NCBI RefSeq assembly: GCF_020085105.1
Contig: NC_058042.1
Span: forward strand, 23,395,501-23,459,500
DNA from: Siniperca chuatsi
Taxonomy: Eukaryota > Chordata > Actinopteri > Centrarchiformes > Sinipercidae
Direction: 5' to 3'
DNA length: 64,000 bases
Shown here: piece by piece, positions 1 through 64,000 of the stretch
Numbering within the stretch: position 1 is the first letter of the stretch
Layout of the letters: every line of letters begins with the position of its first letter
Translations under genes and position numbers: made by a program
Notes under the pieces: generated by a model
Told to the model about the DNA's origin: nothing
The model's database searches: none
Seen by the model: the letters and a program-made list of their open reading frames with translations, nothing else

Positions 1-1245
1 AGTACAAGTTTAGTACAGACACACAGTCATGGCTATAAATGGGTCTTTGATTGTTCCCTCTTTCTCTAGTCTCTCCTAACACTCACTTTGTCTGATCTGA
101 CAATTAAATCTGCCACCATATCCTGCTGGTATCCAAACCCCTTGCTGTTTTTTTGTTTATCTTTTTCCTCCATTATTTCGGTTTTCTCTCTCACTCCCAC
201 TCTGTTTTCTCCTCATCTCTTGCCACACACAATATCTGCCAAAGGAATCTGGCATGGCTGCTAATGTCTGATTCGGCCTGGAACAACAAAATATTAAAGA
301 TCTGCTGTCACCACGACATCGGCACTACAGGGAAACCATCTCACAGGGAGATACCAGTGCTATGATATTTAGTTAAGCACATTGATAAAGATTTGTGAAG
401 GAGGAAATAAAGTTGAGAGAAGATAGATGTGTGTGCATGTACAAGTGTTTCAAATTGAAGTGTATATAATTAACATTTTTCAAAGCTTCTTTTTCAAGGT
501 GTGTGTGATTGCGGAAGAGCAGCAGTAGGGGATGTATCTGCCCCTGCCACTGATAAGAAATTACTTTTAGTGACACCTTCCATGCTGACCAGTATTGCTG
601 CAAAGCTATGAGATGTTACTCAGACACACAAACATATGCACTTATAGAAAAACACACACAAATACAAGTCTTTGCTGACTGGAACAGTTTTGCTGTGAGA
701 TTACATCTCCCTCTGATCTGTGAAAAAAGTGCTGTCCCCTCCCACGGGCCAGACGGTAAACAAAAATCACAAAATGCTCCACTGACACACAACAACAAAC
801 AGATGACACGTCTGAGAGACAAAACAAGAATTTACAAATTATTCATGTTTGCTGTTTTAGATCAGTGTTTTTTTTTTCTCATTATCCGTCATTATTGAAG
901 TGATTATTAAGCAGGCATGGATGGTAGAGAGGGATGAGGGTAGGCAAAATAAAAGATTGGAGGTCTGGACAAAGATTTGAGTAAGGAGAGAGAGATGATG
1001 AGAAGAGAAAGAAAAAGAGAAAAAAAATGACAGAGTTCAGTGAAAGTGTGTGGGTTGATAATGAATGTAATCTGCATTTAGATGATATCAGGCTATGTGG
1101 TCATCCCTGATGTGAATTTACTAAGTCTGGTTACAGACCTACAGTTGTTTGAAGAGACACTGCAGAGCTGAGCACTGACATGAACATACCTGCACATCAG
1201 GACTGCACACACGGAGGTATTGCATTCTCTGCTTTGAGCACTTAA

Positions 1246-1247
<2 letters not shown>
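1..1247. other. intergenic, no gene recognised
   Basis: AT-rich sequence with short purine-rich (about 950-1030) and CA/GT-rich stretches. The open frames are short, lack splice context and resemble no family I know. Confidence 0.6.

Positions 1248-1282
<35 letters not shown>
1248..1282. repeat. (TA)n microsatellite
   Basis: Uninterrupted TA dinucleotide run of about 35 bases, read directly from the sequence. Confidence 0.95.
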
Positions 1283-1287
<5 letters not shown>

Positions 1288-1479
1288 ACTGAATACATTT
1301 CTTTTAAATTCACAAGTACACAAATGTATTGTCTAAACCATACATATTAAAGATTTTCAATTAGTGACAGTAATTCAAATATTGTGTAATGATGTAGGCA
1401 TTTCACACAAGCGATTATAACAATTCTTTAAGTCTTATATTTAGTCAGGGTGGTTAGCTCACTACACTGGACAAATGAT

Positions 1480-1850
1480 TTTTATGGAAAAATCAGTATT
1501 TTTTTTTCAATAGATTCCATGTCATGTGACCCAGTGACTCCAAACCAATGCTGCATTTTATTACTACACTGGATAAATGAGACACACCTATTGTTATTGG
1601 ATTTTAGTGCTTCTTCTGTTTTACATAATAAAAAGAGGTGTGTCTCATTTTTCCAGTATAGTAATACAATTCAGCATTAGTTTGGAGTCCCTGGGTCATA
1701 TGACATGGAAACCATTGAAATAAAATGCAGATTTTTCCATGAAAATATTCATTTAAAATAGATGAAGCACTAAAAACCAATAAAAAAAGAGGTGTATCTC
1801 ACTTGAACATTGTTGTAATACAATTTGGCATTGGTTTGGAGTCTCCCGTT
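1480..1850. repeat. foldback (inverted-repeat) MITE-like element with an extra arm
   Basis: The left arm (about 1480-1605) and right arm (about 1625-1745) are imperfect reverse complements around a centre near 1615. Both contain the same core, seen as CAGTGACTCCAAACC on the left and GGTTTGGAGTCCCTGGG on the right, and both carry a GAGACACACCT/AGGTGTGTCTC pair. A third, more diverged right-type arm follows at about 1750-1850. There is no coding capacity. The structure suits a non-autonomous DNA transposon, but the class cannot be named because no terminal repeat or target duplication is clear. Confidence 0.65.
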
Positions 1851-1861
1851 TAGTATACTAC

Positions 1862-3290
1862 AGTTTTTCTCAATCGATTTGGTACATTTCTCCAAACTCA
1901 GGTAACAGCTCTCAAAACAGTTAACACAGTGATCAGTACACTTTGTAATTGTCCTAAACAGATAGTAAATTCTCCTTCATTTCATACAAATCACATATCA
2001 AAAGCATAATTTTCTCAAAACACTGTGCACAAAAATCCCAAATTTTATCACAGCAGTTCATACAGCCAACCAAATCTTTAATATATCAGGAAAAACATTT
2101 GTAACTTTTTCATTGTTCTTCACAAAGACCACAAGCATTTTGTACCATTTTCAAAACACAACAAACTCTGTGAATTGTAAAATAGTCAGTTACACATCTT
2201 GTGTCTTCAATTAACGCCAAATTGTTATCTGATGAGTTAGTAATCCACTCAACACAGAAAAAGCCAATTTCCCAATTGTTCACACAGCTGTCTTACGTAA
2301 TTACAACAACTACAAAAGGGGAAAAGAAGAAGAACAAAGAAGGCAAATGGGGAGATACAGTAAGACAAAAAAAAAGAAGTATGAGCAGTGGAAACAGAAG
2401 AGGTTTAAGAGTGAGAGGTGGTGGCCAGGGTAGAGGGAGAAGAGGAAGAGGAGATAGAGAAAGAGAAAGAAGAGCTGAAGATGTAGGAGGAAGAGCGAGA
2501 AGAGCTGAGGATGTAGGAAGAGGAGAAGAGATTGAAGAGATGGATAGATTGGAGGGCAATGGTATTGTGGAAAGAGAAAATATAAGAAGAGGTGGACAGG
2601 GAGGAAGAGGAGGGCAAAGAGGAAGAGGAGGCCAAGGTGTAAGAGGAGGGAGGAGAGGTAGAATGAGGGTAGGGTACACGCGTGTTTCAAATGAAATCAG
2701 AGCCACACTTATTGACCATGTCATGAATCACGGTCTCTCACTGAGAGAAGCTGGCCAGAGAGTTCAGCCCAATATAAACAGATCCACAGTGGCTTCAATT
2801 ATCCGTACATTTCAGAGGGAAAACCGGTAAGTAACTATATCATTCTACTTTTACAATGAGAGTCCATGTAGTCTTGTTTGACATAGGTCTAGATCTCTAC
2901 AGTAAATGTTCCTGCTTGTCCAAACCTTTTTCAGAATTTAAGTTAGAGAACATTCAGGTGGATGAACAAGACTTTTTTCAGTTGAACAAGAGCATGCCAT
3001 TGTTGACATGGTGGTCCAGAACAACACCCTTCGCCTCAAAGAAATTCAGCAAAGAATAACACAGGACAATCAACTGTTCCACAATATCCACCAATGCAGT
3101 CTCTCCACAATTGACCGTGTTCTAAGAAGAAATGCTATCCGAATGAAGCAAGTATACAAAGTGCCCTTTGAGAGGAACTCCGTTAGAGTGAAGGAGTTGC
3201 AATTCCAGTTTGTTCAAGTATGTGCAACCCAATTACTGCAACTGCAATTACTGTCAACTCAAAGATATATTTTTCCTGAATTTTAAGTAT
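1862..3290 (+). mobile_element. degenerate IS630/Tc1-mariner-like DNA transposon, 3' half missing
   Basis: The element is defined by its transposase-like ORF (see the separate entry). The AT-rich 5' part (1862-2380) contains many CAAAACAC/TTTTCTCAA-like words that could be subterminal repeats, but I could not pair a terminal inverted repeat. Homology to the transposase stops near 3223, before any DDE catalytic region, and unrelated GC-richer sequence begins near 3300. The outer limits are therefore approximate. Confidence 0.55.
2381..3223 (+). pseudogene. IS630-like transposase, N-terminal half, spliced and broken
   Basis: An ATG at 2381 opens a strongly basic Arg/Gly-rich region, repeats of RGGQGGRGG type. 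A helix-turn-helix segment follows, including the words RVSNEIRATLIDHV, LSLREAGQRVQPN and RSTVASIIRTFQRENR. A GTAAGT donor follows at 2827. The best acceptor is at 2946, after which homology resumes (EQEHAIVDMVVQNN, then STIDRVLRRN and KVPFERNSVRVKEL). This order matches fish transposases of the IS630/Tc1-mariner superfamily. A TGA at 2963-2965 sits where the family usually has Arg, consistent with CGA-to-TGA decay. The DDE domain is absent, so this copy cannot be active. Family recognition is from memory. Confidence 0.7.
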
Positions 3291-4042
3291 GTGTCCATGA
3301 ACTATATATATCCTGTCAGGGCCCGGTGCTTCTTCATACCTGAGACTCTTTCTTGGAGTCTGCCGCTGTGATGGTGACTGGATTCTGTTCAGGGAGGTTG
3401 CTGTGGTCCTTTCTCAGAGCCGCCAGCCACTGTGCATCGCTGTTGTGTGATGCCTCCCTGGGTACTGTTGCTCTTGTAGCCAAGCATCTCGAGGATCACT
3501 GCTGCTGAGGCGTATATCAGCTCACGTGATGGTTGTGGTAGGGAGTACCATCAGAAAGTTCTAGGAGACCGTTCACCATCAGTAGTACCATCTAGGAGAC
3601 TTTCTGATGGTACTTCGATGGTACTTGGCGTTGCCTTGTATTCATCCTCTCCATGATCTTATCTTTCAGCTGCCTCGTTCAGTGTGATTTCACTTGGGGC
3701 TTCATGCCCAATCTGACCTGTTGTCCCGGCTCCCCCTTGCCGTAGCATTTGTAGCATCTCGTCAATCTCAAGTTGTGATAGCAGTTGCCGCTTGTGGATG
3801 TTGGAATCACACTGTAAGCCTTGATTGTGGGTTTCGAAGTAACATTTTTCGAAGTAGCATTCCAACAGAGCCTTATTATCGCATCTCGCCCATCTCCGTC
3901 TAGTTCCAGTAGCCCATTTGTCATCTCGATGCTCTGGTTCCCCAACACCTGACGCAGACCTTCATCATCATCATGAGGTAGGCAGTAGCGTCCAAATCGA
4001 GCTATCCAGCCATTCCACACAGGATGATGGTCATTGCTCAAT
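3291..4042. repeat. unassigned repeat-like segment
   Basis: GC-richer than its flanks. It contains a perfect 16-base inverted repeat (3544-3559 with 3599-3614) and a long minus-strand open frame (4101 to 3679) with a fairly coding-like central part (HDDDEGLRQVLGNQSIEM). I do not recognise a family. It is probably a retroelement remnant because it sits beside a tRNA-like block, but this is inference. Confidence 0.35.
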
Positions 4043-4113
4043 GCGTCCCGAGGGGGATTCAAACCCCAGGTCCCCCGTGTGGAAGTCCTGTGACTTACCA
4101 ATTGATACCTCCA
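4043..4113 (-). repeat. tRNA-like block (tRNA pseudogene or SINE head)
   Basis: On the minus strand an A-box-like TATCAATTGG (about 4099-4108) is followed by a B-box-like GGTTTGAATCC (4055-4065). The spacing is roughly that of a tRNA gene and the 3' part is GC-rich. The arms do not pair well enough to call a functional tRNA. A pol III-derived SINE head or tRNA-primed retroelement end is more likely. Confidence 0.35.
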
Positions 4114-4129
4114 TGATTAACTGGAGTCA

Positions 4130-4256
4130 GACACTGCCAAGATGGCGACGGCCAGAGACACCGGAGCCGCCCACTTTGAGCTTTACAATGGCTCTTCAGA
4201 AACCTATGGGTGACGTCACAGACACTACGTCCATTTTTTTAATACAGTTGATGTAT
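4130..4256. repeat. fish interspersed repeat fragment
   Basis: Contains the words CCAAGATGGCGACGG, GAAACCTATGGGTGACGTCA and ACTACGTCCATTTTTT, which I recognise as typical of a common short fish repeat, probably a non-autonomous DNA element. The CRE-like TGACGTCA inside it belongs to the repeat and is not evidence of a promoter here. Confidence 0.45.
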
Positions 4257-5700
4257 TTAACACACATTACATTAAGTGTATTTGCCAGCATAACTAACAC
4301 ATACATGAAATCTTAGCAAAGTTAGCAGCACCAAAGGCTTTGACCCATAAAAAGGAGGTGGTGGAGGGACCTGCAGCAGTGAAACAGTAATAGCATGGCA
4401 AGCTAAAGGGCCGTCACATCTGTCCACAGATATGCAGATGTGCATATGCTACAGGTGCTAATTAACTGATTAGATTCAACAGATTTAAACATTTTTTATT
4501 TATACAGAAGCCATTCACAGTTCAACAGTTCAAGATAATTTTAGTCCTGTTATTATCATGGTAATTACAGTTTTAAATTCTGATTTCTGATACAGCATAC
4601 AACTGAATTGTTATTAAGATCAACACATCTGGAGGTAGGAGGGTGAAACCTTTTTGAGTATGTATTTTTCTTTTTCAAAGCCACTGATCAACTCTGAAGA
4701 CACTGCTTCCATTGTGACCCCATCTCTGAAGAGTAATGAGAAGGCCTATAGGGAAAATTCCCATAATTCTATTGATTACTTAGCTTAATTGGCTGATGTG
4801 TTGAAAAACACAGGTCAGTCAGATCCTGAAAAATCCTGGTTTCAAGTCAAAAGATTTAATGGAATAATTAATGGAATAATGCTGGTACATACCCTTAAAA
4901 TTAAAAATAAGGGCTTTTGTCATCTAGGTTTACTGGCAATGTTAAATTAGTTTGAGTAAAAAATTAAGGGGTTATTTAAATAAATAAAAAATGTGTGTAC
5001 TCTCATCCTCCATTAATAACTTTAAAGGGGTTGGAATTAAGGAGAAATTAATCTAAATGTAAATTTTATTTTAAAAGAATGTGTAATTGGTAAAAAAAAT
5101 ATTTGATCAATTTATATGTTTTGTTGCTATTGCTGTTGTTGTTTTAACTGTTTTCACAAAGTTTAACGGTTAGATATAGCAGTAGTTAAAAATAACATTA
5201 TTTACACATTGAACATTCCCTATTTCCCTAACCCTATTTGTAACCTCAAGATTCTGTACAGTACAGTATGCAAATAGCTAGGGGAAAAGTCAAAACTTTA
5301 TTCTTTACATACCCAGCAGCTTGTTGTATCTTCGAAGACTTTGCCAGCCTGACCTAATGTATGTTCCAGCTGAGAAGAAGAGTAGGGTGGAGCAGCACAA
5401 TCTGTGAAATATCAGATCTTTATCTTTCCGTTCAGAAAGTAGAGATCTGCGAGATCACAAACACCTTTTTAAATGCAACCCGCCAACAGGTCCATGACCA
5501 AATCATGTTGATGTAGGCTATGAGTGCTGTGGTCCCAAATGGATTATGCATTCTAGCTTTGTAGATTCAAACCCCATCTCACTATGACACAGTAAATGCA
5601 TATGTTCAAAGAAAATGCATATAATATTGTCTTTGTATTTCTTTGTTAGATTTCGTTTTAATTGAGCATGAAAAACCTTCCATACTCCTTAGTAGCTTCT
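4257..5700. other. intergenic, no gene recognised
   Basis: AT-rich single-copy-looking sequence upstream of styx. No exon-like open frame with splice sites was found. Confidence 0.6.
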
Positions 5701-5795
5701 CATATCCTGACCTGAGTGTTGTGCGCTTCATAAATCGACCGCGAGACGTCGCTCTTGCTCTCCTTTCCACGAGTCTGTTTGCCATCTGCCGTGCG

Positions 5796-5805
5796 GTCAC
5801 GTGAC
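5796..5805. promoter_or_regulatory. palindromic E-box GTCACGTGAC upstream of styx
   Basis: A perfect 10-base palindrome lies about 140 bases 5' of the styx ATG in a locally CpG-rich stretch. It fits the USF/MiT-TFE (CLEAR-type) E-box consensus. The position suggests the core promoter, but the transcription start is not visible. Confidence 0.5.
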
Positions 5806-5944
5806 ATATCTGTCAGGGGACAGCATGGCGGACATGCATGTGGAGTCTCAAAACAAATCGCATCGATTGCCCAGCTAACCTCGCCACGAGAAACATCGAT
5901 ACTGCGTGCAGATCCGGGCCGGCGGTGCCCGAACAGACAGCAGA

Positions 5945-8634
5945 ATGGACGAGGACAACAAACTTCAGTTCCCGTCTCTGCCCGCGACCAAGGAGGACCT
6001 TCTGGTGAGTGCACAGCAGCCTGCGTTAGCCGATATGTCCACTGTATCTGCCTGGCTAATCTGAGCTAACCTCCACTCCAGCCTCATTGTCTGGCAGCTA
6101 AAATATGAAAATATGCGCTCAGAAGGAAGTTGTGTGTGTTTTGGGGCGTAACACATTAATGTGGATCTGGGAAACATTCTCGCGTCTTTCTTTGAATACG
6201 GCTGCTAACCAACGTTTCTGCTCTCTGTGTCAAGTCTCCAAACATTAGCCACGTATGTACACAAAGTAAACTGGTAACGTTACTCATTTCTCACCCTGTC
6301 TGTGGGCTGAATTAGCTCCAGTAGCTGTCACGTCAACAAAGCTACCTAGCAGAATTTCCCTCAGCTTCTAACCTTGCTTTTGAATTCCCCTTTTACAGGA
6401 CTGGGCTTATCCAATGAGGCGAGAAATGCAGGTATGTGAAATGGGTCTATCGTCGGTAGTATTAATAGTCTTGACAGCAGAATGTCCTTATTCCTGTTTC
6501 TGTATTTGGCGCTGGTTCAATATGCAGCAAATATGTGGATCCCCAGGGTTTGTTTCCCCCACATTTGATAGCAGTTTCTGAATGAATACTGGTAAAAGTA
6601 TCTTGAATGCCACATTATCTACCAACAATAATGTAATTCAATTGTAGGCAAATGTATGAGAAAATGTGTTTGTATAACTTCTAGGAGGAACCTATTGTGA
6701 TGATATGATCATGTCATCGTTTTGGGGTTTTTTTTACAAAATTCTGCAGTCCAAAGTAATGATTAACAAAATGAGTTACTGAGTTTTGAATAACAGTGGA
6801 GCACAGGTGATTGCATTAAATACCAATGTGATTCATATACTATATTGTGTTATTTATATATATATTATTATTATTTTTTTTTTCCTACTAACATGTTAAG
6901 TTCTTGTAGCCCCAGTTCTGAGATAAAGGTTATTTACAGGTTAGAGAACCTGTGATTTAGAGGCTCAGTGTCATATCAATTGTTTTAGAATAGACATTAA
7001 TGTGGAAAAACTTGTCGATGAGCCTCAGTTGTCCTTACTTGAATTATATATGAGTTTATTACAACACAAATCTGATATCAGAGAAGATCTTGGTACAGCT
7101 TGCATACATGGACAAAAATGTAAACTCGTCATATACTTGTCTCAGCTTTATATGGTACCTAAGCTTTGAAGAAATCACACTATAAGGGAGGAGGGTAGAC
7201 ACAGACTCAGTCTGTGACTGACAGCCAAAACCAGATCTCATCCACGCTTATTATGAAGGTTTTAACAATCATGTCATCGCTGTAAGGAGTGTCTCATCTT
7301 GAATGATTTACCGTGTACTAATTCGTTTGAACATCAATCAGTGTTACAGCCTGTGTTGTTAGTGACATCCTGCTCTATCTTTATTTTCAGGAGATATTAC
7401 CTGGACTGCTTTTAGGTCCCTACTCTGCTGCAATGAAAAGCAAGGTAATTTTTTTACATAATTTAACCACTGGTACTTGGAAACATTATTTGCTCGTATT
7501 TTTCTACCTCATATTACTTCTTTTTCTCTTTGTCCAGCTGCCAATTCTTGAGAGACAGGGCATAACGCATATTGTGTGTGTCCGCCAAGACATTGAAGCC
7601 AATTTTATCAAACCTAATTTCCCTCATACATTTAGGTAAGTAAGGACTTGCGTGATCTGTGCGCTCAACTTATAGACTTCAATATTTGATGTGAACTGCT
7701 AAATGCATTTTTGTGTGAAATGTTGAATAAAGTGAAAGTGTTATTTGATCAGGTGCTTTCTTACTAACCCCTGAACTAAATGTTGTATCTTTGCAGATAC
7801 CTTGTGTTAGATATTGCAGACAATCCAGTGGAAAATATAATACGATTTTTCCCTACAGTGAGTTACAAAGTGGGCTTTTTACTTCCTTCTTGGCAAGCTT
7901 TTCATTGACTGAAACGTATTTTACATTATGGCTGATATACTGTATTTCATTTTCCTCCTAACAGACTAAAGAATTTATTGATAGCTGCTTAGCAACAGGA
8001 GGTAAGGATGCATGCTGTTTCCATTTGTCATACTCAAAGTCAAGTAGAAAAAAAGTATTTTATCAACAGTCTTTTGTCTTGCTCTTTTAGGAAAGGTACT
8101 GGTTCATGGTAATGCAGGGATATCAAGAAGGTGAGGTTTGTTTGGGGGTTTTTGATATTCAATCATTTCATAATGGAATATAATTTCACTTCATGCATTG
8201 TATCTCATTATGCTTTAACTACTTTAAAAGTTTTCTAAATATCCTTGGGTATTGTATTTATAATTTCCTTGACTAAATTCTGAGACAAGAGCAGCAGAGC
8301 CGAAATTACAGCTGTGAATATAAAACTGCATCTCCTTTTATTTATTCTGTCAGTGCTGCCTTAGTGATTGCATACCTTATGGAAACATTTGGGATGAAAT
8401 ACAGGTGAGGTTTTTTTGTTTTTTTCCCTCACATCAAATTATGGCTTTCCATTTTACCCCAGTAGAATACAAGTCTTAACTTTTTTAAATAAATGTATGA
8501 TTTTTCAAAGAATGAACAGATTTAGATGCACATTCCATTTTCTTTTGTACCACTATGTGAAAACCATGTACGCCATGCCTGACATACATGTTGAGTTTTG
8601 TTTTGTTTCTACTTTGAGAGTGTGTGTGTGTATG

Positions 8635-8684
<50 letters not shown>

Positions 8685-9572
8685 ACTGCAGCATAATTGT
8701 TAGAATATAAAATGTACCAAACAAAAGCACAATTTTGCTACAGCTAAATTAATAACATATGTATGTTATTCATTTTTTAGTGTCGTTACTGTTTGCAGTG
8801 TATCAGAGGCTGTAGATGTAACCTTCTGCTATGTTCATTGTATAGAGATGCATTCAGCCACGTCCAGGAGAGGAGGTTCTGCATCAACCCCAACGTGGGC
8901 TTTGTGCATCAGCTACAGGTAAGTCTTCTGATCAACATTACAGTCCAATCAATAAATGAACATGTACAGCTCATTCCCTATTAGTGTAAATAAATGCACT
9001 ACTAACTGTTAGCCAATAAAATATACTGTCTTGAGCTCCTTAACTTTAAAAGGCAAGCGTGTGTCTATGTAAATAATGACTGGAGCAAAATGAGTCAGCA
9101 CAACAAAAGCTTGATTCGGTACAGTCAGATCGCTGAGAGGAATACTCTATTGTGTTGCTTTAGCAAAGCTATTATTAAAACTTTAAAATAGAAATAGTAG
9201 GTTAGTCTAGGGTTAGCACTATTGGAAAAGCAGCTGAACGTACTGTGGACTGACAAATCACAGTTTAAACCTATTCAGTCTAACCACTGAGTCGACTGCA
9301 GAGGGCCCAAAGAAAAACAGGTTCCCAAAATATTTAGAGCCCAATTGCACAGCTGTTGTTCAAAAATGACCTAGGGTCACTTAATTGAAGAGTATTTTGG
9401 GGGGGGGTTAAAACAGTATTTTCCCCTCATCACCACTGTGGGCACATTGACTAAACAGAAGTTTCATTTAATTATTCTAAAACTCTTTCAAGTGTAAAGA
9501 ATACATTTGCTGTATCATTGTACTGTTTTCATCTATGTTAAAAAAAATAAAAAAAAAAAAAAATAAATATAA

Positions 9573-9629
<57 letters not shown>

Positions 9630-10596
9630 CATGTAGGAAGTCATTAACTGAAGTAGATGAGGCAAGTTGTAGAATCAATAGGTACAACCAAGAACTTCAG
9701 GTCACAAATTGATATCTCACAATTGAAAAATATGTTGAGGTGAGGTCCTTCTTTCAGCATAGTTATGAGGTGTTTTTGATTGGACATTATTCATACTGAT
9801 GTTAACTACTAAACTCTTATAACTGTAATACTGAGTGTTTGTTTCCTAGGAATATGAAGCGATCTACCTAGCCAAATTGACCATTAAAATGATGTCACCG
9901 ATGCAGTTGGGCAGGTCCTTCTCATTACAAGCTGGGATGCCAGGTTTGAGAAAAGTTTGCTTGAAGTTTGGGCATGGAGTGGCATTAGTTGTTTGTTGGG
10001 CACATTATTGAGTCTGACTCGCGGCATGGCTGACTATATGTATCCCCAGCAATAAGTGATAAAGTTCTAGAGGTGGGGTGCACATCTGTACAAAGCAACT
10101 CTTAATGCTGATAGTTTTTCTTTGAATCAGGCTCTCATTTGCAGATTTTACAGCAAATGGGAACATGTCGATTGTGCATGAATTCATAACTTACTGCATT
10201 CATCTTTTCTCAATGTCATGAAATGTTCCTATTTAAAAGGCACAAACAGACGGTAACATTCAAACACTTTGAAAACTGGCTCATAATTTCCCTTAAAGCT
10301 ATATTTGTTCTCCCTGAATGCTGGTGACTTCACCCAGCACAGACTATGAAGTGCCTGAATGAAGTTCTTTAATCCAGGAGGGTTTAAAGTTATTAAACTG
10401 TATAAGAAAAAGCATTTTCAGTCTAGTTGCTTCTTCTTGAAGTCAACGCGCTTGAAGACTTGCTTGTGTTGATGTATGCAGTATGTTCAGTTATTCTTTT
10501 TGTTTACACATTTCTTTAACAGGAAGCCGCAAACGCAGCCTGGAGGAAGATGAGGACTTTGGAGCAATGCAGGTCACAGCAGCACAGAACGGATGA
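5945..10596 (+). CDS. styx: Serine/threonine/tyrosine-interacting protein (pseudophosphatase)
   Basis: Coding exons: 5945-6004, 6399-6431, 7391-7444, 7538-7635, 7797-7857, 7965-8001, 8091-8130, 8354-8404, 8846-8918, 9850-9943, 10523-10596. All have GT/AG introns, and the total is 224 aa plus TGA, against 223 aa in human. STYX is an inactive dual-specificity phosphatase that binds phosphorylated MAP kinases and acts as a nuclear anchor and competitor. It also antagonises the F-box protein FBXW7. The signature loop reads HGNAGISRS (residues 120-128), with Gly121 where active enzymes have the catalytic Cys. The general DSP fold words are intact (YLVLDIADNP, QERRFCINPN, EYEAIYLAKLTI). The C-terminus ends in a short acidic tail and AQNG, as in mammals. 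The start was chosen by homology and in-frame splicing. The neighbour gnpnat1 converges on it. Confidence 0.95.
8620..8679. repeat. (TG)n-(TATG)-(TA)n microsatellite in styx intron 8
   Basis: TG run followed by a TA run of about 40 bases, read directly. Confidence 0.9.
9541..9626. repeat. poly(A)/(AT)n low-complexity tract in styx intron 9
   Basis: An A-rich stretch passes into about 50 bases of AT dinucleotides. Confidence 0.9.
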
Positions 10597-11340
10597 GCTT
10601 TACTGATATTTAGCCGTGTGGCGCAGTGCACTCAATTTTTTTTTTGTTGTTGTTTGTTACATTTTTAATGGGATTAAAAATGTAAATATTTGAACTTTTT
10701 CTAAGGGGAAGGAACTAGGGTGGGAGCAGGATCACTCATGTCTGAGACATGGAGTACTGATGGGGATCGGCAAATTTGATAACTTTTTTTTTTTTTTTTT
10801 CTTGAGCTGTATGCACTGATGGGAGATTTTTTGCAGTTTTATAGTATTTAAAGCATTTTGCATTTGCAGCGGGACAGTATTGCAATAATGCACTTTCGAT
10901 ACTTGAATTTGTGTAGACGACCAGAATGGGGCAGTCGGCAAAAGGGAAAGTAGCCAGGACGTCGCCCAGTGGAGGACATGAGAAGAGGAATAGCTAATGC
11001 CTTTATTTTGGGAGTAATAGGATTATGGACTAATATCAGGCTTAATGTGGGATAGTAAGGAATGGAAAAATAACAACTCACTGCTTAATAAAAATAAGTC
11101 AATCCTGTTGAGCTGTGGTTTTATATCATAATGTGCTGCTGTGCTTAACAACTTTACATTCTTCTTTCCAGTATTCTGTTTATAAATATTATTATTGAAT
11201 GTTATTTAAAGACACATTTTTACAGTAACACATTGAAAAATAGGATGAAGTTATGCTAAATGCTCCTGTACTTTATATTATTTTAACAAACATTTCTGGA
11301 GGCACTGCTGTGCATGTCAGTAACTACCAATAAAAAAAAC
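10597..11340 (+). terminator. styx 3' UTR with poly(A) signals
   Basis: AATAAA hexamers are present at 11087-11092 and 11329-11334, about 490 and 730 bases after the stop. The end therefore likely lies just past one of them. Which is used cannot be told from sequence. Confidence 0.55.
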
Positions 11341-12924
11341 AGCCACTGACATGCACTCTTATTAGTTCACTGTCCAAACATATGATGAGCTTTGGGGACA
11401 GAATGTGTCTCCCCAGAAGGATGAAATCTTTAACAATTTACAACAAACATCTGTAACAAACTGGCTATGACAACTCTGACGACATGGCTAAGGAAATTAA
11501 GTTACATTAGAATTAATGTAAAATATGGTATCTGGGTTTTCCAAAATCCCTTGTATGGCAGGGCCCTACTCATGTTCTTATCTCATTCCTATTGGGTTTG
11601 AAAGCCACATTTTAAATCCCTGGCCTTCATCACACCTCAAAGGGTTTTAAGTTTTTGTGATATATCTATATGCTAAATTATCCATTTGAACTGTGGATGG
11701 AAAATGTTTTGCTACAACTAAGACTAAAACCCGTCCCATAGCTTCCCATTTGTACAACAAAGCTTCCACAAATGATGTTTTTGTTAAAACGTGAATCAGC
11801 TTTGTAGTTACAACTAGAAATAAAAGCCAGGACACACAGTGGATCATAGAATATTTTATGTGACTATTACATGTTTGGAAATAAATTACATTAAATATGT
11901 TCCCCTGTTCTCCAGAATAACAGCATAATTATGAAACTTAAATAAGAGTTCATTTACAAAAGCACTTTTTTTATCCATTTCCCATCAGAAAATGTTTCCA
12001 TCCTCATCACAGTTGTGATCAAATTTCAAATATCAACCAAATACAAAACTTTTAGAACATTAGTTCAACAAACCTTTTTGTTCACTAGAAATATTATACA
12101 TTATAACAGTCTTGATAGCAATGCTTCATGTGTTATAGTAATCGAACCTTCATTATAGTTATTCACCAACACTAGTCAAAGAAAGAAAAGCCTACTGAGA
12201 TGGAGAGCGCTTACCAAAGAGGCAAATTAGAAAAATGAAACCCAAGTAAAACCCAAAGGCTCTTAGAGTAGTTAAGTTCCTAATCACATTTAAAGAAACA
12301 AATGATTTTCTTTGGTGACTTGCCCTTGATGGTCAATGCAACAGGCATCTATGAGATTAAGTTTGAATCATGATCTAAAGTAATTCCTTCAAGCATACTT
12401 GGTTTTGTAGTGAACTTGAGAAGCTGTTGCCTGTAGTGAATAATTTAACAGTTGCTTCGGATATATAACTTAATTTGGTACCAAATTGATTTCCTACTCA
12501 CTTGTATTTACTTACAGTTGCATGTAGACGCAGATATAATTTGTATTTTCTCTGCTAGTACGGAGCAAGTTACTTAACAATGTAACACAATAAGACATTA
12601 CATTTACAGTAACTGACATTCCTTTCTTCAGATGGTGGGGGAAGATGATGACAGGGCTCCACCCTGGTGAGGTAACCATGGTTACCAAAGGGGTGGAGGA
12701 TGATGTTGGACTCAGTGGAGGGCTTCAACATACATTTATGTTTACTCAAGTGTGCCGAAATCAGGATGAGTGTCCAGAAACAACTCAACTGTGTCGCAAC
12801 CACAAATTCATCCTTGGGCAGCTCTTCCAATTCTTAAGATACTTTGTCAATGCAAGTTTTAATGTCAGGGTGTATAAAGGTGTGGTCCATGCCCCCAAAA
12901 CAACGTGTAAAGCTGCTGTTGTCG
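11341..12924. other. region between convergent genes, including gnpnat1 3' UTR
   Basis: No exon recognised. The part next to 12925 must be gnpnat1 3' UTR, but I found no AATAAA on the minus strand here, so its length is unknown. An open frame at 12645-12932 (+) lies in this UTR and looks spurious. Confidence 0.5.
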
Positions 12925-14433
12925 TCAGTTGAGAAATCGACACTGCATGTAAGTCTCATCTGAGGCAGTGTAGGCAAACTTTTGGTAGAAAGCCACATTT
13001 TTGGGTGCACATTCCAGTGTGATTTTATAGCAATTCAGTTTTTTGCTGAGAAGAGTAAGAGTTGAAACTAACCTATAGGGACAGAAAATGAGAGAGGTTT
13101 ATAAAAAAAAAAAAAAACTCAAAACACAAGATATTTCCTAAATAAGTCTCTTATATGAATAATAATAGACAAAAACGAGGTCTTAAATATTAAAATCAAG
13201 CCAAAACAAAATGTCTTTGTGTCAGGCTCACACAGGTCTACTCACAGTTTGCCCAGCTGCTTCCCTCTGCACACATCACTGACTACTACCTCCTCCACGC
13301 GGCCTCTCTACAAACAAAACAGAACAGAAAGGGTCTTTATTTCAGTCATATAATTTAAATCATTTTCAAGATCAATAAAAATGTATTTCTATTATACAGA
13401 CTGAATTTGCAGTTTTTAAGGAAATGAAAAGTTACTTTTTTGATTTATGATGGTGAACCACATTAATAATTACCCCTCTTCTAATAACCACCACATTAAT
13501 AAGTAACTTCTTTATGGGATTGGTCTTTAGGGAAAATGTAGAGAGAAATTACATTGTTAAATATGCACAAATTGCTTGCCGAGATGTAATTTACCTTAGC
13601 ACAGGAGTGGATGAATTTGTGTTCTGTGATCAGTGTGGCCGTAGCAACAATCTGCCCTAGATTTGTGTCCTCCACCACAATGACATAGTAGTCTCCTGTC
13701 TTCTTCATATGCTCAAACTTTTCTGAAGCCAACAGACAACATACATGTTTTTGTAAATCTTCATTGATATTTTATTATTACATTGGTTTGTATTTAAAGT
13801 TTGTTTTCGATGATGAGGGTTCTTACTCTTCTTAAATGTGTGTTCTGATTTACATAAAGACAACTAGTTTGTCACAAAATCTAAGTTTAAAAACTTGGGG
13901 ACACATTGGGATTTAAAATAAAACTGAGTTAATGGTAAATATTCTGAACAAAATAATCAGAATGTGACTTTTGTCTTATATAAAAGTAGCATTATGCTAA
14001 GCATAACTTACTCGTGAACTGCTCTGGTGTGACATCGCCTGTCTGAGTGAGTTGAGATAAAACCTTGAAGAATCCTGTAACACAGAAACAACAGTGGGCG
14101 AAAATGTCCGGGGGTATTCTCACATTTATATTACATTACCAAGATCTTCCATATTGGACACCAATGTACAAAAAACATGCTTTCCACATTGTCTATGACA
14201 AAGTGGTCACCAGATTAATATTCTCTTGAGAATACCAGTACTGGTCTGAAACATGTTGTCCATCCAGTCTCTGGCTCACCCCTGTTGAAGTCTGCCATAC
14301 AGAGCGGCCTGAGCACCAGGCCTTCCCCTGGGCTGGATGGGGAGATGGCAGGAGAAAAGGAGGCAGTGTTGCTACTCCAGTCTAGCTCCTGAAGCAGGGA
14401 GGGCTCAAAAAGTGGAGTCTCGTCCAGCAGCAT
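12925..14433 (-). CDS. gnpnat1: Glucosamine-6-phosphate N-acetyltransferase
   Basis: Coding exons on the minus strand: 14433-14280, 14074-14012, 13722-13595, 13307-13246, 13072-12925. The product is 184 aa, the same length as human. It transfers acetyl from acetyl-CoA to glucosamine-6-phosphate, the second dedicated step of the hexosamine route to UDP-GlcNAc. GNAT-fold landmarks are present: [16 protein letters not shown] (about 39-54), [29 protein letters not shown], the acetyl-CoA-binding loop CRGKQLGKL, and the C-terminal NCYKITLEC...NVAFYQKF block. The start was chosen by alignment to the human N-terminus (DETP-F-PSLL). The last intron acceptor at 13073 is required for frame; the nearer AG at 13068 would introduce a stop. 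A non-coding first exon lies upstream. Confidence 0.95.
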
Positions 14434-14455
14434 TCCACAATCTCTGCTTAGGGAA

Positions 14456-14479
14456 CACACACACACACACACACACACA
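14456..14479. repeat. (AC)n microsatellite
   Basis: AC run just upstream of the gnpnat1 coding start, within its first intron. Confidence 0.9.
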
Positions 14480-15482
14480 AACACGAAAGTCCAGACACAC
14501 CTATAAATGGGTGTATGCAAAATACTGAAATTATGTCACTCTGAATAGAAACGTTTTTTTCTGATCCATCTAAGATACTGCACCAGCACAATGAGTTAAC
14601 ATGGTAATACTGTCAGTGTGGATTGGAAATATGTTTGTTCTTAGTCACACAGAACTTTGACCTGACAAATACAATTTCACTAGGTAAAAAGTTGACTTTA
14701 CTGCCATGCTTCAGTGGTTGACAAGCCAGTTGGCATTTAAATGAGGACACCTATATATGAATTATAATGCACATCTTCTTATAATACACTGAGGTTATAC
14801 CATTCATCCACGATTTTTTTCCAGGATATAGTCCAGGATATGTAATATGAGAAGGGCCCATTCACATAGCAAGACCAACAGGTAACGTTATTACTGCTGT
14901 TGGCTTTCAGACTGGGGGTTTTTGATTCCCGTTTCGGCGATAGTTTTAACCAAATTAACCTAGGCAGAGCTCGACGCGTCTTAATTCTGGTTTCCATGAC
15001 AACAAAACACAATTACACTTTACTGGGGTCATCATTTCCAGATCACCAAGCCATGCAAATACATTTATGATTGTGTTGCGAAGTGCCAAGGCGGCAGAAT
15101 ATTCCTCTGCAGTAGCCTGTGTTACACTTCACCAAACTGTTCATGTTGATTAAGTTAATCAAATAATGTTACACCGTCCACAGTGTTTTGGCTCGCCAAC
15201 GAAACGTAAGCAACACATTTCATTATTCAAATTCAAATTTCAAAATTCATTAGTCTAATGTCATATTTAGTTAGTTACGTAACCAGCGATACCGTAATAT
15301 ACAGTCTTACTTTTCTCGTGTGTCCTGTAAAATAGCTATCTGAGGCCACCTTCACTCAAGCAAACTATCCAGCCCAGCTAGCGTCAGAGCTGTAACTTCA
15401 CACTTCACATTAAACATTAGCGTTACCTCTTCAGGGTTCCCCTGACATGCGAAGCAGCTAGCTAGCTAGCGTAACTACTTAC

Positions 15483-15600
15483 CAGTACAAAAACACACAA
15501 GAGATGTTCCAGTTGAATTCCCAGACGGAGATAACGTACAATGACAACCGGGAAATGCTACTAGTTTTGTATGAGGTTGGGCTACATCATTAAGCTGAAC
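15483..15600 (-). other. probable gnpnat1 5' non-coding exon
   Basis: On the minus strand a consensus donor TACTG|GTAAGTAG lies at 15483/15482, downstream of promoter-like sequence. The 5' limit is a guess. The acceptor joining it to exon 2 would be just upstream of 14433. Confidence 0.5.
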
Positions 15601-15654
15601 AGCGTGGGTGTTTTTCGGCTGCTGTTTCCGCCTGGCATGAGCCCTTCCGTATTA

Positions 15655-15702
15655 TGACGTGGCAGAGATACTGAAGGTAAGGGGCGCAGCCCAATGACGT
15701 CA
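15655..15702 (-). promoter_or_regulatory. gnpnat1 promoter elements: UPRE-like, CCAAT and CRE
   Basis: TGACGTGG at 15655-15662 matches the unfolded-protein-response element bound by XBP1s/ATF6. A palindromic CRE, TGACGTCA, is at 15695-15702 and overlaps a CCAAT at 15691-15695. They cluster just 5' of the probable non-coding first exon. Function is inferred from motif and location. Confidence 0.5.
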
Positions 15703-15864
15703 ATCTATCCGTAAAGCTACACATCCCAATCTGATGCTCTGTTTGGAAAATAAGTGACAAAAGGGGTGTACATGAACAAAACCAAGCCCAAGCAGAAGTT
15801 GGTTAGTCTCCAGAAGAAAGATTAAATTACTGTATTTTGTTAAAAAAAAGCTGTAGAAGCTCTG

Positions 15865-15870
15865 TTTATT
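15865..15870 (-). terminator. candidate amfr poly(A) signal
   Basis: AATAAA on the minus strand (TTTATT on plus). It is the only clear hexamer I found between the amfr stop and the gnpnat1 promoter. It implies a 3' UTR of about 1.9 kb across 17773-15850, in which no other gene is seen. Confidence 0.45.
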
Positions 15871-17773
15871 GAGTCTTTTGTATTAACATATTTTACAAAA
15901 ACTAGATTTACAGAAATTATCCATAACTGAACCATTATTGATTTAGGCACAAAAATACAGGAAAGCTCAGTCCAAAAATGTATTTCAGTTTTAATTAAAT
16001 AACTAATGGTTATGAAAGATAACCAATGAATAGGAAAATATATCATGGATATTAAGACTTGTTAAATAACTGAATGAAAAATCCTTAACATGAAAACAAA
16101 ACTGTCCAATTTCTTTTTTACAGTTTGACAAATTTAAATCTGAAATCTAAATCCTATATTGTATCATCTTACAACACCCCCAAACAGAGTTTGAGCAATA
16201 AAATAAACACACAATAAAGATCACAACACTTCAGCTTTTAGTGGAGGTTTGTGGGCTGCTCTTTGGGATAAAGTGGAAGGAAACAAAAGCACTTGTCTAG
16301 ATTCATGCATATCTCACCCCAAATTGCCCTTTCACTGTAAGAAATCAAACACTTACAATACAGTCTCCATCTTTGTGTCCGTCAATATGTCTCAACCAGC
16401 TACAGATTTAGTGAAATTTGATAATACTAAAATGTTTAAGGACCCAGTCCGTGTTGTAGATTGCTATACATTATTGAAATAAGATCTTTGAACAGAGGAT
16501 TATTATGTTCCTTGCTGGTATGATTTTTGAATTAGCACTCCTAAAAAGTGAGTAGACAAAGGCTGCACAAATAAAAAAATATGTCTTCATTAAGATTCTC
16601 AGTCATTCAGGTCATAGAAGTATTAAATCAAAGGCAACTGGATTTGTTGTTAAGTCATATATTTTGCTACTGCTCAATTCTGCTGCCAAAGCCAGTTGAC
16701 GAGTGTCAACACGTCTTCAAAAGACAACAGCAAGTCCAGCTGTCGCAGACTTAAAACTATTTCTACATACCCTAAAAATTCCAAACTGATGGACACAGAT
16801 GACCAAGGACCTCATTAATATACTCAGTAGAAAATAATATTTTCTTATTCAGAGAGAATTGCTCATTATCAGAGGGTAATTTAAGAAAGACTGAGAGGAT
16901 GACACCCAATGTACTTGTACAAAACATAATACATCCCCTTCGTTGCCTATGCGACTTAAGGGAACAGTATTAGAAAACAAAGATTTACATGTCCACTCCA
17001 CCCACCCCAGCCCCCTTGCTAAATAACAAAATGCAAACTGTTTGCAATGGGTGATATTACACACTAAATACAGAACCCATGCGGGTCAAAAACACTTCGT
17101 TTGCAGCATTATTTTTATAGAAACATTCATATTTGACAGAAAGGCTGAACAATACTAAAGTGACATTCTCTTACTCCAAGGTAAGAGACTTGTTGTTATT
17201 TTGCCTACACCAAATTCACAGTTGAAACTCATAAAATAATAACACACAAATACATCAGATGAGTTTTTTCATCCAGAATATGTAGCTTTCCACCATGAGC
17301 AAAAACAAAAAAAAATCTGATAAAAAGGAAAACAAACAAGGACCCAAACAGCTTTATCTAGTAATGACACCTTCAAACCCCTCTCATAAAAGACTCCTGA
17401 CTGAAAAACATGCTCATTTTGGACAGCCAGTCCCAATCATAACAGATACTGACTCCCTACTGAAGCTGGTGGTTGCAATGTGTGGCACATGAATAAAGGG
17501 CAATGCAACCTTGCATTTCTTGACTTGCACCCATTAATTTATATAATGTTCCAAATACTCTGGAATCAGTGAGGCAGAGGCCATTCACAATAGTCCCACC
17601 TTATTTAGGCAGCCCAAAACAGTCCAAAGGCCATGTGTGTAATGCTTTTTAATTATTGTTTTGAATAGGTGATGACCATTGACTATACACCAAATGGGGG
17701 GGTTGAAATAGCTCTCTCAGTGCCTCTTGGGATGATGATGTGGTAGACTCTTTTGATGAAGCCTATCTGTTTA

Positions 17774-20700
17774 TCAGGGTGCAGGGTCTTGTTGATTTTG
17801 CATGCGTCTCTCTGCAGCTGCCGCCATGGTTCTACGTCTCAGCACAGTCAAGTTCAATTCTGGAAGAATGTCCTCCTCTAGTCCAGGCAAATCCTCATCC
17901 TGGTCCTCTGGACTCTTGTTCAGATATCTCCTACAGGGAAGTAATGAACAACACATGATCATGGGAGCAGGAAATGCAAGATATCGGGGGAAAGAAGGCA
18001 ACTATTAGTGAACAAATGTTACTACTTGTTAGTTCTTTAAAACTAGGCCTTTCAGTCACTCTGGTAGACAAGTAAAGAAGGCTTTTAAACATTTTACTTG
18101 TCCTGCCAGTTGATTCACAGACTGAGAAACACATTTGTTTCACAAGAAAAGGTCTGATGCAGGCTCCAGTGTGGTCACACTCCTGACCTCAAAAATGTGT
18201 TTATAAAAACAATAGCAAGAAAAAAAATTAATACATAAAAATAGCTTAGCACCACTATCTCTGAGGTGGAAAACTCCCACCAGCAGTTTACTAACCTGCG
18301 TGCCTGCAGGAGCATCTCTTCTTTCCTCTGCTTTAACATCTTCTGCCTCTCCTCAGCTGACTTAGAGAAGCGACCTCCTCTGACCTCCATGTTGTCTGAC
18401 TCACTGAGGCTCTGCTCAGCTGCTCCACTGGGCCCTTCCTGCTCATCTGCAGGGCTCACCGGTGCACGCTCTATGGCCTGAGGAAGGAACACAAAATATG
18501 TGACATACAGTTGCATTCTGCCTTTCAAGAAAACCATAGGAATGTGATAAACATGAAACAGAGAGTCGGGAAGCATTGACAGAGTTGTTGGAGAAATTAG
18601 GAGAGCATTGTTTTATTAAAACAAGGTAAGCCTTTTCAGAGGCATCAATGAAATTATGAAAAATGACACTATTTACATTTAATCCCCAGTTGACTGACCT
18701 GTGTCGGGAAGGGCACCTGGATGCGTCCTTCCAGGATGTTGTCAGTGGTGACCTCCACAGAGCGGGTCAACTGCAGGTCCTGCATCACCAGATAGGAGGG
18801 CACCTGAGGGAACATCTCCTGGATCTGATGGGCCTGATGACCAGAGGGTACATCAAAAGCAAAGAGAGCAATAGATAAATTATTTAGAGAAAGATCATTG
18901 GAGAGGGAAAAACAGAACATAATAAGTGGAAGTTAAAACTAGATTTTGTTTTAAAGGGTTACACTTACAGTACTAGTGATTTACAAGTATAAAACCGTTC
19001 AAGATACTTGGAATCTATTTGTTTAAATAGACTTGGCATCTTTTGTAACAAACAGTTTCTGCTAAATCAGTTGTTTAAATAAAGAGGTTATCACTATGTC
19101 AACAAGCATTTACCAGGACGTTAAATACCATGTGAGCAAAGTAATGATGTTAAGAGCATTAGGGCCATGGTACACAACCCAGGCAACATTTTGAGGCAAC
19201 AGACATTGGTTACTCGTAAACAGCAAGACAGGGAGTGAAAAGTAGGACAACATGATGGCAGCATTGGCTGAATGAACGAAATCAAGTGTCAAAAAAGAAG
19301 AAAAAAAAGATTCAACAACTTGCCTCAAATTGTTATCTGTGTATCATCTCTCATAAAACCAACAAGAATTTCATCAGACTGTAAACATGAACTCACCATG
19401 GCCATGAGCTGGGAGTTGTTGGCCTGAGCGATGCCCAAGATATTGGTGGTGTGCATTACTTCCACTGAGAAACTGGGCAGCCAGCTGGCAATGCGAGATC
19501 CTGTAAGAGACTTATACTGTGAACATTTCTTGGTCAACATTTTGCACATCGTCTTCGTTTTAAACACAATAGCTCTCTCATTTTAAAAACAGATCTATTT
19601 TCCATATTTTTAAAATTTTTTATTGTAAATTTCTATATTATATTTATGATTCTTGACTTTTACAGTACTTATTGTGATCGTTATTCACCAAAATACCAAG
19701 GCAAATTCCTTGTATGTGAAAACCTACTTGGCAATAAACCTGTTTCATTGTCGCACCCTATCTGATGTAAGGTAACTCAATAACCAGATTAATTCTTGGA
19801 TTTGTGTCTGACCGATTTACCATCAAAGTGGAAGAAGTGATTGTGTTGGTTGATATGTGGTCTAGCATCTGCAGCAGCTCCTACTGGGCCGATGTTGTCT
19901 TCCATTCCCCCGGCCTGCTGCTGGCCTCTTGCCTGGCCCCCGTCACCATTAATATTCAGGGATGTCCGACATGTTGGACACGAGGTGTCCTGCTCAAGCC
20001 ATGAGCGCAAACAAGAGCTGGATACACGCATGCACACACACCAAATGTTATTATGGCATTTCTCTGTATAAAAACTTGACATTAATTTCAAGGCTCAGAA
20101 CAAGTCTTCTGTAGCTAAACATCAGGATCATCTTACTGAAGCTGAGAATATAGATAAATATCCAAACAAGGAAAATCATATTACAGACGCTAAGGACTGA
20201 TCTGCAGTCAGGTTTACTACAAAAATATATATAACGTGTGCAAGACTTTGGCACTAGCCAAACTAAGGATACTGCATTCAAGGCTGGTATATCTGGTTGC
20301 ATGCTATTCCTGCAGTCTCTTCTTAAAGCCATCTTAATTCTGCAAGTAAAGATAAACTTTTTCTAAGCTACGGAGCCACAGGTCAGTGGTGCCAGTAAAA
20401 CAATCTGCAGAATACAGTCCATGCAGGGATTGCTGATTGAAAAAACACTTTACTTGTGGAAGAGATGGCCACAGGGTAGTTTGCGTGCTGTCAACATGGT
20501 ATCCCAGCAGATGGCACAATCATCATCATTAGCTGCCAGCTCCTCTGCAGTAGCAACAGCAAATCTGTACAGATAGATCCACAGTATATACAAATAACGA
20601 TGAAACAAGTAATGATCGATGGGAAATACAAAGCTTTCATTAGAAATAATTCAGTTACATAAACAGAGAACCACAAAACCATGAGGTAAAAAGGGAAAAA

Positions 20701-23700
20701 CAATTACATCAAAATATACTATCACCTGGCCTCCATGTTGTTGATGACACGAAGGTAGTTCTTGTGGCGGCGGACGCGGCGCTGCACCTCATGGAAGAGA
20801 TACCGCAGCTGCATGAAGATAACCAAGCTTGCCATGGACAGCCAGATGTTACCAAAAAGCTAATGAGACACATATGGGCAGAAAAGATTAAAGATTAGTG
20901 GAGCAGAAAAAAAGAGACAGGACAGACTAAATTTTCATAACATGCCAACACCTGTTCCCTTCTGTGTCTTACCAGCATATGGATATGGTGCGTGAGGTCC
21001 AGAAAGAGCATAGCCAACTCCATGATGAAGTCTGTGTAGTAGACATATGTTCCCTTACTCTCCCAGGTCCCTGGATGGTTCAGATCCCACAGATGAATGG
21101 AGTATCTGAGGGGACATGCACAGCTCTTTCAGGCCATTAAACACAGGTGATATTTAAACAGTATGGTGGATGATGTGACCCTTATCTAGGATGGGGATTA
21201 GCAATTCAGATAAAATGAATGCATGAAACAAAGATGGTGTAAAAATATTATGGTACAATAACACAGGTAATATTGCCATCAGAAGGAACACGTAGCAACA
21301 CATTGACAGGAAGACAGAATAACAGTGTAATGAGAGAGAATCTAAGTTCACAATTTCCACACAATTCCAATGCATGCCAATGCTTGGTTAAAAAAAAAGG
21401 AGTGGAAATAGTCTAACGCCGTTGAATTCCGAATCTACTATGTGTAGTAACACAAGTTAAACACAAACCAAAGTAACAAAAAAATCAATACATTTTTTGT
21501 GAAAGTACAGGGCAGTTAGTCACCACAAACATTACTTTGCTATGTACCAAGTTTTAGTGTCAGACTAAAGATATTGTATCTATGAGCACCTCACTTGATT
21601 AGAGTTGTTTCTACTGCTTGTATAATCCTAAACATCCTATTTGGGACAAAGAAGCCTTGGTGTAATGGAACCAGAGGAAAAGAAATTGTGTCACTAATAT
21701 TAGCCCCTGATTCTAAATCTGCACAGGCTATGTCATCCGTACTGCTGCAGTGTTTGCACGTGCATGCATGTTTAAGGAGGCTTTGAATGGACTTACCGCA
21801 TGATGACATGCCCAGTGCGTACAGTCACCAGCAGACACTGAAGGAAAAAAGTACACAGGTGAACGTGATGTAATTCTTGTAGTCTACTTTCCATACAGAA
21901 CAATGCAAATTTTGACATCACAGTTGTGACTTTAAAAACAAAAAATACTATCACTAGGAAATGAGAAAGGAATGTTTTGTGCTTAAAGTGGTACAGTTAT
22001 TGCTTGTGTGTTTATTAGACTAAACCTCTCTTTAAAAACGCATCCCCTTTTGGAGACAGCTGTATGAAATAAATTAGCGTTTTTCCTCAGTAGACATTTT
22101 GACTTTTGAAAATGCACAGTTGTAACTGGAAACATTGGGGATGATTGCAGCGGCCCAGTAAGCCATGCTCGTGAGCGAGCATGCACAATACTGGGGGGCC
22201 CTGGAACTGGCACACCTAAATGAAATGCAACCATTATTAACTTGTTAATCACAACTGTGCTTTTCCTGTAATAATGTCTAATTGTCTGCCATAAAAGAGG
22301 TATGCAGTGTTTACAATATGGCAGACCAGGGCAACAGCTGAAAGTGTGGCTAAGCTAAAATGTGATCACTGTGTGAAAACAATTTCATTCAATGGAGGAA
22401 GTTCTTCTAACATGAGGAGTCATTTCCTGTTACATGGTATAAAGAAATCAGTGTTTTTGATGTCCCCATCTTTATTTTCTATTTTACCATTTAATCAGCT
22501 GAAAATAAAGATGATATTTTTGCCTTCAAGATATTTTGGTAAATAATATGCCAAGCATCTTGGTTTTCAATAAAAAAACAATTGATAAGCAGAATCTGAA
22601 ACACACTGCTGATTTATCCAAACCTATTTGAGACATAAGCATGTCAAACAAAACGATAAATCTTTAAGAAACACGTGTGCCTAATCTGATATAAAGAGTC
22701 CACGATCATCTGTGCTAAGCTTGGTCAAAATGGTTCTCACCTCTGCTGCCATAAAAGAGAGGGTGTGCATGCCATGGGTAGCTCCCAGCAGACCACAGAC
22801 CACAGCCAGGCCACAGCAGTCCAGCAGCAGGGAGACCAGCAGACAAAGCACTCGCACATGGCTGTTCATGGGAGTGGAGGGCGAGAAAGACAGCTGTAGG
22901 GAAGTAAATGTGGATTATGAGTGGGGAGGTTTTTCTTGTCTTCTTAGAGAGCCTGTGCTGGTTTGGGAAGGGCTGCTCATGTGGGTCTATGCAGCGCAAT
23001 AAGACATTTTATGTGATACTAAGCTATACAAATAAAGTTGACTAGTCGTAACTATTTGGGAATTCATAGTGGATTTCTGTAGGCAAAGGATTTAGAATAA
23101 GCAGTTTTTTTAATGCTCACAATCTCATAGAATCAAAATCTGCATGTAAAAGTTCATGAAACATGCAGCTGTTGATGGCAAACTGCTAAATTAAATAAAA
23201 AAACAATACATTTAAAAAAGGGATACATTCCTAAATCAAATTACTATAATCAACCACCAACTTGTAACCCTGCTCACACACGTATGCACATGTTTTAGTG
23301 TTGGATCCAGTTCCATACTCAAAGGGCATTTCTAACATAGTAAATGGGAGGAAAACGCACTTGAACTTTTCCCTTCCAAATTTTACACAACCCATTTAAA
23401 ATCAATAAACTCCCCACACACATCCCGCAAAACATCTATGTACTGGCAAAACATTGCTTAAGACTATAAACTGACAGCTAACATCGAACAGTGAATAGAA
23501 CACAATTTAGGACCTCATTACAAGCATTAAAACAGCTGAGCTGAAAGAAATAAAACAAAATCATCAATCCTGTAAAACTTTAATACCACACGGTTTCCCC
23601 AGCACACTGACAACACGTTATACTTATCATCTTTAGCAGTTTAACCTATATGTGTGATCTTTACCCCAAAGCTAGAACCCACAGAAACAGGGTGACAGGA

Positions 23701-23852
23701 AGGAAGACAGCTGGGCTAACACAACTGGCAGTCTTTTAAGTCCTAAAAAGAACGTGCATTAATGCAGATCTATCATCAAAGCTGAGAGACAGAAACAAAG
23801 ACTAGCAGACAGTTACGCATACAAACACACAGCCATGTGCAGCACATGACAT

Positions 23853-23905
<53 letters not shown>

Positions 23906-25416
23906 GGCACATTTTTATAACACGACAGGCAGAAATCACCTTCTGGTACACTAAGCCAGTCAGCATTACATCATAGGCAACATACCAACTTAATGCCGTT
24001 TTAAATTTCATTGCTTGCAAGGAGGTGATTAAATCTGATATTTTGTTTTCCCCAACATGCAGAGCATAATCTGACACAAGAACATGTTAATGTAGTGACT
24101 GAAACTGTATCAGGAGCCTAACAAGCCAGTACAGGGAACTATTAATAGATCCAGAGCTGAAAAGAGTAGAGTTACTCTCAGACTTTTGGGGGACACTCAA
24201 CACACCTTTTAAAACACCACTTTATAAAGTTGAAAAGTGCATTAATCAGATGCTGTCAAATGCCAGGTTTTTGGCTATCTTGCATTTAATCTCAGTCCTT
24301 AGGAGTAACAAGGCAGCCACAAAGAATGTAGGTCCATTCCTCTCATGTTTACTGTGTAGCATAAATAGGAACAGGTTTCATGCAGGGATATTTAGGACTC
24401 TCTCTATTATACCCTATAATATCTCATAGCAAAAAACAGACCAAACTTGTTGCAAATGGACACTTTTGTGAATAAGCTCTGGAGTTACTTGTGTAATTGT
24501 ATTGATCCCAATACCTGCTTAATGCCATACTGGCCATTTTGTATGCCCGAATCTGTGTAAGAATGGTAATGTGGTAGTCATTTTAAAAGAGCATTGGTAT
24601 ATATTATCTGCTTAGATTACCATACATGGTAGTCATAAATCATTCTATGGGACATTAGTAAAAGTAAAAAAAAGAATGATGTAGTTTATAATACTTACAT
24701 ATTCAAATCTGTCTTTGCAGAGCTGTACCATGAGGTGGAGAAAGACCAGGGCAGAGAACCACAAACACCACATGACCACCTCCTCCACTGTCTGCACGTT
24801 CAATACGCCAAAGATGAAAATGAACTTGTAGAAGATGAAGTTCCAGAATTTATCTTTGAGGTGCTGAGGAATAAACACATTACAAATGAGATGTCATTTT
24901 CTGAAAGAGGATAATAACCCAGGTATGAAAGTAGCTGTATTTATCATTTTAACACTGTTAAAGACACAGACTCACCTGCTTCTCACTGACCCTAAGCGGG
25001 CCAAACACCACATACTGAATAATTTTAGCAATTAACATCAAAGAGCAGCAGAATGTGTTGACTAAGACCTAGGGGAGTACAGAGAATAAAGTGACAATAA
25101 GTTTTCTGTCAGAACATCATCTTATCAAGCAATGCAAAATCCTAAACTGGATGACACTCACCCATACAAAGAGACTGTCAGTGACAAGATACCACAGGAC
25201 AGTGGTTGCCAATTCTGTGTTACTAATATCATTGTTTAGATGTTCAAGAGCCACTTCAGAGGGGGCTGGTGTTTCATCAGTTTCCAAGGCCCCAAACCCC
25301 GGGTCAGTCACAGTGGTGTAGGCACTGAAGATACTGCCAGCAAGCAAAGCCACACTCAGTGCTGTGTAGGTCTGCAGGCTGGGCCAAGGAAACCTCTCCA
25401 AAAACAGCAGAGGCAT
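17774..25416 (-). CDS. amfr: Autocrine motility factor receptor, E3 ubiquitin ligase gp78
   Basis: Coding exons (minus): 25416-25162, 25068-24976, 24863-24699, 22893-22741, 21837-21797, 21105-20973, 20859-20726, 20564-20454, 20017-19821, 19500-19397, 18833-18699, 18477-18296, 17930-17774. Total 619 aa, human 643. gp78 is a polytopic ER-membrane E3 ligase of ER-associated degradation, with substrates such as HMG-CoA reductase and INSIG1. Visible order: N-terminal [14 protein letters not shown], hydrophobic membrane segments to about 300, RING-H2 with CAIC at 341-344 through [15 protein letters not shown] linker, CUE ubiquitin-binding region ([10 protein letters not shown], about 440-500), G2BR helix for UBE2G2 ([18 protein letters not shown]), and C-terminal VCP/p97-binding motif ([13 protein letters not shown]). 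The ATG is preceded by an in-frame TGA, which fixes the start. The N-terminal loop after exon start is shorter and differs from human. Confidence 0.95.
22305..22445 (+). pseudogene. hAT-type BED zinc-finger remnant in amfr intron 3
   Basis: An open frame on the plus strand, opposite to amfr, reads [12 protein letters not shown]...[14 protein letters not shown]...H. The spaced Cys2-His2 pattern with [10 protein letters not shown] is typical of BED fingers at the N-terminus of hAT transposases. Nothing downstream continues as a transposase, so this is a fragment. Confidence 0.55.
23853..23901. repeat. (AC)n microsatellite in amfr intron 3
   Basis: About 49 bases of AC dinucleotides, read directly. 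Confidence 0.95.
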
Positions 25417-25484
25417 TGCAGTGTTTACGTCCACTCCTCAACCTGTTAAATGGTGTTTGTCCCGATCCAAGAACTCAACACAAC
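25417..25484 (-). other. amfr 5' UTR part of first coding exon
   Basis: The acceptor CTGCCCTCAG|GTTG lies at 25485/25484 (minus) and a TGA is in frame just upstream of the ATG. Splicing joins it to a further 5' exon. Confidence 0.6.
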
Positions 25485-26014
25485 CTGAGGGCAGAAGTGA
25501 GTTAGTAAAGTTTGGCCAACATTAGCTAAGCTGAAGTTAAGCGTAAACATTAGTTATGTTACATGCATAGCTACAAATGTGTTAGCATACGATCGTGACT
25601 AATTGGTGTTAATGTGGTGTTTAATGATTTTGAAATAGCCAGTGCAAGATTTCCATGAAGTTAGAAGACTAGCCTTAGCTAGCCGGATATGTTAGCTAAC
25701 CTACTCTCAGTTCTCAAGCAAGGCTAACTTCACGTTAGTTCATTACAGTTGGTAAAGGTGCAAATTGCTCCCGAATTGGCCTATCTTTGATGAAGTGTAA
25801 TTGATTAAAATCAAACAAAGTGAAAGCGGTGGGCCAGCGACTGGCCAACATTTATTAATGTTGGCTAAATAATACGGAGTTCACGGCCCTAACATTAGCT
25901 ATTTACCTGGCTAACGTTATTTAAGACTAGCTTAGTTGTTAGCTAATATTAGCTACGTAGCTAGCCACTGTTAGCAAGCACCAGCCATCAAGCTCGTAAT
26001 ACATCGTCACTTAC

Positions 26015-26115
26015 AGTTTGTCACAAATTTATCTAACCACAATTTCCAACGTCCTTTGTTGTATTCGGTGCTGTACTTTTAGTGCAGCTGCACTGAGAAC
26101 ATCGTTGTTGACAAC
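26015..26115 (-). other. probable amfr non-coding exon 1 and promoter edge
   Basis: A donor AACT|GTAAGTG lies at 26015/26014 on the minus strand. Sequence upstream to about 26170 is locally G/C-richer with a GGGGAGGGGAGGGG tract on the plus strand. The transcription start is not determined. Confidence 0.45.
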
Positions 26116-26764
26116 ATCGTCATGTTTATTTCACCGATCAGACAGCTGGCTGAGGGGAGGGGAGGGGAAGCTTCTTCCTCTTCTTCTTTGAAGTTTAATG
26201 GCAGCTGGTATCCTTAGTGTTGCATTACTGCCATCTTCTGGAGCTAGTTAACTCCTATAGTGTCGGGTTTGGTTTTTCCCATTATTTCTGTGCTCCTGAG
26301 TGCCTTGTCCGCTTCCACCATGCTCTTTGATCCTGCCCTTCTTAGCCCTAATCTTTTCTTCCACCATGTCCTTTCTCTCTGACATATATTTCCTGCAACT
26401 AACAAGCACATTCAGTTTCTGGTATGACATGTTCATAAAAAGATGAAGATGGTTGGATGCATCTGTGAAGTGAGCCGTTCAGATTACTGTGTCCTATTTT
26501 AATTCTAGTCATGATTACCTCCTCTTTTCTGTTTACTCCCCTATTTCTCACAATAGCTACCCACTTTATTTTAAATTGAATGTAAATGTCTTCCCCTTAT
26601 CTCCTGATCCCAGTGCTGTTACCACTATTTAGGCCTGTTGGTTTTCTTCCTTACAATGACCTTTCCCTTTGATTTTTAAAGTTTAGTAAGGATGGAGCTA
26701 TTGGCAGAAATGGAAAATAATTATGTTTTCATTAGTGTATATCACCTGAAAATAAGAATCCAGT
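26116..26764. other. intergenic, no gene recognised
   Basis: Ordinary AT-rich sequence. The open frames are short and unsupported. Confidence 0.6.
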
Positions 26765-27010
26765 TTTTGCGTTACCTTAGAATGAGCCATTTTTATCTAC
26801 AGAGGGAGCGGGTCTCCTTCCACAGAGGCCGCCATGTTGCAGAGGGTGAAACAAGCCGTATTCAAATGGTTGCAAACTGCAATTTCACCACTAGATGCCA
26901 CTAAAGTCTACATATTGGACCTTTAAATCTTAGTGTTAGAAACCTGTTTTGGTGGAACCATAGACTGTAAATAATACATTTATATACAGTCAATGGGAGG
27001 GACACATATC
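26765..27010. repeat. fish interspersed repeat fragments
   Basis: Contains CCATGTTGCAGAG, TTTCACCACTAGATGCCAC and CTACATATTGGACCTTTAA, then ATAGACTGTAAATA paired with TATACAGTCAATGG. These words recur in many fish genomes. Two separate short non-autonomous elements are likely. Confidence 0.45.
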
Positions 27011-27179
27011 ACTTGCTGCAGCAAACCCAAACGTCACTTTGAAATATAGCCACAAGCAGCAATGATCAGGGTCAAAGCAGACTGCGAGCATTTGGATGCT
27101 TGTTTCTTGTGAAATAAGAAGCAGTGCTGTAACAAGAAGCAAAACTCTTGATTTTCTTTAAACTAATTCATCGTGGTCA

Positions 27180-27954
27180 TCACTGTCGCAGTACTGGCGA
27201 ACAGGGAAAGGACCCAAACGCAGATAGGAGCAGAACGATGACTTGAGTGGTTTATTAAGGGCTTACTGGCAGTTACAGATAGGCAGACAGGTACAAAGGT
27301 TGGTTGGCTGGCAAGCAGGCAGGCAGCTATACAAGAAGCAGAGAATCCAGAGCCAATATACCAACTGGGACGAACTGACAAAGAACAAAGGAAACACAGA
27401 GACTATATACACAGGTGAGGGCAGGATAACAGGTTACACTAATTAGAGTGGAGCAAAGACTCAAAACTGGAGGGAAAAGCAAACAAAGACAGGAAGTAAA
27501 ACTACACAAGACACATGAGGCAGCACACAGAGGCAGGACATGGCTGCTGTGCTGGAACTGGTGACCGCCGTGGCGCAGGAACTGGTGTTGGCCATGCTGC
27601 CGACTGGAGACCAGGAGCAGGAGTCAGCCGGTCCACAGACTGGGGACCAGGCAGGACTGATGACGGCTCTGAGGCACTGGACAGCTTGACCTCCATGTCA
27701 GTAGACCAGTAGGCCTGGACTGGACAGACATGGTGGCAAGGTGACCCAAGGAGAGGTTTTGTCATCTGCCATGAAGACCAGAAAACTGGCTGATGCTACG
27801 AGGGCCTCCCCAGGCCAGGCGGATGCCCAGGCAGGTGCCCAGGTATGGGCAGGCCGAGGAGCAGGCCAGGAGCTAGCGGGCTGGATGCTAGCAGGCCAAA
27901 GTGCAGGCTGGGAGCTAGAGGGCCAGGAGCTAGCGGGCCATCAGAATCCCCTTA
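27180..27954. repeat. retroelement-like interspersed repeat with internal tandem motifs
   Basis: Begins with GGACCCAAACGCAGATAGGAG, a wording common to a fish interspersed repeat, and ends in degenerate short repeats of GGCCAGGAGCTAGCGGG type (27860-27940). No intact ORF. Confidence 0.4.
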
Positions 27955-29520
27955 CTACAACCTGGATATGTTTTCTATTCTTGAGGGGGAAATTAACCAC
28001 TATAAAACCACAGGAACTGTTTTGATTGTCTTGTGTGCTCGAACAGGGGAAAGAGCTGACACTATAAACGCCCAGGGAGACAAACACTTACCTGGAGGAA
28101 CCTGCCTCGACCTCCCTGAATGCCCCGATAGAAACAGCTGTGACAAGCTTACTAATACAAGTGGTTCCCAGCTTCTACAACTCTGCTGTACACTGGGGCT
28201 GTACATAGTCAATGGCAGGCTAAGAGGAGACTCTCTGGGTCACTACACTTATAGGTCAGCTCTTGGTAGTAGTACAGTAGACTATTTCATTACAGATTTA
28301 GATCTTTCAGAGCTTTCAGTCAGCCCCCTCACACCCATCTCACGGTCTATCTAAAAAGAGCCCAGTCTAATTATGGGTCCTATAGGCCCTGTCAACTGTA
28401 TGACTATCACATACTCATATAGATGGGCATGGACAGCATTGGGAAGTACCAAAAGGCATTGGAAAATTAACAAATGCATGACTTAAGATGGGGTATGCGA
28501 TTCTAATCCAGTACACGTCTTTTTGTCGAATTCAGCAAATATCTCCTCGCAGTCCGCTAGCTGTCCGTTCTGTGCGTGCGCTGAAAAAAACTCTGGTGTT
28601 TGTACACAGCCCTGGCTCTGTAAATGCGAAATAAACAAAGTGGTTCAGACCAAGCCACACAACACTATTCCAACCAAGATTTGTGTGTCAGGTAACGTTA
28701 AATGACTTGCCCACAGACATTCATCTTACCTTCTAGTTTGCAAAGATATGCTGTTGTTGTGATGTTAGCTGATGTAGCAGGAGAGTTGTGAGTATCACTG
28801 TCTGGAGCTGGTGTGCTGCTCTGGGAATCCGTCTCATCCTCTCTGGCTGTTAGAGTCGCATCAGCAACTATAGCAACAGTTTGCTAACCCATAACCTAGC
28901 TAAGATAACCCACAACCTAGCTAACATTAGTTACATTACTTGCTGTGTCATTGTTCTATACAAAGGTATTGGATTGGATTATTGAATGGTATTGTCATGG
29001 TATTGGATTTCTCCAGAATTGGATACCCAGCTTTGATTTATTTCTGTCTGAAATGTTCCCCTATAATAATTCTGATGTAAATTTGTACAAAATCAATAAA
29101 GATTTTCATCATTTGGCTTTATTATCTTTATTATCTAATTTGAAACCCTCCAGACAAAAATCTAAACCGATAAACAATAACAAATAGTTTGACATTGAAT
29201 GCAAAAACTTAAGGAAACCTTTAAGAAAATGATCAAATGAAAAACATAGAGACCTAGATAATCAAAACATATGAGTATTCAATATATTTCTATCAATTGG
29301 CAACTTTCAGACATCTGGAACAATTCATAAAATATGACCCAAATAACTATCGGTGTCACTAGTAATCTGGGAAACATACTTTGCAACATCATTAATAAAC
29401 AAATTGTCAAATTTCTTAATAACTACAATGTTTTGCACAGATGCCAAATTGGATTCTTTCCGCACAACAGCAATAACGTTTGTCCACAGCAGCGTAGACA
29501 GAATATTTGGGTAAATTAAG
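27955..29520 (+). mobile_element. degraded non-LTR retrotransposon (LINE) fragments
   Basis: Three colinear pieces on the plus strand. The first (27955-28354) resembles the LINE endonuclease domain, including LCCTLGLYIVNGRLRGDSLG and SSTVDYFITDLDLS. The second (about 29180-29290) reads ECKNLRKPLRK then SNEKHRDLDNQNI, a linker seen in fish LINEs. The third (about 29336-29480) starts DPNNYR and continues, after a frameshift, as SNLGNILCNIINKQIVKFLNNYNVLHRCQIGF, the start of a reverse transcriptase. Stops, frameshifts and an inserted element break it. It is inactive and the clade is uncertain. Confidence 0.6.
28490..28940. repeat. unrelated repeat inserted in the LINE
   Basis: Interrupts the endonuclease and linker pieces of the LINE. 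Words such as GGGTATGCGATTCTAATCCA and TCGCAGTCCGCTAGCTGTCC look like a known fish short repeat. The boundaries are estimated from where LINE homology stops and restarts. Confidence 0.4.
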
Positions 29521-30056
29521 GGTTTATTTCAACCAAACCAGATTCGGTGATTGTTGGAACAGTGGAAAGACTAACAAAGACTGTTTTGGTGAGATTAATT
29601 TAGTTTCTGTCCAGTTACGATGATCTGCAAGGTAAAATGACACAAACAAACAGAACTATTATTAACAAAATGTTGTTTCTGATATGCACTCTGGAGCAGA
29701 AGGGGGCATTAATGCACATGATTCTGGATGTCAACCATCACAAAACTACAAAAAGTGATAGAAGATTCCTTCAGAAGTAGGAATGGTTTAGCCAGTGCTT
29801 TGGATAAAGGAACTATAAAAGACCATTGACTTTTTTGTTTGCCATGTAAAGTTAATCATTACATGGCAATCAAATGTACTTAGAATTTATACTTAAATTC
29901 ATCCTGACTCACTCTTTTATATATACTGTAAGTAATAAAGTTCCTTATCAAACCAAGGTCACAGAACTGAAACAGAAAGTTCTTTTGAATAACAGTAGAT
30001 TAGCAGTCTAGTAGACTGATCAGTTTCCCATTATACATGCATACAGCACTTTATTT
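29521..30056. other. upstream region of first receptor gene, nothing recognised
   Basis: AT-rich. No promoter motif can be assigned. Confidence 0.5.
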
Positions 30057-30099
30057 TTCTTTTCATGCAGACACCACTGTCAGCACATACACTTGCAGC

Positions 30100-31074
30100 A
30101 TGAACCGCTCAACTGAGTTGTCTCTGTCAGAGGAAATGGCCCCTGAGGAGTTTGACGGTGTGACAGCAGTGGCTTGTGTTATCCTGGGCCTGTCCTTCCT
30201 GATAGGAGCTCCGGGGAACTTGGTGGTGATCTGGACTATCCTGAGACACGTCAAGAAGCGTTCTCACACTGTGGTGCTCATCCTGCACCTGGCTGCTGCT
30301 GACCTGCTGGTCCTCATCACCCTGCCTCTATGGATCTACTCCCTGGTACATACCTGGGTGTTTGGAGAGGCCTTCTGCAGGGCCTTGGTGTACATTGTCA
30401 GTGTGTGCATGTTCAGCAGCATCTACTTCATCTCCCTTATGGGTGTGGTGCGCTTTTTAGCCATTTGTCATCCATTTGTGATGATGCGCTGGGCGACCAA
30501 GCGCATTATGAACAGATGTCTTGTACTTTTGTGGCTCCTTGCTATGCTTCTAGGAGTGCCTGCTTTACTGAACCAGCCTAAGGATGAAAGAGATGGAACT
30601 GAACAGTGTTTTATCAAGGAATTCAGCTCCGTGACTCAAGCGATCATTTTGTTGTGTCTGGAGACCTTGGGGGGCTTTGTAGTTCCTTTTGTCATTCTTA
30701 GTATCTGTTACTGTCTAGTAGCTGCCCAGCTCAGGAAAATGAGTTTCAACTCCAAACAGAAATCCATGGTTCTTGTGCATGCTGTGGTGATAACCTTCAC
30801 ACTGTGCTGGTTGCCTTACCATATCATCAACATTATTGATCTGGTTTGCATCGTAGGATCAAGCACAAAACATGAATGTGTGCCGGAGAGTCTTGTCTTT
30901 AGCTCTGGTGCCCTTGTTTTCATTAGCAGTTCTGTGAATCCTGTGTTATACGCCCTCTTTGCAAGGAACTTACAAGGGAGTCTCGAGGAGTCCCGACTGG
31001 TCAGGCTGTTCCAGGAAATGGCCACTCACACCAACAAACTCAAGGAGCTGGTAGTACTACGGCAGACTGGCTAG
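30100..31074 (+). CDS. Leukotriene B4 receptor 1-like GPCR, copy A (divergent DRY motif)
   Basis: A single coding exon of 324 aa. It encodes a class A seven-transmembrane receptor of the LTB4/chemoattractant group, expected at the plasma membrane of leukocytes with Gi coupling. Landmarks: N-terminal glycosylation motif NRS; GN at 39-40 (TM1); LAAAD with Asp68 (TM2); Cys93 and a Cys in loop 2 for the conserved disulphide; CWLPYH in TM6; NPVLY in TM7. The DRY position reads V-V-R-F, so the acidic residue is Val117. The short C-terminal tail lacks an obvious Ser/Thr cluster. The ATG follows an intron-type pyrimidine tract and CAG at 30070. An in-frame upstream ATG at 30037 precedes that acceptor and is less likely. 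LTB4 assignment is by resemblance; another lipid or chemoattractant ligand is possible. Confidence 0.8.
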   Translation: MNRSTELSLSEEMAPEEFDGVTAVACVILGLSFLIGAPGNLVVIWTILRHVKKRSHTVVLILHLAAADLLVLITLPLWIYSLVHTWVFGEAFCRALVYIVSVCMFSSIYFISLMGVVRFLAICHPFVMMRWATKRIMNRCLVLLWLLAMLLGVPALLNQPKDERDGTEQCFIKEFSSVTQAIILLCLETLGGFVVPFVILSICYCLVAAQLRKMSFNSKQKSMVLVHAVVITFTLCWLPYHIINIIDLVCIVGSSTKHECVPESLVFSSGALVFISSSVNPVLYALFARNLQGSLEESRLVRLFQEMATHTNKLKELVVLRQTG

Positions 31075-31242
31075 AGGGCAGCAAATACATAGGTAGGGTT
31101 GATGTCTGACTGTGTGAAAATAACTGAATTGCTGAAACTGTGATGGTGGGAAAATGTGACATTTGTCTTCTGTAAGTAATTGGGTCAATGATGTGACACC
31201 AATTTTTTTGTGTCTGTGTGGTTTAGTTCAATTTAAAAGGAA

Positions 31243-31248
31243 AATAAA
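31243..31248 (+). terminator. poly(A) signal of receptor copy A
   Basis: AATAAA about 170 bases after the stop codon. Confidence 0.55.
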
Positions 31249-31719
31249 CTTACAAATTACTTGCATAATTCCTTTTTTTGAGGACCAGGATCAGTCAACT
31301 TAAAGGTGTTAAGGTGGTGTAACCAAATAACTTACATTCAAGGAGCCATTTTGTTTAGAGAAAGAAAAGGAGGGGGTGGAGGAAGCACAATGCATATTCC
31401 CCCTACAATTTTAAAATAATAATAATGTAATGGTAGTGATAATATTAATAAAGTAATAATAATATGAATGATAGTGATAGGAATGATAATGATAATAATA
31501 GTAATAAGACAATTGTAGAAGCAGTTGTCAAGCAGGAACACGGGGGCAGCAGGTGGCCCACATTCACACATCCAGACTCTGCAGCTCCAGAGGCAGAAAT
31601 ACCTGCCTGAAGCGACTGAAGAAGAGACAAGAGAGACAAAAAAGCGCAAAACTACAGGAGAGAGATAATGTCGAGTTAGTAACATGCATTAATGGGATAA
31701 AAATGCATACAGATGGAGA

Positions 31720-32020
31720 GGGAGAGGAGGAGAGAGAAGCTCAGTGCATCATGGGAAGTCTCCCTGCAGTCTAGGCCTATAGCAGCATAACTAAGGCATG
31801 GTTCAGGGCTCACCCAAGCCAGCCCTAACTCTAAGCTTTATCAAAGAGGAAAGTCTTAAGCCTACTCTTAAATGTGGAGATGGTGTCTGCCTCCCGAACC
31901 CAAACTGGGACCTGATTCCACAGGAGAGGAGCTTGATAACTGAAGGCTCTGGCTCCCATTCTCCCAACCTTGGTGTTTTTGGAATGTTTAGTTTTAATGA
32001 ATATTTGTATTCTATGCAAA
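31720..32020 (-). mobile_element. LINE 3' end fragment (L2-like)
   Basis: On the minus strand the frame 32019-31831 reads KVGRMGARAFSYQAPLLWNQ then VREADTISTFKSRLKTFLF, the conserved end of the ORF of fish L2/CR1-type LINEs. Plus-strand words such as CAGTCTAGGCCTATAGCAGC continue into its 3' end. It is truncated. Confidence 0.65.
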
Positions 32021-32359
32021 TTCTATTCTATTCTTTCTCAGCTTTAAAAGACCTACAACTCCAATAATTCAGTGATAGGAGAAATGTTACTCAAAGATTA
32101 AAATTTAAATACAAATAAAGAGCTGCAGGTGTGTCTGTTTGGCCGAGAGTGGGGCTGAAATACACACAAGCAGAGCAGAGAGCAGAAGACAGGATGTAGC
32201 TGGCTCCTTCCCGCAGGGTTGTGCGGAGGTGTGGGCGATTTTATTTGTGCTTTAGAACTTAACCACCGTGAAACAATCAGAAAATAATGTTTTATCTAAT
32301 TCACTGCTTTGTTATCTGATTCACTGCTGACACCGCTCCCTCTCTTTATTCATTCTCTA

Positions 32360-32995
32360 GAGCCGTGTTTCCACCAAACATTTTTGGTATAGTACCCTTA
32401 AAATCCATACCTACGTGTACCAAAACCCTAGATCTGTTTAGTGTTTCCACCATGTAGGCGTGTTGTTACCGGGGCTTCGGGGCTAATCCCCTTCAATTTT
32501 CCAGCAGTTGGGAAACAACAGAGATAATGTTCTTGGTCTTGAGAAGCTGCAGCATTTATTAACTGACACACTGTAACCTACACTGTACATTTACTGCCAG
32601 ATTGACAGTTTACTGCTAACCTTTTCCTCTGCTCACATTCACCGTCACTTTCTGCCGCTCGCGCTCTCCCTCAACCACATACTCGCTATGCGGTCACGTT
32701 TCGTGTTCTTTCTCCTCGGTATGTGGTTGTTTATTACAGCAACGATACACGCTTTGTATGAGAAAACGCTGCTTAAAGACAGGAGAGTTTGGAAAATCCT
32801 ACATCAGAGCGCAGATGACGAGACGACTTGTGGTCAGCAGTGTTTTAACTCCACCTGTTAGTATCGGCTCAGCTCGCCTGGAACCTCAACAGAGGAGTAA
32901 CGGGAAAACGGGACGCCATGGAGTGGTTCTATTGGTGCCATCCACAACTTTTCACAAATGGAAACGCGAAAATAAGCGTGTAATGAACTTAAATG
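32360..32995. repeat. possible hAT-like non-autonomous element
   Basis: GTGTTTCCACCAAAC and GTACCAAAACCC near the left edge, and a right edge with TTCTATTGGTGCC and GGAAACGCGAAAA, resemble a family of fish MITEs. The terminal repeats are imperfect and the limits uncertain. Confidence 0.35.
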
Positions 32996-33059
32996 AACTT
33001 GATTGGACTGCTTGGTATAAACGTAGAAATATTTTCTCTACACTGAAATCATAAAACAC

Positions 33060-34700
33060 CAAGTTCAGTTGACCTGGCTGACTGTCATGCTTGATTTTCA
33101 GTGTCAATTTCTTCAACAAACAATGCCTTTGACCGTAGAAGCAACATGGTCAGGTGGTGTAACTGGTTTGTGCCATTGCTTAACCAGTATTTTTTTTAAA
33201 TACAATTATGCTAATATACAGGAAAAGGAATGTGGAATAAAATGTAATCATCTATTTTAGTATAATAACATGTGTTATTCATATTTGTTTACATAATTTG
33301 TCAGAGATTATTTAGAAAACAGAGGTTTTCTGCATATGTCCTGCACAGTAGTGCAAAAATGAATAAACATTTAACTTTAGAGATAATCCTAATAAAATCT
33401 ATTTTTATGTAATATTTTAAAATTAAGTAATTATTTATGAGTACACTTAACACACACTCTAGGTGATTAAGATATTTAATATTTTTCATTCTTTTGTGGT
33501 TATACCACTTGACATTTTTAGGCACATTCTGTCTTACATTTTGTAAAAAAAAAAATGGTGCAAATGTAATTTCACATGAAACCAACATAAATACAAACTG
33601 TACATTTTGCTCATCTTGCTAACCCTTATTTGTCACTGACCCAATTAAGGGACTATACTTTATTATCAAGCCCTATATATGTTCTAAGGTTTTGATGACA
33701 AATGATTGCTGTATAGTTTAAAATTTTGAAATTGTTAAATTTTGATATGCTCCTGTATTGTATTGTATAATGTGTTTTGTATATTATCATTAATTATCTG
33801 TTTTGTGACTGGAACATTTTTATGAAATACCCCTAATTTAATGTTCTGGGAAACTGTTACAATTTTTTCTTTCTTGTTGATCATTAAAACTTGATTAGTT
33901 TATCATTCTGTCTTATTTTGGTTTAAGACAGAACAACTTGACTAGAATTCTTGCCTCTTACTAATCGCAGCTAAGCTAAAACATATTGCTAAAAAATCTA
34001 TACAGTCTATGCTAGGCTAAAAGTTATTAATAATTCCTTCAAAACAATACTGCAATATTTTATACTGAACGTGGAGCAATTATTCCCCACAAACTACATT
34101 CACAGATTAAGTCATTCCTTTGCAAGGGTGTAAGTGTAAGTACACAAACCAGGAACAGCCCATGTAAAAGCTATGGGTCACAGAATTTCATTCTATCCCT
34201 CCAAAAACACGTGATTATCTACAGTAGGACACCATTTTTAGACCCTTTTTAAAAATGTTACATGTTACCTGTATGATAGGCTTTGTTTCATTGAAAGAAT
34301 TTCACAAATTTAGTTGTTGTTTTCCATCTAATTGAATTTTTCTGTATATCATAGAAGTTTTGCAAACTTTGTCCTAGATGCTCATTAAATTGCCTCAGTT
34401 AATGGTATCCATAGGGTTACTCCTACATTTACTCTCTGGTGGGGCATCTGAGATCATTTCATTTCTGAGATTATTTCTATTTCTGTCACTACATTTTTTT
34501 TTACTTATTTGAAACTCTTTTCTAAATCACTTGGACCACACACTTCTTGTAATACCCTAATCGGGACCTGAGGTGAAAAATGAACTTATGACGCATGCAT
34601 GAATCACCCAGCTGTGTCTCAAATAGCCCTGTGAGGAACCCCCTTTCCTGTGCAGCCTATTCTTAAAGGGAAGTGGAGACTTGCTTGTACAGCATTTTGT
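33060..34700. other. intergenic between receptor copies, no gene recognised
   Basis: Very AT-rich. It has short unsupported frames only, and no sequence shared with the upstream region of copy A until about 34690. Confidence 0.6.
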
Positions 34701-34745
34701 TTTTCTTTTCATGCAGACACCACTGTCAGCACATACACTTGCAGC

Positions 34746-35825
34746 ATGAACCGCTCAACTGAGTTGTCTCTGTCAGAGGAAATGGCCCCTGAGGAGTTGG
34801 ACGGTGGGACAGCAGTGGCTTGTGTTATCCTGGGCCTGTCCTTCCTGATAGGAGCTCCGGGGAACCTGATGGTGATCTGGACTATCCTGAGACACGTCAA
34901 GCAGCGTTCTCACACTGTGGTGCTCATCCTGCACCTGGCTGCTGCTGACCTGCTGGTCCTCATCACCCTGCCTCTATGGATCTACTCCCTGGCCCACTCC
35001 TGGGTGTTCGGAGAGGCCTCCTGCAAAGCCATGGTGTTCATGACCAATGCCTGTATGTATAGCAGCGTTTTCCTCATTACCCTTATGAGTGTGGAGCGCT
35101 TTGTGGCTGTGCGCTATCCTTTTGCGTCAGTTGACTGGAAGAGGAAAAAAGCTTTGAATAAAGTTCTGCTGGCTCTGTGGACTGTAGCATTCTTGTTCAG
35201 CATACCTGTCATCCCAACTCAGGTTCTAGGGAAGGATTCTAGCGGGGAGCACTGTCTATATCGGAATTACACCTCTGTGACCCAGGAGCTGGTGTGTGTG
35301 CTGCTAGAGACACTGGTGGGCTACATAGTACCCTTCTCCATCCTCGTGGTCTGCTATGGCTGCCTGTGCAGCCGGATTACTCAGATGACCTTCAAATCCA
35401 AGCGCAAGTCCACTGTCGTGATTGCCAGTGTAGTGGTCGTGTTTGCCATTTGCTGGACACCTCATCACATAGGAAACGTCCTCTCAATCATCATCCTGGC
35501 CACTGAAGACTCTGATGCAGCAAATAATATGGAGAATTTCAGGAACACCATGGCCTTCATCGCTGGAGCCATGGTCTTCATCAGCAGCACTGTCAACCCC
35601 ATCCTCTACATGTTGGCAGCTCGCTCCTTCAGGAGCTCCCTGCATGACACCGGCATCCAGAAGCTCTTCCACCACATCTCCAGCACCTCCCCAGGTGAGG
35701 GTAATAGAGAGGTGTCCTTTGTGTCCAAGAGACACAGCAATCAGACCAGCAGTTCTCAGTGTGTGACTGAGTCAAAAAACCAAATGGACATATTAATAAA
35801 AATGTGTGAAAATAATCCATCCTGA
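34746..35825 (+). CDS. Leukotriene B4 receptor 1-like GPCR, copy B
   Basis: A single coding exon of 359 aa, close to BLT1 length. The seven-transmembrane class A layout has GN at 39-40, Asp68 in TM2, Cys92-93 region and loop-2 Cys, E-R-F at the DRY position (Glu117-Arg118), CWTPHH in TM6, NPILY in TM7, and a Ser/Thr-rich tail (HHISSTSPGEG, then SNQTSSSQ) suitable for kinase phosphorylation. Its first 80 residues are almost identical to copy A 4.6 kb upstream, while the rest is only moderately similar. The same CAG acceptor-like sequence precedes the ATG, so a 5' non-coding exon is probable. This copy keeps all activation motifs and is likely the conventional receptor. The ligand is inferred. 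Confidence 0.82.
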   Translation: MNRSTELSLSEEMAPEELDGGTAVACVILGLSFLIGAPGNLMVIWTILRHVKQRSHTVVLILHLAAADLLVLITLPLWIYSLAHSWVFGEASCKAMVFMTNACMYSSVFLITLMSVERFVAVRYPFASVDWKRKKALNKVLLALWTVAFLFSIPVIPTQVLGKDSSGEHCLYRNYTSVTQELVCVLLETLVGYIVPFSILVVCYGCLCSRITQMTFKSKRKSTVVIASVVVVFAICWTPHHIGNVLSIIILATEDSDAANNMENFRNTMAFIAGAMVFISSTVNPILYMLAARSFRSSLHDTGIQKLFHHISSTSPGEGNREVSFVSKRHSNQTSSSQCVTESKNQMDILIKMCENNPS

Positions 35826-36129
35826 TATTGAAAATGTAGTGCTTGTGCTTGTGTCTCTGTGGAGACATTCATGTGTATATTGTATGTATTTGACACATTT
35901 TGTACATTTTGTATGAAATTACAACACAGATGAACCAGAAGTCAGAGTTTGTGCCATACTTGTCCAACTTTGTAAATGATCTGTTTTATATGTTTACGTT
36001 TTTTAAATGATAAACATATATTTATAAATATGTTATATATTATGTACTTAGATTTATGACATATAGTATTCATAACATAATACAATAAATAATTGTATGT
36101 GCATAAGACATGTCTCAAGTCTTTGTAAA

Positions 36130-36135
36130 AATAAA
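36130..36135 (+). terminator. poly(A) signal of receptor copy B
   Basis: AATAAA about 300 bases after the stop. An earlier AATAAA-like site lies near 36083. Confidence 0.5.
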
Positions 36136-36139
36136 GTCT

Positions 36140-39100
36140 TTTTTTTATTAGTTTTGATGATGCTAACAAAGGGAAATTGTAAGGAGTATCTCATTGACTC
36201 TGTTTAAGGAATTTTAATTTTCCCTTTCGCCACAGAGAAGTATTTCTCTCACAGTTTTCGCTGTCTCGATGGAGATAAGACTTTAAGAACTTTCCAATCT
36301 TGCTGTCTCTTTCAGTGTTGGGAAACTGTAACTTTGATTCAGTCTAATTGTGTCATTGTGAACTCATGTAACAAAACTGTTGTTCAAACTTACGACTATT
36401 GTAAAAATGTTTTTCACTTGTGACAAATTGGCTAACAATTGTCATGGTATACCACTACAGACAACAGTCATGCTCTCAACTTCCTCTCCATGAAGAGATT
36501 GCAAAATGAAAAACTGCATGTTCCCTTTGCTGTGCAGCAAAAAGCGGAATCATGTCTTAATGTTTGTCACAGTCTTATAAAACTCAAACCCACACTTTTA
36601 AATGAGAGAGGGCAGCGTCAGCTTATTTACTGATATTTTTAAATGCATATGTCAGGTAGAAATTTATAATATATATTTATATTATATTTATAATATACTC
36701 ATAGCATAGTAAGTTTGTCTGTTGCCATGACTACACAAAAATTGTACTCACCAATTGACACAGCCAGTAGATAGCAGTGGCACTGTGTTTTTAAATTATA
36801 ATAATGTTTTTATTTCACTATCCCATTGTAGGCCTTTTTTAACTGTATCTATACAGGGAATGGTCATTTTGAAATTTTATTTTTCAGCACTGCCTTTTTT
36901 CATACACCACAAACATTTATAACCTGTGTGTTGACACACAGCAGCTATGCTGGAGCAGTTAAAGTGGAAGGAACTAATCTCTTCCAGGAGACACTCTTTC
37001 TATACATTTTACAAATGTGACCAAATGGTTGGTAATAAATATAGGTAGAAAATGTCACTTTGCATCTGAATCAATAACATTTATTTCACCTTGATAGGAC
37101 TCAAAACTATTTCAGGCTGACAAAAAGCTATGGCTCATGTTCTTTCTGGGCAGCTCAGAGTAGACTGGATGTACTTATAGGGAACATATAGGGAAGACAG
37201 TTCAAATGTAAAGTTTTGAAAGAAAAAAAAAGTTCAGCAGACATTTGGAAGAATTTATATTCCACACTAATGATTTCCCCATTTGTATATTGTGTTAAAT
37301 ACTTTGAGATGATGACGCTTCACCTCTTTGGAGCCTTTGAATATTAGTGAGTCAGGATTATTTTAACTGTGACAGTGGAAAGTTACAGCAAACAAAGGGT
37401 GTGACAAAGAAATACATGTCAGACGAGATCACACAAGAAAACATAGCTAACCCTGAGACACACTAGACCTTTTCTCACAGAATGAGGACGCCACATGTAT
37501 ATGAGGCAACAACAGCAGTGTGGTATGTGCCTAATGTACCCATTGCCTTTCATTATGGGTATACACTGTACTCTAATTGAATTAACACTTTGTTCTTTAT
37601 GTTCTGAATAGATCATAGGTTTTGTTAAATAATAAAATACTGATGCATAATTAGATACAAAGGTGAAAAATAATGTAGGCATACATATACTCTTAGTATT
37701 TAACATGCGGTGACATGTTGGGGTCACTTTAAATTGATCCCGTTTTGCCTTCAATACCTGCAACCTACATTTTTTGTTTTGTAAACATATTACTATAATC
37801 CCTTTACATGTAACCCATACTTCCCCCAGCTAAAAGTACACCATAGGAGGGGACCTGCCAATGGGATAACAAATCTTGGCTATCCCTAAAGTTCACTTAG
37901 AAGTGTTGGTTGGCATAACACACTGGTTTTGCCACTGGCTTGGTAGAAGACCTGCAAACACCTCACATTACATGATACCACTGACACCAAAGAAAAGATC
38001 ATTTCTGTGTTACAGCGGTGGCTCATACAGACTGCCTTCTCAGTTGTACATCTTTCTTTCTTTCTTTTTTTTACCAATTACACCTGCTGAAAGAAAGACT
38101 TAGCTTATCATTTTGTTGCCACAGACAGACGACATGTGTAAGCATGCCTACTATGTGATGTCATGAAGATAAATGTTCTTTGCTGTTGTTGTGGGGAAAT
38201 ATCATAATGCGTCTAGGATTTCAGCTGAAGTGTTTCCCAGTGTGCCCCTCAACTAATCAGACTGAGTTCAGCTGGAAATAATGATTCCACATAAGGAAGG
38301 AGACACTGGGAATTACTCTTCAGATTGGGGGATTTAAATCAGTGAAAGGAGGTGAAGAGACAAAAAGCCTCGCATTCACTACAGTCCTCTGGCCCATAGT
38401 GAGCAGAGATGGGAGTGTCCGGAGTAACAAAACAGGGCATTCTGGGAACCTGGCCAAAGACTAGTGAAAACTCCAGCAGGCCAGTAAGGACCTGTGACGT
38501 TATTGAAATTTCTAGATTATATATTGTTGCCCTTTTGAAGCACCATGTTTTTTTTCAATATGAAAGCTGCTCATAGATAAAAATATAGCCATGCTAAAGA
38601 GTGTGAGACAAATATGTGACCAGAAAAAGAAAAAAATACAGCACAGTGACAGTAAGTTATATACCACATCCCAGTGTGAGTGTAAAGCAGCACAGCAGCA
38701 GGGATTTTTAAAGGATGAATTAGGATCACTAGGTGAAAACATGCAATAAACAATAAATTAGATGCTACTTTCCATTATGTACAGGCTGATTCTACTGTTA
38801 TTTATTTGTTCTCTATCTGCATGTGTCTGTCTGTGTGTTTGTTTTTCTTTCTTTTCTTCCCTCCTCCTTTACTTCTGTCCTTGCTGCATTCCCTTCTACA
38901 TTTTACCTAGAATTGCCTTACTGTAAACAAACCTATAGAAACTTAACCCAATAGATGTAAATTAGTCTTCCTGTCAATGTCATAATCGCAATCATTCATC
39001 CATTTACAATTTCAAACATTTGGTGAATATATGACCTTATATGGTGCATGTGTACAGTTTTGCATCTGCATAACATGAGTGAAAAAATTGTTTCCAACTC

Positions 39101-39889
39101 CTTTCCACCACAGAGTACTTTAGACTGTGCACCTGCCAGTTTGCCAGGTGCAGATCATTGCATTGAATAAGCCAGAGGGTAAAATCTGTGTATATGCTGC
39201 AAAATGTTATTTTAATGCTGGATCAGCTTAGTTGCAGTAAAACACTGCTACCGACTTCCACAACATGTATTTGTTAATAGACCTAATGTTCCCTGATTAA
39301 TATAGATCCCACAAGTAATGTTGTTCATGTCCACAAGTTCTGCCAATAAACTTTACACTCTGTCAAAATTAAGTAAAGAGGTTATGCAATGTTTATCCAC
39401 AGTGAAGTAATGAACATATAATAAATTAATTTGTGTGAATTTCTGAGCTAAAATACCACCACAAGGACAGTATGTTCAAAAAGGTCAGATACTGTCATCC
39501 TTCAAATTGTAACACAGATAAAAACCTGGGGAAAGAGGTATAGGACAGACAACAAATATTAACAGGATACACAAATGTTACATCTCCATCTCAGTTTACT
39601 AAAGTTCCTAAGTTCATATTATCAAACTCTTTTTAGAAAAAGATGCACTCTAAGTCACATTTTTGGAGACTATTATTTGATGCAAATTTTTTCAGCACTT
39701 GACCTAGTACAAAACTAATCTGAATAGAAAATAATAAACCTTTTAAACACTCTTAAAACATTCAAAACTTGCCCAGCGACTGCAGGTGCTGCTCATTTAC
39801 TCTACACTATCAGTGTAAAACAGCAGTAGCCTTTATGCCTCATTGAGGTATTACAGCCTTATTATTTTGCCAGACAACTTCCTGATTCA
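36140..39889. other. gene-free interval upstream of esrp2
   Basis: AT-rich with no recognised exon, RNA gene or complete mobile element. A GC-richer patch at about 38220-38480 shares short blocks with esrp2 intron 9 (see findings) and might be regulatory. Confidence 0.55.
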
Positions 39890-40354
39890 ATAGGACTGAC
39901 CAATGAGATTACAGCACTCACCACAGCGTCCCGCCCTCACCTTTCCAAACCAGCCAATAGACGACGCCACTGGAACTCTTCTCGCGCACAGAGGCCGAGC
40001 CACACAGGTAACTCCGAAAAAAAAAAAAAACAGAAAGGAGAGGGGGGGACAAAACTCCAGGGCTTGTTATGGAGTTCGTGTGAAAGAAACACGGATTTCC
40101 ACCCGTCTTTACTAGTTAAACCAGTATCTCTGGATAGAACACACTCAAGTACTTCAACAGGTAGAGTCTCTGGTCGCAAACTCTTTCGTGGCTCCTCTGA
40201 AAATAATCTCCCCCCCCTTTTCTCTCTCCGTTTACCTCAATTGAGTTTCCAGCCCTTTTGTTCGCTCTTCTTATCACTTGGATAAAGGTGAACCCTCGTG
40301 TTATTTTTATTTTAATCTTTGCTTTAATTGTAGTTTTTACCCTTGTGGTCCCTG
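39890..40354 (+). promoter_or_regulatory. esrp2 promoter and 5' UTR
   Basis: Two CCAAT boxes (39900-39904, 39954-39958), a GC-rich CCCGCCCT stretch and E-box-like CACCT/CAGGTA words lie in a locally CpG-rich segment ending at the coding ATG. ZEB/SNAIL factors repress mammalian ESRP genes through such E-boxes. That the same holds here is inference. Confidence 0.45.
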
Positions 40355-43300
40355 ATGGCTTCGCACAGTGATACTCTGGTGGTGTTCTTTGGGGCAACAG
40401 CTGGTGCAAATGGGGGTAAACTGGGTTCGGATGAGAGGGAAATAATTCTCTTGGTGTGGCAAATTGTGGATCTACATGAGAAAAAGGTACGGACCTTTCT
40501 GACCCGTTCGTTCGTTGTACGGTTTCTTATGTATCCAGAATGTTTGTGGCATAGTGTCTACCTGTAGTGGAACAGTATGTTTGACATTTAAATCAACATG
40601 GTGTGCTCTCTGAAGGCGTCTGTAGCCTGCTTTTCTCTTATGCTAGCTAACGCTACATCAGTTCTCTGTCCAGCCGTCTTGTTAGCTCACCTTTTAACAG
40701 GTGTGCAACGTAAAATTTAACAAGCAGGTGAGGAGTTTAATTTCACATAATGGAGAAAACACCTTTTTGGTTTGGCATGTCAGCTTCTTGATATAAACAA
40801 ATCTTTATTGACAATTACGTGCTTTTTGCAACTACATTGTCAATTGTTTGTTTGACCTTTTTTGTAAGAGTTCATTTCCTGAATGTGGGGGCTATAGCCT
40901 ATAATTTTCCATAAATTAGCTTCTTTTTTCACGCTGTATTCTACGCCCTGAAACGCTAAATCCCTTCCCAGGTCGGAAAGCTTCAGAGATGTCTTGTCAA
41001 GCCAGACACTTTGGAGCTGACAGACCAGTGCAAAGAGGAGACAGGACTGACTCTGGACGACATCATCAAAGCTGAGCCCCTGGATAAAGTTCTGCAACAG
41101 GTGAGTCTTATTGGTCACCTAAATGCAAGGGTCATTTCAACATATTTAAATATCCCATAAGGAACCTTTCCCATCTAAAATAGGCCTTAAAAGTCCTGGT
41201 GTTCATTTCACACCAAATTAGAAATCTCTCACTGGTGTACTTAATTTATACAGTATGAAAAGCACAGCAACAGCTCCTAAGAGCTCTTTGCCATTGGTAA
41301 CATTATGAGAAATTCAGAAGCTAGTTTAAACCAAGTCAACTTTCCTGTGAAGGTTTGGCCCAGAGCGAGATGAGACATGACAAGCCTGACTCTGTATTAA
41401 TAAGTTAATGTGAGGAGAGTCAAATTTCCCTGATGACCTTTTAGAAAAATGGTCTTCTTCATCTTGGTTGAGATGTGTCATTGGTTTGACCCTGACAGAC
41501 TGACAAACTCTGCTGACAGTTTGTAGAAGCTCAGGGGCTAGGACAGGCAGAGCCCCAGGTATCTGGAGATAAGGAGGAGTCGCAGGTCTAGTCTTGTCTC
41601 AGCCTGATGCATGCTGCAGACATCTGGAAAGCGGAATGTTTACCTGAAGCCGCACCTCTGTTTTAGGCTGCAGGACAGATAGGAGGGGAGGCTTTCAGGT
41701 TTTGGGCTTCATCCTCAGTAGTTGGTTACAGCACTTCTTTAGGACCTAGACGGGCTTTTTTTGCTTTCTGCTTCCTCCCTGTCAGGAGGTGTGCTTTGAC
41801 AAAAGTGTTTGTGTTGCCAAACTTGCTTTTCAACCACCCTCGCAAGAGTGTTTGTTTGCACTGGATGCATCTTTCCCGCCCCTCCAGTTTTTCAGAAAAA
41901 CCTCATTAACATGCTGGAAGAACAGTGTGTTAGGGTTGATATTAGTGCTGTTGTGGTGTGAATGCTGTGCATGCACAAGTAGGTAGCTTGGGGTGATCGA
42001 TTGAAAAGGGGGTTGTTTTCTTTAAATTATTTCTGGGGCTTTTATAGCAACGATTCTGCTGGGGTTATGACACTCAACGCATAACCTGACAGTTAAAATT
42101 TCATGAGATTTTGGTCTAAATGCTGAAGTAATTTGTGCCTCAAAGACCTGGTAAGACTTCAGCTCTACTGTAGGTTAGTTTGTGTGCTGAACCTTCAAAT
42201 ATTAACCCAAGCAATCAGTTCGTTCTTTTCATACCTTTGTCTTGCCGGTTACTTTCTCTCACTGTTAGTCATTCTGAGATTAGTTTTATCCCTGACACAG
42301 GGTAGAAAAGAAAATGGGCATTTTAGTAGCATGTAGTTCAGTTGTTTTGTATTTTTCCATAGATGGGGTAACCCATTCCAACTTATTCAATGATAGAGGG
42401 GAAACAAGCAGCTACCTCTTATTGATGTACTTGCTGTATTGACCTGTGTGGTCAGAGCCCCCAAAGACATCTGTTGGTTTTCTTTAATGAAAGATTTATT
42501 AAGGCAGAGAAGGGTGAAGAGATTAGCAGGGCTGTTTAACACTTGGCTTCCATACAGTTTGCCAGCTAAACTCCGTAACATTGTGATTGTGAGTGCATGT
42601 TTAATTTCAGACCTAATCTGTCTGAAACATCATTTCACATGTGAATACACCCGATAAGGAAAAAAAAATAATAATTTTTTAAAAAGTGTGAATGCTAAAT
42701 AACATGTATCAGGGCTCTGTCAGAATACATTGATGTGCAAGATGATGGACAACATGCAATACTTGGGCTTGTGTTTTAGGACTGTAGCTGTAACATACAT
42801 TATGGTGTGTGCACGTCACACCTGCAGTTCAGTGTGGTTCCTGGGAGAGGGCTGATGGTTTATAGGCTGACTGTACAGGCTTGGCTGCTTTAGTCCAGGA
42901 CATTGAAAGCATGTTGCAGCCTGTAGGGAGCTGCAGGTGATGTGAGACCTCACACACCTTGTTGTTGTTGTTGTTGTTGTTGTTGTGAAACTGAAACAGC
43001 CATATTGTGACATGGTTAACATGATGAATCACATCTAAGAATGATTCACACAACCTGGGTTTTAACACTATGGCAAACGGCTGTATAAAGATGACACACA
43101 CATCTGTCTGATTTGTAAGAACCCAAACCTATGAAATAAAGTTATTGAAGCTCATCATCATAGCTCTCTCATCTCTGCTGAGTGTGTCTAAAGAGTCCTA
43201 AAACCAAAATGTCAAGTTAATGCCTCTACAAAAGGACGTTCTTGACAATAACTTGATTACTTTAAAATCATGTTTACACTCATGTCTAACTTAACTTTGC

Positions 43301-46300
43301 AAGTGTATTAAACTTTACTGTGATACTACAGCGTGAAGACATTGATTTAAGTTGGGATGCACAGTTATTACTGTTATGGTCTTTTCTTTCATCTCACCCC
43401 ACTGTCCGTGATTTCCCTGTGGTTGGTCTTGTGATGTACACACACATTTTAAAAGAAGTGTTAGAAACTGGATTAAGAGTACACATGTGCAAGGAATAAG
43501 ATTTCCCCAGCAGAAATGTAACTATAAACCACATTTTTCTTAATCCCCAAACCATAAAAAAGTGGATTTATAATTTACATGATTATTAGAGAAAACCAGC
43601 AATAGTTACTAATGATAAAGTTCATGTACACTCACTGAAATATCTCATAACTATTTAAGATAACCCTTAAACTCTAATTGCTGTTGCGAAAACGTTTTTC
43701 CCCATCACACACAATTTTTCTCTATCTTGATTTTAGTCCCTTTAGAAATGGTCATTCTGAATGCAAGCAATGTACAACTCTTATGTGTCATGAGACATGC
43801 CGATGTGCTGTGGCGACAGTGTTTGTTTAGCCTTAGGTGTCTTAAACAGTTACAGCAGGGACTGCCCTGGCACTCCCTGCTGCTCTTATCGGAGTTTGTT
43901 TCAGCCACCACCACCCTACCTCACCTCTGCATACAAACAGTTTGGCTACACTGGAGAGCAAACTTTGATAGGACCATGTTCAAAGGCCACTTCCTCCCCC
44001 TCATCTGTTGAAATGCCTTTTCAGAGAGGTAGAGTGAGATGGAAAGTTGGTTTAAGAGAAATTTGTGTCCATAACATGTGTGAGTCTAATTTAAAGTGGA
44101 AACACTCTGACCTTATTTCTGTGGTCTGTCTCAGTGGCCTGTTGTCTCTACCTATTTGTTGTCAGTGTGAGGTTTGTCTTCTGTTCAGCTTGTTTGCTAA
44201 ATTTAAACTGTGGTTTTTGACACAGAGGAGAAAGGGAGAGGTTGTGTTGTTACGTCTTCTGAAATGTTTGCTTTTCTCTCAGTAATCTGGCTTTATTAAT
44301 TGGCCAAGGTGGAGCTGCATGCACAGCTATGAGCAATCATTAGTCCTGTTATTACTGTAAACATGAAATTGTGCAGAATGGCTGTACCTAAAATGTGCCA
44401 TTGAATTAATCTACAGATCTTTGGAGTATCATAGTTTTGGATTTTTGTGTTTACTGTTAGAACAATGAAAGCCTCAGATTTTTAAGATGAGTTAAAGAAG
44501 TTTTTTTTTTTTTTGGTATTGTGAGCTGTCAAACACATGCAACTCAAACAGAAACACAGCAAAGACTGTACAGGTGAACAAGGTGACTTCCTGTACATGC
44601 AAATGCAGAGAATATGCACATTCCATAAATTATGTTTTGACTCATTCATTGAATGAGGGAATTCAAATTCAGGGACTTTAAATTCCACAATTGTCTTTTT
44701 TTACTTCTTGTTTGCTACTTACTTTGACAATTACAACTCCAGCAGTGGCTGTCATTTGAAAAGCTTTAATACAAGGTGTGCTGTTGAGGTGGTATGTTGA
44801 TACTGTGGTCAGGTTTTTACTTTAGCAGTGTAATATGCAACTTGTACTAAACTTGGATCAAAAAGTTAAGGTGCAGGTTAATTCGATGTTGCCAAGACGT
44901 CCCAAGAATTAATTTTATTATTTTATAATGTGATTATGATAATGAACATTTTGACTAAAGATTGTTTTCATATTTGTTATTCATCACCTAAAATAGATCT
45001 GCCCTCTGTGTACATTGTTTCACAAATAGTTTCTGGGCTCCACCTTTCAGTTAAGAATAATATTGTGGTTACATCACAGTTGAGCATGTGGTTTTTCCTG
45101 TCACCAAAATGTACCTGTTTACCGATTGTTAATGTACATGTTCGAGCTTCCTACCACTGACACATGAACCTCCTGCGTCTCATGTGATACACTCACTTGC
45201 TCAATGTAAGACCATCATAAGTAAGAACTTTGTGGTGCTTTATCTGGATATGTTGCTGTTTTTCTTTTTCACCAGAGCCATGGCAACATTTTTGGAAACT
45301 GTCAAGGGTCTTGAGCTTGTAAATTTGAAGTGCAGCTCCTATTTTCACATGACCTTGACCCCAGAAAATTGCAGAAACATTTACAGGGTAAGGTGAAAGA
45401 GGCAGGGGGGGCGTAGTTGAAATAATGGTAATGACTGTCCATCTTTTTTTTTTTTTTTACTCACTGTTACACAACAGCAAAGAGAAGTTGCACGGAATGA
45501 AGATTTGACAAAATTCATAGTTCTGAAAATATCTTTTGTATATTTTTCTTTAAGTTCAGTGCGTTTTTATAGGTCTGCTGGTGTTCATGGGCCCACAGCA
45601 AATACCCAAGCCGTTTTTCTCAGATCGATGATTCTTTCAGGTTTCTGTCCAGCCATCCCAAAACCCCCTTAATCTAACCCCGAAGCATTTGTTCCCTTGT
45701 CAGCAGCTGGTTGGCGTTGTCAAATAGCCCTGCATTTCTCTCTGATTGTTAAGGAGCATGCCTCAACACGCACATCTAACTCTCTCACTGTCTGAGGATC
45801 AGTCATACATAGCCAGTGGCCATGTGAAACTAATCAGTCACTGGGTTAAGGTGGTCTCACATCCAGACAGTCTAATTTTGCACTTACCAAGGTGACTTTG
45901 AGGATTCAGGGAAGAAGGGAAAAACCAACATTACAACTCTCTGAAGTGGCCAATGGCACAAGCAAAAGGTAGTCTCTGTTTAGCATGGGTACATTGAGCA
46001 GCAAGTCAATACAAGCAGCATTCAAGTGACTTCAGAGAGGTTTCAAGATGTCAATATTATGCAGAGTAATCTGGGTGGGACTCATGTATGAGATACCACA
46101 TACCCCCTTTTATGGTCCCTGTAGGAAAGTCTAGTTAACAACTCTATTACTGTCCCTACATCCTCTCCAAATACCATATAGATCTGTGGCCTAAATAGAT
46201 TAATTTGATGTCCAATGTCAGCCAAATGGATCGAGAGGACAAAAAGATGGGTTGTTAGATCTTGGTCAGAGTGAAAATAAATGAGAGAGAATATTTTTGC

Positions 46301-49300
46301 TGAAGAAGTTTTGATTTTACTAATTATTACACACAGTATATTAAGTTTCAGAAGCCTAATTTTATGCACAGTAAAGTGGTCTAAATCAGACCCTGCTCCT
46401 TAATATCAACAGTGAATCCAGTAACTCCCAGTTGTATGCGAAATTGTTAATAGTATTGCAGATCTCGCTGAGAATCAACAGCTTTCACTTGTTTTGTTTT
46501 GCCTTTCTGTGGTTGACTCCCTATGGCTCTCAACCAAACCCCAGCACTGCCCGATGTAAAAATGTAAGCAGTTGCTCTCAGCACACAAGCTTAGATAATC
46601 GGATTTTACGGTATACGCCCATCACGAAAAGGCAGGGAGCCAAAGTAAATTAGTAGCTAGTGAGACATTTAGCAACCTAAGAGTCTCAGATCTTTTTCTC
46701 ATGATTTGGTGGACCAAACAGGTGAGCAAATATTAGACTTGATCTCTCCAGAGGACCTCAATGGGGTGCCCATGCTGCACTTAACTTTATAATAGTTTTT
46801 ATAAGCTTATAGTCTTTGAAGGCTTTGTTACTATGTGTTTCTTTTGCAGTCATTGTAGTACTAAGTGGTCAAAAATTGCTTAACACAACTTTCAACTTAC
46901 AAAAAATGTTTTAACTTGGCTGCCCTCAAAAAAAGCATAAGGAAGTAATGTAAAACATTTTTAGAAATGCAGTCCTCTGACCTCAGATGTCATATGCCTC
47001 AGTGTATGTTGATACTGAAGTGATGGCCTCTGTTGATAGTCAAATGCTGCCAACAACAGGTTGACACAACACAAGGAATGGGGCTCATTGAATGTGGTAG
47101 TTATAAATAAACATGTGCATATGTGGGAGTTGCTGCTATTTAGGATTGGGTGTTGTAGCCATCAGAGTTTATGTATAAGTGGAGACAGGCAGTTTGCACT
47201 CATATGGGTTGTTTTTCCTCTTTCCTTCCTTTTTCTTTCCTCATCTGTCTGTGATTTGGTTGTGCTAAGAGAAAACTGTGATCCTGGTGATAAGTGGTGT
47301 GATCATTCCTCTTCTTTGTCTACTCCCTCCCTCGCCAACCAACACTAAAACCTGTTGGACAAGCCTCGTTCCTAATGAGAAACAAACACAAAGTCAAATG
47401 TCAAGCACAACACCACCTTCACTTGTGTACCTGCCTTTAAATTTTAGTCCACTTTCACATAGTGGATGGTGTTTGCACAACAGATACTTATACAGGTACA
47501 TATGTAATGATTATGAAGTCACTAAATGTTTGTAATGTAATGGGATTGAATTAATACAAAATAATTTTTTTTATTTATTTATTTATTTTATTTTATCTAA
47601 AGATACATTTTAGATATTTTAGGTATGTTCAGATTTGATATTAGCTGTCCTGCTTTCCTGTGTGTATGTAAAACATTCAGAAATATTCTTGTAATTAAAT
47701 GCATGTTTAATTTTCTTTTCTCCTGCCTGTCTTGTATCATTTTTTAGTTCCAGCAGTCAGTGTCATCAGAACTGAAATGCCTCGGCAGAAGCTCTTACAC
47801 ACTTTGTGTCAACAGTCCCCTTGTTATCCGACAGGCCCTCCACCCTGAAGCTTCCAAAAAGGTAATAGTTCCCAGTGTTGTGTCTCTAAACTACAGACAC
47901 GTTATGCCAAAAAAGTAGAATTTTAGGATTTGAGATCCAAAATGAAAATATGTTTCTAGTAGCATTTCATTCTTTTGCAAAACACTTTAATTGGCATTTT
48001 GCAGTCTTATTAGCAAAATGTTTTTAAATGAAAATGTTTTAAATAGTAAATTTCCCCTAGCTCACTAGTGAACTTTCCACTGTTTTTTTTTTTTTTTTTT
48101 TTTTTTGTTTTGTTTTGGAATATCAGTAATCCCACCGAGCAAACCAGTCATGGCTTTCTCTGCTTATGGCTCCAGTAAAGCGCCGATCACACAGAGATGC
48201 GCTGCTTGGAATGCATTGCCAGCAAAACCATTGTTTTCCTATCTTGCGCCGCGTGTCCCGTTTTTCAAGCGGTTTTTAGACGTGCATAAAAGTTAAAATA
48301 TCGTCAAATTTTCAGCGCAAGGTGCGGCGTCGCACCGCTCATCAATGTCAAACTTGGCCCAGGCAGCCAATCGAATCAACCAAGAGGCGGGCTTTACTAC
48401 TTTACCACTTGAATCTCTCTGGTGAGTATAAAGCAGTTATAATGCTGATAAGTTGGACTGTGAGAGAGCTATGTAGCGGGGGCACACGTAGCCCCACTCT
48501 TCAGGCACACCAGCTGTTTTGGTGATTTTGAATCGGCTGCGCCTGTAGCGGTGCATCTCTGTGTGATAGCCCCTTTTTGATGATAGTGTGTTTGTGATAA
48601 GACATATGGAGACCTTAAACATATATAACTAGTTAATTTCCAGAAATTTGCTGGAGTTAAATGTGATTAGTAAGTAACGCATTTCTTTTGAATTATGTTT
48701 TCTATCCTTTTTGTGTTCCTGGTTATAACTCGGACTCAAGATGATTCTCTCTTTTTCATCTCTTTGTCCTTTTAGTTTCCTGGTGTATCCAATATCCATA
48801 TCAGATTTCCATACTGAATCCTTTGTTTTTTGGCTCTTCCTTTTTAGAATCTTGTCCTTCCTGAATGTTTCTTTTCATTTGTGGATGTGAGGAAGGAGTT
48901 TCACAAATGCTGCCCCAACGCTGGCCCTGTGCAGAAGCTCACACTCGCCTCCATGTTGGAATGTATCCTTGGCTTGCCTGTAGACTAATTGCCTGTATTT
49001 TTGTTGTCACATCTTATTGATACTCTGTTATAAATACTCCTTTTTAACTGTATTTTTCAGGGACGATACAAGGAAAATTGTTAATGTACACCCCCTTTGA
49101 TAAGCAGAACTGTATTTACAGAGTATATATACTTTTCTTTGCCAATTCAGTTTAGGTTTACTGACGTAAAAGGAAGTAGGCACAAAATCCTAGCAGCATG
49201 ACACATCAACAAGTAGTACAAAGTCAAAATAACAGACAGTGTAAACTGTTCAGTGTCCTTAACTGTTTACGCAGATGTTGGTCTACCTGCTGTGTCAGAG

Positions 49301-52300
49301 CAGTTGATGGATGTGAAGGAGGTGAGGAGCATGGTGCAGCTGACACTTTGCATCCTGGCTGAGCCCTACAGTAAGTAACCACCAGACTTTGTACTTAAAA
49401 TGATCTGACATTGAACCAGATGCTGAATGCCTACCAGCTCCTATGGCACTGTTAGTAGCTGAAAAAAATACCACACTCATATGAAGACCAGTGAAGTGGC
49501 ATTCACTGTTCGCAAGCAGTTATTAGTGTGTGTTAACCTACTTTGGCTACCTGATGGTTTGGGTTTATATAATCAGCACCGTCGCTGCAAAACTGAAGTC
49601 TTTGCATTGTACCACACCCCGTCTTGCATGTTTTTTAAATTTTATGGAAAGTGGAACAATGGCCAAATGTTTACAGAAACAACACTATTAACTGGTAGTT
49701 TGTTGATCATTGAACAATGTCTTATCATGTCTTATGATTATATTATTTCTTGTTAACTAGCCAGAAATGCTTATACTTACTAACAAAAGAAACAAAAACT
49801 ATTCGCCGTTTTTCATTGTAACCGATCTTAAAGTGTGTGTTTTTTAAAAAGTTGTAAACCCTCTTATTCGCTGCTTATATCGCTGACTCCAGATATGTTT
49901 GAGTGCAGATAAATTAGAGAGATGAGAGTCTACAAGGTGACGCTGACTGTGTTGCCAAGCAATGGTAACATTCCACACTAAAAGTTGGCAGTAGATGCCG
50001 GTAGCCTTTGAGCAGCAGTTTATAGCTAGCTAACATTAACTAGTAAAGATGAAAAGGCAGCAAAACACCCTTTCATTCATTGTTCACGATTCTAACGGTT
50101 TCTTTATTTGTGATGTATTTGCAAAGAAACATTACTTGGCCAGCCTGTTAAACTTAATTGTAGTCAAGTAATTGATGTCGGTTCATGTTTTTTTTTTTTC
50201 TTCAATTTTGGTTATTGTAAAATTGGTCTTAAATTTCATTCCGGGTATTAAAAAAAGTCTTAAATCAAACTTGCCTTAAGCTGTAGGAATCCTGGGTAAA
50301 CATTCTAGCCCCTGAGGCTAACGTTAGCTAGCATACTACTGTTGACAAATATCAAAACTGCCCTAAATCTGACTGACTGATTAAAATCTCATCTCCCAGT
50401 TTTCTCTGAAGAATAGACAACCCATGTTGACCGCTTCTCCCCAACAATTTTCTCATCCAGACTCATGCCTTCTGCTTTTGTTTTTTCTCACTGCAAAGCA
50501 TTACTACAGCAAGTTGTTGGCACCACGTCAGTCTCCATTTTGTTTACATCTGCTTCCTCATGAGATCACGTGAGGTGGTGCATTGCTCCCTCTGGCACGA
50601 TAATCTTAATAATATCCTGTAGTGTGTGATGCGCCATTATTTTCAAATCTTGTAGTGTGTGCATGTTTGAGATTAGAGAGAAGAACATCTGTGAAGTTTC
50701 TCCTAATGCGCGTTAAGCAACCCGATTTCAAACTCGGTTAGGATTTTAAAACTCCTGTAGTGTGAGCCCAGCTTTAGGGTGTGATAAGTACCAGGAATGT
50801 TGAATGCTTAAAACACACACTGCTTGGCAGGATGAACCTGTTCACTACAGAAAAGAGAGAACATTGTTTTGAATCCAACAACACATTCGATAATACAATT
50901 TTCTTTTTCTGTTTTTTAGATCACACATTCTCCTGTGTTGAAACAGTGAAGTACAAGTTTGATTCTGGCACATGGTATGTATTTAATAGATGTACATTTA
51001 TCTGAATCCATCTTTGTGTGCGTTCCTGCCACACCTGTTAGCCAGCAGTGTTGTTTACAGACTGACAACCCCCCTCCAGACATATTTAGACCCCAGACCT
51101 CAGGCCCTTAGCATTGATTACAGCAACATGGAAACCACAAGTGTGTTATTAAAGCTGTCCAACTTTGCCATCAAGTGCTTACCTGACTATCTAGTAGCAG
51201 AGCACCAAATCCTGCTGTTCTCAGACAGGCAAAAGCCTGTAACCTTGACAACCCCCTGACATTTAATCATGGGAGTATGTTACTGTGTCAAGCATTTAAC
51301 TGTGAGTGGCCTCTGTGGACTGTTTGTTCAAATTTAACAAGAGCCGTTGTGTTGGTGTTTTTGTTTTTTCTCAAAGCTATAATAATCTGCAGGGATGCTT
51401 TTAATAATCTGCTCTAATTATTCTTCCATTCTAAATATGGTCAGAATGTTATTAATGTTTTTTTCCTTCCTCTTCAGCAGTAAGACTGAGCCAGTGGACA
51501 GTGAGACAGTGATCAGAGCGCGGGGGCTTCCGTGGCAGTCCTCAGACCAAGACATTGCTCGCTTCTTTAAAGGCCTCAGTATTGCGAAGTATGTTGGACT
51601 TGATGGCCATTTTCCAACGGCCCCATTACTCCGATGAAGTTTATTTAAACTTCTGCTGCCTTGAAACATTTCAAAGTGATTTTTGGTGCTTTCAGCATGT
51701 TAGTCATGGTGCAGATTTGTGGATTTTTATTTCCTTTTTTCAAACAGCTGGTGTTCTCACTTTTGACATTGTGACTGAAAAAATCAGTTTTGAAATTTTC
51801 AGTGTTTCTTTATAAAAAATGGTCTTTTAAATGTTCAATGGAACGTTCCTAGCCTGACATCACCGTTCATTTCGATTTCCAAGGGGTGTTATCAACATCA
51901 GACCAAAATGCCTCTGGACACAATTGGATAGACCTACAACCAATCAGAGAAACGAAACGTAACGTAACGTAATTGGTAAATTAAACTTAACAAATCCTGT
52001 TGGAAGTACGGCAAACACATCTTTCTTATCAAGAAAAGCTTCAAGTGCAGTTGTTTGTTCTTTTAGAGAAACTATACAGTCCAGTTTGTTTAATACTGAC
52101 ACAATAGCGGATTCAACAGAACACATTCCAGATCGGCGGCAGCCATCTTGGTTGTTTACGAAAATGCCACAACAGCTAATAAGGTCGCACACCTCTGTAC
52201 AGTCATCATATCAAACCCGCCCCATATTTGATTATTTGATAAACAGGTGTGACTGGCCCGACCAGATCCAGGTCAGCTAGAAATCTGAACGGGAGGGGGA

Positions 52301-55300
52301 CCAGACGCATCTAGCCGAGCAAATAAAACATGAGCTCACAGATTCGTCTGGTTCCCAGGTGAGAACGTTCCAAGATCAGCGTTAAATGCTAATGTCATGG
52401 GTTTAAAGGCACTAAACATTTTTTTGTACATTAGGCTAGACTAGTTATTTGAACAGCCACAAAACCTCAATGGAATAGTCGTTTGATACCAAAAAATGAA
52501 CGTGCCTACAATAAAAAGGTAGAGACACACTGGCATTAGAGATGCCTTAAGCTTTTATTAGCAATGTTTCGACGTGACGATGGTCTTAGACAAATACCCA
52601 CATGTATAGCTCTCATTTTATTTCTTGTGGATGTTTTTTCTGGAAGACTTGTCAGATAGAAATGTCACTAATAAAAGCTTAAGGGAGCTTTGATTCCAGT
52701 GTGTGTGCACTTTTCTATAGTATTCATGTTAAAATTTTGAACATGACAGCACATGTAATCTTTTTAAAAGTAACTAACATTTTACATCTTGCTTGTTTCT
52801 AGATTTTGTGCTAAGCTAACCGCCTGCTGGCTCCAGCTACATACTTACCATACAGACAGGAGAGTGGTATAATCCTTGGCAAGGAAATGAATAAATATTT
52901 CCCAAAATGTGGAACTATTCCTTTAACTGATATGACAAGACCCTGGGTATCCCTGTTGAACCCAGTTCTGATAACCACACTGTTAAGTACCTGTTGCTGA
53001 AGTTTTATTTCTGACCGTGGCTCTATATCATTAACTTCATACTCATGCATGGCTCTGTGCACCTGTGTTTCAGGGGTGGCGTAGCCCTGTGTCTTAACGC
53101 TCAGGGCAGGAGGAATGGCGAGGCCTTGGTTCGTTTCATCAACTCTGAACACAGGGACCTGGCCCTGGAGCGCCACAAGCACCACATGGGCAGCCGCTAC
53201 ATTGAGGTTAGATCAGCGTTTTCTTCTTGTTTTGTCATGGTGTAATTTTGTTTTGTGTGTTTTTAAAATGTTTAGCTGAACACTAGACCCCTTATTAGGT
53301 CCTTAGGTAGTCAATATGAGTCTGTAAAATGTCTTCTAAATTAAATTAAATTAAATAATTGGGTATTTAATGAATTCCCTCATGCTCAATATCACTTAAA
53401 AACCTATTGCTTGTTTTTTACTTTATGACTTGTCACTTTCAGTTTGCAGGCAGAGTTTATGTTACATCTGTATTGTTAAATTGTTCTTTATGGCTAAATC
53501 CAGTTTTCCTCTTGTCTTAGGTCTACAAGGCCACAGGAGAGGAATTCCTCAAGATTGCTGGAGGTCAGATTTCAGGCTTTTTTTTTTTTTTTTTTTTCCT
53601 CCTTTCCTCTCTTCTCACCATGTTTGTATGACTTATGGTGAAAGGCTTTCTGTTAGTGTGAGGTAGATTTCTATTCCATGGCTTTCCCGCATCTTTGAGG
53701 AAAAACAAGACCCCTCCACATCTGCAAAAGAGCAGCTCTTTAGTGACCGTAAAAGAAGGGCTCTCGTTTGCGCACTAGCTCTTTCTCTTATTACCTGTGT
53801 CTTTGCCTCATCCCAGTGACTCTCCAGCAGCTTATCTTAGACTAATGAAAGACGCTTTGTGAGGAGCTTCCCTCACTGCCCCCCATCCCTTCCTGATCTC
53901 CTCATCCCCAGCACAACCTTTCAGAGGCCAGTTACAGAGAAATTTCACTCTGGGGCTTACAGCAGCTCACCTGTTCAGTTCAGCCTCCAGCTCCACTCCC
54001 CTGAGGGAGAGAAGGCTGTCGGCCGGTGAAAGGACTGGCTCAGTGCTGGTACAAAGGGGGTGTGAAGAGACAAAAGCACGGCCCGGGGCCTCTGGACCAT
54101 AGAGCAGCAGCCAGTAGTAACACAGGACAGAGATCGCAGACAAAGAAACACAGTCACTCAGAGCAGATAATTTACATTAGCTGGCAGTCTGACTGTGGAC
54201 TTTACTCAGATGAGTTAAGATCAATACAGATACAGTACAGATTGACAGCACATTGGACTTTAAGCAAATAGTTCAAGCAGACAAGACGCATATGCATTTA
54301 TCAAGAGAAATTAAAGTAGTTCACAGTAAACTTGTAAATGAATGTATAATCCAAAACGTTTAGTGTATCAGGCAGCATCATTGCTGTTCTGGAAACTGAA
54401 ATTTGATATTGTAGCTGTTTAATTTAAAGATTTGTTTCACCTTTTGACCATAAAAATACAAATAATATAATATATAATTTATTTATTTCTGTTAGTTGAT
54501 GTTTTTTGCCTGAATAGTAATATACAAACTATGAGCCACTGAACTTTATATCCACAATGGGTGTTTTCGGACCAAACAGTTCTGGGGACTCCATAAGAGG
54601 AACAGCCCACTGGGGAGCTCCCCCTAGAACTACATCAAGGGCTTTTTTTCTTTTTGCATTTGAAGTTCCAGTTGCCGATGCTGCATTGGCTCATGTGTTC
54701 GACACTGTACACTTTTCACTGTACACTTACGTCACTCTAGGTTCCTCTTGTGCTGGGAGAGTACCTACTCTGAAGTATGAGCTAAAAAAGTCCCTTTTAA
54801 AAACGGTTCTTGCAGTGTCCTCCAACTGTTCTTAGAACTATGAAAAAGTTCCTCCTGTCCGAAAATGGCTAAAGTTTATTATCTCGATTACTGGATGACA
54901 ATCAGATCTTGTGATAGGTCATCTGTCTGGGCATGTAGTTTGATTTGTTGCGTGTACTGTATACTTTCTACATAGTTTAAAACAATCCAAGAAAGTCATA
55001 TAGTTGAAACAAAACTCAACTGATCATGGCACTGTTAGTAATGTATACATACAGTACATTTGCTGTGACCTGAGTTCAGTTGGTTTAACGGCACTAAACC
55101 AGATGGGGTTACTTGCAAATTGAAGGGCTGATTGCGAGATAGGACGAGACAATTTGTTTTTATAGCCCCTGTTTGCATGGTCATATAAGTTAAGATATCC
55201 TCTTAGTTTTCGCAAGTCTCACCCCAAACCGATTCTTCTTGAACTTTAGCAGAGTAAAGAGGAACATGATATAAACAAAGGAAATACACTGGAAACCAAA

Positions 55301-58300
55301 TGCATGTGATTTTATAATGGGGTCAGTGAATAAAGCTGTGTGAAAAATCTGACATGGTTCAGTTGGCTGTGCCTGTGCACACATCAGTGGGCAAAGCCAG
55401 TGCGATACTGTTTTTGGTTGCAAACTAGCCAACATTGCCTAACACTGGGTGGTGATGCTTGTGTTCATTACTGTTGTCATAGGATGTCATATATCAGACT
55501 CAGAGTTGGTAGCTCAGACAATCCTGGAGCAGATTCTGGCAGAGCAAGGAGTAGACCTGAGCCTGCCACAGCTTTCTGTAGTTGTGTTGTGGAAGGAGAA
55601 GCCAGGGTGGCAGAGGGTGTTGGGGCTTGTAGATATGATGATACATATACTGTGGGATGATTTAAAAAATGTGTTAACTGAAATGTTTGCATACTTTTTA
55701 ATATGGTATCACTCCTTTTTGATATTGGTGTATTAGGCAATTTTGGGCAAAATTGCAAATCAATTTTAGAATGAGTTCTCTATGGCGAACCTGGATTTTT
55801 ATGATTGTTGGATCAATGTGATAGCTGTGTAGCTCTGATGATGAGCATCACTGGGATGGTCTTATGATGCCAGGTGTTTTAATCATTGCTGTCCACTGAC
55901 TCTAGGTACATCTAATGAGGTGGCCCAGTTCCTGTCCAAAGAGAACCAGGTGATTATCCGTATGCGGGGGTTGCCGTTCACAGCCACACCCCAGGAAGTG
56001 CTGTCCTTCCTCGGTCCCGAGAGCCCAGTTACAGATGACGCTGAGGGTCTGCTCTTTGTCAAGTACCCTGACGGACGGCCCACTGGCGATGCCTTTGTGC
56101 TCTTCTCTTGTGAAGAGTATGCCCAGAATGCCCTGAAGAAGCACAAGCAGATCCTGGGGAAGCGGTATATCGAGCTGTTTCGCAGTACTGCAGCTGAGGT
56201 GCAACAGGTAAATTCTTTTAGTTGTATGGGCTGGAGAAATCTTTGAGCTATAAGTTTTGGTATGAGATGAAAAAATAAACATGAGATTCTTAAGACTACT
56301 GCTTGGAAAATGTGTTAACATACTCTATAAAATGATTCAAAATAGAAATAAACAGGCTGTTGTTGTGGAACAGGAGGTGGTCCTTTTTTTTAAATGAAAG
56401 AATTGGTGTTTTGTTTTGTGTAATTCCAGAAATGTCTGACTTACTGGTAATATGAAGAGAGAAAGCTGTGGCTTTGGTTTTCTATTGTAGACACAAACAT
56501 GCTCATGTTTTCCTTAGTTGAGTACTAGTTGATAGATACAACAAACTAATCATAATAAATATGTAGACAAACCCATCTATTTTACTGTCTTGCAATTAAG
56601 GGTCTTGAGAAAGCCATTTTGTTATCAAAGAATAATCCAAAACAGTTCCCTTTCTATGTGTGATACCAATCATCAACATGGGCTGAAGTCCCAGCTGTTT
56701 AAGCTGATGTCAGCTGATGGCATGACAACGTAGAGTTTTGTGCAAACACGATATCGAAAGTATATGACGAAACTGTAGAGACATCCAATAAATAAGATGA
56801 TTGTGGAGTTTGCACAACTATATATTATTATTGCACAATGTGTGTGTATATAACATAATTATTTTTTTAATTACCCTGATAAACTATCAAAGTTTTGTCC
56901 TTCAGCTCGTTTTGTTGGCTGTGAAATGTTAATAAGTGGACCATACTTGATTCAGCCTTTTTTAATTTTTAAGTTTTCTTGTATTAAATGTTGTATTGTG
57001 TGTCTCATTTGCATATGCAGAAAATTTCAGTGATTGCAGTCAAGCCTCCTATTGACACTCCTGGAGTTCCTCTGTGGAGAATGGCGTGAAATGAACTTTG
57101 TTGTCCTCGTCTCATGAGAGAGTTAACTGAAGGAGATTTCAGGCATTTGTAGAAAAATAGCCGTAATATCTTTTTAATTCGTCATCATCCTTCCTCTTTT
57201 GTGTTTGCCAGGTCCTGAACCGCTATATGTCCACGCCTCTGATCTCCACACTGCCCCCTTCACCCATCGTGCCCGTCCCGGTCCTCGCCACGCCTCCCTA
57301 CCTTCCAGCGGCCAGCAGCACACGCGACTGTGTCCGCCTCCGTGGTCTGCCCTACACTGCTGGCATTGAAGATATCCTGGAGTTCATGGGAGAGCACACC
57401 GTTGACATCAAACCCCATGGAGTCCACATGGTCCTCAACCAACAGGTCAGACTGGTGGGGACTATTGAGCTCAGGCACATATGTAACTGCAAAGCTCCAT
57501 ATCTTAAAACTATGTTAAATGTCATCCCTGTTCACCCTCTGCAAAGTATCAGAAATCACTACAGTAGAAGAAAACATTTTAAGACAGAAAAAGTCTGAAC
57601 AAGTTTCATTTCTGAAAGTATTTGAAGTAAATCTAAATTATGATATTGTCCAAGTACATAAAAAACTAAAAGAAAGAACTTAGAAGGGCAATGTCTTTAT
57701 ACTTTTCTCCCGACAAAAATCACACAAATGTGATGCTGTTCAGACTTTCCAAACACCACATAAATATAAAATTGAGAGGTGGAAATCCCATCCCATCCCA
57801 AATTTTAGCCAAATCCACAAAATCTTTTGCAGTGAAAATGCCACCACCTTTGAATTTTGTTGGTAGATTTGTGCTGTATTCTGGTGCTCACTGTCTTTCG
57901 TTTATTCTGTCTGTTTCTTCTTCTGTCTCCACTGCAGGGTCGGCCCTCTGGTGATGCTTTCATCCAAATGAAATCATCTGACAAGGCGTTTATGGTGGCC
58001 CAGAAGTGCCATAAAAAGACCATGAAGGACCGTTATGTGGAGGTGTTCCAGTGTTCCACAGAGGAGATGAGCATTGTGCTGATGGGAGGAACTCTGAACC
58101 GCAGCGGCCTCTCCCCTCCACCCTGCAAGCTTCCCTGTAAGTGAACTCCACCAAATGTTTCATCAAGCCACCAATTAAGCCTGCTTTCCTTTTGTTCATA
58201 GTGGTATTTTTGATTAAACAATATTTGGAATTTCTGTATTATATGAAACGTTCTTTTTCCACTTATTGGGACACTTATCAACTTAGAAATGCTGCATATA

Positions 58301-61300
58301 TGAGCTGGCAGACATATTTGCTTGAATTAAAATCGAGTTCAGTGGCCCAGTGCAGGCATCAAATTAATTTCTCCAATTTCATATCCTAGAAATTAAAAGC
58401 TAAATATCAAAATATTTGAATATTTCAGTGTGCCACAGTCTGCTGGTATTTCTTTAGAAACATACATGTTATACAGCTACATCTCTGCCTTCCTCTGTAA
58501 CAGTGATGCCAGTTTAGACCGGACTGAATGCAACTCTGTGTACTTTGCTCTGTTATAGCTCATATCTGTCTTTGGTGCTGGAGATTAGATTGGGATTGGC
58601 AGCCACTTCAATTTTTTACTTTTCTGTGTGTGTTTCTTGTTAATGATCGTTGATTAACAAATCTTTCCCCTTTTATCTTAGAACTTATATTTATTTGTTT
58701 TACTTGCCTGAGAAATGTGGTTTTGCTTTTTCATCTATATACTTAGTAGAATGAAAGTAAATTCTTTTTGCACGTAGTTTCATCCTGACTAATCTGGAAA
58801 CACTTCAGCCTTCACAAGGTCAGAAGTGTTGTGTGTCACTGTGCTGGCACTGAGGGAGACCACAGCTGCCCACAGCATCACGCTGATAGTGGCTGTTTGT
58901 ATGTAAATACATCCATACCGTCTTTGTGTACGTTTACATTTTAAGTATGACGGCCTGAGGACACAGTAAGCTTTGTAAATAGAATACCTATGTGTGACAG
59001 TGTTTTTGGGGGGGGCTTTCTGATGTGTTGTTCAAAGGGCAAATCTGGGTCTTACTTTTATAGGTTTGGTCGTCACTCTGGTCTGATCTTATAGCTTTCT
59101 ACTAATCAGCTTCCTTTCTGTGACACATGCACCGACAGTAATACGTGTCTAAATGTCCATTAGATCTTGCACAGCTTTTTTTTTTTTTTTTTTAGAGAAT
59201 ACAAGTTTGCATAGATGATTATAACTTCAAAATAAGTATTTTGGGTTACATTTGGGATTTGTTTAAAACCTGTCTGATTGTCTGTCTGACTGCTTGTGTT
59301 GCTTGCCCTTATGTACAGTTGTGGCTGCCAGTGTCATTGTGATAGTAATGATGGCCAAAACTACGACAAGACACAGGTTGTGTTTGGAAAAATGATCATT
59401 AATGCTAGTGCCACAACTAATGATTATTTTCATTATCGATTGGTCTGCTGATTATTTTGTCTATTAATCAATAAATTGTTTAGTCTGTAAACTGTAAGAA
59501 AATAGTGAAAAATATCCCAGGTGACATCTTCAGATGTCTTGTTCTGTGCGACCATCAGTCTAAAACCCAAAGATGTTCAGTTTACAGTAAAATAAATCAG
59601 AGAAAAACAGCAAACTCTCACAATAGAGAGAGTGCAACTAGGGAATTTTTGTTATAGAAAAAGTGATCAAAACGATTAATTGATAATAAAGAGCCTATTA
59701 TTGTTTCAGCTCTAAATAATGCTGATCATTCTGCCTTTTATAAACTGAACATCAGAAGAAACCTTAACCGTTCTTCTGTAGTATTACAGTGGGTTGAGAA
59801 TTATTTATTGCATGCTTAAACTTCCTTTTTTAGTAAGAATTTGTTTGTCAAGGTTGACAATTTATCTTTTTTTTTTAACTGACTAGCTTTAGACTGAAGC
59901 CTGTGGCCTAATCTGTCTTTAGGACTCATAATGACTCATGGTGCTGTCAAGTTTGGGAGTATATTGTAACACATTTAAAATGCGCATGCGGCATGTTGTA
60001 ACTATTCATATACTTCTCCATACTTCACTTACTGGCAGGACTGTGCATGCACTGAACACAATGTGTAAATGACCAGACTCTGTGTATACTGTATATTTAT
60101 CTTTGTCTCTTTCTGTAGGTCTGTCTCCCCCCACAGCCTATGCTGCCTTCCCCACCCCGCCTGCGATTCTCTCCGAGGCTGCCCTCTACCAGCCCCCCCT
60201 ACTGGCTGCTCCCAGACCTCCTCAGACCACCGCACACAGCCCTGCTCACACTCTGGCCTACTACCCCCCTCACCCACACCTGTACATGAATATGAACATG
60301 AACTACACCGCTTACTACCCCAGGTTAGTGCATCATCTGCTACAGCTAACTACTAGGTCAGTGAAAAACTATCACATCTCCCTTTTATTAGTACCTTCTG
60401 TGTTTCTCTAACTTCTTGCCTCTTTTCCCCTCCTTCACCTGACATACTCTCTCTCCAGCCCCCCAGTTTCTCCTTCCACTGTCAGCTACTTTGCGGCTCC
60501 ACCAGGAGCAGTGGCAGCAGCAGTCGCAGCCCAACCCCACCCTGGTGCAGCGGCCGCCTCTTCTGTACTGCCTCAGCCTGGCGCTCTGGTCAGGATGCAG
60601 GGCCTGCCCTACAATACTGGAGTCAAGGACATTCTCAGTTTCTTCCAGGGATACCAGGTCAGTGCACGTAGCTCAGAAATGAAGCCACAGATCTAAAAGT
60701 GCATTGGTGTTTGCAGGGATGTGGGCCACGCAGAGATGCCTAGTGCATACATTTGCAGCCATATACTGCAAAAATTTGCCATTCAAGTTTATTGGCAGAT
60801 AAGATAATAATATATTGTGGATATATTTTTATTTTATTCCATTGCCATTGAGGTTACTTTGCATGTAAAAGAATTGTACTTGTTTTGGTTTTCAACTGTG
60901 TGAGTGATTTTTAGCTCTATTTGTAAAATGCTTACACACTTTTTTTATAGCTGCACCTTCTTTCCAAAAGGCCCAGTGCAGTGTTACATTTGTGCCAACT
61001 ATTCACAGCAGGCACTTGATAATGATTGTAAATGTAAATGCTGACCAGGATAACAATAGGCCTTCCCACAGCCTGCATCCCCACATGATAATATCTGAAG
61101 CTGTTGGACCGCTGAGCTCTCAACCCTGCAGCTAGAAAGACTTGCCACTGGTCACATCACAGTAGTATTTAATTAAGCGACATGTGTGCACTTGTGCTAT
61201 CCCCCCCCCTGTGCTACTCACATTTTTCACTGCCAGCCCAAATTAGGTGGAGTCCTCTGAAGCGGGTATGAACCCTGACAGGTGTGGCTCCAGACGGTTT

Positions 61301-62031
61301 GGCAAGTCAGGGAGGGGAGAGGGGTGGGGTTTGAGGTGGAGGGGTTGTGCTGTTGTTGTGGCACAGAGCTTGAGTCTGCTTGTGGTCTTTATGGCTTATG
61401 TCATTTAGTACTGGTACAACCCCTATACTTTAAAGTGTGTGTGTGTGTGTGAGAGAGAGAGAATGGGAGAGCCTTACTGTAGAGGGCATCAAATTCACAC
61501 CAAAAACTAACTATTCTATTGCACACTGGAGAACTTTGTGTGTGTGTGTGTCTGTGTAAGAAAAAAAAAGCTGACTCCAATTCTGACTGTTGGCTGAACT
61601 ACCGTAATTGTACCTTTTTAATGGAAGTGTGTTTTTCTGGCTGCATTAGCGTCTCTCACACTGGCCATGGGTGAGAAAACAGTTCTCACACCAGTACTGG
61701 TGTCCATTACCACACAATCCCATGCTTAATCACACTGTGTGGTTCAAATAAAGCCTGTGCAGCCACTATTTGGCATGTGTGTGTTTCTGCTTTGGTGTGT
61801 TTTGTCTTCCTGAAAAACCTTGAATATTTTTAAAGAGTATATACCTCTGCAACTTGTGTGTATCTACAAAAGTGTACTGTCATGTGTGAAACAATGTGGA
61901 GGCCGTCCACCCTGACTGTCCGTTCATTATTATGCCATCTGTAGTACGCCCCTGACGAGTACAGCAGCATGGTTCAGATGAACGAACAGGCCAGGAGTCT
62001 GATTCAGCCCAAAGAATGGCTCTGTCTTTAG
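40355..62031 (+). CDS. esrp2: Epithelial splicing regulatory protein 2
   Basis: Coding exons: 40355-40486, 40972-41100, 47748-47861, 48848-48962, 49275-49370, 50920-50974, 51478-51588, 53074-53206, 53521-53563, 55906-56207, 57212-57445, 57938-58136, 60119-60323, 60459-60657, 61945-62031. Total 717 aa, human ESRP2 727. It is a nuclear RNA-binding protein that binds UG-rich motifs and enforces epithelial exon choice (FGFR2-IIIb, CD44, CTNND1). The order is an exonuclease-like N-terminal domain ([27 protein letters not shown]; about 1-190), then RRM1 ([12 protein letters not shown], about 218-300), RRM2 ([13 protein letters not shown], about 319-405), RRM3 ([16 protein letters not shown], about 436-520), a Pro/Ala/Tyr-rich tail, a terminal motif [23 protein letters not shown]-like split over positions 655-690, and final PKEWLCL. 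DKVLQQ and [13 protein letters not shown] favour ESRP2 over ESRP1. Intron 2 spans 6.6 kb. Confidence 0.93.
41101..47747 (+). other. esrp2 intron 2 (large, no exon seen)
   Basis: 6.6 kb with mostly single-copy-looking AT-rich sequence, a GTT repeat and no recognised internal gene. GC-richer patches near 41340-41700 and 45590-45990 could be intronic enhancers, but nothing specific supports this. Confidence 0.5.
42961..42986. repeat. (GTT)n microsatellite in esrp2 intron 2
   Basis: About eight and a half GTT units, read directly. Confidence 0.95.
48178..48575. mobile_element. MITE in esrp2 intron 3
   Basis: About 400 bases bounded by inverted copies of ATCACACAGAGATGC (48186-48200; reverse complement GCATCTCTGTGTGAT at about 48553-48567). 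The interior is GC-richer than the intron and non-coding. The size and ends suggest a non-autonomous DNA transposon. The superfamily is undetermined. Confidence 0.65.
51841..52381. repeat. insertion in esrp2 intron 7 flanked by a 9-base direct repeat
   Basis: GAACGTTCC occurs at 51841-51849 and again at 52373-52381. Between them is sequence with typical fish-repeat wording (CAGATTCGTCTGGTTCCCAG, AACGTAACGTAACGTAA). No convincing terminal inverted repeat. Confidence 0.4.
59406..59714. mobile_element. hAT-type MITE in esrp2 intron 12
   Basis: Contains the recognisable series ACTAATGATTATTTTCATTA, TCTATTAATCAATAAATTG, GTAAGAAAATAGTGAAAAAT, CTAAAACCCAAAGATGTTCA and ends in TTGTTTCAGCTCTA. I know this as a very abundant fish non-autonomous element with AGGGCTGCAACTAA-type ends. 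It is non-coding. Confidence 0.75.
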
Positions 62032-62047
62032 GGACTCACCCCAAGGT
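62032..62047 (+). other. consensus splice donor just after the esrp2 stop
   Basis: CCAAG|GTAAGA at 62045/62046, only 14 bases after the TAG. It suggests the 3' UTR is spliced. A fair acceptor, TCTCTCCTGTAG, ends at 62791. Confidence 0.5.
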
Positions 62048-64000
62048 AAGAAGAGCCTCCGAACCAGAGTGGACAGAGAGGGCATTTCCTAGACTTAAGT
62101 AACATCTATATGTTCAGGTTAATGCACAACATGCAGAAATGGACTAGCATCAAACTACCCAGTAAGCACTGAGTTGGTGATTTGCTGGTCAAGATGTCTA
62201 GGTTAAAGGTGGGATAAGTTTGGTTGGTGGAAAATGAAGTGTCACACTGTATTCAAACATGTAGCAGGTGCCTGCTTCACATTGAAATATAGTAATTGAA
62301 CATTTAAATGACTACATGTTTTAACCTGCAAATCACCAAACCAATTGTGATTTCGACCACAATAGTTCAAAAACAAATCAGGTCCTACAGTTCCCAAATG
62401 TCAGTGGTTTTGCCAAAGAAACCTTTTTATTTGTTTATTTGGTTGCTGTTGCAATTCACACATCTACTGTAGCTTCCTGAATATGGAAGCTAGCATGAAA
62501 TGTCACACATTATTGTGCTCACTATGGATCATTTGTTGGACACATATAATAAAACATGATTGCAGCTACAGTGGACAAATTTCACTCTTACCATGAGAAC
62601 AATTTTATTTCTTTTTTTCACATGAGCCATTATACAGGCACCAGCTAAATAATAATAATAATAATGTGACAGGACTAATCTAAATAGGAATGCCTAATCT
62701 AGCCATCAGTTTGGTTCTGAGCTCCTGACCCGGCATGTCGGCCTGCTGCTTCCCAATCAAATCTGCCTCATAACTGAAGTCTCTCCTGTAGGTTTGTTAG
62801 GAGTGCTGAGTCCTGACAGACACTTAGATACGGCTGAACATGCAATACATATACACAGACTGTATGAAATATTAGGGACATTGAACTGTTGTTTGCTTTA
62901 TATTTATATCTGATAAGGTGACTCCAGCACAAAGCTGTTGTCCCACAGTCATAAACTTGAGCACCAAGATGAATTACTGCAGATATGGCTGTCTTATGCC
63001 TTCATTTATTCATAAATGTGGATTATCAGTTCAGTTTTACATGTCACATGATGCACAGAAGATGACACCCACTGTCTTCTCAGGAATATTGTATTGAAAG
63101 TACAGTGAGTTTTGGTGTTGCTCAAAGGGATAATTAAATAGATGAATTAGGAAAAAATGATAGGAAATCTAAAATCTAATGATCAAAAATGTTTGTAAGG
63201 CCGATATCAGGAAGATGTCCTTGATATTTTGTACATTCTGTGTATGGTGGACATTGGTCCACAGCAGAGACAGATAATCATCCATGGAGACTCCGCAGGC
63301 AGTCTGCAGGGTTTCCTGTCAAACAGGAACTGACACAACCTGAACCAGAGAGAAGGAATGAAACTGTTAAATCATTCTGGTTTCATGTGTTGGACTGAGA
63401 GCCTGCAGCCCTCTGGGACATCTCTGTTCTGCAGTGATGCTGAAAGCTATTCATATTGCTTTTGAAAAGCAATTTAGTGGTATATTACCACTCTTATTTT
63501 TTTTCTTTTTCTATTTTCAACATTGTTAGCTAAAGCATTTAGTCAGTCAGGATGCATCCATGTTATGTTTCACCAAACTACAGTTAAAATACCAAGCACT
63601 ACTGACTGAACTGAACAGGGAAACATTAGACCATTTCCCATTGCCTCTGCTAACAGAATTGCTAAAATACAAACTGCGGTGTCAGTTAGTCGTGATTCAG
63701 CACTCCTTCACTAAACCACCTCATGAAAATGGTTCCTACCTCACTACCTCGACTATTTCCAGTGAACGCTATACTGAATGCATCTCTCTTAAACCGTCTC
63801 CCTCTCTCATGCTCTGACATGTAGACTTAATGCATTTTACTGCTGTCCTTGCAAATGTGATGAGTGAGTTGTTTCATATCTGCATGTCTTAAAGAAACAT
63901 TTTTAGAAACTTTTTTTTTTTTTTTTGATGCAAGACGTTGATGCATGCAAACTAACGGATAATTAATAATATTAATTAATGTGTGTGGCATCCCAACCTG
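62048..64000. other. esrp2 3' region, no confirmed gene
   Basis: Probable 3' UTR intron/exon of esrp2 followed by AT-rich sequence. A minus-strand frame at about 63140-63323, with an acceptor-like TTTGACAG and an AATAAA at about 63008, could be a last exon of a neighbour, but I recognise no protein. A poly(T) tract lies near 63910-63926. Confidence 0.4.

Follow-up and report, generated by a model that had tools for sequence, protein, structure and literature searches.

Ectopic (non-allelic) gene conversion has very probably taken place between two old, tandem receptor paralogues of Siniperca chuatsi, here called copy A and copy B, judging from the pattern of identity between them. Both lie on the same strand, with their starts 4646 bases apart, in the stretch of 64,000 nt analysed here (the window; assembly GCF_020085105.1, NC_058042.1, forward strand, 23,395,501-23,459,500), and all positions given below are window positions (Table 1). 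Beyond a near-identical start, the two proteins are only about 38% identical over the 242 codons that can be aligned from codon 83. A third receptor copy was not found when both proteins were compared with the window by tblastn (E up to 10), the best other match covering 24 residues at E 0.12.

Table 1. Coordinates of the receptor genes and of the zones of shared sequence within the window
Feature	Position	Strand	Basis
Copy A, 324-aa class-A GPCR, frame intact, VVRF at the DRY position (codons 116-119)	30100..31074	+	Pfam 7tm_1; LTB4 receptor 1
Copy B, 359-aa class-A GPCR, frame intact, VERF at the DRY position	34746..35825	+	Pfam 7tm_1; LTB4 receptor 1
Candidate recent conversion tract, copy A (probable 5' intron end, acceptor-like CAG 30068-30070, leader, codons 1-82)	30042..30346	+	ML segmentation, dS 0.015
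Partner of the recent tract, copy B	34688..34992	+	Same alignment, offset 4646
Intermediate zone, copy A (approximately codons 83-119, from the first extracellular loop to TM3), probably converted earlier	30347..30456	+	83/110
Partner of the intermediate zone, copy B	34993..35102	+	Same comparison

Local alignment and ungapped comparison of 30042-30346 with 34688-34992 revealed 298 identical bases out of 305, with two of the differences in non-coding sequence and five in codons 1-82, and 300 bases of this tract were returned as a 98% repeat in a repeat search. The five coding differences, which the sequence-only reading had also counted between 30100-30339 and 34746-34985, are located at positions 30153, 30161, 30220, 30223 and 30256; as it stated, four of these change the amino acid (from A to B: F18L, V21G, V42M and K53Q), while one is silent. 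The tract runs seven bases past 30339 and reaches 58 bases upstream of the ATG, so that the earlier reading was right to extend the similarity over the acceptor-like CAG, but short in its estimate of about 40 bases. Within this non-coding flank (30042-30099), 56 of 58 bases are identical between the copies. The left edge is sharp, with only 17 identical positions among the 62 bases directly upstream, and is situated just before a pyrimidine-rich stretch and the acceptor-like CAG, where the sequence is probably the end of a predicted 5' intron. When 25000-33000 was compared with 33001-43000 by BLASTN (E up to 1), a single substantial alignment was obtained (30042-30456), and the six remaining matches of 14-27 bases (E 0.067-0.82) are at chance level. 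In copy A, a self-complementary stretch of 41 bases (29834-29874; 83%, E 5e-4) lies upstream of the tract, at a distance of approximately 170 bases.

On the downstream side, identity declines in two steps, to 83 of 110 bases in 30347-30456 and then to 54 of 114 in 30457-30570. The first of these edges lies approximately at what we take to be the end of TM2, and the second coincides with the DRY motif (30456). The drop beyond TM2 described in the sequence-only reading is therefore real, but it is not the single abrupt edge that was envisaged, as a partly diverged zone of 110 bases comes next. When the ungapped comparison over 29800-30700 was segmented by maximum likelihood and the model chosen by BIC, four segments were favoured (BIC 858.7; 866.8 with three segments and 866.3 with five, a gain of 8), with identities of 27% up to 30041, 98% in 30042-30346, 75% in 30347-30456 and 50% afterwards. 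A tract of high identity lies between two regions where identity is much lower, as is looked for in gene conversion.

The same step is evident at sites where the encoded amino acid is unaffected. Nei-Gojobori estimates are low in codons 1-82 (dS 0.015, dN 0.023) and far higher in codons 83-120 (dS 0.64, dN 0.25), while silent sites are saturated from codon 121 onward. All of the comparable fourfold sites are identical in codons 1-82 (48/48) and 83-120 (8/8), as opposed to 8/29 in codons 121-324 (Fisher, first versus last, 1.1e-12). Among degenerate codons specifying the same amino acid in both copies, identity falls from 73/74 (codons 1-82) to 13/17 (83-120) and 14/43 (121-252), with Fisher values of 8e-16 for the first against the last zone, 0.0035 for the second against the last and 0.0039 for the first against the second. 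These counts leave out ATG and TGG, in which silent variation is not possible, and end at codon 252; where both codons are included and the last zone is extended to codon 324, the counts are 77/78, 16/20 and 23/71, and the Fisher value for the second zone is 0.0002. The longest run of identical codons comprises 37 of the 158 same-amino-acid degenerate codons (105 of which are identical), and chance is excluded as its source, since none of 100000 permutations reached this length. The ratio of four amino acid-changing differences to one silent difference within the tract is not notable given the numbers of sites available (approximately 179 changing and 67 silent), the similar dN and dS values (both near 0.02) and the tiny counts. 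Silent and non-coding sites have been homogenised along with the amino acids, a further hallmark of gene conversion.

The intermediate zone suggests a more complex history. The proportion of silent differences (pS) is 0.43 (0.21-0.69) in codons 83-120 versus 0.78 (0.67-0.91) in codons 121-242. As the zone edges were picked from the same data, the plain Fisher values for this zone are optimistic. In a permutation of the silent codons between codons 83 and 252 in which the boundary was searched anew, 278 of 20000 cases gave a step at least as large (about 0.014); the equivalent permutation on all bases gave 0 of 5000, but also carries protein constraint, making the silent-codon version the fairer test. 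The end of the zone was placed at codon 119, position 30456, by both searches. The right edge is thus probably composed of two overlapping conversion tracts, the older overlaid by the recent one, an interpretation that the sequence comparison supports moderately. Amino acid identity in the zone is 0.53, versus 0.29-0.42 in thirteen later windows of 38 codons (the first three of which overlap the zone), and protein constraint may add to the likeness of the second zone. A single conversion event, with constraint making the neighbouring zone look younger, is also compatible with these data. Under the two-tract reading, an earlier conversion would probably have ended farther downstream, at the DRY motif (30456), and the last 110 bases of that tract would have diverged since. 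A later break in one copy would then have been mended with the homologous start of its partner as template, approximately 305 bases being copied, from the probable 5' intron end to TM2, without exchange of the flanks.

Several other explanations were considered. A recent whole-gene duplication was rejected, given the silent-site saturation from codon 121 onward, in agreement with the earlier argument that such a duplication cannot produce this step. The alternative raised alongside conversion, replacement of an exon by splicing, fits badly, as the right edge falls within a continuous frame whose alignment to the solved LTB4 receptor 1 chain runs across this point, and a shared or alternatively spliced first exon was rejected because each copy's own frame runs through this edge. 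Assembly error, whereby one N-terminal block has been placed at both loci and the seven mismatches are allelic differences, is improbable, although it is the least improbable of the competing accounts: seven differences in 305 bases are within the allelic variation of some fish and hence compatible with it, but both frames are intact across the right edge and the intermediate zone found there is not expected of a misplaced block.

The tandem, same-strand layout, with 4646 bases between the starts, would suit the origin of a hybrid gene through unequal crossing-over or partial duplication, with a third copy lost afterwards or the locus rearranged further. In a simple hybrid, however, the identity with its partner would continue far upstream, and here it stops 58 bases before the ATG, on which ground a simple unequal crossover was rejected; the tblastn search of the window likewise yielded no third receptor copy, and the scenario as a whole appears very unlikely. 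The least credible account is that the two starts have stayed alike since the old duplication through purifying selection, acting on the protein itself or on some overlapping regulatory element. TM1-TM2 is generally conserved in class-A receptors, which would favour this account, but all 48 comparable fourfold sites agree and dS is 0.015, yet four of the five coding differences change the amino acid; in addition, the flank is near-identical and the step occurs inside one reading frame. It was rejected on these silent and non-coding sites. Localised gene conversion, as the sequence-only reading had proposed, best accounts for a dS that rises from 0.015 to saturation inside a single open reading frame, the inclusion of the non-coding flank and the sharpness of the left edge and of the first right edge.

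The direction of transfer can be given only as a lean towards copy B as the donor and copy A as the recipient, which seems more likely than the reverse. Third-position GC in the tract (56/82 in A and 57/82 in B) is nearer to that in the remainder of B (150/239) than of A (107/204), and in codon usage the tract is closer to the remainder of B than of A by 14.7 log units (bootstrap interval 2.6-27.7), a value which exceeds those of all 25 held-out, overlapping windows of A (highest 3.2). The held-out control nevertheless assigned 16 of 32 B windows to A (scores -8.4 to 8.3) and five of 25 A windows to B, and the direction is kept as a lean because the codon-usage test does not reliably recognise B. 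The CpG and GC content of the tract gave no clear signal of direction.

The Pfam 7tm_1 model was matched by copy A with 180.1 bits (E 7.3e-53) and by copy B with 167.8 bits (E 4.2e-49), relative to a cut-off of 30.5, and copy B also passed the threshold of 7TM_GPCR_Srsx, a related model. Among solved structures, LTB4 receptor 1 is the best match of both copy A (E 1.2e-47; best 60 of 792 matches) and copy B (E 5.8e-45; best 60 of 804). As this comparison covered solved structures alone, LTB4 receptor 1 is the nearest solved relative, and the label "LTB4R-like" used previously holds in that sense, but does not by itself settle the identity of the genes. No match named GPR190 occurs among those listed (the best 60 of 792 for A and 60 of 804 for B, solved structures only). 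The pair may alternatively represent the fish orphans GPR190A and GPR190B, which are candidates alongside LTB4R (BLT1) and LTB4R2 (BLT2), and LTB4 binding is only putative. Unlike the LTB4 receptors, copy A does not have the acidic E/DRY residue: at 30445-30456 a valine takes its place (VVRF versus VERF in B), with the receptor intact in other respects. In one viral receptor, high basal signalling is reportedly due in part to a VRY variant (PMC12462484), and by analogy the VRF of copy A could possibly allow ligand-independent signalling; loss of function is equally possible. Two short peptide patterns were searched in each of two contig collections, viral_contigs and genome_contigs, comprising viruses and prokaryotes; 25 and 200 stretches, respectively, matched a pattern, of which none (0/25 and 0/200) were confirmed as relatives.

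Elsewhere in the window, an open reading frame on the minus strand (18178-18576) contains the Pfam G2BR domain of the E3 ligase gp78 (E 6.8e-10) and is probably part of an AMFR-like gene; it had no match in solved structures. The open reading frame at 57227-57595 matches residues 25-79 of Epithelial splicing regulatory protein 1 (E 4.2e-17), and is probably an ESRP-like exon. Long self-complementary stretches at 1478-1746 (80%) and 52490-52739 (67%) are perhaps the remains of foldback transposons. A further open reading frame (27845-28354) presumably resembles a retrotransposon endonuclease fragment, and no Pfam family was matched by it up to E 1.

Non-allelic gene conversion has been described in the tandem opsins LWSa and LWSb of medaka, where at least two events were inferred (PMC6389941). 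These are likewise tandem class-A receptor paralogues with conversion of part of the gene, but the medaka copies are highly similar, unlike A and B with their approximately 38% identity past the tract, and the medaka study compared orthologues of a sister species, while conversion between A and B is read from this one sequence. Another study describes conversion between RH2B and RH2C of medaka and, in the cichlid RH2a opsins, possible conversion of intronic sequence, for which regulatory constraint is the alternative (PMC3514295). Closer to the present receptors, GPR190A and GPR190B are described as orphan clades near LTB4R, with cited gar identifiers that differ by two and internal duplications of GPR190B in fishes (PMC6504862); by description, they resemble A and B in being fish receptors near LTB4R with two subtypes. 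Passages on zebrafish ltb4r2a/b (PMC10790086) have no bearing on conversion in the A/B pair, and among the open-licence papers listed no title or abstract opening reports conversion in this receptor pair.

The A/B case is another instance of a documented, ordinary process, in a little-studied pair with a strongly diverged remainder, and illustrates cleanly how conversion may affect only part of two paralogues that have diverged deeply. A broader functional reading, which we regard as rather doubtful, is that repeated conversion from the N-terminus to TM3 keeps a shared entry module (leader and TM1-TM2) while selection separates the ligand-binding and signalling parts, with copy A carrying a VRF, possibly ligand-independent, switch. 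By inference from the conversion itself, orthology could be misassigned where trees are built from such pairs over their full length, and any probe or guide directed against the first 300 bases would match both genes.
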